Assembly: GCA_030765065.1 (NCBI GenBank)
Contig: CM060990.1
Coordinates: 215,055,290 to 215,119,289 of the forward strand
Length of the DNA: 64,000 bases
Reading direction: 5' to 3'
Origin: Deroplatys truncata
Taxonomy: Eukaryota; Arthropoda; Insecta; Mantodea; Mantidae
In this document: piece by piece, positions 1 through 64,000 of the stretch
How the letters are laid out: the number at the start of each line of letters is the position of its first letter
How positions within the stretch are numbered: the first letter of the stretch is position 1
The notes under the pieces: model-generated
Databases searched by the model: none
What the model was told of the DNA's origin: nothing
The model's input: only the letters and a program-made list of their open reading frames with translations
Made by a program: the position numbers and the translations under genes

Positions 1-2012
1 AGGACATTGCGCCGTGAACTGCAATAAATGGCAAAATCGGCAACAAAAAGGGACGATGAAATGCCAGAGGGAATAAATAAATATTGGGTTTATAGCAATT
101 GCAAAAAGTGTGACACTGAGTACAGAGCCCTGCGGTACTCCGTTCTCTTGAATAAAACGACTAGATAAAACCGAGCCCAAACGTACACTAAAGACGCGGT
201 CCATCCAAAATTCCCGAAGAAATATGGGAAGACGACCGCGGATATTCCATGCGTGAAGTGTACGTAAAATGCCGCCCCTCCAACAAGTGTCATCAGCTTT
301 CTCCAGGTCAAAAAACACAGCCACGGTTAGACACTTTCTCGGACACCAGATGGTCGACGGTAGATCGATGGCGACGTAAACCGCACTGACCGTTCGCAAG
401 AAGTTTCTGAGACTCAAGCCACCATGTCAACCGCCCGTTGATCATGCGCTCCATCACCTTGCAAATGCAGCTCGTGAGGGAGATAGGGCGGTAGATGGAA
501 GGTAGTTGGCGATCCTTCCCATGCGTAAGTATAGGGACAATGGTGGTTTCGCGCCAAAGGGAGGGAAAAAAGCCGTCTTGCCAAATACGGTTATAGACCT
601 GTAAGAGAAAGACTTTACTGTCGGCTGAAAGGTTCTATAACATCAGGACATGAATGCCGTCCGGCCCAGGAGCGGAGTGTCTAGAGGAATGAAAAGCGTG
701 CTCCAGCTCCCTCATTGTGAAAAGTCCGTTATATCATTCATTATTAGCAGACCGAAAATTATAGGTTACGGAATCCAGCCGGTGTTTAATAGAGCGAAAT
801 CCGGCGGAATAATGGTCTGAACTGGAACCGCCTCAAAGGCAGCACCCAGAGTGTTAACAATGGCAGCCGGATCCACTATGTTGGCATTGGAAACCTGAAG
901 CCCAGACAGAGTACAATGCGAAATTTACCTGAGAAGTGACGAAGTTTATCCCAAACAACAGCTGAAGGCGTAAAGCGATTAAAAAGACTCGACCAAACGA
1001 GTCCAAGACGCCTTCTTGCTATTCTGAATAATGCGACGAGCCCTGGCGCGCGATTGTTTAAAACCAACCAAATTATCAAGTGTAGGGTGTCGCCGAAACA
1101 TCCTAAGCGCTGTTCTACGAGCACGAACGGCGTCCCGACAGTCCTCGTTCCACCACGGAACAGGTATACGCCGAGGGTGAGAGGACGAACGGGGAATGGC
1201 CCGCTCGGCGGCTGTTAGCAACGTAGACGTAAGGTGGTGCACCATTTGGTTAACGTCGGTGAAGTGCTGGTCGGCAAAATGCACGAAGCTGGAATACAAT
1301 CTCCAGTTGGCTTTTCTGAATATCCAGGTAGGTACTCTGGAATGCGGAACGTGGTGAGACAACAGAGAAACGATGCAGGGGCAATGGTCGCTGGAGTAGG
1401 TGTCAGCGACGACGTTCCACTGCAGACGACTAGCAAGCTGGAGTGAGCAAACGGCAAGGTCCAAGTGAGAGAAAGTACCAGAAGAGTCAGAAATAAAAGT
1501 AGGTTCACCTGTATTGAGGATGGAGAGGTTGAACTGATCAAAAATTTCGGAAAGAAGAGGTCCCTCGCTCAAGCCCTTGGCGAACCCCACAGGGGGTGAT
1601 GGGCCTTAAAATCTCCCAACAGGAGAAATGGTGTTGGGAGAGCGGACAAGAGATCTCGATTGTCGGCGTTAGCGTAGGGAGACGATGGAGGTGAATATAC
1701 AGAGCAAACAGAAAAGAAAAAACCGGATAAGTGAAGTCTAATGGCAACAGCTTGCAAGTCGGACGTAAGAGCGAGAGTTTGAAAATGAACGTCGTTGCGC
1801 ACTAATAACATGACACTTCCATGAGCAGGAGAAGGGTCCTCCGGTTCAAGATCAAAGCGAACCCTAGTATACCCTCGGAGATCAAAAGGATCTTGAGGGC
1901 GAAGCTTAGTCTCCTGCAAACACACGACCATAGGTGAATTGGAACACAATAAAAGTTGCAGTTCCGCCCTATGCGATCGGACACCACGTAAATTCCAGGT
2001 CAGGTTAGCCAT
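1..2012 (-). pseudogene. LINE ORF2 (endonuclease and RT), copy A, partial
   Basis: ORF2 starts at ATG 2012 with MANLTWN, 20 bp after the ORF1 stop; the same gap occurs in copies D and F. The APE-like endonuclease nicks target DNA and shows QETKLRP, GDF-AHHP and SDHCP, the last two being metal and catalytic motifs of the family. The frame shifts at about 1570-1590, so the endonuclease runs on in another frame (979-1590). The RT follows in several frames. Its catalytic box, at the extreme left edge, reads FVAD instead of FVDD, so this copy could not reverse transcribe even if the frame were intact. The RNase H domain would lie outside the window. Confidence 0.88.
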
Positions 2013-2032
2013 GAGTAAAAGGGATAAACTTC

Positions 2033-3376
2033 TTACTTAGAAGGGCGGCTCAAAATAACTTTGTGCTCAACTTTCGGGCTTGGGCTTTTTGTATGAAGTT
2101 GATCAGACTCCATAAGCTCCACGAAGGGAGGACTCACGCGCTCAATGCCAGAAATCGATTCAAGCGCCGAGAATCGGTTCTGGGTGGCAACGGTTGACGG
2201 GGGCCGCTAAGCGCGGCTTGTCCCAGAAACATCCTGGGACAGCGACCTTCGAGGAGGAGGAGGAGGAGGAGGAGGAGCAGGAGGAGAAGGTGAACGTTTC
2301 TTCCCGCGCGCACGCGGAGGGTCTTTTAAAAAATCTTCCCTACGAAATTTCTGCTTCGATTTCTTCTCTGTGGCTTGAGACTTCTGAACCTTTGGACCAG
2401 CTTTAGATGGCCTTATAACAGTGGCTTGAATGGGCGGCCGGATGGTAGTGGCGGTCAGTGCAGTCATGGATCAGGTTTGAGTCTCTGCATCCTTTGTGGG
2501 TACTGGCGAGGCAACAACAGAGCTAAATGTTCCTGATCGCAGGAGCGAAGTTTGGCGCGCATGGTAACGCCTCCGGTCTTCGGTGAAGGAGAGTTTCTCC
2601 TTTGCCCGGATCTCCTTGATCTCCTTCTCGTCCAAATACCGCGGACAGTCGGCAAACGAAGCAGAATGAGACCCTTTGCAATTAACGCAGACGGGGGCGG
2701 TTGAACAGATACCTTCTTTTGAGGGCTGGCTACATGTTGCACAGATGTTAACGGCACTCTTACAGGAGACTTGCGTATGCCCAAAACGTTGGCATTTGAA
2801 ACACCGCAGAGTTCTAGGAATATAGGGCCTCACCGCAATACGTTCGTACCCTGCTGTAATGCTCGTGGGAAGATCGACGCCATCAAATGTGATAAAAAGG
2901 GTACGAGTAGGTACCAATACTCCGTCGTGTTTGGCCTGCACCCGATGCACTGCTGTCACCTTTTGATCTGATAGATATTCGACTAGGTCCTCGTCCGATA
3001 TAGCGTCGAGGCTATGGGTGGTAACGACGCCTCGACAGGAATTCAAGGTGCGGTGCTTCTCAACACGGATGGGATAACCATGGAGAAGCGTAGCGCTCAA
3101 CAAGGTCTTAGTATTTTGATCGGACTTGCTGTGTACTAATAATGACCCGTTTCGATGGCGAGTGCTGGCCTGAACCGAACCAGCAATAAAGTCTATGCCC
3201 TTCTGTACTATTAAAGGGTTCACCTTCTCAAACGTTTGTCCTTCCTCTGTTCGTGTAATAACTAAGTAACAACCAGATGTTGGCGGTGCTACTTCTGTTG
3301 CAAATACTTTTCGGCGCTTTTTAGTAATAATGGAGAAAGGGTGCTCCATAGCGAAATAAATCCTCCAACATTGCAA
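2033..3376 (-). pseudogene. LINE ORF1 (gag-like, CCHC zinc knuckles), copy A
   Basis: ORF1 protein of the LINE, thought to bind element RNA and form the ribonucleoprotein with ORF2. It is 447 codons in one frame with no frameshift. Two conserved starts are possible, the ATG at 3376 and the one nine codons on that begins MEHPFS; the second is well conserved in other copies. The N-terminal half has no motif I can name and may hold an RRM-like fold. Near residues 190-250 lie zinc knuckles, including CFKCQRFGHTQVSC (C-x2-C-x4-H-x4-C) and CVNCKGSH...C. The C-terminal tail is basic and rich in Pro and Ser. Two in-frame stops break it: TGA at 2471-2473, before MTALTATT, and a TAG close to 2204, where sister copies read Gln. 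It is the least damaged ORF1 in the window. Confidence 0.88.
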
Positions 3377-3987
3377 CCGTCTCCGACCTCGGGCTCTGAC
3401 TTCCCGGGCGTTACCCCGGCTTGGGTAAGTAAACCTATCTATACTAAACTCACCCCGGGGTCACACCTCCCAGAACATAGACAGAGGGACCCAATCGCCG
3501 TCAGAAGTCAGCAGCTCATGCAATGGCCCCCCGCGGGACTGCAGTTGCACAGCGGATACGAACACATACCCTACATGACGACCTCAGGTGGTGGGGATGA
3601 CGCCATTACCCACTCACCCAGCTGCGCACCCAGTGCGCGGGTATCCGTTAGGCTGTGTCCACGGAGGATTAAAATAAAGTGTAAAAGAAATATAACTGCG
3701 TGGGCGTTTCGCACGCAAGATAGGCCGGCGAGGACGGAAAAGAGAGGCGTAAATAAATGGACGTGGGGCACAATGTTCAGAAGTAGAAGAGAAGAAAGAA
3801 ACGATGGCGAGGGACGACATGGAATGAAATGCACAGAACGCACGAGAGCCTACCTTGAGTTCCCCGGTCACGAGAACGAACCCACTTCGACCGGCCGGGG
3901 ATGAAGCGATGAAGATGGCGATTAGTGGCTCGGGAGCCCCCGGGTACGCCAACTCCCGTCCTCACAGAAGGTGAGCCCCTGGTGGGG
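3377..3987 (-). promoter_or_regulatory. LINE 5' UTR, probable internal promoter region
   Basis: About 610 bp upstream of ORF1, conserved in copies A, D and F (near 40463-41032 and 57903-58537). It is GC-richer than the surroundings and includes conserved stretches such as GGGCGTTACCCCGGCTTGGG. LINEs of this group use an internal promoter in the 5' UTR, and this block is where it should lie; no initiator could be pinned down. Long open frames here on both strands vary between copies and show no family resemblance, so I do not call them genes. Confidence 0.55.
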
Positions 3988-5339
3988 TGCATATGGTTCC
4001 AATCTGTCATAACGCGGTCACATTTTCTTGACACTTCGGATATACTCTTCGCACACCATGACTTATTTCTAAAGTCAAACTTACACATGGGCATGAGATT
4101 TGATGACTAATTGTATCATCAGGGGACCTAAAGATTTAATTTCCAATATGGCGAAATCTTCAGCACTTAGCTTGCGTATCAGGAGCTCGTGTCCCAACAA
4201 AATGGAGCAGCTCGTCAGTTAACAAATCTTAAAACACAAGAAAAAATGAAAATGTTCACCCAATATCCTTAGTCATCCGGTATGTCAAGAAAACAATTTT
4301 GCTCTAGCTACAGCACTAAACTTAGGCCCTTCGATGAGCCTATTCAACATTATAGCCTTCATCATTGGTAGGCTACTGCGCAAATCTTCCTTGTTAACAC
4401 ACGCTTGGTGCTATCACATTGCACACCCGTATGCAATAAACTTTATATAACCCAACCGCTGCGGGCTTTTACTCTCCTCTGCTGACATAAACTAGAGCGA
4501 CTAACTCTCTGCAACAAAAATGTCCTAACTAAAGAGCCTCGCAACTCTCCGTCAAATAAGGCTCCTCTGACGACTTCTGTTGTCGCTCAGATTTTCTAGA
4601 CGATGATAACCTTAATGCAACACTTAATTCAACTAACTACAACCTCTACTACGTCCCTGGCGGGACCCTAACCCCATTCATCCACGTAGCAGAGTAACTA
4701 AATGACCACTTTACACTACACAGTTCCTGACGTGCCACCGACATGCATGTGCTCAACTACACATTATTGCTCACCAGAAAACAAAAAGATACAAAAATCC
4801 TCAACTCTATTCTCACACGAATCTTCCAAGCTTTGTGCACTCACAAATCAAGCCAAAACTTATTACATTTACTGTCCTTCGTATACATCAAAGGGAAATG
4901 GAACGGTTTTTATCTTAACTGAAAATCATAGGCATACACTCCTATACGTGACTGAAACCCAGAATTTACTGAAAGCGCTTAACTTACTGGACCCCAACAT
5001 ATTAATTTTAAAAGGGAGCATTCCTACAAAAATCATAAGGCTTTGCCCTGAAATACACAAAAGAGTTAGAAAATACAAGATGGAAACACATTACCCAGCA
5101 TACTCTTTTTCTTCTCGTTTCGCCTTTGCCTCAGGCCTTACACAAGGCCAGCGATCCACTCGTGTGCTTGCCGTATCAGCGAAAACATATCCTAAACAGC
5201 AGTGGGCTGAAGGCTTGCCTTCGGTTCTTAACTTCCTTGCAGGAATACTGATACCAGCCTCTTTTACAATGACCAAAATGTTTCTTGTTCTTCCTTACAT
5301 TGTCCTCCTCAACTATGAGGATCTCCCTGGTCACCAAAA
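3988..5339. other. AT-rich DNA without a recognised gene
   Basis: Flank of LINE copy A. One plus-strand open frame of 219 codons (4702-5361) lies here, but its product is low in complexity and matches no domain I know. Splice-like words such as TTTTGTGTATTTCAG occur on the minus strand near 5050-5080, without a convincing coding exon beside them. Nothing is called. Confidence 0.5.
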
Positions 5340-6010
5340 TCAACTATTCCACTTAGACTAGACAAAAGGCAAAAAACTATTTAACAACAACGCACTTTAT
5401 TTAAATACTACACAAATTTGAGAGATCTTTTAGCTACGCTATGGGTAAAACATAACTAATCTTACACAGGGACTAATTTTCTAATCTGGCTGTACGGTAC
5501 CGGCTTGCAAAGCAGAGGGGGCAGAGACAACGAAATACGAGGCCTTTATATCCTGAGGGAGTGCGTAGGTGGGGAAAGAGAAAGATCTCCGGCACTTGAG
5601 AGGGCGGGTGGGCGGGGTAAAGGAAATATCTGTAGCTCCCGAGAGGGTGGGCGGGCGGGAACAGAAAGGAGGTACTGGGATCGAAACGTGGCTATCAAAT
5701 TTAAAATATGTGGAGCTCAGCAGCCTCCAGCACATTTCACAGACAGAATGGGTCGTGGACGGGGTGAGCAAGGGTTGGCACATGGTGCCTTCACCAAATG
5801 CCACGGTTGGGAATAGGGCTCAGTTTGAGGGGATTGGTAGCCGTTCAGAACAGGCGCCACCAGCGCATGTCACGGTCATTTTAAGGGATAAGGTTAAGAG
5901 GGAGAGAAGGGGGAGAGGAGCACAGCAAATCGGTGTCTCTACCAGATGACGCCGAGGGACTGAGGGCTTGCTCAGTGGGGTAGCCAGGGGTGTGACTACT
6001 TCCATATGGC
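5340..6010 (-). promoter_or_regulatory. Possible solo LTR or promoter-like patch (weak)
   Basis: Read on the minus strand this GC-richer patch has two GC-box-like runs (around 5605-5625 and 5648-5662), a TATA-like GGATATAAAGG at about 5543-5553, and AATAAA at 5397-5402, about 140 bp further on, followed by T-rich DNA. That order (U3 GC boxes, TATA, short R, poly(A) signal) is what an LTR looks like, but I found no second LTR, no certain TG/CA ends and no gag or pol next to it. A promoter of an unseen host transcript fits equally well. Confidence 0.22.
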
Positions 6011-7790
6011 GGGAGATCCGTGTGTCTCACCCATATGCTACTACTACCGTATGATTCGAAACCACGAATATGAACTACTCGCTTGAGGAGGAAATCAGGA
6101 CGGGAGAAGGACTTTACAGGTTCCTACACTTTATAAGACATGCCAGGAAAGGTGCTAGTATGGCCAGTGCGGTCTTAAATAATCACGTAGTGCCCCACAC
6201 TCTGTAAGAATATATCAGTAATTATCGCTAGGCCCAAGAAAAGGTCACAAACAGGTTTACACATAAAATCCTTACCTTGAGTGAAGGATGATGCGGTCGG
6301 ATGGGTGGCGATTAGCACTGATTTTAAATGTTTTAGGCCACGTGGAGGTTCAAGAAAACGACCAATGTGGCTTCTTCCAGCAACTGGGTAGAAGTCCGAC
6401 CACGAGTTTCAGAACTGGGGTTTTCTAAAGCAAATCCTGGTTAGCTACGCCAAGCGCCACTACCTAGATGAACATCCTTCCTGCGTGTCAGCTAAACGCT
6501 GGTCAATGCCTTAAGATTAACGATTCCTGGCACTGCTACTTCCGAGTTTTAACACTCGGCTTACCATATGGCAGCCTTACGCCCCACGATTTGTATATTA
6601 CATTTAAGGTACTCGAATCATATACTAATAGTACGAAATAACACTAACACCCGATGCACCGTAACAATATACAATTATATTTTTCATACAATACATTGAA
6701 ATGTCAGATTCACTGTAATCAAAACTCGATTTCTTTCGGGATAGTAAACCGAGAAAAACACCTTACATTGTAGAAGCGAAATATTGAAGACAATATATTA
6801 CTCAATTAAACTAGGCTGGTTTAAACAAATCTGAAGCCAATAACACTGCATGAACGATTTAGCACATTAGTAAGAAAAATGCTGAACCTCAAGATAGAGC
6901 TTTAAATACAGACAGAATCTTTTAAGTTAAAGGGAGGTGTTAACGATAATACTTCATTTCCATTTATGTTATGTAAACCAATTAAAAGCCGTAACGATGT
7001 TCTACAACCCGAGTTTAAAATGCAATTTATCAAGCCTGTGGGGTTTATCTTCAATGTGTGTAGACTTGAAATTGCTGATAAACATTAATTGAAGAGTGGT
7101 AAATCACTATCGTTGCCAAGTATAGCACGTCGATATTTCTCAGATTATGTCGCACAATAGATACTTAAATGATGTATGAATACGAAGCATGGAAATGTGA
7201 AATGTGTGCGAGAACAGGGATTTTATATAAAACCGGAGAATGCCTAACGATGGCACCTCTTTCATATTTCTAAAATGAAATGTGATTGGACAGAACGTTT
7301 TTTAGTTTCGGATTGGCTAAACATTGCAATCTTTCTATTCGATAGTATTTCAGAAAACCAGTTTTATTCTTATTAGAAAACCTGTAAAAGCTTGCATGCC
7401 TAAAAGACAGGCACAAGAATGGTTACTTAACAACGTAGAATATTTTCACAGGATATTTAAATTCTAACATGAAAAATACAAGTGTTCGTTCTAGAACTTT
7501 ACTGTCTCCGAGTAGCTGCATAGAATGCTCACAAAAAAACTATTTTTGCTGTAGAAAACTTAAGTACATGTCATTCTCACACATGGAAACTGAGTCAGGC
7601 TATAAATTAGTTTTAATGTGACGCTATTGTGTTTTAAGTTAAATGCATTATTTTCATGTTTTTATGAACGGAAGGAAATAGTGAAGTTGCGTTTTCCAAA
7701 AATATTGCAACAAAGAAGCCTCTTAAAATGCCCTATTTTTAAAGCCTAGCCATGAATGTATACTTTTTTCAGACAAAAGGAGGTAGCACA
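6011..7790. other. AT-rich DNA, nothing recognised
   Basis: About 1.8 kb of low-GC sequence up to the left edge of the palindrome. No open frame with family resemblance, RNA gene, array or transposon end was seen. Confidence 0.5.
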
Positions 7791-7799
7791 TGAGTAGGA

Positions 7800-9140
7800 T
7801 ATATAGGACAGACCTGGGCCACTTTTTTGCGTTTATATGGGAAAGGATAGGGAAAACGGGGGTATATGCGGAGGTTCACGGAGGAAAATGCGTTTATATG
7901 GCGAAGATAGGGACTACGAGGATCGATGCTAGGCTAGATAGAGGTTGAAGGAATGAGGATGTGCTTTATATGAGAGATTCGTGGAATACGAGGAGAAGTG
8001 TTGGACTAGATAGAGGTTGAGATATGGAATATGCATTTATATGGGAAAGATAGGGAAAACGTGAACAGAGGCTAGGATAGACAGATGCTGAAGATTTATC
8101 ACTAAATCGGTTTATTTTTTTAGTATTAATGTTTGTATTGTCCATAATGTTTTTAATTATTAGTCCAAATTTGATTAGAATTTTAATATGAACATATTTA
8201 CAGGAGAGATAGGGGATACGTGGAGAGGTACTAGACTATTCAGGGTTTGAAGGGTAGAGTATGACTTTTTATATGAAGAGACGAGGAAAACGAGGGTATA
8301 TGCTAGGTTGAGAGAACCTTCAAGGAGGAAACAATGCGTTTATATGGGAGAGATAGGGAAAACGAGGAGAGTTCTGAGGTAAGGCAGGGACTGAAGGAGG
8401 GAGAGATATGCTTTATACGACAGAGATAGGGCATGCGAGGGGAGGTGCTAGTGCAGACAGAGGTTAAGGAGTATGGTATACGTTTATATGAGGAATATAT
8501 GGAAAACGTGAACAGAGGCTAGGATAGACAGGTGCTGAAGCAGGGGGAATATGAACATATTTACAGGAGAGATAGGGGATACGTGGAGAGGTACTAGACT
8601 ATTCAGGGTTTGAAGGGTAGAGTATGACTTTTTATATGAAGAGACGAGGAAAACGAGGGTATATGCGACAGTTCAAGGAGGAAAATGCGTTTATAGGGGA
8701 GAGATAGGGAATACGAGGGCTGATGCTAGGCTAGTCAGATGCTAAAGGAGGGAGGGATACGCTTTATACGAGAGAGATAGGGAATACAAGGAAAGATGTT
8801 ATACTAAACAGGACTTGAAGGGTAGAATATGGTGTTTTATATGAGCGAGATAGTGAACCGAGGAGAAGTGCTAGGCTAGACAGGAAGGTCTGAATGACAG
8901 AGTATACGTTTATATGGGAAAAGATAGGGAAAACGAAGGTAGATGCTAGGTTGAGAGAGTCTTCAAGGAGGAAAATGCGTCTTATATGAGAGAGGTAGGG
9001 GAATATGAGGAGAGGTCCTAGTCTAGACGTGTCGAGGAGCAGAGTATACGTTTATAGGGGAGAAATATGGAAAACGGTAGAGATACAAGGATAAGCAGGG
9101 GTTGAAGGAGGAGGAATGTAGGTTTATACGGTAATATAGA
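7800..9140 (-). repeat. Outer subterminal repeat array, left arm
   Basis: About 1.3 kb of degenerate repeats, each built on TTTATATGGGAAAGATAGGG, AAACGAGG, and an AGGCTAGACAGAGGTTGAAGG-like word, spaced about 60-90 bp. A longer segment of about 115 bp that starts GAACATATTTACAGGAGAG occurs twice (8187 and 8549). The mirror array is at 23620-24960. Subterminal repeats of this kind are common transposase- or replication-protein binding regions, but no function is shown here. Confidence 0.8.
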
Positions 9141-9334
9141 GAGTAATTAAATTATAAAACATTTCTCATCCAACGTTACAACACTTTTATATACTTTTTC
9201 TAAACCTTACAAACTTTATATATGTTAAACTAGGGCGCGAGGCGGCGAGGGACAAACTGAATATCGGTTTACAGTGAAGTATACGTCCTAACCTATGCTC
9301 ACCTTGTATGTTCTACATCTTCTCATTGTCTATT

Positions 9335-9535
9335 CATTCCTAACAGACGTAACCAACAAACGTAACCACGTAACAAGACGTAACATAACGGTACGACAAG
9401 ACGTCATACTAAGCAACATAAGCACGTAACCACGCAACATCACGTGACATCTCGTAACCAGAAACGTTACACGACGTAACAACACGTAGCAACTATGTAA
9501 CCAAGTAACAAAACGTAAGAACAACACGTAACCAA
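9335..9535. repeat. ACGTAAC-rich minisatellite, left arm
   Basis: Short, irregular runs of ACGTAAC/CGTAACAAG at 10-20-bp spacing over about 200 bp, mirrored at 23225-23426. The open frames across it simply translate the repeat. Confidence 0.7.
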
Positions 9536-9985
9536 TTCATTGCTAAGGCGATCTAAACTAATTCATCCTTCATAACTTAGACAATAAGTACGAGAACCTA
9601 GCCTAGATTAACCCGGCCAATCCTAAACGTTCCTCTCATCATCCTTTCTAGTCAGGCATCGACTAACCTAATCTGGCTAACCAAAGATAACCTCAACTTT
9701 CTTTTAGGGAAATTGCAATGTTTTATTCAGGTTTTATTATTCGAGAGTTTTAATTGAAAAGTTTACGCCAACATACCTTTATTTTAGTTCCTTGTAGATG
9801 TCTCTCCCCTTTTATCTAGGCTTGAGACTAGCACTAGGATTACTCCTAATGGCAGGGTTACCACCTTCCCTTCCATCTTCTTCTTTCTTCATCAGGCGTC
9901 AGCTATCTGCATATACAGCACACAGATAACCTTCTTTTAAGATTGTAGACTCACGAGAAACTCTTTATCTTTAACTTACATTCTT

Positions 9986-12900
9986 TTAAGCACTGTTTGT
10001 AATGGCGTAATGTCCATATGCATATGTCGTTATCCCATCCTCAGCAATAATTCTTTTATCATCAAACGGAGTCAATGCAATTTTATTCACTTGCACTGTA
10101 GCAAGAGCATGCTTTCGTGATAGGATCAGATTCATAGGTGTTCTGATGATTTCACAGGTTTTAAGACAGTCTGTATAGCTGTCAAACGAAATATGGTGCT
10201 TAATGGCGCTACGTTTTATACCTTTAATCTTTTTTATCATTGACCCTTGAATGTCTAAGGCATACATCTTAGGACGTAGTCCAACAAAGCGTAGGATGAT
10301 TTTGCTATTAGCCTCATCTTTAAATTTTCCCAATACCTTCTTGTTCTGGGTAGAGTAACATATATGGTTGACAGGGTAATCAGCTGTATCGAGATGCTCA
10401 AGAAAACGTAGCTTGTCCTGGTACACATCTTCAGTTGTAACACGATGAATGAACGAATCAGTGTCCATATACATAAGCTTCAGGTTTTCAGCTCCATAAT
10501 AAGGCAACAAAACGTCGTAATGTCTTGGAGATGTCCAACACACTCATACCAATGTATATAGGCTTGTTGAATACAATCTGACGAGAGGCCATATGTACAG
10601 CAGCTAGATTATCAGCATATATCGTCCTGTCGATAAACGTAGGCTTGGCGATCAGCTTCTCTAGAGTTTTTTCATTGGTCACCAGTCGTATATCCATACG
10701 GTTACGCAGGTTCTCCATAGTTTTTCCAAACATAGCGTTGTTAAAGAGCTTGTAGAGATCCTTCTCGAAATCATTTGCAGCTTGTTGTCGTAACCTGTTG
10801 TTAAATTCCACATACGGTTTTAACCATCGAGACTGTCGGAATTGTAGCACACGATGGATTTTTGTTAACCGTAGCCCATGACTAAGAGCTTGCTTCAAAG
10901 CCATGTAATGTACTACATACTTCTTTCGAGGTCCAAGATGAGGTATCAGTTTCTTTGTAGATGATTCCAGTGGTTTCATACACTCTGGCAGGAAAGGTAG
11001 ATCGTTGTGTAGATCGTGAAGTTCTGCAGGATACTCGATGTCGACTTCTAATATGTAGCCGTAAGGATCATCTTCTTGTAGCGTTTCTAAGCTGATTTCT
11101 TCAGGCGACACCCACTGAAATCCACCATAAGGGAGAGCGCGACACATTGCCCACCCATATTGGTTATTAGCGTCGCCATATGTGATAAATTGGGTTGGTC
11201 TCGACGGATCAAACTTCTCCATATATGTGTTATTAGCCTCTGCATACCGATGGGAAACTTGACATAAACCTCCTCTTATACCAGATTCCACCATGAGTAA
11301 TTGATCATAATCCTGTAACAGTTCCAGCTTAATTCCAGTGTACAGTAACATAGCGTCCCATGTAAGACCTGGAGAGGTAAAATAATGTGCAGGATCAACT
11401 TTGTGTGTTTTGAGGGTTTGCTCTCTGAACGTCTCAAAGACATCAGCTAGGAGAAGTACATCCGAAGTTAAGTAGAGATCGCTGTACTCTCCCAGGTTTC
11501 TCACATTAAACAGCTCCCATACATTTTTAGCATGATCGTAGTCAGCATCACTAATTTCTTCTTCATTTAATCTATTGTAGAAGGAGTCCTTAGGAGGTAA
11601 GCAGGTTTCGTTCAGGGCATCCCATGATGTAACAAAATCATATGGAAATACACCCTTACGGGTCATCAACTTCAATTTGTCTTCTCCAAAGTACTTTAGC
11701 GTTTCAGGATACGAGGTTAGATTTTTTACCAACTTATCCAAGCTTGTACTGAGGAATCGGAAGCTATCCACAAATCGAAGCTTTATATCTCCTACATACT
11801 TGGTGAATGAGATATAGCTTTCTTCGGAGTTAGGAATTACCTCCACACGTTCACTTGTGCAACCCAGCTCCTTAACAATGAAATGAGAGTCATATCCGCT
11901 AAGGTTATGCATGAAGACTGGTACATATTTAGGTGTTTTACAGGCTAAATTACATTCATTATGAAGACTTCCACGATATTCACCGCTGATGTGATCATGG
12001 TCGCGTACTTTATAGTTCTCTTCTGTAAAGGGTTTTCCACACAAGTAGCATGCTGAAGAAGACTCAAAATCCAACTGCTCTTGATCCGTAAGTTTCAGAG
12101 GCTTAGCAGATTTGTATATGTCCTCAATCATTTTTGCAAGAGATGTCAGGTACAGCATAAACTTCTGAGCAGCATCAGCACCACGATACACATAGGGTTG
12201 CTTAGGAAGACCAGTTTCGAGATGTTCAACACAAGATGTAGGCTTCACGTAAACACAGAAGCTCATTGGTGTGTGCTCTTGATAAGGGATTGTATAGGAA
12301 GTTTCAGGATTGGGTATACACGTATGGCATGGAGTGAGAATACTCTCAAAATCAGCATAGATGACATAAGGTACTTTCAGCATCCTCTCAACATTTTTAA
12401 ACCGTACAATTGCTTTCTCCTTTGTAGGCATAACTACCCTCGCAACACCATGTTGGTTACAGATTGATGTATGTTCCTGCAGTTTTTCCTGTCCACTTAG
12501 TCCATATCGATTATCAAAATGTGTAAAGCAGCGCTTGCAGGTATATATCACTCCGTCATGCTTAGTTTTCTGGCGTCGAACGAGCTTCTCAAAATTCTTT
12601 ATATACACGTAGTGATGTTTTCCACTACTGTCATTCAATAGTAGGAGGTCGCGATGTTCAGGTAGTTCAATGTCAACAACCTTTATCGGATACACTTCAT
12701 GCTTCTCATCCAACCCGAAAACGTTAATAGACATCTTGTTAAGCTTCTCAAATTTAGGTATTTGAGAAAGTGGAGTAGGGTAAGAAACACAGCTGAAGTC
12801 GTACTTATCTTGAAGTTTCTTATATTTGCTGACGCGTTGAGGCTTGGTGCTCACGAATTTGGCCAATACAGAGTACATGAAACATAGCTCATCAGTTAAG

Positions 12901-13622
12901 TTCTGGATGTTAATGCAGGCTTTTCTTGCTTCAACAGAGGGAGGTAGGGGTATGTAGCTACTTCCTCGCAACGGGTTGTACTTGTTAATACGAAGGCGTA
13001 CCCCTTCCACAGTAAGCAAGGCCCAGCTGCTACCCTTAAGCTGAGACTCATCCATTTCAGTCACCAATTTCTTGAATTTCACTTCCAGCATAGAGTCCAG
13101 ATCAGTTTCTAGGAAAACAGCTTGATTTCTGGTTTTAAATGTCTTGTCACAGGTTTCACCAATACTGTTAACAAATCGACACTCAGCCAGCAGATTAATT
13201 TTCAAACTCTTGTGAATACCAAGCTCTTTATACACAGCCTGGATTATCCGCTGTTTTGCTTCATGCAGGTACATATTCAGGTCCTTAGTCGATTCACATC
13301 GTATAAAATACGATTTCAAGCGTCCATGGAATGAAGTTTCATATTCTTTCATGTCACACTCCTCCATTGCAGATAACAACTCTTGCTTTGACGGTTCTAA
13401 TCTACGTTTCTTCTCAGGTCTGTTTATTTCACACGCATCTTCGTGTCGACGACCCTTATAACTGTCTTTGAAGGCTACGTTACAATATTTACACTTGAAG
13501 AGTTTTTTACAACGTAGCTCATGTCGTCTTTTATCATATCCACGGAGGAACTTCTTACAGCATTTACCACAAGAATATCCAGTAGCGCTTGGAATAATAT
13601 CCTTATACGCTGAGTTATTCAT
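9986..13622 (-). pseudogene. Protein-primed family B DNA polymerase fossil, copy 1
   Basis: Polymerase gene of the DNA_pol_B_2 type carried by Polintons, adintoviruses and linear plasmids; such enzymes copy linear DNA from a terminal protein primer. Visible parts in order: two N-terminal Cys/His fingers (residues about 18-65), another finger near 365-395, exonuclease motif YADFES (about 425), an RDHDHISGEYRG box typical of this polymerase group (about 540), FMHNLSGYD (about 570, Exo II), motif A GDANNQYG (about 815), motif B NNAMFGKTMEN (about 963), and motif C YMDTDS near the C-terminal end. Total size of about 1,200 residues fits the family. The gene looks broken, about once, and both copies share the damage, so it predates the duplication. 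Upstream lie two TATA-bearing modules. Confidence 0.85.
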
Positions 13623-13729
13623 CTTTATTCTTGATGTAATAACGTATTAATCACTGATCAATGAAATGTAGACCTTTTCACCTTGATACCACTTTAGAAA
13701 GCTGATTATTCTTGGAGAGAACACGATGT

Positions 13730-14100
13730 TAACACCTCAGAAATGATCAACAGAATGAATTTCAATGCCCTAGATCACCGTATTTATAGAGGAAGCACGA
13801 ACCTTTATGCCTCAATTATATATCGTATTAACCCTTCTTCAAGGAAATGTACTCTTATTCACATTGATAACACTTTAGATTATTTTCTGAGAGAACAGCG
13901 ATGTTAACACCTCAGAGATGATCAACAGAATGAATTTCAATACTCAAGTTCGCTCTATTTATAGAGAAAGCACGAACCTTTTAATCAATTATATCCTGAT
14001 TATTAATACTAAAAACGGTGAAGAAGCGTGTAAGCTCTTATATATTTCAATTCGTGTTACACTGATGTTCGAGCGTCTCCGTATAGCTTCGTATGTTTAG
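13730..14100 (-). promoter_or_regulatory. Duplicated TATA-bearing module upstream of polymerase, copy 1
   Basis: Two direct copies, 175 bp apart, of a segment with TATAAATA (minus strand at 13781-13788 and 13956-13963), followed downstream by TTGAAATTCATTCTGTTGAT and TGAGGTGTTAACATCG. The nearer TATA is about 160 bp upstream of the polymerase start. The arrangement looks like a promoter duplicated in tandem, with the second copy available as an alternative start. Promoter function is inferred from position and motif only. Confidence 0.5.
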
Positions 14101-14234
14101 AGAGAAAGTGTAAAGTATTGTGAAGATGTTATGTATTGTTCGGCTATAATCGTACAGATTCGGAGAGCTTGACTGGTGAAGGTGATGAACGATCCGTCAA
14201 CCGAGCAGGAGGCAAGCAGTCCCTTCGCGCAACG

Positions 14235-14989
14235 AAACCTAGATGCAAAAGAAAGAAAATCGTGTTAGATGAGAAACCACCCAGACATTCGCCTGCAGAC
14301 CATGGAAAACCATGAAAAAATATGTCAGAGTGAGCGTCCAACGGAACTCGAACCAGGGACTCTAAAAAGCACACGTGAAAGGTACAGATTATATAGAATG
14401 AAAGGAAATCGCTGACGATGAGAAACCACTCCAGCATTCGCCTGCAGACCAGGGAAAACCTAAAAAATATGATGTCAGAGTGATCGACCAACAGGGAAAT
14501 CAAACAAAAGACCTTAGAAACATATAGGTTAAGATGTAAATCAAAATAAAAAGGTAATAAAATCGTGCTAGATGAGAAACCACCCAGACATTCGCCTACA
14601 GACCAGGCAAAACCATGAAAAAATATGTCAGAGTAAACAACCAACGACAATCGAACGAGGGAAACCATCAGATTACTCTAGAAGCAAAAAAAAAGTTGCA
14701 AAAGAAAGAAAATCGTGTTAGATGAGAAACCACCCAGACATTCGCCTGCAGACCATGGAAAACCATGAAAAAATATGTCAGAGTGAGCGTCCAACGGAAC
14801 TCGAACCAGGGACTCTAAAAAGCACACGTGAAAGGTACAGATTATATAGAATGAAAGGAAATCGCTGACGATGAGAAACCACTCCAGCATTCGCCTGCAG
14901 ACCAGGGAAAACCCTAAAAAATATGATGTCAGAGTGATCAACCAACAGGGAAATCAAACAAAAGACCTTAGAAACATATAGTTTAAGAT
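14235..14989 (-). repeat. Inner higher-order repeat array, left arm
   Basis: Mirror of the larger array at 17533-18525. Three monomer types of about 150 bp follow one another. Each has the core (minus strand) CTCTGACAT...CATGGTTTTCC.TGGTCTGCAGGCGAATG..TGG.TGGTTTCTCATC and a variable half. The C-type monomer contains CCTGGTTCGAGTTCC, which fits a tRNA B box, so the monomers look SINE-derived. The array stops at the inner edge of the arm. Confidence 0.82.
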
Positions 14990-16497
14990 AGATCAAAGAA
15001 CCTTATCAGATGGCGGCAAATCCTTTGAGGGCCAGAGTCGCTATTATATTTCTACTGTCTGGTGGGGGAAGAGGGGAAGTGAGGGGAAATACATACGTTT
15101 ATAGAGATCTACATTTGATATTCTTTATCAAAATATTTGTATTATTATCGATTATATCCTTGGGTTGTAGCTCGTTATTGATTGTCGTTCCAAGTAGGGT
15201 TGGAGGACTAGGATTGAATCCCGTGACATGAATACAAATTTCATCCCCCGAATAAAATAAAATGGTGAACGTGCGATATTACATTTATATCAGTAACTAA
15301 TTTCTTTGTTATGTATATTTGGACATCTGTCATCCTGACGAATATTATATCTCTTAGATGAATGTATATTTAAATGGTATAGTGAGCGTAAAAAACTAGA
15401 TTACGTAAGACGCTGGCGCGAGCTGCGGTGGTATAGCATGCTGCTACGAATAGGACCGGACCTTACGGCATGCAGGACCGTACTGAGGGCTGGACTCTCA
15501 GCGAGTCGTGATGCCGGTCTTTCTCCCTTCAGGTGCCACCCCTCAGCCGCCTTTCGCAAGGCTTCTCCTCCCCGCCAGGTGCTCGCCTCCGCCCGAGGCC
15601 TACATGAAAGGCAAGCTACTAAAAGATGACTGCGGCCATGTTAGCTTCCCGACACGTGAAGGCAGGCGTTATATTTGATAATGTTCGCTCTGGTTTTAAA
15701 AGAAATTTAAAAATAGATTGCAAGATATCTTTAACAAAGGAAGTCTTAAAAATGAAAATAAACAAACTTTATACTAAATACAAATCGGTCTTGATTATAA
15801 TTATACACAGTCAGAAGCAGATCGTTGTTTTTCGTCTAAAAATAGAATACATTTATTAAAACATTTCTATTCTACAAGCTACACATCTGAGTAAATCTGA
15901 AATCTAATTGCTCGTAATTACGGGCAAATGTAGCGGTTTTAAAAATAAACGAACATTAAAACGTATAAAAATGCGTATTGTACACTGATTTTTTGACGAA
16001 TGATGGACATGAGAGAAATTATTGAAAAAATCACTAAATAATAGAGTATATACATGAATTTAATTAAATAAGGGTGGAAAAACTTCTACAATTTTTGATA
16101 TGCTAGCAATTCTCGTAATCGAGTATTTAAATAATGACAAAGATACAATCGAATGCTTAAGTACAGAATCTATACAGTATACGTTTAATTGAAACGTAAT
16201 CATTAATATTCTTCATGTAGAATTATATTAATTATCAGGAAAACATTTGTTGTGGAAAGCTTAAAACATAGCTATCCCATTTTAAAGCATAATAGCCTTC
16301 CTAATGTATAAATGTCCAAGAAGCTGTACAGGCGACAGCCTGTCGAGAGAGGTATTTCCGAGACTCCGCCAGTCAGGTAAACATTCTTCAAAGGGTGTAC
16401 AAACTATTTTAGCAATGGTGTCCAACTGAATAATTCCTCGAATTTTCTCGAAGATTTCCTGTGAATGAAAAAAAAGCTTTTAAACAAATATGGCTCG

Positions 16498-16504
16498 ATC
16501 TCTC

Positions 16505-16541
<37 letters not shown>

Positions 16542-16542
16542 G
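16498..16542. repeat. (TC)n microsatellite
   Basis: About 45 bp of TC dinucleotide with one CCC interruption. Confidence 0.95.
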
Positions 16543-16760
16543 CTGGAATAATCAAACAATATCTCTCGAATGGAGAGTCGTTTAAAAACGATTTCGTCCT
16601 ATGTTTACTAAGAGAATAAGCCAATCTTTTTGTAAAATAATACTTGGCGATAATTGTAATAGTCACGAATGCTTACTGAGACAATCTATACACCACGCGT
16701 GAGAATAGGTACAAGGGAATGGAAGAAACCGAGTCATTTGTCAGATGTTTAAAACAACAG

Positions 16761-17085
16761 TGTTATATAGTTCAGCGGTTTCGTTTCCCGCTCTCGTACT
16801 GAGGGTCCGGCTTTCGAATCCAGGCTCTGGCGGTCCTATCCACACCTTCACCACCGACTTGCTCGTGCGAAGTGTCACCAAGGCCTAACGTGGTTCGGTG
16901 TCCATGGTAAAAGCTGTAGGTCCTCTCGTTCCACCGCCATCCTCATCATCACCCTCCCTCGGACGCAACGCTGGGTGCCTCCACCTCAGAAATGGGTTCA
17001 ATCATAGCTTAGTAGAATGAGATATCCCCTAAAGGTCATAGGCCATAATATTGGGAGCGTTATAAACGACTACAACAATCTTATA
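16761..17085 (+). mobile_element. tRNA-headed SINE
   Basis: The head contains an A-box-like TAGTTCAGCGGTTT (near 16768) and, about 45 bp on, CTTTCGAATCC (16811-16821), a good fit to the tRNA B box GGTTCGANTCC. The body of about 230 bp, with GACGCAACGCTGGGTGCCTCC and CCACCTCAGAAATGGGTTC, ends with GGGAGCGTTATAAACGACTAC, a tail of the kind seen in arthropod SINEs. Possible short duplication TTATATA on both sides, too AT-rich to be decisive. Pol III transcription would start at the head. Confidence 0.72.
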
Positions 17086-17532
17086 TATAGGAAATGGCCA
17101 ATGCCACAGAAAAAAGACGTTATTTCAAATGAATTGTGTTTTTAAAAACGTTCTATACCATTGTGTACTACGTTATACGAAATTTATATATAAAATATGT
17201 GGTATTTTAATCAAAATGTGAAACTTGGTGATAAATTGGAAACGGCCCCTCCCTTTAAACGTCCTTCAGTTTCCTTTTTCACCAAAAAGATTCACACACG
17301 AAAAGAATAACTGGTTCGAAGGCCAGACTACACATGCTCTCCCACGGGAGCAGAGCATCATTTGGAAATATTCCATTTGCTTTTATTGGTAGGTAATTAA
17401 TTTAAAAAATGCAGAGAACCGCTCATCGACGGCATTTGTATTAGTTTCGTTACACAGACTTTTAAATTTATCATACGTATTCCCGGATCGTGAAGGATCG
17501 AATTTGGTTTTATTAACGAGGTGTCCCTTTGA

Positions 17533-18525
17533 TTTTTTTCATGGTTTCCCCTGGTCTGCAGGCGAATGCCTGAGTGGGTTCTCATCTAACACGATTTTCT
17601 TTCTTTTGCAACTTTTTTTTTGCTTCTAGAGTAATCTGATGGTATCCCTCGTTCGATTGTCGTTGGTTGTTTACTCTGACATATTTTTCATGGTTTTGCC
17701 TGGTCTGTAGGCGAATGTTTGGGTGGTTTCTCATCTAGCACGATTTTATTACCTTTTTATTTTGATTTACATCTTAAACTATATGTTTCTAAGGTCTTTT
17801 GTTTGATTTCCCTGTTGGTTGATCACTCTGACATCATATTTTTTAGGGTTTTCCCTGGTCTGCAGGCGAATGCTGGAGTGGTTTCTCATCGTCAGCGATT
17901 TCCTTTCATTCTATATAATCTGTACCTTTCACGTGTGCTTTTTAGAGTCCCTGGTTCGAGTTCCGTTGGACGCTCACTCTGACATATTTTTTCATGGTTT
18001 TCCATGGTCTGCAGGCGAATGTCTGGGTGGTTTCTCATCTAACACGATTTTCTTTCTTTTGCAACTTTTTTTTTGCTTCTAGAGTAATCTGATGGTTTCC
18101 CTCGTTCGATTGTCGTTGGTTGTTTACTCTGACATATTTTTTCATGGTTTTGCCTGGTCTGTAGGCGAATGTCTGGGTGGTTTCTCATCTAGCACGATTT
18201 TATTACCTTTTTATTTTGATTTACATCTTAACCTATATGTTTCTAAGGTCTTTTGTTTGATTTCCCTGTTGGTCGATCACTCTGACATCATATTTTTTAG
18301 GTTTTCCCTGGTCTGCAGGCGAATGCTGGAGTGGTTTCTCATCGTCAGCGATTTCCTTTCATTCTATATAATCTGTACCTTTCACGTGTGCTTTTTAGAG
18401 TCCCTGGTTCGAGTTCCGTTGGACGCTCACTCTGACATATTTTTTCATGGTTTTCCATGGTCTGCAGGCGAATGTCTGGGTGGTTTCTCATCTAACACGA
18501 TTTTCTTTCTTTTGCATCTAGGTTT
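17533..18525 (+). repeat. Inner higher-order repeat array, right arm and beyond
   Basis: Monomers in the order a-b-c-a-b-c-a. The c-type core GGTTTTCCCTGGTCTGCAGG recurs at about 17847 and 18299, a period of about 453 bp, and the a-type recurs at the same step. Monomers are about 150 bp. The array runs some 240 bp further toward the centre than the mirrored arm (which starts at 17771), so the palindrome edge falls inside the array. The B-box-like CCTGGTTCGAGTTCC in type c suggests descent from a SINE. Confidence 0.85.
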
Positions 18526-18659
18526 CGTTGCGCGAAGGGACTGCTTGCCTCCTGCTCGGTTGACGGATCGTTCATCACCTTCACCAGTCAAGCTCTCCGA
18601 ATCTGTACGATTATAGCCGAACAATACATAACATCTTCACAATACTTTACACTTTCTCT

Positions 18660-19030
18660 CTAAACATACGAAGCTATACGGAGACGCTCGAACATCAGTG
18701 TAACACGAATTGAAATATATAAGAGCTTACACGCTTCATCACCGTTTTTAGTATTAATAATCAGGATATAATTGATTAAAAGGTTCGTGCTTTCTCTATA
18801 AATAGAGCGAACTTGAGTATTGAAATTCATTCTGTTGATCATCTCTGAGGTGTTAACATCGCTGTTCTCTCAGAAAATAATCTAAAGTGTTATCAATGTG
18901 AATAAGAGTACATTTCCTTGAAGAAGGGTTAATACGATATATAATTGAGGCATAAAGGTTCGTGCTTCCTCTATAAATACGGTGATCTAGGGCATTGAAA
19001 TTCATTCTGTTGATCATTTCTGAGGTGTTA
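18660..19030 (+). promoter_or_regulatory. Duplicated TATA-bearing module upstream of polymerase, copy 2
   Basis: TATAAATA at 18797-18804 and again at 18972-18979, each followed by ATTGAAATTCATTCTGTTGAT and then GAGGTGTTAACATCG. The polymerase start is at 19138. Mirror of the left-arm modules. Confidence 0.5.
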
Positions 19031-19137
19031 ACATCGTGTTCTCTCCAAGAATAATCAGCTTTCTAAAGTGGTATCAAGGTGAAAAGGTCTACATTTCATT
19101 GATCAGTGATTAATACGTTATTACATCAAGAATAAAG

Positions 19138-22100
19138 ATGAATAACTCAGCGTATAAGGATATTATTCCAAGCGCTACTGGATATTCTTGTGGTAAATGC
19201 TGTAAGAAGTTCCTCCGTGGATATGATAAAAGACGACATGAGCTACGTTGTAAAAAACTCTTCAAGTGTAAATATTGTAACGTAGCCTTCAAAGACAGTT
19301 ATAAGGGTCGTCGACACGAAGATGCGTGTGAAATAAACAGACCTGAGAAGAAACGTAGATTAGAACCGTCAAAGCAAGAGTTGTTATCTGCAATGGAGGA
19401 GTGTGACATGAAAGAATATGAAACTTCATTCCATGGACGCTTGAAATCGTATTTTATACGATGTGAATCGACTAAGGACCTGAATATGTACCTGCATGAA
19501 GCAAAACAGCGGATAATCCAGGCTGTGTATAAAGAGCTTGGTATTCACAAGAGTTTGAAAATTAATCTGCTGGCTGAGTGTCGATTTGTTAACAGTATTG
19601 GTGAAACCTGTGACAAGACATTTAAAACCAGAAATCAAGCTGTTTTCCTAGAAACTGATCTGGACTCTATGCTGGAAGTGAAATTCAAGAAATTGGTGAC
19701 TGAAATGGATGAGTCTCAGCTTAAGGGTAGCAGCTGGGCCTTGCTTACTGTGGAAGGGGTACGCCTTCGTATTAACAAGTACAACCCGTTGCGAGGAAGT
19801 AGCTACATACCCCTACCTCCCTCTGTTGAAGCAAGAAAAGCCTGCATTAACATCCAGAACTTAACTGATGAGCTATGTTTCATGTACTCTGTATTGGCCA
19901 AATTCGTGAGCACCAAGCCTCAACGCGTCAACAAATATAAGAAACTTCAAGATAAGTACGACTTCAGCTGTGTTTCTTACCCTACTCCACTTTCTCAAAT
20001 ACCTAAATTTGAGAAGCTTAACAAGATGTCTATTAACGTTTTCGGGTTGGATGAGAAGCATGAAGTGTATCCGATAAAGGTTGTTGACATTGAACTACCT
20101 GAACATCGCGACCTCCTACTATTGAATGACAGTAGTGGAAAACATCACTACGTGTATATAAAGAATTTTGAGAAGCTCGTTCGACGCCAGAAAACTAAGC
20201 ATGACGGAGTGATATATACCTGCAAGCGCTGCTTTACACATTTTGATAATCGATATGGACTAAGTGGACAGGAAAAACTGCAGGAACATACATCAATCTG
20301 TAACCAACATGGTGTTGCGAGGGTAGTTATGCCTACAAAGGAGAAAGCAATTGTACGGTTTAAAAATGTTGAGAGGATGCTGAAAGTACCTTATGTCATC
20401 TATGCTGATTTTGAGAGTATTCTCACTCCATGCCATACGTGTATACCCAATCCTGAAACTTCCTATACAATCCCTTATCAAGAGCACACACCAATGAGCT
20501 TCTGTGTTTACGTGAAGCCTACATCTTGTGTTGAACATCTCGAAACTGGTCTTCCTAAGCAACCCTATGTGTATCGTGGTGCTGATGCTGCTCAGAAGTT
20601 TATGCTGTACCTGACATCTCTTGCAAAAATGATTGAGGACATATACAAATCTGCTAAGCCTCTGAAACTTACGGATCAAGAGCAGTTGGATTTTGAGTCT
20701 TCTTCAGCATGCTACTTGTGTGGAAAACCCTTTACAGAAGAGAACTATAAAGTACGCGACCATGATCACATCAGCGGTGAATATCGTGGAAGTCTTCATA
20801 ATGAATGTAATTTAGCCTGTAAAACACCTAAATATGTACCAGTCTTCATGCATAACCTTAGCGGATATGACTCTCATTTCATTGTTAAGGAGCTGGGTTG
20901 CACAAGTGAACGTGTGGAGGTAATTCCTAACTCCGAAGAAAGCTATATCTCATTCACCAAGTATGTAGGAGATATAAAGCTTCGATTTGTGGATAGCTTC
21001 CGATTCCTCAGTACAAGCTTGGATAAGTTGGTAAAAAATCTAACCTCGTATCCTGAAACGCTAAAGTACTTTGGAGAAGACAAATTGAAGTTGATGACCC
21101 GTAAGGGTGTATTTCCATATGATTTTGTTACATCATGGGATGCCCTGAACGAAACCTGCTTACCTCCTAAGGACTCCTTCTACAATAGATTAAATGAAGA
21201 AGAAATTAGTGATGCTGACTACGATCATGCTAAAAATGTATGGGAGCTGTTTAATGTGAGAAACCTGGGAGAGTACAGCGATCTCTACTTAACTTCGGAT
21301 GTACTTCTCCTAGCTGATGTCTTTGAGACGTTCAGAGAGCAAACCCTCAAAACACACAAAGTTGATCCTGCACATTATTTTACCTCTCCAGGTCTTACAT
21401 GGGACGCTATGTTACTGTACACTGGAATTAAGCTGGAACTGTTACAGGATTATGATCAATTACTCATGGTGGAATCTGGTATAAGAGGAGGTTTATGTCA
21501 AGTTTCCCATCGGTATGCAGAGGCTAATAACACATATATGGAGAAGTTTGATCCGTCGAGACCAACCCAATTTATCACATATGGCGACGCTAATAACCAA
21601 TATGGGTGGGCAATGTGTCGCGCTCTCCCTTATGGTGGATTTCAGTGGGTGTCGCCTGAAGAAATCAGCTTAGAAACGCTACAAGAAGATGATCCTTACG
21701 GCTACATATTAGAAGTCGACATCGAGTATCCTGCAGAACTTCACGATCTACACAACGATCTACCTTTCCTGCCAGAGTGTATGAAACCACTGGAATCATC
21801 TACAAAGAAACTGATACCTCATCTTGGACCTCGAAAGAAGTATGTAGTACATTACATGGCTTTGAAGCAAGCTCTTAGTCATGGGCTACGGTTAACAAAA
21901 ATCCATCGTGTGCTACAATTCCGACAGTCTCGATGGTTAAAACCGTATGTGGAATTTAACAACAGGTTACGACAACAAGCTGCAAATGATTTCGAGAAGG
22001 ATCTCTACAAGCTCTTTAACAACGCTATGTTTGGAAAAACTATGGAGAACCTGCGTAACCGTATGGATATACGACTGGTGACCAATGAAAAAACTCTAGA

Positions 22101-22774
22101 GAAGCTGATCGCCAAGCCTACGTTTATCGACAGGACGATATATGCTGATAATCTAGCTGCTGTACATATGGCCTCTCGTCAGATTGTATTCAACAAGCCT
22201 ATATACATTGGTATGAGTGTGTTGGACATCTCCAAGACATTACGACGTTTTGTTGCCTTATTATGGAGCTGAAAACCTGAAGCTTATGTATATGGACACT
22301 GATTCGTTCATTCATCGTGTTACAACTGAAGATGTGTACCAGGACAAGCTACGTTTTCTTGAGCATCTCGATACAGCTGATTACCCTGTCAACCATATAT
22401 GTTACTCTACCCAGAACAAGAAGGTATTGGGAAAATTTAAAGATGAGGCTAATAGCAAAATCATCCTACGCTTTGTTGGACTACGTCCTAAGATGTATGC
22501 CTTAGATATTCAAGGGTCAATGATAAAAAAGATTAAAGGTATAAAACGTAGCGCCATTAAGCACCATATTTCGTTTGACAGCTATACAGACTGTCTTAAA
22601 ACCTGTGAAATCATCAGAACACCTATGAATCTGATCCTATCACGAAAGCATGCTCTTGCTACAGTGCAAGTGAATAAAATTGCATTGACTCCGTTTGATG
22701 ATAAAAGAATTATTGCTGAGGATGGGATAACGACATATGCATATGGACATTACGCCATTACAAACAGTGCTTAA
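19138..22774 (+). pseudogene. Protein-primed family B DNA polymerase fossil, copy 2
   Basis: Second copy of the polymerase described at 9986-13622, with the same zinc fingers, exonuclease, RDHDH box and polymerase motifs A, B and C. The start MNNSAYKD is chosen because it is the first ATG after the TATA modules and the frame is open from there; an upstream in-frame start was not seen. The copy carries the same damage (about one break) as its mirror twin. No terminal protein, integrase or capsid gene accompanies it. After the gene, 22775-23220 holds no other frame of note. Confidence 0.85.
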
Positions 22775-23224
22775 AAGAATGTAAGTTAAAGATAAAGAGT
22801 TTCTCGTGAGTCTACAATCTTAAAAGAAGGTTATCTGTGTGCTGTATATGCAGATAGCTGACGCCTGATGAAGAAAGAAGAAGATGGAAGGGAAGGTGGT
22901 AACCCTGCCATTAGGAGTAATCCTAGTGCTAGTCTCAAGCCTAGATAAAAGGGGAGAGACATCTACAAGGAACTAAAATAAAGGTATGTTGGCGTAAACT
23001 TTTCAATTAAAACTCTCGAATAATAAAACCTGAATAAAACATTGCAATTTCCCTAAAAGAAAGTTGAGGTTATCTTTGGTTAGCCAGATTAGGTTAGTCG
23101 ATGCCTGACTAGAAAGGATGATGAGAGGAACGTTTAGGATTGGCCGGGTTAATCTAGGCTAGGTTCTCGTACTTATTGTCTAAGTTATGAAGGATGAATT
23201 AGTTTAGATCGCCTTAGCAATGAA

Positions 23225-23426
23225 TTGGTTACGTGTTGTTCTTACGTTTTGTTACTTGGTTACATAGTTGCTACGTGTTGTTACGTCGTGTAACGTTTCT
23301 GGTTACGAGATGTCACGTGATGTTGCGTGGTTACGTGCTTATGTTGCTTAGTATGACGTCTTGTCGTACCGTTATGTTACGTCTTGTTACGTGGTTACGT
23401 TTGTTGGTTACGTCTGTTAGGAATGA
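23225..23426. repeat. ACGTAAC-rich minisatellite, right arm
   Basis: Mirror of 9335-9535; GTTACGT words at 10-20-bp spacing. Confidence 0.7.
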
Positions 23427-23619
23427 ATAGACAATGAGAAGATGTAGAACATACAAGGTGAGCATAGGTTAGGACGTATACTTCACTGTAAACCGATATT
23501 CAGTTTGTCCCTCGCCGCCTCGCGCCCTAGTTTAACATATATAAAGTTTGTAAGGTTTAGAAAAAGTATATAAAAGTGTTGTAACGTTGGATGAGAAATG
23601 TTTTATAATTTAATTACTC

Positions 23620-24960
23620 TCTATATTACCGTATAAACCTACATTCCTCCTCCTTCAACCCCTGCTTATCCTTGTATCTCTACCGTTTTCCATATTTCTC
23701 CCCTATAAACGTATACTCTGCTCCTCGACACGTCTAGACTAGGACCTCTCCTCATATTCCCCTACCTCTCTCATATAAGACGCATTTTCCTCCTTGAAGA
23801 CTCTCTCAACCTAGCATCTACCTTCGTTTTCCCTATCTTTTCCCATATAAACGTATACTCTGTCATTCAGACCTTCCTGTCTAGCCTAGCACTTCTCCTC
23901 GGTTCACTATCTCGCTCATATAAAACACCATATTCTACCCTTCAAGTCCTGTTTAGTATAACATCTTTCCTTGTATTCCCTATCTCTCTCGTATAAAGCG
24001 TATCCCTCCCTCCTTTAGCATCTGACTAGCCTAGCATCAGCCCTCGTATTCCCTATCTCTCCCCTATAAACGCATTTTCCTCCTTGAACTGTCGCATATA
24101 CCCTCGTTTTCCTCGTCTCTTCATATAAAAAGTCATACTCTACCCTTCAAACCCTGAATAGTCTAGTACCTCTCCACGTATCCCCTATCTCTCCTGTAAA
24201 TATGTTCATATTCCCCCTGCTTCAGCACCTGTCTATCCTAGCCTCTGTTCACGTTTTCCATATATTCCTCATATAAACGTATACCATACTCCTTAACCTC
24301 TGTCTGCACTAGCACCTCCCCTCGCATGCCCTATCTCTGTCGTATAAAGCATATCTCTCCCTCCTTCAGTCCCTGCCTTACCTCAGAACTCTCCTCGTTT
24401 TCCCTATCTCTCCCATATAAACGCATTGTTTCCTCCTTGAAGGTTCTCTCAACCTAGCATATACCCTCGTTTTCCTCGTCTCTTCATATAAAAAGTCATA
24501 CTCTACCCTTCAAACCCTGAATAGTCTAGTACCTCTCCACGTATCCCCTATCTCTCCTGTAAATATGTTCATATTAAAATTCTAATCAAATTTGGACTAA
24601 TAATTAAAAACATTATGGACAATACAAACATTAATACTAAAAAAATAAACCGATTTAGTGATAAATCTTCAGCATCTGTCTATCCTAGCCTCTGTTCACG
24701 TTTTCCCTATCTTTCCCATATAAATGCATATTCCATATCTCAACCTCTATCTAGTCCAACACTTCTCCTCGTATTCCACGAATCTCTCATATAAAGCACA
24801 TCCTCATTCCTTCAACCTCTATCTAGCCTAGCATCGATCCTCGTAGTCCCTATCTTCGCCATATAAACGCATTTTCCTCCGTGAACCTCCGCATATACCC
24901 CCGTTTTCCCTATCCTTTCCCATATAAACGCAAAAAAGTGGCCCAGGTCTGTCCTATATA
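23620..24960 (+). repeat. Outer subterminal repeat array, right arm
   Basis: Mirror of 7800-9140. Units contain CCCTATCTCTCCCATATAAACG and a CTTCAACCTCTGTCTAGCCTAGCA-like word, spaced about 60-90 bp; the doubled 115-bp segment lies near 24100 and 24460. Confidence 0.8.
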
Positions 24961-24969
24961 TCCTACTCA

Positions 24970-26102
24970 CATGTTTCTGTGAACTGATCACCATCGTATT
25001 TTTCGTAACTTAAGCCATATAAGATATTTTTCAGACGTTTGTTTATAAAAGGCTTTTGGTACAAAGAAAGCCTGCAGCCGCAAAATTTAAATCTTCATTG
25101 TATACTTGGAGATTGAACATTCTTATGTTTACAATTGGGCTTTGGTAAAAGAAGAGATCCAAGTGTTCTCTTAAAGTATTTTTTCTGAAAACGTCACCCA
25201 TATTTTTTCAGAGTAATTCTAACTATAAGCCAGCGAAAAGTTAATGAACAAAGGGAAGAAGTACAAAATAGGCTCCGGTCGGTCGTTTTCGTGAACTTTT
25301 CTACTTTCTAAGGAACTGTTAAGAGATTTCTTAATAATGCCCTTTTAGAAGTTTTTGTTTTTACATCAAGGGTGGCTTAAAATAGAGTGTCAGAGAAAAT
25401 GTATCTATACGCGTGCTTTTGTTCTTAACAACAGTAATTCCTGTTGAAAGTCCAGTGTGAGAGGGAAATGTAGTAATTTCTCTGAATTATCAAAAAAAAA
25501 GATGGCTTTAAAGAAACCGGGGTTTAAGTTTTGAAAACTTCCATTGCTTAAAAGGAAACTGAATGCAACTCATATAGCGTTTTTCTCTGAACTGCGAGAA
25601 TTATGGACTTTAAAGAAATTTTGACTTAATTTTCTAAAAGTGGTGTTTGTTAAAATAAACAGAGTGGGATTCTTTCCGTTTTCAATGTGGGCGTGCGGTC
25701 ATTATTTAAGTTCTGTAAAGACTTACAAGAAAAGTTACACAGAGTTCGAGAAGACTTTACGACAAATGATTTTCCCTTCATTTAAGAATGCTGCATTTAG
25801 ACATTTTATTTTTAAAACAAGTAACGCAACGCTTTGTAAGATTGCGTTTTACCCTTTTAAAAATATGGTGCATTGTGTTACGTGCTTTGTCCGGTGAACC
25901 GAAGGGGCTATTGGACGGCAAGGAAGAGTCATTGCATATGCTGCTACAGATGAGGGCTTTGTACCCTTCTCACTTTCTCTACTACGTACATTCTAGGTGG
26001 AGAGGTATTGCATATCAACCAAAATTTGGATACCAATCTTTGACCGAAAATACATTTTTCGGAGCCTCCTAAATACAGAAAAAGGCATTTTTAGAGAAGG
26101 GT

Positions 26103-26154
<52 letters not shown>

Positions 26155-27706
26155 TGTGAACAGAACAGCTTAACTAAAAAGGAAAAGATCGGATAAATAC
26201 CACGCTTGGTTTTAAAGAACCTTCCAAGGGTGCGGCACGAAGATTTTAAAGAAAATTTCCCCATCCAACTGCCCTTTAGATGGAACTTTTTTTAATTTTT
26301 AATTTTCTCAAAAATGGTTCTAACGATTTTGATTAAAATACAATATATTAAAACCATTTACATAAATAAAATGTATATTACCTTGAATTTTCTGGAAATA
26401 ACCTGTAAAGTGCTCTTCATTCGGAAGGAGTTCTAAATAATATTGTACAACTGGTAAATCTTAAAGCGATAGTCAAAAATGTACCATACAAAAATGTAAA
26501 TCTCTTTAAGCACACAGAATTATTCCATTAAAACTTTACCTGGCTTAACCCATTTCCCACATATCAGATACTATTGGTTCGAATTTTTCAATTCTTTGCC
26601 ATTCTTTTAAAACCCTGTGGACATTCAGTTGTTTCTCGCGATTGCATGGAAAGAGTATGCAATTTTAATACCAGCATATAGCATCCAGTTCTCTAACATT
26701 TTACTATCCCTTGGTATCTATAACGAAATTCGTTTGAAGGTTTATCTCGATTAAAATGAAATATAGAAAAATGAAACTTTGTGAAAATAGTTTGCATATC
26801 TATTAATAAACAATAGAGGCCAGAGAAAGTCGTGTGAATGTAACACATCCGATTTTTGTTTATTTAGAACGCCATTATTACCCGGAGAAGCGTTAACTAA
26901 TAGTTAGCAGTCCTCACCGCAGAGCTCGGGCTAGGCTAGATTCCACTGTTGTCTGAACGGTAGATGGCATTACTGTGTTTTTCAAATGGGATGATGTTTG
27001 TCCTTGAGCGCGGCCAGAGCGGCAACCAATCGGAGTTCCGCTGTGTTGTCGTATTGCATTCGCCGTAAGCTAAGCGTGACGCGCGCTAGGCGAATCTGTT
27101 TCTAATAAATTTAAATTTTCGCCAAGACAAAAATTCAAATTTTGCAAAAAGCAACCCACTAGAAGGTAGGGAGTAATTTTCGTAACACAACCGTAAAAAC
27201 CACATATTTTTAGCTCAAATAGTTTTCATAATACAAACGAATAAACATACCCATATGTTATATCATAACCACGTAAGCACTGTAATGGTCACATTATTTG
27301 TATGTATGGATTGTTGTATACATTATGTATGTATATTTGTAATTATATAGCACTACTGACTTGATGGTGGTAAAGAATTATGTTGAAAAACCAAGGCGTT
27401 TGTTAAAGCTGAGAGAGAGCAAACAGCCCACCAGCTCACTTGTGTTACTTGTAGAATGCTGAATCTGCAGAACGTGAGCCGTCACATGTTTATTATTGTG
27501 TGTTGTTTTTAAATCTGGGTTGGAGTTTATTTACCCTACACAGTTAATATCAGTATGCAGTTGTTGTGCAGAGAGCAAGCAGCAAGAGTAAAATAGTGCA
27601 GTGGCTTATTGTGGTGAATTTAGTGGCGAGTCAAAGAGACAGGTATTACGAAGTCAGGCTCGAAGTATTATATTTAGGGTCTACTCGTTTTTTAAAAAAT
27701 ACAACA
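24970..27706. other. AT-rich DNA, possible 5' region of the spliced gene that follows
   Basis: No gene recognised up to 27706. Near 26995-27100 there is a GC-richer patch with a CCAAT box (CAACCAATCGG) and several CpG, upstream of the exon at 27707; it could be a promoter, but no TATA or initiator was identified. The rest is AT-rich with one TG microsatellite. Confidence 0.4.
26105..26154. repeat. (TG)n microsatellite
   Basis: About 50 bp of uninterrupted TG dinucleotide. Confidence 0.97.
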
Positions 27707-28350
27707 ATGAGCAACACAGAAATCAACTTGATTTCAAAAATCCTCAACACTACTAAAGCGTGTGGTGTCGGTAAAGCAAGTGTGTCTAGCATTTGCGGAG
27801 AGGCAAGATTAAAAGCACAGGTAATTCATAACCTATAATTATATAACACTTAAAAAATATGTACGTAACATGCGAGTATATTCCCAATTATGAATTTAAA
27901 CACCAGGAGAATTATAAAAGTTTAGAAAATTCAGTTTGGGTTGCTTTACGTCGACCATTCTAGCGCCAGGCAGATGTGTGAGTGAGAGGGAAATATGAAA
28001 AGAGTGGGGGTAACGAGGCGGCAACGCTGTGCACGCAAATGCACCTCATTCGCTGCAGCTCAGAACTCTTCCCATTTGAAACTAATAATAGGTGTTTCCA
28101 TCCCCTTTCCTGCTTACTGAGACAAATAGTATACCTGAAGGCTGCTTTTTTTCAAATTTAGTACACTTCGGCCCAAAGGGTGTGTGCAATTGTCTTCGCG
28201 CTGTTGTCTTGCGGATTCTCTCACGAAACCTTACATAAAGGAGTGCGGCCTTGTGTTTTCGGCTGAATCACATTTTTATCCGCCATTTTCCAATGACATT
28301 TCTTTTTATTATGTCAGGCCCCGGGACGTCGAGCAGGGGAACCAGTTAAG
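27707..28350 (+). CDS. Two small exons of a spliced gene (partial, transposase-derived HTH type?)
   Basis: Exon 1, 27707-27820, starts at ATG (MSNTEINLIS...) and ends GCACAG before GTAATT, a good donor, after exactly 38 codons. Exon 2, 28318-28350, follows a pyrimidine-rich tract ending TTATTATGTCAG and ends GTTAAG before GTAATA; it is exactly 11 codons (APGRRAGEPVK). Both junctions are in phase 0, so the frame stays open across the intron of 497 bp. The peptide GVGKASVSSICGEARL followed by a basic linker recalls the N-terminal helix-turn-helix region of transposase-derived genes that are abundant in arthropods. No later exon was found; a hAT element and LINEs lie downstream. It could be a live host gene with distant exons or a fragment. 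Confidence 0.45.
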
Positions 28351-29367
28351 GTAATATTTATTAAAATACAAAACATGTTTTTTCTTTGTGAGCACGTTTG
28401 ATCATTTCTAGTTAATTTGAATCAAATTAAGTAACTTTGGCTGTTGAATGTTGGAAATCTTCACAACAAAAAGTGATTAATTCTGCTTACATTTCCGTCA
28501 ACCAGATCCACAACGGTCGCAGTAAAAAAACAAAAGCAACGGTCGCAGTGATGCCAAGGTGTCGAAGAGCGCTATCTGATATTCTTGGTTAACAGGCATT
28601 GTTTATAAATTTGTAAACATACAATTATATTTATTACTAGAGGAAAACTGATGTTACTACTGGAAAAAATACTCTGAATTGAGATTCCGTAAGTCAGTTT
28701 ATCTTGATTTTTTATTTTTATATGAAAATCACTTAGATTTATTAAATTTAATAGGGTTGGTCGCACCCCTTGTAATCTTGAAAACGCGCCGTGACTTATG
28801 AGCAAAGGTTAAGACAGTGTTGGCATTATTTGTGATTTTGAAATATTTAAATTAGTGGATGTATTCTGTGTCGGCATCCTTTGTAATTTTAAAAAATGCA
28901 AATTAACGATTGCAGCCTGTTTCTGCATCGTTTGTGAGTTTGTGCTAATTTGGGAAAGGAGTTACATATATCATGCAAATTAGGGGCATAATTTGCATAT
29001 CAGCGACGGATTCATTTGATATGTTATTCTCCGACCCATGTATTATGATAATTAGGGATTAGGTTATGCAAATTGTGGAAGGGTGTCTTTAATACTATAA
29101 TGAGGCGGTAACCTTTGTGGTTTTAAACTTTTAGCTATACCCCATTATTGTTCAATATACGTTGTTTTGTTGTTCTCCCTCTCTCCCTTTTGGCTTTTAT
29201 ACCTGCTAGTAATTAATTGAATAGAGGTACACCAATAATGCGAGGAACCTTATTAACAGATGTGAAACTTCATATTGAATTTAATGTTTACTTCTAGTGC
29301 TATAAGAATGAATTTTTATATTGGTTATGTTTACCTTTTTTGCATTTAGATACGAGAGTATCATTAC
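28351..29367. other. AT-rich intergenic or intronic DNA
   Basis: No gene, RNA or transposon end recognised. If the exons upstream belong to a real gene, this may be intron. Confidence 0.4.
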
Positions 29368-31035
29368 TAGGGGCCGGATTTTAATGACGAGCCATATTTT
29401 TCCTGTGAATTTTGGGGTGAATTTGACAAGTTATGCATGAATTCATGTATTGTAGTGTATAAAAATGTTTTTTATTGTGCATATTAAGTCATATTTTTAG
29501 CAATAGGTCATATTTCGGCCACCTTGCCATAATAGGTCACATTTCTTCCAACGTTGGCCAAAAATCATATATTTGTCGCATCCTTAAGGACACAAGAATA
29601 AAAACATGAAAATGTAGCTCACATGGCAATGTTTCAGGTGATATTGTCACAAATAAACACAAGAATTACTACAAGCTTTATTGATAAATAAAGCTTTGTA
29701 GTAAAGAAGCATTGTAACACAATAGTCGGTTCGTTGACGTAAGACATTGCTGCGTGGGGTCGACAAAACGCTCTCAAAGCCAACAAAGGCGGCTTGTGAC
29801 GTAATAAACATCGCACACGTGGTCATACTATTCAGTTTTAATGCAAACTCAGTTTGGTTCAACATACCGAAAGAAAAGTGCTCCAACAGCATGAAGTTGC
29901 GAGGTTTTGTTCCGGACTCTGGAGAGAAGTTCTTCAGCACTGATGCGGAAATTATTTTGAAAATACGTGAAGTTAAATTTAGTGCAGAAAAACGTTTTAA
30001 TATGCAGCAACACTGTGATACCGCTAAACACAGTAGCTGTGTGAAGAGAAGTGCTGAAAATTACAGTAGACAAACGCTGTTAGTTGAGCAAACAGATCCA
30101 TCTTCAACCGTGCAATCATTCTTCAAGGACTTGGTGACATGATGGTGTCTTGTAACATCCCAGTTGGAGAAGTTGAGGTATCCACGTTTCAGACAGTTCT
30201 TGGAGAAGTACACAGCACATCCAGTTCCAGATGAATCTACAGTGAGAAAAAACTGTTTATCCGTGTGCTACGAGGAGGTGCTCCACCAAATACGAATTAG
30301 TGTTGCTGACAAAAAGGGCTGGGTGTCCATAGATGAAACCGCCGATGCGGGTGGGCGTTACGTTGCAAATGTTGTTGGTGGTTTTATAAAAGTTGACGGG
30401 CATGGAGAAATGTTCCTCATAACATGTGAAGCTCTCTCTCTCGAGAGTAAACAACTCGATAAATGCCATTATATTTGACAACTCTATGAAGCTACTGTGG
30501 CCGGATGGTGTGAATAGGGACAACATGTTGCTACTAGTAACAGATGGTGCTTTATAAATGGCTAAAGCAGCCAAAGGGCTTCATATTCTCCTTCCCACTA
30601 TGGTGTACGTCACTTGCCTTGCACATGCACTACACAGAGTTGCAGAAAAGGTGCGATCAAATTACCCTGACGTGGACAAATTAATTTCCTGTGGCAAGAA
30701 AATCTGTGTGAAAACTCCGCAGAAATTCAAGGAACAAGCACCTTCACTGCCCCTCCCCCCTCAGGCTGGTGTTACACGATGGGGTTCTTGGCTAATACTA
30801 CTGAGTATTACTGCACCAACTACACCAAAATAAAGACAATATTTTGTGAGCTTGATAACGATGAATCAAGTGCTACCAAAAGTGTGAAAGAGGTCTTTAC
30901 AGATACCTTGTCTGGAAATTTGGCATACATCAACGCCAACATTTCAGCAGTATCAAAAACCATCACAGACTGGAAGCTGCTGGTACTCAACTGTGTGAGG
31001 CCCTGGATATTGTACATGTTCAGAGTCATTTGGGT
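29368..31035 (+). mobile_element. hAT-like DNA transposon remnant
   Basis: Begins at about 29368 with TAGGGGCCGGATTTTA, which fits a hAT terminal repeat (C/TAGGGG...). A 0.5-kb leader carries repeated words around CATATTT/GGTCA, then the transposase. The 3' part and the right terminal repeat are missing, because LINE copy B begins at 31036 inside the coding region. This is a plain DNA transposon of the CGGBP1/DUF659-related kind. Confidence 0.75.
29891..31030 (+). pseudogene. hAT-like transposase (CGGBP1/DUF659-related), decayed
   Basis: The likely start is ATG 29891 (MKLRGFVPDSGEKFFSTD). The N-terminal BED-like finger has kept its histidines (QQHCDTAKH), but the two cysteines expected just before are gone (IILKIREV where relatives have a C-x2-C). 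Then come KLRYPRFRQFLEKYTAHPVP, the catalytic-region motif VSIDETAD-GGRYVANVV, and TCLAHALHRVAEKVRSNYPD, followed by LPLPPQ-GVTRWGSWL, which are characteristic of this transposase group. Frame changes fall near 30133-30170 and 30470-30480, another lies near 30795, and there is an in-frame TAA near 30556. The C-terminal dimerisation region is missing. It can be followed for about 380 codons and is dead. Confidence 0.78.
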
Positions 31036-32561
31036 CGATGATGATGATGATGCTGATGATGAGGTGGGGTTAAAGGGCGCTCAACAGCTAAGGTTATTAG
31101 CGCCCTTATAATGTAGAAAATATAAAAGTTTAAAACCAAAAATTAAAATATCACACACACCCGCTTGGTCGAAAACAGTAAAACCAACAGACCAAATTCT
31201 AAAACCTACCACACTAAAATTATGGTCAAAAAGAGTAAAACAATGTGTCAAGAGCTGTAGGACGCATGGGACATGAGCGCCATATGTCCACTGGGGTGTG
31301 GAGTCCCCACTAAAACAGACACTATAAAATTACAAAGCTAAAGGACGCTCAGCGCATCAAATGCGCCGATTAAAATCACTGTCAACAATAAAACGTAAAA
31401 CACATTCTACAGCACGCGCGTCGTCTGCCAAAACGTTGGATATGCCAACAGGCAGACCCACACGAACGCGCAATGGAGCTAAAACCTGACACTCTTCCAA
31501 AATGTGACGCACCGTTAAGGGCACATTACACTGCTACAGAGTGGAGCGGGGTCACCACTAAGCAGATACCTATGACTAAAAAGACAATGTCCAATCCGTA
31601 AACGAGCTACAATTACCTCTTCCCGACGACCCAAACGAGAAGAGGTACCCCAGACTAACGGGAGAGGCTTAACCTCCCGCAACTTGCTCCCCCGGAGGGC
31701 CGTCCACTCATCCCTCGAAAGCGAAAGGATGCGGCCACGTAAAATAGCAAACAAATCTGTGGAGGGAACAACAGAGGTAACATATCTGGGTAATAAAATC
31801 GCCGATTTGGCAGCGACGTCGGCAGACTCATTACCTGAGATGCCCACATGACCTGGAATCCACATGAAGGAGACGCTGATGCCAGAGATACCAAGGAGTG
31901 GAGCAGGTCATGTATGCGCTGTACGAGTGGGTGGTAATGGTACAGCGCGTTAATACTCTGAAGGGCACTCAGAGAGTCCGTACAAATAACACAGTGCCAT
32001 AAGTCGTGCCGTTGAATGTATAAAACAGATTGATAAATACTAAAAAGTTCGGCAGTAAGAATTGAACATTGCCCTGGTAAACGAAACGTAAAACTACATT
32101 GACCAAAAACAGAGGCACACCCGACTACAGCATCAGTCTTAGATCCATCGGTAAAGATAAAATGAAAGTCCCCGAATTGCGCCTTTACTTCTAAAAAAAG
32201 CCGATCTAAAGACTGAAGAAGGGGTTTCAATCTTCGGCATCGACGTTAGTCCAAGGTGACAGTGGGCCTAAGCGCGCAACCATGGAGGAAAAAGCGTTTC
32301 CCCCTGGGAAGGACCGGCGTTGGCGTAACGTCCAAATGCCGAAGGAGCTGTCGAAATCGTACCCCTGGAGGGAGCAATGCAGAGGAGCTAATTAAATGTT
32401 GCCGATCAAGCGACTCCGCGAAAAATAAGTCGAAGGACGGGTGGTCAGGCAACCTTGAGTGACGACAGCCATAGCTGCACAAAAGCATCTCACACCTGGA
32501 AGACAACGCAGGCTCTGCAGCTTCAGCGTAAAGACTGGGTACGGGGCTAGATGGAAAGGCT
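31036..32561 (-). mobile_element. LINE copy B (5'-truncated 3' end)
   Basis: Starts on the left with a TGATGATGA-type tail, the 3' end of a minus-strand LINE, followed by the conserved AGGGCGCTCAACAGCTAAGG 3' UTR word. It reaches through the RNase H into the region after the RT and stops where the tail of copy C begins. It interrupts the hAT element. The truncated left-to-right order B then C, both minus, is a head-to-tail pair. Confidence 0.9.
31357..32561 (-). pseudogene. LINE ORF2 C-terminal part (RNase H), copy B
   Basis: The stop is at 31357-31359. The RNase H domain shows FTDGSKTD, AELFSIYQSVLY, CTDSLSAL and GNESADVAAK, which carry the catalytic D-E-D-D residues, and the family motif WIPGHVGISG; it degrades the RNA strand after reverse transcription. 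Frameshifts fall within and after the domain (about 31650 and 32240). The C-terminal zinc motif C-x2-C-x7-H-x4-C is disrupted near 31530. Confidence 0.85.
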
Positions 32562-32562
32562 C

Positions 32563-32595
<33 letters not shown>

Positions 32596-34913
32596 GATGG
32601 GGCTTGAGGGCGCTAAACTGCTATAGTTATCAGCGCCCATACAGTGTATAAAATATAAAACTGAAAAGTCAAAAAACTAAAAAACCACACACCAAGCCGC
32701 TTGGTCAAAAACACTAAAAAACGCAACAGACAAAATACTAAAATTTACACACTAAAATCATGGTCACTAAAAGAATAAAACAACGTGTCAAGAACTGTAG
32801 AATGCAAGGGACATGAGCGCCTTATGTCCGTCGGGGAGAAGAGCCCCATTAAAACCAACAATATAAAATCTATAAGCTAACAGACGCTCAGCGCATCAAA
32901 TGCGCCGATTAAAACCAATGTCACTTATAAAACGTAAAAGACATTCTACAGCATGCGCGTCGTCTTCCAAAACGTTGGATATGCCAACAGGCAGACCCAC
33001 ACGAACGCGCAATGGAGCTAAAACCTGACACTCTTCTAAAATGTGACGCACCGTTAAGGGCACATTACACTGCTACAGAGTGGAGCGGGGTCACCACTGA
33101 GCAGGTAACTATGGCTAAAATGGCAATGTCCAATTCGTAAACGGGCTAAAAGTACCTCTTCCCGACGCGTAGAACAAGAAGAGACTAACGGGAGAGGTTT
33201 AACCTCCCGCAATTTGTTCCCCCGGAGGGCCTTTCACTCATCGCGCCAAAGCGAGAGGATGCGGCGACGTAAAATAACACACGAATCTGACGAGGGAACA
33301 GCAGAGGTAAACAATCTGGGTAATAAAATTGCCGATTTGGTAGCGGCATCGGTAGACTCGTTCCTTGAGATGTCCACATGACCTGGAATACATATGAAGG
33401 AGACGCGGATGCCAGAAGCACCAAGCGAGTGGACCAGGTCATGTATGTGCTGTACGAGGAGGTGGTAATTGTACAGCGCGCGAATACTTTGAAGAACACT
33501 CAGGGAGTCTTAACAAATAAAACAGTGCCGTAAGTCGTACCGCTGGACGTATAAAAGTGACTGATAAATACTAAAACGTTCGGCGGTAAAAATCGAAAAT
33601 TGCCCGGGTATACGAAATGTAAACTACGATGACCATCAACAAAGGCACACCCTACTCCAACATCAGTCTTAAACCCATCAATATATACAAAATGAAAGTC
33701 TTCGTACTGCGCCTGAAGTTCTAAAAAAGCCGATCTAAGAACTGAAGAAGGGGTCGCATTCTTCGACATTGACGTCAACCCAAGGTGACAGTGGGCCTCA
33801 GGGGGCAACCATGGAGGAAAGCGCGTTTCCCCCTGGGAAGGGCCGGCGCTGGCATAAAGTCCAAATGCCGAATAAGCTTTTGAAATCGAACCCCTGGAGG
33901 GAGCCAGGCAGAGGAGCTAACGAAATACTTCCGATCAAGCGAATCTTCATAAAATACCTCGAAAGACGAGTGGTCAGGCAAGCTTGAGAGTCAATAGCCA
34001 TAGCTGCACAAAAGCATCTCACGCCTGAAGGACAGCGGAGGCTCTGCCGCTTCAGCATACAGACTGGGCACAGGGCTGGTTGGAAAGGCCCCCGTAGCGA
34101 CTCTTATACCACGATGGTAAATGGCATTCAATCGACGTAATACAGATGGACGCTCCGACGAATAGACAATGCAGCCGTAATCAATCTTAAAAAGGACCAA
34201 ACAACGATAAAGATGTAGAAGGACGGTCCGATCCGCTCCCCAGGATGTGCCACTTAAAACACGTAAAAGATTAAGAGAACGGTCACACATCGCTTTTAAA
34301 AACGAAATTTGCGAAATTCAGCTCAGCTTCCTATTAAAGATCAACCCCAAATACTTCGCCTCGTTTGCAAACGGAAGTATCCCTGGCCAAAGATGGAGAG
34401 AGGGCGGAGCGAAAGCCTTCCGGCGCCAGAAATTGATGCAGACGGATTTTTCGTCGAAGAAATTAAAGCCGTTGGCGTTACTCCAGGCGTAGAGACGGTC
34501 GTTAGAACTCTGGAGACGGCGTTCGAGGAGACAGGTCCGCCGCGAACGGCAATAAATGGCAAAAACCGTCAACAAAAAGGCACGATAAAATGCCAGGTGG
34601 AATACAGTCAACAATGGGGTTGATAGCAATTGCAAAACCTGTGACACTGAGTACAGAGCTTTGCGGTACTCCGTTCTTTTGAATAATACGACTAGATAAA
34701 ACCGCGCCCACACGTACACGAAAGACGCCGTCCGTCATATACTCCCGAAGAAATTTGGGAAGACGACCGCGGAAATTCCATGCATGGAGTGTACGTAAAA
34801 TGGCGCCCCTCCAGCAAGTGTCATAAGCTTTCTCCGGGTCAAAAAATACAGCCACTTTTTGACAATTTCCCAAACATCCGTTCATAATATGCGTCGACAG
34901 AGACACCAGATGG
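32563..34913 (-). mobile_element. LINE copy C (5'-truncated)
   Basis: The 3' tail at the left is an expanded GATGATGAT run (about 32564-32593), followed by the 3' UTR. ORF2 reads from the stop at 32896-32898 back through the RNase H into the RT, in several frames. The RT catalytic box reads FVDG. The copy ends at about 34913, at GACACCAGATGG, where it meets the plus-strand copy P with 2-3 bp of shared sequence (GGT), a microhomology joint. Confidence 0.9.
32896..34913 (-). pseudogene. LINE ORF2 (RT and RNase H), copy C
   Basis: RT fragments with LEKAYDTCWRGAILRTLH (here PEKAYD) and the altered box FVDG, then the thumb region and RNase H pieces (YIDG-KTD; ISGN-like part replaced). At least five frame changes separate the fragments at 33185-33499, 33500-33808, 33775-34058, 33991-34290, 34318-34719 and 34502-34913. 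Not functional. Confidence 0.82.
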
Positions 34914-35588
34914 TTCATTGTTGGTTCAGAGTAAGTCCGATCAGCAAACAAAGACCTGTTGCGCGCCACGCCTCTCCACGGTTATCCCATCCGTGTTAAC
35001 AAGCACCGCAGCTTGAATTCCTGTCGAGGCGTTGTCACCACGCACAGCTTCGATGGTATATCGGACGACGACCTGGTAGAATATCTTGCAGACAAGAAGG
35101 TGACAGCGATTCATCGAGTACAGGCCAAACGCGACGGCGTATTGGTACCCAGTCGCACCCTGTTTACAACATTTGATGGCGTCGATCTGCCCGCGAGCAT
35201 TTCAGCAGGGTACGAACGGATTGCTGTGAGGCTTTATATTCCTAGACCTCTGCGCTGTTTCAAATGCCAACGTTTTGGGCATACGCAAGTCTCGTGTAAG
35301 AGTGCCGTTACCATCTGTGCATCATGTAGCCAACCCTCACACGAAGGTACCTGTTCAACAGCCCCCCGTCTGCGTTAATTTCAAAGCGTCTCATTCTACA
35401 ACGTTTGCCGACTGTCCGCGGTACTTTGAAGAGAAGGCGATCCATGAGATCCGGGTAAAGGAAAACCTCTCCTTCGCCGAAGCCCGGAGGCGCTACCATG
35501 TGCGCCAACCTTCGCTCCTGCGATCTGGTACACTTAGTTCTGTTGTTGCTTTGCAGTACCACGAGTAGATGCCGAAACTCGGACTTGG
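34912..35588 (+). mobile_element. LINE copy P, piece 1 (ORF1, central part)
   Basis: Plus-strand ORF1 from the region before RVNKHRSLNSCRG through the CCHC knuckles (CFKCQRFGHTQVSC) to GAAACTCGGACTTGG, where copy D was inserted. A frame change falls near 35366-35378, after EGTCSTAP. The rest of ORF1 continues at 41033, and the two sides of D share the duplicated word TC(G/A)GACTTGG. The 5' end of P is lost at the joint with copy C. Confidence 0.88.
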
Positions 35589-35897
35589 ATGATGAGATGC
35601 GGTTTAAGGGCGCTAAACTACTAAGGTCATCAGCGCCCTAACAACGTATAAAATATAGTCAAAAATATAAAACAACCGCATAATTAAAAACGAGACACAA
35701 ACCCGCGATGTGCAAGAGCTAAAAACAACAATACAACAATCCTAAAAACCAACACACTAAAAGTATAGGCGATAAAAGAGTAAAACGTGTCAAGAACTGT
35801 AGAATACGCGGGACATGAGCGCCATTAGTCCACTGGGGAGTGGAGTCCCCATTAAAACACACGTATAAAATTGCAAAGCTAAAGAACGCTCAACGCA

Positions 35898-38800
35898 TCA
35901 AATGCGCAGATTAAATTCACAGTCACGAATAAAACGTAAAACACACTCTACAGCACGTTCGTCGTCTGCCAAAACGTTGGCTAGGCCAACAGGCAGACCC
36001 ACACGAACACGCAATGCAAGTAAAACCTGACACTCCTCTAAAACGTGACGCACCGTTAAGGGCGCATCACACTGCCCACAGAGTGGTTGCGAATTCACCC
36101 CTCAGCAAATACTTATGACTATAAATGCAATGTCCGATACGAAGGCGTATTAAAATTACCTCTTCCCGACGAGAAACACGGAAAGAGGTAGCCCAGACTA
36201 ACGGGAGAGGTTTAAACTCCCGCAACTTGTTCCCCAGGAGGGCCGTCCACTCATGGCTCCAAAGAGAGTGGATGCGGCGACGTAAAACAATAAACAAATC
36301 TGACGAGGGAACAACAGAAGTAAAACTTCTGGGTGACAAAATCTCCGATTTGGCAGCGGCGTCAGAAGACTCATTACCTGAGATGCCCACATGACCTGGA
36401 ATCCACATGAAGGAGACGCTGATGCCAGAGACACCAAGCGAGTGGAGCAGGTCATGAATGCGCTGTACGAGCGGGTGATAACTGTACAGCGAGCTAATAC
36501 TTTGAAGAGCACTCAGGGAGTCGGAGCAAATAAAACAGTGCCTAAGTCGTGCCGCTGAATGTATAAAAGAGACTGATAAATGCTAAAACGTTCGGCGGTA
36601 AAAATCGAACATTGCTCTGGTAAACGAAAGGTAAAACTATTTCCACCACAAAAAGGCACATCCTACTCCAGCATCAGTCTTAGATCCATCAGTAAATATA
36701 AAAGGCAAGTCCCCGAATTGCGACTGAAGTTCTAAAAACGCTGATCTAAAGACTGAAGAAGGGGTCTCATTCTTCGGCATCGACGATAACCCAAGATGAC
36801 AGAGAGCCTCAGCGCGCAAGCATGGAGGAAAACGCGTTTCCCCCCTTGGAAGGGCCGGCGCTGGCAAAACGTCCAAATGCCGAAGAAGCTGACGAAATCT
36901 AAACCCTGGAGGGAGCAATGCAGAGGAGCTGACTAAATATTGCCGATCAAGCGAATCCTCGTAAAATGCCGCGATGGACGGGTGGTCAGGCAAGCTGGAG
37001 AGTTGACAGGCATAGATTCACAGCTACACAAGAGCATCTCACGCCTGGAGGACAGCGGAAGCTCTGCAGCTTCAGCGTAAAGACTGGGCACGGGGCTAGT
37101 TGGAAAGGCCCCTGTAGCGACTCTAATACCACGATGATGAATGGGATTCAAGCGACGTAACACAGATGGACGTGCCGCTGAAAAGACAATACATCCGTAA
37201 TCACGTTTGGATCGCACCTAAGAGCGATATAGACGCAGAAGGACGGTCCGATCAGGTCCCCAGGATGTGCCACTTAAAACACGTAAAACATTAAGAGAAC
37301 GGTCACAGTTTGCTTTTAAAAAGGAAATGTGAGAAGTCCAACACAACTTCCTATCAAAAATCAACCCCAAAAATTTCGCCTCGTCTGCAAACGGAAGTAT
37401 CCCTGGCCCTAGATGGAGAGAGGGCGGAGGGAAATACTTCCGGCGCCAGAAGTTGATGCAGACGAATTTCTCCGCGGAGAAATTAAAGCCGTTGGCGTTA
37501 CTCCAGGCGTAGAGACGGTCGATACAGCTCTGCAGACGGCGTTCAAGTAGACAGGTCCGCCGTGAACTGCAATAACTGGCAAAATGGTCAACAAAAAGGG
37601 TCGACATGCCAGGTGGAATACAATCAACAATGGGGTTGATAGCAATCGCAAAACGTGTGACACTGAGTACAGAGCCCTAAGGTACTCCGTTCTCTTGAAT
37701 AAAATGAGATAAAACCGAGGGCACACGTACAAGAAAAACGCGGTCCTTCATGAACTCCCGAAGAAATATGGAAAGACGACCGCGGATATTCCATGCGTGA
37801 AGTGTACGTAAATTGCCCCCCCTCCAACAAGTGTCATAAGCTTTCTCCAGGTCAAAACACACAGCCACGGTTTGACACTTTCTCAGAAATCCATTCATAA
37901 CATGCGTCGACAGGGACACCAGATGGTCGCCGGTAGAGCGATAGCGACGAAATCCGCACTGAGCGTTCGCTAGACGTTTCTGAGACTCAAGCCACCATGT
38001 CAACCGCCCGTTGATCATGCGCTCCATCATCTTGCAAATGCAACAGGTGAGGGAGATAGGGCGGTAGCTGGAAGGTAGTTGGCGATCCTTCCCAGGCTTA
38101 AGAATAGGGACAATGGTGGCTTCGCGCCAAACGGAAGGAAAAGGCCGTCTTGCCTAATACGGTTATAGACCTGTAAGAGAGAGACTTTACTGTCGGCTGA
38201 AAGCTTCTTTAACATCAGGACATGAATGCCGTCCGGCCCAGGTGCGGAGTGCCTAGAGCAATGAAGAGCGTGCTCCAGCTCCCTCATTGTGAAAAGTTCA
38301 TTGTAACACTCAATATTAGCAGACCGAAAATTAAAGGTGTCGGAATCCAGCCGGTCTTTAATAGAGCGAAAGCCGCCGGAATAATGGTCTGAACTGGATA
38401 CCGCCTCAAAGGCAGCGCCCAGAGTGTTAGCGATTGTAGCCGGATCCACTATAGTGGCATTGGAAACCTGAAGGCCAGAAACAGTACAATGCGACACTTT
38501 ACCTGAGAAGCGACGAAGTTTGTCCCAAACAACAGATGAAGGCATAAAGCGATTAAAAGACTCGACAAAACGACTCCACGACGCCTTCTTGCTATCCTGA
38601 ATAATGCGACGAGCCCTGGCGCTTAATTGTTTAAAAGTCACCAAATTATCACGTGTAGGGTGTCGCCGAAACACCCTAAGTGCAGTCCTACGGGCACGAA
38701 CTGCGTCCCGACAATCCTCGTTCCACCACCGAACAGGTGGCCGCCGAGGTTGAGAGGATGAACGGGGAATTGCGCGTTCGGCGGCAGAGAAAATCGTAGA

Positions 38801-39467
38801 CGTAAGGTGCTGCGCTAGTTGGTTAATGTCGGCGAAGGGCTGATCGTAAAAATGCACGAGGCTGGAATACAAGCTCCAGTCGGCTTTTAAGAATATCCAG
38901 ATAAGTACTCTGGAATGCCGTACGTGGTGCGAAAGAAGAGAAACGATGCAGGGGTAATGGTCGCTTGAGTAGGTGTCAGCGACGATGTTCCACTGAAGAC
39001 GACGAGCAAGCTGGAGTGAGCAAATGGCAAGGTCCAGGTGAGAGAATGTACCAGAAGAATCAGAAATAAAAGTAGGTGCACCTGTATTGAGGATGGAAAG
39101 ATTGAACTGGTAAAAAATGTCGGAAAAAAGAGTTCCCCTCGCACAAGCCCTTGGCGAACCCTACAGTGGGTGATGGGCATTAAAATCTCCCAACAGAAGA
39201 AATGGTGTTGGGAGAGCGGACAATAGAGCTCGAATGTCTGCGGGAGCATGGGGAGACGATGGAGGTGAATACACAGAGCAAACAGAAAACAAAAAGTCGG
39301 GTAAGGTCGTAGCGAACCGGAGTATATCCCCGGAGATCAAAAGGATCATGAGGGCGAAGCTTGGTCTCCTGCAAACACACGATCATAGGCGAACGGGAAC
39401 GCAATAAAAATTGCAGTTCCGCCCTATGCAATCGCACACCACGTACATTCCAGGTCAGGATAGCCAT
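35898..39467 (-). pseudogene. LINE ORF2 (endonuclease, RT, RNase H), copy D
   Basis: Starts at ATG 39467 (MAILTWNVRG), 20 bp after the ORF1 stop, and ends at 35898. Order: endonuclease (QETKLRPHDPF; GDFNAHHP), linker with WWNEDCRDAVRARRTALR (38027-38872 is one long frame of 281 codons), RT with QCGFRRYRSTGDHLVSL and LEKAYDTCWRGG, RNase H (FTDGSKTD, WIPGHVGISGNESSD), and the C-terminal zinc motif CGQCDAPLTVRHVLEEC. The RT catalytic box is FVDH, not FVDD. A segment of about 110 bp is missing in the endonuclease (near 39300), and several frameshifts occur. Expected intact length is about 1,200 residues. Confidence 0.87.
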
Positions 39468-39488
39468 TAAGAAAAAGGGATAAACTGT

Positions 39489-40462
39489 CTATTTAGAAGG
39501 GCGGCTTAAAATTACCTTTCGTTTAACCTTTGGGCCCGGGCTTTTGGTATGGAGTTGGCCAGACTCCATAGACTCCTCGAAGGGAGGGCCAACGCGCTCA
39601 GAACCAGAAACCGATTCAAGCGCCGTGAATCGGTTCTGGGTGGCGATGGGTGAGGGGTGCCGCTGAGCGCGGCTTGTCCCAGGAGCTTCCTGCGACTGCG
39701 ACCTCCGAGGAGGAGAAGGTGAACTTTTCTTACCGCGCGCACGCCGAGGGTCCTTCAGAAAATCTTCCCTACGAAGTTTCTGCTTGGGTTTCTTTTCAGC
39801 GGCTTGCAACTTCATTGACTTGGGACCAGGTTTATACGGCTTGGTAACTTTAGCCTTAATGGACGGCCGGAAGGTAGTGGCGGTTAATGCAGTCATAGTT
39901 CAGGTCTGAGTTTCGGCATCTACTCGTGGTACTGGCGAGGCAACAACAGAACTAAATGTGCCAGATCGCAGGAGTGAAGGTTGGCGCGCATGGTGACGCC
40001 TCCGGGCTTCAGCGAAGGACATTTTTTCCTTTACCCGGAACTGTCACCTTTTGATCAGAAAGATAGCCGACTAGTTCTTCGTCGGACATACCATCGAGAC
40101 AAAGGGTGGTAATGACGCCTCGACAGGAATCAAGGTGCGGTGCTTCTCGACACGGATAGGATAACCGTGGAGAAGCGTGGCGCGCAACAAGACGTACTTT
40201 GCTGTTCAGTTTTGGTTTGAACCAACAAGGAACCAATTCTAAGACGAGTGCAGGACTGAACCGCACCTGCAATAGCGTCAATGCCCTTCTGAATAATGAA
40301 AAGGTTCACCTTCTCAAAACTTTGTCCTTCTTCTGTTCGTGAAATAACCAAGTAACAACCAGATGTCGGCGGTGCCACTTCCGTTACATAGACTTTTCGG
40401 CGCTTGTTGTAAGTAATGGAGAAAGGGTGCTCCATAGCGAAATAAATCCTCCACCATTGCAA
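39489..40462 (-). pseudogene. LINE ORF1, copy D, zinc knuckles deleted
   Basis: The N-terminal part (MQWWRIYFAMEHPFSI...) and the C-terminal part (ending VILSRPSK) are present, but about 345 bp are missing at about 40045. The frame jumps from DQKVT straight to a spot next to KEKLSF, so the whole CCHC block is gone. There are also frame changes near 40150 and 40009. Copies A, F and P keep the knuckles, so the loss is private to D. Without them the protein would be expected not to bind element RNA normally. Confidence 0.85.
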
Positions 40463-41032
40463 CCGTCTCCGACCTCGGGCTCTGACTTCCCGGGCGTTAC
40501 CCCGGCTTGGGTGAGTGGCCTATCTATACCTAGCTCACCCCAGGGTCACACCTCCCAGAACATAGACAGAGGGACCCAATCGGCGTCGGAAGTCAGCAGC
40601 TCATGCAATGGCCCCCCGCGGGACTGCAGTTGAACAGCGGATACGAACACAAATCCTACATGACGACCCCGGGTGGTGGGCATGACGACATTACCCACTC
40701 ACCCAGCTGCGCACCCAGTGCGCGGGTATCCGTCAGGCTGTGTCCACGGAGGATTAAAAGAAAACCTTAAAACAAACTAAAAGTGTGTGGGCGTTTCGCA
40801 CTCAAGGTAGGCCGGCGAAGAAGTAAAAGAGATGTGTAAATGTGTGGACGTGGGGCGAAATGTTCGGAAATTGAAGATAAGTAAGAAACGACGGTCAGGG
40901 GCGACATGTAATGAAATGCCCAGAACGCACGAGAGCTTATCTTGAGTCCCCCCGTCACGAACACGAACCCACCTAGACCGGACGGGGATGAAGTGATGAA
41001 GATGGCGATGAGAGGCTCGGGAACCCCCGGGT

Positions 41033-44000
41033 TCAGACTTGGACCATGACTGCATTATCCGCCACTACCATCCGGCCGTCCATTTCTGCTATAGTTACTA
41101 AGCCAGCTAAAGAGTCTCCTAAGGTCATGAAGTCCCAAGGCATTGATAAGGAAGTCCAAGCAGGAACAAAGCAAAGAAGATTTTTTAAAGACCCTCCGCG
41201 TGCGCGCAGTAAGAAGAGTTCACCTTCTTCTCCTCGAAGGTCGCAGTCCCAGGAAGCTCCTGGGACAAGCCGCGCTCAGCGGCCGCCAGCATCCATTGCC
41301 ACCCAGAACCGATTCACGGTGCTTGAATCGGTTTCTGGCATCGAGAGCGTGGGCCCTTCCTTCGAGGAGGCTAAGGAGTCTGACCAACTCCATACCAAAA
41401 CCCCGAGCCCAAAGGTTAAGCACAAGGTGATTTTAAGCCGCCTTTCTAAGTAGACAGTTTATTCCTTTTATTCACGGCTATCCTGACCTGGAACTTACGT
41501 CGTGTACGATCGCATAGGGCGCAATTGCAACCTTTATTGCGTTCCCATTCACCTATGCTCGTGTGTTTGCAGGAGACTAAGTTACGCCCTCACGATCCTT
41601 TTGATCTCCGAGGGTATAGTCCGTATGGCTACGATCTCGAACCGGAGGAGGGTACTCCTGTTCATGTAGGTGTCATGATATTGGTGCGTACGACGTTCAT
41701 TTTCAGACTCTCACACTTACATCCGACTTGCAAGCTGTTGCCGTTGTTTTCTGTTTACTCTGTGTATTCACCTCCATCGTGTCCCCTCGCTCCGGCGGAC
41801 GTTCGAGATCTCTTGTCCGCTCTCCCAACACCTTTTCTTCTGTTGGGGGATCTTAATGCGCATCACCCCTTGTGTAGTTCGCCAAGGGCTTGTGCGAGGG
41901 GATCTCTTCTTTTCGACATTTTGTATCAGTTTAACCTCTCTATCCTCAATACAGGTGAACCTACTTTTATTTCTGACTCTTCTGGTACTTTTTCTCTCAC
42001 TTTGCCGTTTGCTCACCCAAGCTTGCTAGTCGTCTGCAGTGGAACGTCGTCGCTGACACCAGCGACCATTACCCCTGCGTCGTTTCTCTTTTGTGTCACC
42101 ACCTCCAGCATTCCAGAGTACCTCCTGGATATTCAGTAAGGCCGACTAAAGATTGTATTCCAGCCTCGAGTCTTTTGCGGACCAGTCCGTTCTGACGTTT
42201 ACCGTATCACCACCTCCAGCATTCCAGAGTACCTCCTGGATATTCAGTAAGGCCGACTGGAGATTGTATTCCAGCCTCGAGTCTTTTGCGGACCAGCCCG
42301 TACTGACGTTCACCAAATGGTGCAGTTCCTTGAGTCTACGATTCTATCTGCCGCCGAACGCTCAAATCTCCATTCATCCTCTCACCCTCGACGGATTCCT
42401 GTGCCTTGGTGGAATGAGGAGTGTCGGGTTCCCGCTCGTGCCCGTAGAACCGCACTTAGTGTGTTTCGGCGACAGCCTACACTTGATAATTTTATTACTT
42501 TTATACAATCACGCTCCAGGGTTCGTCGCATTATTCAGGATAGCAAGAAGGCACCTTGGACTCGTTTTCTCGAGTCCTTTAATCGCTTCACACCTTCCTC
42601 CGTTGTTTGGAATAAACTTCGTCGCTTCGCCGGTAAAGTGTTGCATTGTACTGTGTCTGGCATTCAGGTTTCCAATGCCACCATAGTGGATCCGGCTGCC
42701 ATTGCTAACACTCTGGGAGCTGCCTTTGAGGCGGTTTCCAGTTCAGACCATTATTCCGCCGGCTTTCGCTCTATTAAAGACCGGCTCGATTCCGCAACAT
42801 ATAAATTTCGGTCTGCTAATACTGAATGTTAAAACGAACTTTTTCACAATGAGGGAGCTGGAGCACGCTCTTCATTGCTCTAGGCACTTCGCTCCTGGGC
42901 CGGACGGCATTCATATCCTGATGTTAAAGCAGATTTCAGCCGACAGTAAACCCTGTCTCTTATAGCTCTATAACCGTATTTGGCAAGACGGCCTTTTTCC
43001 TTCCGTTTGGCGCGAAGCCACCGTTGTCCCTATACTTATGCCTGGGAAGGATTGCCAACTACCTTCAGCTACCACCCTATCTTTCTGACCAGTTACCTTT
43101 GCATGGTGAGGTAGTGCATGATCAACGGGCGGTTGACATGGTGGCTTGGGTCTCAGAAACTTCTGCGAACGCTCAGTGCGGATTTCGTCGCCATCGCTCT
43201 ACCGTCGACCAACTGGTGTCTCTGTCGACGCATATTATGAACGGATTTCTGGGAAAGTGTCAAACAGTGGCTGTATTTTTTGACCTGGAAAAAGCTTATG
43301 ACACTTGTTGGAGGCGCCGCATTTTACGTACACTCCATGAATGGAATTTCCGCGGTCGTCTTCCCATATTTCTTAAGGAGCTTATGACGGATCGCGTCTA
43401 TCGTGTACGTGTGGGCTCGGTTTTATCCAGTAGTTTTATTCAAGAGAACGGAGTACCTTAGGGCACTGTACTCAGTGTCACACTTTTTGCGATTGCTATC
43501 AACCCCATTGTTGATTGTATTCCACCTGACATTTCATCGTCCCTTTTTGTTGAAGATTTTGCGATCTATTGCAGTTCACGGCGGACCTGTCTGCCCGAAC
43601 GCCGTCCCCAGAGCTGTATCGACCGTACTTACGCCTGGAGTAACGCCAACGGCTTTAATTTCTCCGCCCAGAAATCAGTCTGCATCATCTTCTGGCGCCG
43701 GAAGTAGTTCCCACCGCCCTCTCTCCAACTTGGGCCGGAGATACTTCCGTTTGCAGACGAGGTGAAATTTTTGGGGTTGATCTTTGATAGGAAGTTGTGT
43801 TGGACTTCGCACATTTCCTTCTTAAAAGCAAAGTGTGACCGTTCTCTTAAAGTTTTACGTGTTTTAAGTGGCACATCCAGGGGAGCTGATCAACCGTCCT
43901 TCTTCGCCTTTATCGCTCTTTGGTCCGATCCAAGCTTGATTACGGGTGCATTGTCTATTCGTCGGCGCGTCCATCTGTGTTACGTCGATTGAATGTCATT

Positions 44001-44943
44001 CACCATCGTGGCATAAGAGTCGCTACAGGGGCCTTTCCAACTAGCCCTGTACCCAGTCTGTACGCAGAAGCTGAAGAGCCTCCGCTGACCTTCCGGCGCG
44101 AGATGCTTTTGTGCAGCTATGCCTGTCGACTCTCAAGCTTGCCTGACCACCCGTCCTTCGAGGTATTTGTTGAGGATTCGTTTGATCGCCAACATTTCGT
44201 TAGCTCCTCTGCATTGCTACCTCCAGGGGTTCGATTTCGACATCTACTTCGGCATTTGGACGATACGCCAGCGCCGGCCCTTCCACGGGGGGAAACGCGT
44301 TTTCCTCCATGGTCGCGCGCTGAGGCCCACTTTCACCTTGGGTTAACGTCGATGCCGAAAAATGAGACACCTGCTTCAGTCCTTTGATCCGCATTTTAGA
44401 ACTACAGACGCAATTCGGGGACTGTGATTTTATTTATACCAATGGGTCTAATACTGATGTTGGAGTAGGATGTGCCTTTGTTTTTGGTGCACATAGTTTT
44501 ACTTTTCGTTTACCCAGGCGATGTTCGATTTATACCGCCGAACATTTTAGTATCTATCATTGCGTTTTATACATTCAGCGGCACGTCTTACGGCGTTGTG
44601 TTGTTTGTACGGACTCTCTGATTGCCCTTCAGAGAATTCACGCGCTGTATAGTTACCACCCTCTCGTACAGCGCATTCTTGACATGCTCCACTCGCTTGG
44701 TGCTTCTGGCATCAGCGTCTCCTTCGTGTGGATTCCAGGTCATGTGGGCATCTCAGGCAACGAGTCTGCTGAAGCCGCTGCCAAATCGGCCGTTTTATAA
44801 ACCAGGTGTTTTACCGGTGTTGTTCCTTCCTCATATTTTTATGTTATTTTACGTTACCGTATCCTATCGCGCTGACGCGATGATTGGGCGGCTCTTAGGG
44901 GGAACATGTTGCGGGAAGTTAAACCTCTTCCGTTAGTTTGGGC
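41033..44943 (+). mobile_element. LINE copy P, piece 2 (end of ORF1, most of ORF2)
   Basis: Continues piece 1 directly: TTGGACCATGACTGC gives the TWTMTAL stretch of ORF1, whose stop is near 41451. It runs through endonuclease, RT and RNase H to CGTTAGTTTGGGC, where the TIR element (44944-51864) was inserted. The 3' end follows at 51865. With its two insertions removed, P is a single LINE lacking only its 5' end. Confidence 0.9.
41474..44943 (+). pseudogene. LINE ORF2, copy P (interrupted)
   Basis: The start codon is ACG (41474-41476) where the family has ATG. The endonuclease (QETKLRPHDPF, GDLNAHHP) is frameshifted. A tandem duplication of about 111 bp repeats CACCACCTCCAGCATTCC at 42098 and 42209. 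The RT shows QCGFRRHRSTVDQLVSLS, LEKAYDTCW and the box FVED instead of FVDD. The RNase H (ICTDSL-type, WIPGHVGISGNESAE) is largely in frame at 44384-44800. The last part, after the inserted element, ends at 52162. Multiply broken. Confidence 0.87.
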
Positions 44944-45916
44944 AGTAGTAATAGTCCCGGATGAGCCAATTGGATTAACGATAATCCTGCCGCTAGGGGC
45001 GCTAGTGTCGCTAGTGTCGCCGCGGATTAAGAGCGACGGCGGTAAGTTTGAAAAGCGCCATGAGCGGAAGGATTATCGTTATCGCAATTGGCTAATCCGG
45101 GACGAGATAAAAGAATTGAGGATTAGGGAAGAATGAACGAAAAACAGGAAGTGACTTGGAGGGTTTTGATTGGTAAAAATAAGACGAAATGTGATTGGTT
45201 CGTTAATTCGGGTGGAAGATGAAGGAAGGAGGATAAAAGAGTATGGAGGACACGTGATGGAGAGGAGTGGAGCGGCGAGGTGTTGTCTGTGCGGAGGTCG
45301 GGACTGAAAGAGGGAAAAGATGGCGAACGAGGGATAAAAAGTATAACAGAAAGTGACGTGTGAAGTTGTGATTGGTGTGAATAAGAAGTGATGTTATTGG
45401 TGGAAAGGAACAAATGAAAGTTTTTGATTGGTAAGAATAAGAGAGATTATGATTGCTGGAAAGAAAAAGGTGTGGGAGTGGGGTATGTTGGAGGTGATGG
45501 GAAAGGTAAGTTTTCCTACCAACAAGATTTGCAAAAGCCTCTCCAGAACTCATCAGCAATTTTTGAACGTTGGATGGTAGTTTTCTTGAGTGGATAGAGA
45601 GATGGGGCGATATGAGACGCGGTGGTGAAAATGGGAACTAAACAAGATGGCGGAGACAAGAGGTCTAAGGACGAGGAAATTTCGAGGTTAGTGGTCAACA
45701 TGGCGGACGCAAGAGGTGGGGGCAAGGAGACGCGGTGGTGAGAATGGGAACTAAAAGAAGATGGCGGAAGCAAGAGCTTAGAAGAGCAGATTTTGAGGTT
45801 AAAATAGTGGGAACTAAAAACTGGCGGAGGGTCGGCGACAAGGAAATGCGGTGGCCAACGTGAGAACTAAACAAGATGGCGGACGCAAGAGGAGGGTAAG
45901 GAGATTTGAGGTTACA
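44944..45916 (+). repeat. Left TIR of the 6.9-kb element
   Basis: About 970 bp, reverse-complementary to 50922-51864 with small length differences (coordinate sums drift by up to about 30). The outer 180 bp hold a nested inverted word: ATTAACGATAATCC / GGATTATCGTTAT around GCGGCGACACTAGC-type repeats (CGCTAGTGTCGCTAGTGTCGC). Further in are CAATCA-type words and AAGATGGCGGA motifs. Confidence 0.85.
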
Positions 45917-46619
45917 GTACCAAAACACCAAAGGATATATTCCTACGCCAAGCAGGCCCGAAAAATAATTATGCGTGTGGTACTTACCTCTTATTGGTGT
46001 TGATGCGTCACCAAAAGCGCAGCAGCTTCACGCGAAGCGAAAAAATAAAAGCAAACTGTTTTTGAAAATGCTTAACCAGCTTTAAGATCAACCAACATCA
46101 CTACGCACTGATATACCTAGGTTTTTTAAAGCGGTACAGACGCCCTTTGCACAGACGTAATTTAACTATAGCAAAAACCTGGTACTGGACCATCGTAATG
46201 GTCGCTAGCGTACGTAGGAGCAGGGTTCTCATTGCCGGTCGAAAGCGTTCAAAAAAGTGTACGACGCAGGTGTTCACAGTAGCTACTGTCGAAGTCAACC
46301 GTCGAGGTGTGAATGAACGAAATCTGTTCTTGCCGGCAATCTAGCTCGGAGATGTGAGGAGCGGTGGCAAAAATGGGAACTAAACAAGATGGCGGAAACA
46401 AGAAGTCAATAACGAGGGGATTTGAGGTTAGTGGTCAACATGGCAGACGCAAGAGTGGTAATCAGCAGTCGATGTGCGTCACGATATGGCCGCCGCGATT
46501 AAAGAGCTGCAAACTGCGCGATAACTTGAAAAATATTGCCCGGCGTGACGCATTGCGCGGCGCGCGCGTTTGCCGTAAACCGTTACAGTTGCCATACTTA
46601 TATTATCCGTATTTATTTT

Positions 46620-49260
46620 TAAAAAAAAATAACTAGTTTTTCGGGGTTTTCTCTGGTTGGTAGACGAATGCAAGCTATGTCTGCTTTTTTCATAGTTTTT
46701 CCCTGGTCCGTAGGCGTTTGATGAAGCGGTTGCCGAAGTTCTTTCTATTTTTGGTGGTTTTCCTCAGTTTTTTCGTGGTTTTCCCTGGTCGGTAGGCATT
46801 GTTTAGGTTCTTTCTCGTATTTCGTGGTTTTCTTCTGTTGGCGGGATGTAGCTCAGTGTGTGTGTGTGCGCGCGCACACACACACACACGTACGCTCTCA
46901 TACATTCGCTCACAAAGCTCTTTCTATTTTGGGGGTTTTCCATCGTTTGTAGACGAATGCAAGCTCTTTCTGCTTTTTCATAGGTTTTCCCTGGTTGGTA
47001 GGCGTTTGCTGTAGTGGTTGACGAAGCCCTTTCTAATTTTCCTGGTTTTTTCAGGGTTTTTTTCGTGGTTGTCCCATTCCGGTAGGCAAATGATGAAGTT
47101 TTTCTATAATGTCGTCGTTTTCCCTTGTCGGCGCACGGATACTACGCACATACTCGCACACACACACATTCACACACACATACATTCGCTCACAAACTCT
47201 TTCTATTTTTCGGGGTTTTATCTGCTCCGTATACGTATGCATGCTATTTTTCCGTTTTCATAGTTTTTCCCTGGTCGGTAGGCCATTGCTGGAGCGGTTG
47301 TCGTACCTCTTTCTGTTTTTTTCGTGGTTTTCCCTTGTCGGTAGGCTATTGTTTAAGTTCTTTCTCCTATTTTGTGGCTTTCCCTTGTTTGTGGGTAAAT
47401 GCTGGGTGCACACAAACTCATGCACATTCGCTCACAAACCTCTTTTTTCGTGACTTTCCTAGTCTGTAGGCGCTTGCTAAAGCTCTTTCTACTTTTTTCG
47501 ACATTTTTCTCTGTTCCGTAGGCGCTTGCTACAGCGTTTTCTCAAGCTCTTTCTATCTTGTTTTCATGGTTTTTCCAGATCGGTAGGCGTTAGAATACTC
47601 TTAGAGCTTTTTTCAGGTTTTTCGTGTTTGTCCCTGTCCGGTAGGCAAATGATGAAGTTTTTCTATAAGGTCGTCGTTTTCCCTTGTCGGCGCACGGATA
47701 CTAAGCACATACTCGCACACACACACAAACACACACATTCACACACATACATTCGCTCACAAACTCTTTCTATTTTTCAGGGTTTTATCTGCTCCGTGTA
47801 CGTATGCATGCTATTTTTCCGTTATCATAGTTTTTCCCTGGTCGGAAGGCCATTGCTGGAGCGGTTGTCGTACCTCTTTCTGTTTTTTTCGTGGTTTTCC
47901 CTTGTCTGTAGGCTATTGTTTAAGTTCTTTCTCCTATTTCGTGGCTTTCCCTTGTTTGTGGGTAAATGCTGGGTGCACACAAACACATGCACATTCGCTC
48001 ACAAACCTCTTTTTTTTCGTGGCTTTCCTAGTCTGTAGGCGCTTGCTAAAGCTCTTTCTACTTTTTTCGACATTTTTCTCTGGTCCGTAGGCGTTTGCTA
48101 CAGCGTTTTCTCAAGCTCTTTCTATCCTGTTTTCATGGTTTTTCCAGATCGGTAGGCGTTAGAATACTCTTAGAGCTTTTTTCAGGTTTTTCGTGGTTGT
48201 CCCTGTCCGGTAGGCAAATGATGAAGTTTTTGTATAATGTCGTCGTTTTCCCTTGTCGGCGCACGGATACTAAGCACATACTCGCACACACACATACACA
48301 CATTCACACACATACATTCGCTCACAAACTTTTCTATTTTTCGGGGTTTTAAAAAATTAAATAGGCACACACACACTCACACTATAATGGTAGCGTATAA
48401 AAAATTTAACAAACAGAATCCTCACAATGACAAAAGATCGGTAGGCGTTAGAATACTCTTAGAGCTTTTTTCAGGTTTTTCGTGGTTGTCCCTGTCCGGC
48501 AGGCAAATGCTGAAGTTTTTCTATAATGTCGTCGTTTTCCCTTGTCGGCGCATGGATACTAAGCACATACTCGCACACACACACATTCACACACACATAC
48601 ATTCGCTCACAAACTCTTTCTATTTTTCGGGGTTTTATCTGCTTTGTATACGTATGCATGCTATTTTTCCGTTTTCATAGTTTTTTCCTGGTTGGTAGGC
48701 CATTGCTGGAGCGGTTGTCGTACCTCTTTCTGTTTTTTTCGTGGTTTTCCCTTGTCTGTAGGCTATTGTTTAACTTCTTTCTCCTACTTCGTGGCTTTCC
48801 CTTGTTTGTGGGTAAATGCTGGGTGCACACAGACATATGCACATTCGCTCACAAACCTTTTTTTTTCGTGGCTTTCCTAGTCTGTAGGCGCTTGCTAAAG
48901 CTCTTTCTACTTTTTTCGACATTTTTCTCTGGTCCGTAGGCGTTTGCTACAGCGTTTTCTCAAGCTCTTTCTATCTTGTTTTCATGATTTTTCCAGATCG
49001 GTAGGCGTTAGAATACTCTTAGAGCTTTTTTCAGGTTTTTCGTGGTTGTCCCTGTCCGGTAGGCAAATGATGAAGTTTTTGTATAATGTCGTCGTTTTCC
49101 CTTGACGGCGCACGGATACTAAGCACATACTCGCACACACACACACACATTCACACACACATACATTCGCTCACAAACTCTTTCTATTTTTCGGGGATTT
49201 AAAAAATTAAATAGGCACACACACACACACTCACACTATAGTAGTAGCGTATAAACAATT
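46620..49260 (+). repeat. Higher-order satellite array inside the 6.9-kb element
   Basis: Monomers of about 40-70 bp, each with the core TTTTCCCTGGTCGGTAGGCG followed by TTTGCTG or AATGCTG and CTCTTTCTA, are organised in a higher-order unit. The marker GTCGTCGTTTTCCC recurs at about 47110, 47669, 48239, 48530 and 49088, giving periods of about 559, 570, 291 (a shortened unit) and 558. Each unit includes a CACACA tract and CATACATTCGCTCACAAAC. Long open frames across it are translations of the repeat. Confidence 0.88.
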
Positions 49261-50150
49261 TAACAAACAAAATCCACACAATGACAAAATTGAAAATGTA
49301 TATATATTTCAACACAAAAGTGTGCAGTGCAAAAGAAAATAAAAATTAAGTAGGCTCACACACACACACATTTAATAGTAGCGTGTAGCGTATAAAAATT
49401 TAACAAACAAATTGCACACAATGACAATAAAATTGAAAATGGAAGAATTTCGCACGAAAGAATTAGTTTAAAATATTCATGTATTTAAATTGTGTATTAA
49501 AAATACAAATCGAATACATTGAAATGCAAGTATATTGTTTACAAAGCCCATAAAATGGAAATAATAGTAATAAAAAAAGCACTGGATACGCGTTTAGGGG
49601 CATAACCGTCACATCTAGGGCAACTAGATAGACGCTTGTAATGTAAATGTTTGTGAACAATTTGAATATTATTAATAAAACAAGCCCGACGTGATTGACA
49701 TACCAGGCAAGTTGGTGTGCATTATGCCAGACGGTAAAAACACTTTTTGATCATACCGCTTGATAAGGCACAAATTGCACGTTTTGTATTTCTTATCCGA
49801 CGCGTACAGCACGTGCTTCCCCGTATGATCGCCAAACACCGTCACAGCGTCTGACGGCATCTATCGTACAGCTGTCGTGGCCTTGACCGATGCTCGCACA
49901 CAAGGCTACGGACTTCGATTTTTGCAGATGGTCGGAGCGCGTCATCGTTTTATAGTTGACGTCGCGACATACATTCGCTCACAAACTCTTTCTATTTTTC
50001 GGGGTTTTAAAAAATTAAATAGGCACACACACACACACTATAATAGTAGCGTATAAAAATTTAACAAACAAAATCCACACAATGACAAAATTGAAAATGT
50101 ATATATATTTTAACAAAAAAGTGTGCAGTGCAAAAGAAAATAAAAATTCG
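49190..50150. repeat. Repeated AAATTAAATAGGCACACAC block and small unexplained frame
   Basis: A block running from TTTTCGGGG.TTTAAAAAATTAAATAGG through AATTTAACAAACAAAATCC to GTGCAGTGCAAAAG occurs at about 48340-48440 (short), 49190-49345, 49350-49440 (variant) and 49990-50145. Between the last two lies the only stretch that does not look like repeat, 49460-49975. It has a minus-strand frame of 62 codons (49672-49860) with CNLC and KHVLYASDKKYK and no known relative. I do not call it a gene. Confidence 0.6.
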
Positions 50151-50921
50151 ATGAAATGATTTAATAGTTCATCGTTTTACTTTCACCAATCACAAATCGT
50201 CTTATTTTCTCCAATCATAACATGCCACGTCACTTCCTGCCTTCCTTTTTACACAAGCATTATATTTCTGTGCTCTTTTGTGTGTTCAACTTTCGTGTTA
50301 GTTACTTGGCTGCTTCCATTCTCGTTCAAGGTATGATATTTATTTTTTCTTTTGTGAAATCTTCTTGAGCACGCGCGTCCGCCATCTTGTTTAGTTTTCT
50401 CCACATCAAATCTCCTCGTCACCATCTGTTGCGTTCGGCATCTTTCGCATGTTGACCCTAACCTCAAATCTCTTCGTCCCTCGACTTCTTGCCTCCGCCA
50501 TCTTGTTTAGTTCCCATTTTCACCACTACGCCTCCACCATCTTGGTTTAAGTTCTCCATGTTTACCTCATATTTTTAACCTGGACTTCCTGCCTCCGCCA
50601 TCTTGTTTAGTTCCCATTTTTACCACCGCGCCTCACATCTCCTCGTCCCACCCTTGACTCCGCCATCTTGGATTTAGTTCCCCTCCTTACGTCCTGTTTT
50701 AACCTAAAAATCTTAACCTCAAATCTCCTTGCCCCCCACATCTTACGCCCGCCATGTTCACCACTAACCTCGAAATCTCCTCGTCCTTAGACTTTTTGTC
50801 TTCGTCATCTTGTTTAGTTCCCATTTTAGCCACCGCGCCTCACATCTCCTCGTCCACACCATTGCCTTCGCCATCTTGGATTTCGTTCCCATGCTTACGT
50901 CCTGTTTTAACCTAAAAATCT

Positions 50922-51864
50922 TAACCTCAAATCTCCTTACCCTCCTCTTGCGTCCGCCATCTTGTTTAGTTCTCACGTTGGCCACCGCATCTCCTTGTCG
51001 CCGACCCTCCGCCATTTTTAGTTCCCACTATTTTAACCTCAAAATCTGCTCTTCTAAGCTCTTGCTTCCGCCATCTTCTTTTAGTTCCCAATCTCACCAC
51101 CGCGTCTCCTTGCCCCCACCTCTTGCGTCCGCCATGTTGACCACTAACCTCGGAATTTCCTCGTCCTTAGACCTCTTGTCTCCGCCATCTTGTTTAGTTC
51201 CCATTTTCGCCACCGCGTCTCATATCGCCCCATCTCTCTATCCACTCAAGAAAACTACCATCCAACGTTCAAAAATTGCTGATGAGTTCTGGAGAGGCTT
51301 TTGCAAATCTTGTTGGTAGGAAAACTTACCTTTCCCATCACCTCCAACATACCCCACTCCCACACCTTTTTCTTTCCAGCAATCATAATCTCTCTTATTC
51401 TTACCAATCAACAACTTTCATTTGTTCCTTTCCACCAATAACATCACTTCTTATTCACACCAATCACAACTTCACACGTCACTTTCTGTTATACTTTTTA
51501 TCCCTCGTTCGCCATCTTTTCCCTCTTTCAGTCCCGACCGCTCCGCTCCATCACGTGTCCTCCATACTCTTTTATCTTCCTTCCTTCATCTTCCACCCGA
51601 ATTAACGAACCAATCACATTTCGTCTTATTTTTACCAATCAAAACCCTCCACGTCACTTCCTGTTTTTCGTTCATCTTTCCCTAATCCTCAATTCTTTTA
51701 TCTCGTCCCGGATGAACCAATTGCGATAACGATAATCCTTCCGCTCATGGCGCTTTTCAAACTTACCGCCGTCGCTCTTAATCCGCGGCGACACTAGCGA
51801 CACTAGCGCCCCTAGCGGCAGGATTATCGTTAATCCAAATGGCTCATCCGGGACTATTACTACT
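50922..51864 (-). repeat. Right TIR of the 6.9-kb element
   Basis: Mirror of the left TIR. Beyond its inner edge the motif block CCGCCATCTTGTTTAGTTCCC continues in tandem back to about 50375, so the right side carries more motif copies than the left. Confidence 0.85.
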
Positions 51865-52471
51865 TTGGGCTACCACTTCTTGTGCTTCTCGCCGGGAAGA
51901 GGTGATTTTAGCTCGTCTACGAATCGGACATTGCCTTTTTAGTCATAGATACCTGCTCAGTGGTGACCCCGTACCACTGTGTGGTCAGTGTGATATGCCA
52001 TTAACGGTGCGTCACATTTTAACAGGATGTCAAGTTTTAGCTCCTTTGCGCGTTCGCGTGGGTCTGCCTGTTGGCATAGCCAACGTTTTGGCAGACGACG
52101 CGCATGCTGTAGAATATCTTTTATGTTTTATCACTGACATTGGTTTTAGCCGTCGCATTTGATGCGCTGAGCGCCTTTTAGCTGTTTGATTTTATATTTT
52201 CTTTTTAATGGGGGCACTCCTCACCAGTGGACATATGGCGCTCACGTCCCATGCATTCTACAGCTCTTGACACGTTTTAGTTCTTTATTAACCATGATTT
52301 TAGTGTGTAGATTTTAGTATTTGAGCTGTTGTGTTTTTTTAGTGTTTTTGACCCAGCGGGTCTGTGTGTGGGTTTTTAGTTTTTTGTCTTTTAAATTTTA
52401 TAGTTTATACCTTGTATGGGCGCTAATAACCCTAGCTGTTCAGCTCCCTTAAGCCCATCTCATCATCATCC
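51865..52471 (+). mobile_element. LINE copy P, piece 3 (ORF2 C-terminus and 3' end)
   Basis: Begins with the second TTGGGC. ORF2 ends at 52162 after the C-terminal zinc motif CGQCDMPLTVRHILTGC (C-x2-C-x7-H-x4-C) and FSRRI. The 3' UTR runs through GCTAATAACCCTAGCTG to CTCATCATCATC at 52471, the family's TCA-repeat tail. Confidence 0.92.
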
Positions 52472-52533
52472 CTAGCGTCCCATTCCATATTGGGCGTGAA
52501 AGACCATAAATTTTGCTCAGAGGCCTCTTTATC
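52472..52533 (+). repeat. Dispersed repeat Q, left piece
   Basis: Contains ATTCCATATTGGGCGTGAAAG and TTTGCTCAGAGGCCTCTTTATC. It continues at 58538 after copy F, and the duplicated word CTCTTTATC (52525-52533 and 58538-58546) flanks F. An uninterrupted relative lies on the minus strand at about 60080-60290. Confidence 0.85.
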
Positions 52534-52842
52534 GGTGATGATGATATGGGACTTAAGGGCGCTCAACTGCTAAGGTTATTAGCGCCCTTACTATGTGTAA
52601 AATATAAAATGTAAAGTCTAAAAAGTAAAAAACCCCACACAAACCTTTTGGTCAAAAACACTAAAAAAAAACCAACAGACCAAATACTAAGATCTACACA
52701 TTAAATCATGGTCAACAAGACAATAAAACAACGTGTCAAGAACTGTAGAATGCGAGGAATACGAGCGCCAGATGTCCACTGGGGAGGAGTGCCCGCATTA
52801 AAAGATAATGTAAAATCAAACAGCTAAAAGCCACTCAGCGCA

Positions 52843-55800
52843 TCAAATGCGATGGCTAAAACCAATGTCAGTGATAAAACGTAAAAGACATTCTACAGGA
52901 TGCGCGTCGTCTGCCAAAACGTTGGTTAGGCCAACAGGCAGACCAACGAACGCGCAACGGAGATAAAACTTGACACTCTGTTAAAATGTGACGCACCGTT
53001 AAGGGCGCATCACACTGCCCACAGAGTGGTGCGGGGTCACCACTGAGCAAATACCTATGACTAAAAAAGCAATGTCCAATTCGTAAACGAGCTAAAATTT
53101 CCTCTTCCCGACGACACGAACGAGAAGAGGTACCCCAGACTAACGAGAGAGGCTTAACCTCCCGCAACGTGTTCCCAGGAAGGGCCGTCCACTCATCCCT
53201 CCAAACCGAGAGGATGCGGCTACGTAAAATAACAAACATCTGTGGAGGGAACAACAGAAGTAAAACAACTGGTTAATAAAATCGCCGATTTGGCATAGGC
53301 GTCGGCAGACTCATTACATGACATGCCCACATGACCTGGAATCCGCATGAAGGAGACGCTGATGCCAGAGACACCAAGCGAGTGGACCAGGTCATGCATG
53401 CGCTGTACGAGTGCGTGGAAATGGTACAGCGCGTTAATACTCTGAAGGGCACTCAGAGAGTCCGTACAAATAACACAGTGCCGCAAGGCGTGCCGCTGAA
53501 TGTATAAAACAGATTGACAATGCTAAAAAGTTCGGCAGTAAAATTGAACATTGTCCAGGTGAAAGAAACGTAAAACTACATTGACCAAAAAAAAGGCACA
53601 TCCAACTCCAGCATCAGTCTTAGATCCATCGGTAAAGATAAAATGTAAATCCCCGAATTGCGCCCGTACTTCTAAAAAAGCCGATCTAAAGATTGAAGAA
53701 GGGGTCTCAGGCTTCGGCATCGACGTTAGCCCAAGGTGACAGTGGGCCTCAGCGCGCAACCATGGAGGAAAAAGCGTTTCCCCCCTGGGAAGGGCCGGCG
53801 CTGGCTTAATGTCCAAATGCCGGAGGAGTTGTCGAAATCGAAACCCTGGAGGTAGTAATGCAGAGGAGTAACCAAATATTGTCGATCAAGCGAAACCTCG
53901 TAAAATAAATCGAAGGACGGGTGGTTAGGCAAGCTTGAGAGCCGAAAAGCATACGTGCACTAAAGGATCTCACGCCGGAAGGACAGCGGAGGGTCTGCAG
54001 CTTATGCGTACAGACTGGGTACAGGGCTAGTTGGAAAGGGCCCTGTAGCCACTCTTATGCCACGATGGTGAATGGCATTCAATTGACGTAACACAGATGG
54101 ACCTGCCGACGAATATACAATACACCATAATCAAGCTTGGAGCGGACCAAAGACCGATAAAGGCGAAGAAGGACGGTCTGATCAGCTCCCCAGGATGTGC
54201 CACTTAAAACACGTAAAATATTAAGAGAACGATCACACTTTGCTTTTAAAAAGGAAACGTGAGAAGTCCAGCTCAGCTTCCGGTCAAAGACCAACCCCAA
54301 AAATTTCACCTCGTCTGCAAATGGAGGGACCTCCGACCCAAGATGGAGAGAGGGCGGAGGTAAAGACTTCCGGCGCCAGAAGTTGATGCGGACGGATTTA
54401 TCGGCGGAGAAATTAAACCCGTTAGCGTTACTCCAGGAGTAGAGACTGTCGATACAGCTCTGGAGACGGCGTTCGAGTAGGACATTCCGCCGTGAACTGC
54501 AATAAATGGCAAACTCGTAAACAAAAAGGGACGATGAAGTGCCAGGTGCAATACAATCAACAAGGGGGTTGATAGCAATTGCAAAAAATGTGACACTAAG
54601 TACTGAGCCCTGCGGTACTCCGTTCTCTTGAATAAAACGACTAGATAAAACCGAGCCCACACGTACACGAAAGACGCGGTCCATCATAATCTTCCGAAGA
54701 AATATGGGAAGACGACCGCGGAAATTCCATGCATGGAGTGTACGTAAAATGCCGCCCCTCCAACAAATGTCATAAGCTTTCTCCAGGTCAAAAAATACAG
54801 CCACCGTTTGACACTTTCTCAGAAATCCATTCATAATATGCGTCGACAGGGACACCAGATGGTCGACGGTAGAGCGATAGCGGCGAAATCCGCACTGAGA
54901 GTTCGCTAGAAGTTTCTGAGACTCAAGCAACCATGTCAACCACCAGTTGATCATGCGCTCCAACACCTTGAAAATGCAACTGGTGAGGGAGATAGGGTGG
55001 TAGCTGGAAGGTAGTTGGCGATCCTTCCCAGGCTTAAGTATCGGGACAATGGTGGCTTCGCGCCAAACGGAAGGGAAAACCGTCTTGCCAAATACGGTTA
55101 TAGACCCTTAAGAGAAAGCGTTTACTGTCGGCTGAAAGGTTGTTTAACATCAGGACATGAATGCCGTCCGGGCCAGGAGCGGAGTGCCTAGAACAATGAA
55201 GAGCGTGCTCCAGCTCCGTCATCGTGAAAAGTTCATTATAACACTCGGTATTAGGAGACCGAAAATTAGAACTGGCGGAATCCAGCCGGTCTTTGATAGA
55301 GCGAAAGCCGGTGGAATAATGGTCTGCACTGGAAACCGCCTCAAAGGCAGCACCCAGAGTGTTAGCGATGGCAGCTGGATCCACTATATTGGCATTGGAA
55401 ACCTGAAGGCCAGAAACAGTACAATGCGACACTTTACCTAAAAACTGACGAAGTTTATCCTAAGCAACAGATGAAGGCGTAAAGCAATTAAAAGACTCGA
55501 CAAAACGAGTCCACGACGCCTTCCTGCTATCCTGAATAATGCGACGAGCCCTGGCGTTTAATTGTTTAAACGTCACCAAATTATCAAGTGTAGGGTGTCG
55601 CCGAAACACCCTGAGTGCAGTTCTACGGGCACGAACGGCGTCCCGACAATTCTCGATCCACCACGGAACAGGCAGTCGCCAAGGTTGAGAGGATGATTGG
55701 GGAATTGCGCGTTCGGCGGCAGAGAAAATCGTAGACGTAAGGTGCTGCACTAGTTGGTTAATGTCGGTGAAGGGCTGGTCGTTAAAATGCACGAGGCTGG

Positions 55801-56520
55801 AATACAAGCTCCTGTCGGCTTTTGTGAATATCCAGGTAGGTACCCTCGAATGCTGTACGTGGCTTGACAGAAGCGAAACGATGCAGGGGTAATGGTCGCT
55901 GCAGTAGGTGTCAGCGACGACGTTCCACTGAAGACGACTAGCAAGCTGGATTAAGCAAACGGCAAGGTCCAAGTGAGAAAATGTACCGGAAGAATCAGAA
56001 AGAAACGCAGGCTCACCTGTATTGAGTATAGAGAGATTGAACTGATCAAAAATGTCGGAAAGAAGAGTTCCCCTCGCACAAGGCATTGGCGAATCCCACA
56101 GGGCTGATGGGCATTAAAATCTCCCAACAGGAGAAATGGTGTTGGGAAAGCGGACAAGAGATCTGGAAGGTCCGCGTTAGCGAGGGGAGACAATGGAGGT
56201 GAATATACAGAGCAAACAGAAAGGAAAATACCGGGTAACTGCAGTCTAATGACAACAGCTTACATGTCAGACGTAAGAGTGAGACGTTGAAAATGAGCGT
56301 AGTTACGCACTAACAACATGACACCTCCATGAGCAGGAGTACCCTCCTCCGGTTCAAGATCGTAGCGAACCGGAGTATATCCTTGGAGATCAAAAGGATC
56401 ATGAGGGCGAAGCTTATTCTCCTGCAAACACACGAGCATAGGCGAATGGGAACGCAATAAAAGTTGCAGTTCCGCTCTATGCGATCGTACACCACGTACA
56501 TTCCAGGTCAGGTTAGCCAT
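52843..56520 (-). pseudogene. LINE ORF2 (endonuclease, RT, RNase H), copy F
   Basis: About 1,225 codons from ATG 56520 (MANLTWNVRG) to the stop at 52843. Endonuclease 1-230 (GDFNAH near 135; SDHYP near 210), RT about 430-800 with QCGFRRYRSTVDHLVSLS near 545, and RNase H with FTDGSKTDAGVG near 962 and the GNESAD box near 1072, then the C-terminal CGQCDAPLTVRHILTEC near 1170. The RT core 54079-54966 is one open frame of 295 codons, but its catalytic box is FVYE, with both key residues changed. Frameshifts lie between the domains (for example near 56100, 55450, 55030 and 53250). Confidence 0.88.
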
Positions 56521-56541
56521 TAAGAAAAAGGGATAAACTGT

Positions 56542-57902
56542 CTATTTAGAAGGGCGGCTTAAAATTACCTTTTGTTTAACCTTTGGGCTCGGGCTTTTAG
56601 TATGGGGTTGGACAGACTCCATAGCCTCCTCGAAGGGAGGGCCCACGCGTTCAGAGCCAGAAACCGATTCAAGCGCCGTGAGTGGGTGAGGGTGAGGGGT
56701 GCCGCTGAGCGCGGCTTGTTCCAGGAGCTTCCTGGAAACTCGACCTCCGAGGAGGAGAAGGTGAACTTTTCTTACCGCGCGCACGCAGATGGTCCTTCAG
56801 AAAATCTTCCCTATGAAGTTTTTGCTTTGGTTTCTTTTCAGCGGCTTGCGACTTCATTGACTTGGGACCAGGTTTATAGGGCTTGGTAACTGTAGGTATA
56901 ATGGACGGCCAGATGGTAGTGGCGGTCAATCCAGTCATGGTCCAATTTTGAGTTTCGGCATCTACTCGTGGTACTGGCGAGGCAACAACAGAACTAAATG
57001 TGCCAGATCGCAGGAGTGAAGGTTGGCGCACATATTTTCGGCATCTACTCGTGGTACTGGCGAGGCAACAACAGAACTAAATGTGCCAGATCGCAGGAGT
57101 GAAGGTTGGCGCGCATATAGCGCCTCCGGGCTTTAGCGAAGGAGAGTTTTTCCTTTACCCGCATCTCCTGGATCGCCTTCTCGTCCATGTACCGCGGACA
57201 GTCGGCAAACGACGCAGAATGAGACGCTTTACAATAAACGCAAACGGGGGCGGTTGAACAGGTACCTTCGTGTGAGGGTTGGCTACATGATGCACAGATG
57301 GTAACGGCACCCTTACATGAGACTTGCGTATGCCCAAAACGTTGGCATTTGAAACAACGCAGAGGTCTAGGAATAAAATGCCCCACAGCAATCCGCTCGT
57401 ACCCTGCTGAAATGCTCGTGGGCAGATCGACGCCGTCAAATGTTAGAAACAGGGTACGAGTGGGTACCAATACGCCGTCGCGTTTGGCCTGCACTCGATG
57501 AACCGCTGTCACCTTCTGGTTTGCAAGATATTCTACCAGGTCCTCGTCCGATATACCATCGAGGCTATGCGTGGTGACAACGCCGCGACAGGAATTCAAG
57601 GTGCGGTGCTTCTCAACACAGATGGGATAACCGTGGAGAAGCGTGGCGCGCTATAAGGTCTTACTTTGTTGATCGGACTTACTCTGAACCTACAATGAAC
57701 CGTTACGTAGGCGAGTGCAGGAATGAACAGGTCCAGCAATTGAGTCAATGCCCTTCTGGATAATAAAAGGGTTCACCTTCTCGAATTATTGTCCTTCCTC
57801 TGTACGGGTAATCACTAAGTAACAACCAGATGTTGGCGATGCTACTTCTCTTATATTATCTTTTCGGCGCTTGTTGTTTATAATGGAGAAGGGGTGCTCC
57901 AT
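56542..57902 (-). pseudogene. LINE ORF1, copy F
   Basis: Starts at the conserved MEHPFS codon (57902). The first 100 residues are frameshifted. 57045-57599 is open and holds the CCHC knuckles (CFKCQRFGHTQVSC, CASCSQPSHEGTC, CVYCKASH...C), and 56669-57031 and 56542-56784 give the basic tail ending VILSRPSK. An 83-bp tandem duplication repeats TTCGGCATCTACTCG at about 56953 and 57036, so the segment before ETQNWTM is read twice and the frame is thrown. A deletion in the tail removes the VATQNRF stretch. Confidence 0.86.
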
Positions 57903-58537
57903 AGCGAAAAAAATCATGCACCATTGCAACCGTCTCCGCCCTCGGGCTCTGACTTTCCGGGCGTTACCCCGGCTTGGGTGAGTGGTTTATCTATACCTAT
58001 CTCACCCCAGGGCCACACCTCCCAGAACATAGACAGAGAGACCCAATCGCCGTCAGAAGTGAGCAGCTCATGCAATGCCCCCCCGGGTGACTGCAGTTGA
58101 ACAGCGGATACGAACACAAACCCTACATGACGACCCGGGTGGTGGGGATGACGCCATTACCCACTCACCCAGCTGCGCATCGAGTGCGCGGGTATCCGTC
58201 AGGCTGTGTCCACGGAGGATTAAAATAAAAGGTTAAAAGAAACTAAAAGTGTGTGGGCGTTTCGCACTCAAGGTAGTCCGGCGAAGAAGTAAAAGAGATG
58301 TGTAAATGAATGGGCGTGGGTCGAAATGTGCATAAATGGAAGAAAAGAAAGAAACGATGGCGAGGGGCGACATGGAATGAAATGCACAGAACGCACGAGA
58401 GCCCACCTGGAGTCCCCAGGTTACGAGAACGAACCCACTTCGACCGGACGGGGATGAATGGGTGAAAATAGCTATGAATGGCTCGGGTACCCCGGGTGCG
58501 CCTAACCCGTACTCGCGTAAGGTGAGCCCCTGGGGGG

Positions 58538-58675
58538 CTCTTTATCAGGCTTGAGGTTCTTTTACGTGCCATAAGTCTACGACACGGGACCACCGATTTT
58601 ACTTCCCTTCCGAAGGAAGCCATGCTAAGAATTTTTACGCCGGAAAAAAGTCTTCGCCCTCCACCGGACACATAC
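58538..58675 (+). repeat. Dispersed repeat Q, right piece
   Basis: Continues 52472-52533. It contains TTCTTTTACGTGCCATAAG, CTACGACACGGGACCACCG, ACTTCCCTTCCGAAGGAAG and TTTTTACGCCGG. Such words occur as a scattered repeat in many arthropod genomes. Its class is uncertain; a SINE-like origin is possible. Inverted relative at about 60080-60290. Confidence 0.75.
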
Positions 58676-60557
58676 ATATAGTATTGGAAGACCCTCGTTT
58701 AGTAGAACTCACCCCTTGCATCATAGCTTCGTTTTAAGTGCCTGCTCTAACTTGAATAGTTAGCATAAGATTTGTACAGCTTTAGAATGTGTCTTCTTTT
58801 TCAGTCACATATGTTACTGTTACAAATGGTTGTAAGTGTTCGCGCATGGCGGAAACTGCTCTTGTTACAACAGATTCTATCAGTACTGTGTCACAAGAGA
58901 TTAGGAATTTGTGAGCAGAACAGCAGCGCAGGGCGAAAAACTGGTATTTATGAATTTGTCATTACGGATTTGAGGGAAATTTCCAATGAAATAACAGCTC
59001 ACGTACAGAATAGCAACAAAATCCCCTTACTTTCTGGTAGAATTATTCACACGCCAAGCGCGAACGATAGCAGAGTAAATAAACAAGTAGCAATCAGTAA
59101 AGTAGACGATCCACTATAAATACCAAAATGAACTCACCTGTGGCAGGAGGCAATGTTGTATCAGGCGTAGCACAGCACATTCAGGTTAGTCACCCTCCTG
59201 TAGATACAGGCACGTTTTCAGGGAAACCAGGAGAAAGTGAAAGGGGCTACTTGCATAAGTTCGAAATAATCGCACGTGGTAAGAATTGGGCGGAACAACA
59301 CACAATTCAGTACTTACCTGGTTATCTGAACAATGCGGCATTAAATTGGTATAAGACATTCGCCTGCAGAAATGCATATGCCTCATGGAAATAATTGAAA
59401 CAGGGGGTTATAAATACTTTCATTCACGCGGTGGAAGGGGATATGCTCGAATTAAAGCTGAAACAGGGAGTACAGGATCTCGGCGACCCTACGGAGCAGT
59501 ATGCGTACGATGTAATAGCTTTGTGCGGACTGGTTGGTGGACATCCCAAATGTCGGAGAAGGAAAGGGTTAAGCACATCATAAGAGGATTGAAGCCGTTG
59601 CTCATAGAGTAGGTACTGCCCAGCAACCCCAATAGGTGGATGCACTAATTCAATTAGTGCGCAGGTTAGAGTCAGCTCGCTATCTAGCAGGAAAGAGAGC
59701 TGCCCTAATTGGTGCACCGGTCTACCGCACTAACGCTGAAGAAGACCTGCATAAACAAATGCCAGAAATTGCTAAAGTGATGGAGGAGTTAACAAAGCAG
59801 GTGCAACAACTCAAAACAAATTCGCATCCTCCATCCCCCAGTACCTACATGCAACGTCGGTCGGATAGGAATTGTGGACCTGCGCAAATCAGTAAAATCG
59901 TTTATAGTCATAGGAAAACAGTCTCCAATAACTTATCTGTGGTTATTGTAAGCGCATAAGGCACGTAATAACAAATTCTAAAACGCGGAGGACAAACATA
60001 ATCTTTCACCCCAGCCTCAAAATAACCACCCTCAGAAAGAGCCGTAATGTCTAGTATATCGGAAACTATAAATCCCCGAAGTCGCGAGCTCATATCAGGC
60101 GGAGGGCGACAGATTTTTCGGGCGTAAAAGTCCTTAGAATGGCTTCCTTCGGAGAGGAAAAAAGCCGGTGGTTCCGTGTCATAGATTTATGGTTCGTAAA
60201 AGACCCTCAAGCTTCATAAAGAGGCCCCTGAGCAAAATTACCGGTCTTTCACGCCCAATATAGAATGGAACGCATAGCAGTTAAAGAGCGTCCATAAATA
60301 AAGCTCAATTTAATATAACTATACATCCGGTAAACACGCTACAGACAAAGGAACAATCAACGGAATAACAAGAATTGACATCCTAATAGATACCGGCAGC
60401 TCGGTGAGCATTATTAATGGCAACTTGGGAGGGATAGATAAACAGGCCGAAAGTTTAATTCCTCAAGCAGTGAAAATAATCTACTGGCAGCACAGTATCC
60501 GACTAACGCTAATTTCTGAATGGGTAGAATAAAATTAAAGAACAGGTTTTGGTGTGT
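58676..60557 (+). mobile_element. LTR-retroelement fossil (gag and protease parts)
   Basis: A gag-like region with TFSGKPGESERGYLHKFE and NNAALNWYKTF (around 59128-59394), typical of Gypsy-type gag proteins, is followed by further gag-like pieces up to about 59960. Near 60385-60420 is the retropepsin signature ILIDTGSSVSII. No RT, integrase or LTR was found. It is broken, with many breaks. It is interrupted by the Q-type repeat (about 60080-60300) and cut on the right by LINE copy G. Probably an old Gypsy-like copy. Confidence 0.7.
60080..60295 (-). repeat. Dispersed repeat Q, uninterrupted minus-strand copy
   Basis: Read on the minus strand it gives TTCCATTCTATATTGGGCGTG, then GCTCAGGGGCCTCTTTATGAAGC, TTGAGGGTCTTTTACG, CCTTCGGAGAGG-complement, and GGCGGAGGGCGACAG-complement. 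It thus joins in one piece the two halves that copy F separates elsewhere, which is the 'empty site' form of F's target. Confidence 0.82.
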
Positions 60558-61541
60558 TGATGATGAGGAGATGCGGTTTAAGGGCGCTAAACTGCTAAGG
60601 TAATCAGCGCCCTCACAATTTATAAAATATAAAGTAAAAAATACAAAGGACGTGTAAAAAGCCGCATAATTAAAACACGGGAACAAACCAGCGATGTCCA
60701 AAAAGCTAAAAACAACAATACACCAATCCCAAAAACTAACACACTAAAAGCATAGGCAATAAAAGAGTAAAACTTATCAAGAACTGTAGAATGCGAGAGA
60801 CATGATCGCCATATTTCCACTGGGGAATATAGCCCCCATTAAAACAGACATTATAAAATTTCAAAGGTAAAGGACGTTCAACGCATCAAATGCGCAGATT
60901 AAAATCACTGTCACGAATAAAACGTAAAACACATTCTACAGCATGCGCGTCGTCTGCCAAAACGTTGGCTGAGCCAACAGGCAGACCAACACGAACGGCA
61001 ACGGAGATAAAACTTGACACTCTGTTAAAATGTGACGCACCGTTAAGGGCGCATCACACTGCTCACACAGTGGAGCGGGGTCACCACTGAGCAGCTATCT
61101 ATGACTAAACAGACAATGTCCGATTCGTAAACGAGCTAAAATTACCTCTTCTCGACGACACGAACGAGAAGAGCTACCGAAGACTAACGGGGGAGGCTTA
61201 ACCTCCCGCAACTTGTTCCCCCGGAGAGCCGTCCGCTCATCCCTCCAAAGCGAGAGGATGTGGCTACGTAAAATAACCAACAAATATGTGGAGGGAACAA
61301 CAGAGGTAAAATTTCTGGGTAATAAAATCGCCAACCTGGCAGCGGCGTCAGCAGACTCATTACCTGAGATGCCCACTAGACCTGGATTCCACATGATGGA
61401 GACGCTGATGCCAAAGACACCAAGCGAGTGGAGCAGGTCATGAATGCGCTGTACGAGCGGGTGGTAATTGTACAGCAAGCTAATACTTTGAAGAGCACTC
61501 AGGAAATCTGAACAAATAAAACAGTGCCGTAAGTTGTGCCG
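60558..61541 (-). mobile_element. LINE copy G (5'-truncated 3' end)
   Basis: Tail TGATGATGAGGAGATGCGG at the left, 3' UTR, ORF2 stop at 60886-60888, C-terminal zinc motif and RNase H (MWNPGLVGISGNESAD, IC-DFLSALQSI) in a long frame 61095-61541. It ends within the RNase H at GTAAGTTGTGCCG, exactly where the tail of copy H begins. Two-domain fragment, dead. Confidence 0.9.
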
Positions 61542-64000
61542 TGATGATGTTAATGAGATGCGGTTTAAGGACCCTAAACTGCTAAGGTCATCAGCGCCCT
61601 TGCAATGCATAAAATTTGAAGTCCAAAATATAAAAGACGGGTAAAAAACCGCATAATTAAAAAACGGGACACAAACCCGCCATGTCCAAAAAGCTAAAAA
61701 CAATTATACACCAATGCCAAAAACCAACAAACAAAAAGCATAGGTAATAAAAGAGTAAAACGTATCAAGAACTGTAGAATGCGAGGGACATGTGCGCCAT
61801 ATGTCCACTGGGGAGAAGAGTCCCCATTAAACAGACATAATAAAATAAGAAAGCTAAAGGTCGCTCAACACATCAAATGCGCAGATTAAAATCACTGTCA
61901 CGAGTAAAACGTAAAACACATTCTACAGCACGCGCGTCGTATGCCAAAACGTTGGCTAGGCCAACAGGCAGAACCACACGAACGCGCAATAGAGCTAAAA
62001 CTAGACACACTGTTAAGATGTGACGCACCGTTAAAGGCGCATTACACTGATCGCATACTCGTGCAAGGTCACCACTAAGCAGGCATCTATGACTAAAAAG
62101 GCAATGTCCGATTCTAGGCGGGCTAAAAGTACCTCTTCCCGACGACACGAACGAGAAGAGGTACATCAGAACAACGGGAGAGGTTTAACCTCCCGCAACT
62201 TGTTCCCCCGGAGGGCCGTCCACTCATCCCTCCAAAGCGAGAGGAAGCGGCTACGTAAAATAACAAAACAAATCTGTGGAGGGAACAACGGAGGTAAAAT
62301 ATCTGGATAATAAAATCGCCGACCGGGCAGCGCCGTCGGCAAACTCATTACCTGAGATGCCCACATGACCTGGATTCCACATGAAGAATACGCTGATGCC
62401 AGAAACACCAAACGTGTGGAGCAGGTCATGGATACGCTGTACGAGCGGGTGGTTACTGTACATCAAGCTAATACTTTGTAGAGCACTCAGAGAGTCTGAA
62501 TAAATAAAACAGCGCCGTAAGTCTTGCCGCTGAATGTAAAAGAGAGACTGATAAATGCTAAAAAGTTCGGCGGTAAAAATCGAACATTGCCAAAAAAAAA
62601 CGAAAGGTAAAATTATTTCCACCACAAAAAGGCACACCCTACTCCAGCAGCAGTCTTAGATCCATTAGTAAAGATAAAATGAAAGTCCCCGAATTAAGAC
62701 TGAAGTTCTAAAAACGCCGATCTAAAGACCGAAGAAGGGGTCTCATTCTTCGGCATCGACGATAACCCAAGGTGACAGGACCTCAGCGCGCAACCATGGA
62801 GGAAAACGCGTTTCCCCCCTTGGAAGGTCCGGCTCTGGCGTAACGTCCAAATGCCGAAGAAGTTGACGAAATCGAACCCCTGGAGGGAGCAATGCAGAGG
62901 AGCTAACTAAATATTGCCGATGAAGCGAATCCTCGTAAAATATCGCGAAGGACGGGTGGTCAGGCAAGCTGCAGAGTCGACAGGCATAGCTGCACAAGAG
63001 CATCTCCCCCCTGGAGGACAGCGGAGGTTCTGCAGATTCAGCATACAGGCTTGATACAGGGCTGGTTGGAAAGGTCCCTGTAGAGACTTTTATGCCACAA
63101 TGGTGAATGGCATTCAATCGACGTAATACAGATGGACGCGCCGACGAATAGACAATGCACCCGTAATCAAGCTTGGATCGACCAAAGAGTGATAAAGATG
63201 TAGAAGGACGGTTCGGTCAACTCCCCATGATGTGCAACTTAAAACACGTAAAAGATTAAGAGAACGGTCACATTTTGCTTTGAAAACGCAATGTGAGAAG
63301 TCCAGCTCAACTTTCGATCAAAGAACAACCCCAAAATTTCACCTCGTCTGCAAATGCAAGGACCTCCAACCCAAGATGGAGAGAGGGCGGAGGGAAAGCC
63401 TTCCGGCGCCAGAAATTGATGCAGACGGATTTCTCGGCGGAGAAATGAAAGCCCTTGGCGTTACTCCACGCGTAGAGATGGTCGATACAGCTCTGGAGAC
63501 GGCGTTCGAGTAGACAGGTCCGCCGTGAACTGCAACAAATGGAAAAATCGTCAACAAAAAGGGACGATGAAATGCCAGGTGGAATACAATCAACAATGGG
63601 GTTGATAGCAATTGCAAAAAGTGTAACACTGAGTACAGACCCTGCGGTACTCCGTTCTCTTGAATAAAACGACTAGATTAAACCGAGCCCACACGTACAC
63701 GAAAGACGCGGTCCGTCATATACTCCGAAAGAAAGATGGGAAGACGATCGCGGATATTCCAGGCCGCCCCTCCAATAAGTGTCATAAGCTTTCTCCAGGT
63801 CAAAAGACACAGCCACGGTTTGACACTTTCTCAGAAATCCATTCATAATATGCGTCGACAGGGACACCAGATGGTGGACGGTAGAGCGATAGCGACGGAA
63901 TCCGCACTGAGCGTTCGCTAGAAGTTTCCCAGACTCAAGCAACCATGTCAACGACCGTTGATCATGTGCTCCATCACCTTGTAATTGCAACTGGTGAGGG
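61542..64000 (-). mobile_element. LINE copy H (continues past the window)
   Basis: The 3' tail GTGATGATGTTAATGAG at 61542 is followed by the 3' UTR, ORF2 stop at 61873, RNase H and RT up to the window edge, in several frames. It is the only copy in the window whose RT box still reads FVDD (near 63555, LFVDDFSICC). RNase H shows WNPGHVGISGNEFADGAA. Frame changes near 62166, 62640 and 63117-63330, among others, break it. Confidence 0.9.
61873..64000 (-). pseudogene. LINE ORF2 (RT and RNase H), copy H, partial
   Basis: Pieces: RT finger/palm QCGFRRYRSTVHHLVSLS and LEKAYDTYWRGG (63673-63990), palm with LFVDDF (63480-63629), thumb and connection with LPDHPSFAIFYEDS (62743-63117), RNase H (62251-62637, 62166-62429) and the zinc motif CDQCNAPLTVRHILTVC (61873-62166). 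A gap of about 20 bp near 63765 removes part of the RT finger. Both RT aspartates are kept, but the frame is broken at least five times. Confidence 0.85.

Follow-up and report, generated by a model that had tools for sequence, protein, structure and literature searches.

The 64-kb stretch of DNA analysed here (the window) contains a palindrome with arms at 7791-14989 and 17771-24969. Self-BLAST gives each arm 7,199 bp, with 3 mismatches, 0 gaps and a coordinate sum of 32760, so an earlier note on this DNA described the geometry correctly: 7,199-bp arms, that same sum and no net indel. The arms are 99.96% identical, the spacer between them is non-palindromic, and the match from arm to arm is far beyond chance. 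The differences (left/right) are at 10253/22507, 12829/19931 and 14022/18738. One is an Asn/Ser difference at residue 265 of the first piece of a polymerase gene, a second is silent and located in the second piece, and the third, 14022/18738, falls outside the polymerase. The note's view of the palindrome as an inverted duplication that is either very recent or has lately been homogenised is right. Its 2,781-bp spacer of unrelated DNA has to be shortened: the last 237 bp (17534-17770) continue the arms' minisatellite, which leaves a unique centre of about 2.54 kb.

Trimming 2 bp from each outer edge leaves a unit of 17,175 bp (7793-24967) with the termini 5'-AG...CT-3', flanked by a perfect 6-bp target-site duplication, CACATG (Table 1). 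The palindrome stands, then, without the outermost 2 bp (TG) that the earlier note gave to each arm, which are a chance extension from the duplication. The AGTAGG//CCTACT termini agree with (AGT)2 in 5 of 6 letters. A test for termini plus duplication was passed by 2 of the 156 inverted BLAST pairs in the 64-kb window, namely the palindrome and an element at 44944-51864. Just inside the termini the GC skew reaches 0.57, whereas none of 181 other skew windows exceeds 0.26, and the left subterminal zone may correspond in length to the terminal inverted repeat of the ancestor.

Table 1. Features of the palindromic element, in positions of the window
Feature	Position	Strand	Evidence
Target-site duplication CACATG, left copy	7787..7792		Chance 4e-4 at exact offset
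Target-site duplication CACATG, right copy	24968..24973		Sequence match to left copy
Whole inserted element (probable), 17,175 bp, AGTAGG//CCTACT termini	7793..24967		Termini and duplication test
Left arm, 7.2-kb terminal inverted repeat	7793..14989	+	Self-BLAST, duplication
Left subterminal zone, degenerate repeats, GC skew +0.57	7793..9120		Self-repeats, skew
Left-arm polymerase piece 2, 185 aa, different frame	9986..10543	-	Mirror of right-arm piece
Left-arm polymerase piece 1, 1,044 aa	10488..13622	-	Mirror of right-arm piece
Left-arm inner minisatellite, 150/453-bp periods	14241..14989		Self-BLAST, repeat analysis
Unique central spacer without recognisable gene	14990..17533		Reading-frame Pfam search
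tRNA-like SINE candidate in spacer	16770..17071	+	Imperfect direct repeat (14/16) on flanks
Right inner minisatellite, extends 237 bp into spacer	17534..18516		Self-BLAST, repeat analysis
Right arm, 7.2-kb terminal inverted repeat	17771..24967	-	Self-BLAST, duplication
Right-arm polymerase piece 1, 1,044 aa	19138..22272	+	PF03175 E 4.9e-26, PF02945 E 2.4e-5
Right-arm polymerase piece 2, 185 aa, different frame	22217..22774	+	phrog_1907 DNA polymerase E 6.9e-5
Right subterminal zone, mirror of left, GC skew -0.57	23641-24967		Skew

These edges bear on two other explanations. The earlier note drew a comparison to sex-chromosome palindromes, in which a segmental inverted duplication of host DNA is kept alike by gene conversion, and the arm identity and non-palindromic spacer would suit that idea. 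However, such palindromes have duplicated host genes and edges unrelated to transposon ends, and neither is found here. At the edges lie termini of transposon type and a 6-bp target-site duplication, and the arm gene is a Maverick-type polymerase, from a mobile-element family. The comparison is unsupported and we give it very little credence. The other explanation is that the assembly is wrong, either because the assembler wrongly repeated a Maverick end or because two haplotypes were joined. Having 3 differences only in 7.2 kb speaks for this, but both outer edges show exact termini and matching copies of the 6-bp duplication next to flanks that differ, the three differences do exist, and the minisatellite is of unequal length on the two sides. 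The earlier note's concern was a head-to-head haplotype join, which would not be expected to place matching 6-bp duplications at AG/CT termini and is therefore unlikely. A misassembly inside the element is unlikely, and we consider an artefact of the assembly as a whole quite improbable.

The earlier note's DNA polymerase gene is borne out in both arms. By its sequence it is a Maverick-type family-B DNA polymerase with an endonuclease-VII insert. Piece 1 contains what we take to be exonuclease motifs, an endonuclease-VII-like insert and polymerase motifs A and B, and the DTDS of piece 2 is presumably motif C. Piece 2 aligns with the C-terminus of the L001 polymerase at E 4.6e-24 and has no credible Pfam match. 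The reading frame is broken at the same place in both arms, giving two overlapping pieces in different frames, so the uninterrupted polymerase gene of a Maverick/Polinton is found in neither. A programmed frameshift or an intron was considered by eye; the pieces meet within a few bases when set against the uninterrupted L001 protein, which makes a short loss likelier. A structure predicted for piece 1 from two sequences had a mean pLDDT of 28 and was discarded, and a search of solved structures gave nothing credible.

The search for relatives turned up a single intact one, the L001 polymerase, with 35% identity across 967 columns. In Pfam it matches Endonuclease_7 only, and PF03175 gave no hit at E values up to 1. 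It lies one ORF away from a packaging-ATPase-like gene, which has no Pfam match and is homologous to an ATPase-like gene of L011. L011 in turn carries the C-terminus of a polymerase and a gene resembling that for adenovirus protease, and an integrase with a chromodomain occurs in the same bin; for the ATPase and protease of L011, the matches fall below Pfam's cut-offs. Searches of viral_contigs that started from the window polymerase, from the two-row alignment or from the L001 polymerase yielded 1, 24 and 14 pattern-matching stretches respectively, of which 0 were confirmed. A motif-pattern search of this collection, which may contain few animal elements, gave 0 polymerase relatives.

Intact vertebrate Mavericks have 6-bp duplications, commonly the end motifs (AGT)2//(ACT)2 or (AG)3//(CT)3, and a mean length of 16.9 kb (PMC8097293). 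The palindrome is like them in its 6-bp duplication (CACATG on both sides), in having terminal inverted repeats with the common 5'-AG start, and in its length near 17 kb. It is unlike them in the size of the repeats, which run from 46 to 1,447 bp with a mean of 402 in the vertebrate elements (PMC8097293). Arms of 7.2 kb are beyond that range, about 5x the longest repeat of the vertebrate set, and this counts against the explanation we prefer. Two further points also count against it. AG ends are not universal in Mavericks: those of the swamp eel start with an AC repeat (PMC8097293), and the tips of a wasp polintovirus are GTGTGTGT (PMC4061559). A duplication test that tolerates 13 offsets is passed by chance at 4e-3. 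For cryptophyte Polinton-like viruses, repeats from hundreds to thousands of bp long are reported together with short duplications of about 4-6 bp, in a study whose filter admitted repeats between 100 bp and 8 kb (PMC12220804). These are described as capsid-gene-bearing algal elements, unlike the palindrome, and the passages of that study considered here make no mention of a polymerase gene within the repeats (PMC12220804). The insect elements Sf Maverick 1 and 2 have a POLB of about 1,160 aa in which a polymerase-B2 domain is accompanied by an endonuclease VII at weak E values of 0.02 and 0.32 (PMC5803895), and the palindrome's polymerase shares this domain pair. The text on Sf Maverick 1 lists a larger ORF with eight smaller ORFs on the same strand (PMC5803895), a layout that could fit the outward-facing polymerase of the palindrome. 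The Sf Mavericks have nine ORFs, among them those for integrase, ATPase, protease and capsid (PMC5803895), whereas the palindrome has the polymerase only, twice and broken.

Those other genes were looked for in several ways. None of the 36 reading frames of at least 60 aa in the spacer and right arm contains rve, and tblastn with the L012 integrase gave a best E of 1.9, outside the element. Packaging ATPase, protease and capsid genes gave no Pfam match above cut-off in the element. With three L001 and seven L011/L012 proteins as tblastn queries, nothing but the polymerase fell below E 0.30 in the window. In the spacer (14990-17770), 12 of 12 reading frames of at least 60 aa lack a Pfam match above cut-off. 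The spacer may hold an old SINE, which neither of the timing models discussed below predicts. We presume the candidate to be a tRNA-like SINE; it has 0 Rfam matches at gathering scores and 0 tRNAs by ARAGORN, and its flanking 14/16 direct repeat is equalled by 3.8% of random placements.

The element at 44944-51864 serves as a positive control for the termini and duplication test within the same window. Its AGTAGT//ACTACT termini are exactly (AGT)2//(ACT)2, its 6-bp duplication is TTGGGC, and its empty site is found in LINE copies: the flanks with one copy of the duplication align unbroken across the junction to six other LINE copies. Its terminal repeats are 95.7-95.9% identical and its subterminal skew is 0.51-0.52. 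The two elements are alike in their AG/CT termini, 6-bp duplications, skewed subterminal zones and weakly matching minisatellite units. They differ in repeat length (7.2 kb vs about 0.95 kb) and in the polymerase, which the palindrome has and for which the second element gave no match. The minisatellite in the palindrome's arms has a period of 453 bp. We considered whether it is unrelated host DNA, but a matching array at 46.6-49.3 kb sits within the second Maverick-like element, which makes the minisatellite more likely to be cargo of such elements. The match itself is weak, with a best E of 1e-7.

We believe it is very probable that the palindrome is one inserted non-autonomous Maverick/Polinton derivative with a duplicated polymerase end. 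The transposon-type termini, the 6-bp duplication, a polymerase in each arm broken alike and the failure to find other Maverick genes lead to this reading. Its parent would have been an ordinary Maverick with the polymerase gene beside one end. That end, comprising terminus, subterminal repeats, polymerase and minisatellite, would have been copied inverted onto the opposite end by a copying switch within the minisatellite, with the loss of the integrase, ATPase, protease and capsid genes as a result. Among the literature matches listed, no palindromic Maverick was found at title and abstract level.

A quite different idea is a standing family of minimal palindromic replicons with polymerase only, in which two polymerase ends are normal and the present copy has decayed. 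In its favour, the reading frame of piece 1 stays open over 1,044 codons even though the other Maverick genes were not found, and the total length is that of a whole Maverick. Against this, a single copy is seen in the 64-kb window, both polymerases are broken alike, and no polymerase relative was found in viral_contigs, a collection perhaps poor in animal elements. We regard such a family as unlikely.

As to when the polymerase end was duplicated, we tentatively favour a time before insertion, though not as an even bet, and copying after insertion is nearly as likely. We lean towards a model in which the end was copied while the element replicated outside the chromosome and the product was then inserted by proteins that an intact relative would supply in trans; insertion in trans has to be assumed for an element without an integrase or capsid gene. 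The competing possibility, which is a serious one, is that a full Maverick inserted with its 6-bp duplication and that break repair from one terminal repeat then invaded the other, copying the polymerase end inward to the minisatellite. Continuing conversion between the arms may then maintain their likeness. This would retain the duplication and termini, the terminal inverted repeats would supply the required homology, the inner edges of the palindrome do fall in tandem repeats, and the common frame break would result from copying or conversion. However, it predicts a Maverick interior in the centre, where the spacer frames have no Pfam family above its cut-off and the L001, L011 and L012 queries matched the polymerase only.

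Adeno-associated virus offers a parallel. Its asymmetric snap-back genomes have one end of a linear DNA twice in mirror image around an unpaired middle loop (PMC8235507), and the palindrome likewise has the same end twice, inverted, around a loop. That virus is a parvovirus whose molecules were found in virus particles (PMC8235507), whereas the palindrome is probably an inserted element. We suggest as a possibility, somewhat short of even, that an animal Maverick virus gave rise to a snap-back defective genome and that the element is its heritable, inserted form. That genome would have formed in the course of protein-primed replication, would have relied on proteins acting in trans for its carriage and insertion, and might interfere with its parent by means of both the duplicated ends and polymerase hairpin RNA.

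Mavericks are discussed both as transposons and as viruses. An inserted copy laid out in mirror image like a defective viral genome would suggest that, in animal cells, they replicate as viruses do, by way of free linear intermediates. Such a copy would also supply double-stranded polymerase RNA for silencing, a source open to experimental test. A practical lesson is that any near-perfect palindrome in an assembly deserves a search for transposon ends before it is called a sex-chromosome palindrome or an error.

The palindrome as observed is real. Self-alignment bears out the near-identical inverted arms of the earlier note, with 3 mismatches and no gaps. One mismatch is an Asn/Ser difference at residue 265 of the first polymerase piece, and another is silent within the second. 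Arms that differ at 3 places in 7.2 kb must have formed or been homogenised recently, so the recent origin proposed from the sequence alone stands in those terms. The 2,781-bp spacer had also been described as unrelated to the arms; this holds for most of it, but its final 237 bp are the arms' minisatellite, so the truly unique centre is shorter (see table). The inner arm edges fall within tandem repeats.

Coordinates of the features discussed, numbered within the window
Feature	Position	Length	Detail
Palindromic element	7793-24967	17,175 bp	ends AGTAGG//CCTACT; CACATG on both flanks
Inverted arms	7791-14989 and 17771-24969	7,199 bp
Arm mismatches	10253/22507; 12829/19931; 14022/18738
Unique centre	14990-17533
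SINE-like candidate	16754-17087
Palindrome subterminal zones	7793-9120 and 23641-24967		GC skew +0.57/-0.57
Second element	44944-51864	6,921 bp	ends AGTAGT//ACTACT; duplication TTGGGC; repeats ~0.95 kb
Second element subterminal zones	44944-45914 and 50922-51864		GC skew +0.52/-0.51

The element boundaries follow from a 2-bp inward trim on each side. A 6-bp flank match arises in 4 of 10,000 random placements in this window at the exact offset, and in 4 of 1,000 across 13 symmetric offsets. In excerpts of one survey, intact vertebrate Mavericks average 16.9 kb, have 6-bp duplications and terminal repeats 46-1,447 bp long, and most commonly end in (AGT)2//(ACT)2 or (AG)3//(CT)3 (PMC8097293). The palindrome's edges and size agree with these excerpts, but its repeats, at 7.2 kb, are longer than the range given. 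Not all such elements have AG ends: the same excerpts include an AC-repeat end in the Maverick of one eel (PMC8097293) and wasp polintovirus tips are reportedly GTGTGTGT in excerpts of another paper (PMC4061559). When the palindrome's joined flanks were searched against the window for an empty site, they matched themselves only.

The second element, Maverick-like and non-autonomous, serves as a control within the window. A BLAST listing (word 11, E up to 1) held 156 inverted pairs, with overlapping pieces counted apart. Just 2 of these combine AG...CT ends with a 6-bp duplication when the edges are free to slide by 8 bp, namely the palindrome and the second element; by our own arithmetic about 0.04 would be expected by chance. 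The second element's flanks, joined with one TTGGGC, match six of the window's other LINE copies in one piece over the junction (79.9-85.0% identity), so its insertion into a LINE is well supported. The one frame of this element that was put through Pfam had no match, and a protease-like stretch (E 0.032 in a search restricted to the second element, E 0.30 at the same place in a whole-window search) was counted as chance. Strong, mirror-image subterminal GC skew (about 0.51-0.57) is found in both Maverick-like elements; the maximum among 181 other windows is 0.26. Both also contain minisatellites, whose unit similarity is weak (best E 1e-7). The surroundings, 31000-44943 and 51865-64000, are a dense stack of related LINEs in both orientations, with pairs about 80-92% alike. 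Several copies seem to start directly where a TGA-repeat tail stops (near 32563-32599, 35588, 60555 and 61545), as if LINE copies insert at one another's ends.

Each arm has one outward-facing polymerase gene, split into two overlapping pieces (1,044 and 185 codons) that are read in different frames, and the layout is identical in both arms. In Pfam, piece 1 hits both DNA_pol_B_2 (E 4.9e-26) and Endonuclease_7 (E 2.4e-5); piece 2 resembles a family of phage polymerases (E 6.9e-5). The domain pair of piece 1 is also that reported for insect Maverick POLB in excerpts of PMC5803895, the endonuclease one being weak there (E 0.02 and 0.32). Both copies are broken alike, therefore the break was copied along with the arm or spread through conversion. 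Either way, the present element cannot produce the polymerase as a single chain by ordinary reading. The spacer and right arm together list 36 stop-to-stop frames of at least 60 aa, all of which were run against Pfam (one starting at its first ATG); two are the polymerase pieces and the other 34 had no match above cut-off. For the left arm, a mirror image, the scan took in the polymerase-free frame 14144-14665 only.

A motif pattern from the window, run against the genome_contigs collection (84,980 species), matched a single contig, L001 (5.8 kb), filed in an Ignavibacteria metagenome bin. Its uninterrupted protein of 1,144 aa has 35% identity to piece 1 over 967 columns; piece 2 finds its counterpart in the C-terminus of this protein (E 4.6e-24). 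We call it a polymerase because of its likeness to piece 1, as in Pfam it hits Endonuclease_7 only, and DNA_pol_B_2 is absent even with E allowed up to 1. Located one ORF away, a 308-codon frame has no Pfam match over the 241 aa scanned and is homologous (36.5% identity, E 2.7e-38) to an ATPase-like frame of another contig in the bin, L011. L011 holds a polymerase C-terminus in two frames, then the ATPase-like gene (AAA_14 E 1.9e-5, Pox_A32 E 5.6e-4, both below the Pfam cut-off); a gene resembling the adenovirus endoprotease follows as well, its E of 4.1e-4 narrowly missing the cut-off. L012, also of this bin, encodes a chromodomain-bearing integrase, and both of its domains score above cut-off (rve E 2.4e-15, Chromo E 1.3e-9). 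Of six rve places in the bin one was inspected, and rve alone is little proof because 6 of 14 control genomes carry it. Searched with three L001 and seven L011/L012 proteins, the window yielded the polymerase alone (next best E 0.30). In our reading the combined evidence places the palindrome's polymerase in the Maverick/Polinton lineage. Genes of Polinton type (polymerase, ATPase-like, protease-like, integrase) sit in contigs filed under Ignavibacteria; the bin probably contains eukaryotic contamination.

The palindrome presents one polymerase-bearing end twice, in mirror image, and other Maverick genes were not found in it. One end was probably copied onto the other, with a copying switch inside the minisatellite. 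Linear DNA viruses can form mirror-image molecules of this duplicated-end type. Asymmetric snap-back genomes with a loop, described for adeno-associated virus in excerpts of PMC8235507, may be an analogue of the duplicated end around its centre. We lean, at slightly less than an even chance, toward formation before insertion because no Maverick gene shows in the centre; the proteins would then have to come from an intact relative. Formation after insertion is close to this in likelihood, if a shade less probable. The spacer also contains a tRNA-like SINE candidate with an imperfect 16-bp flanking repeat (14/16) that 3.8% of random placements equal. This stretch hints at a centre that predates the close match of the arms.

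In the part of the literature that our search covered, we found no Maverick derivative like the palindrome. A known element class accounts for most of its strangeness. What is new is its form: the polymerase lies inside the terminal repeats of a Maverick derivative, and these are 7.2 kb long.
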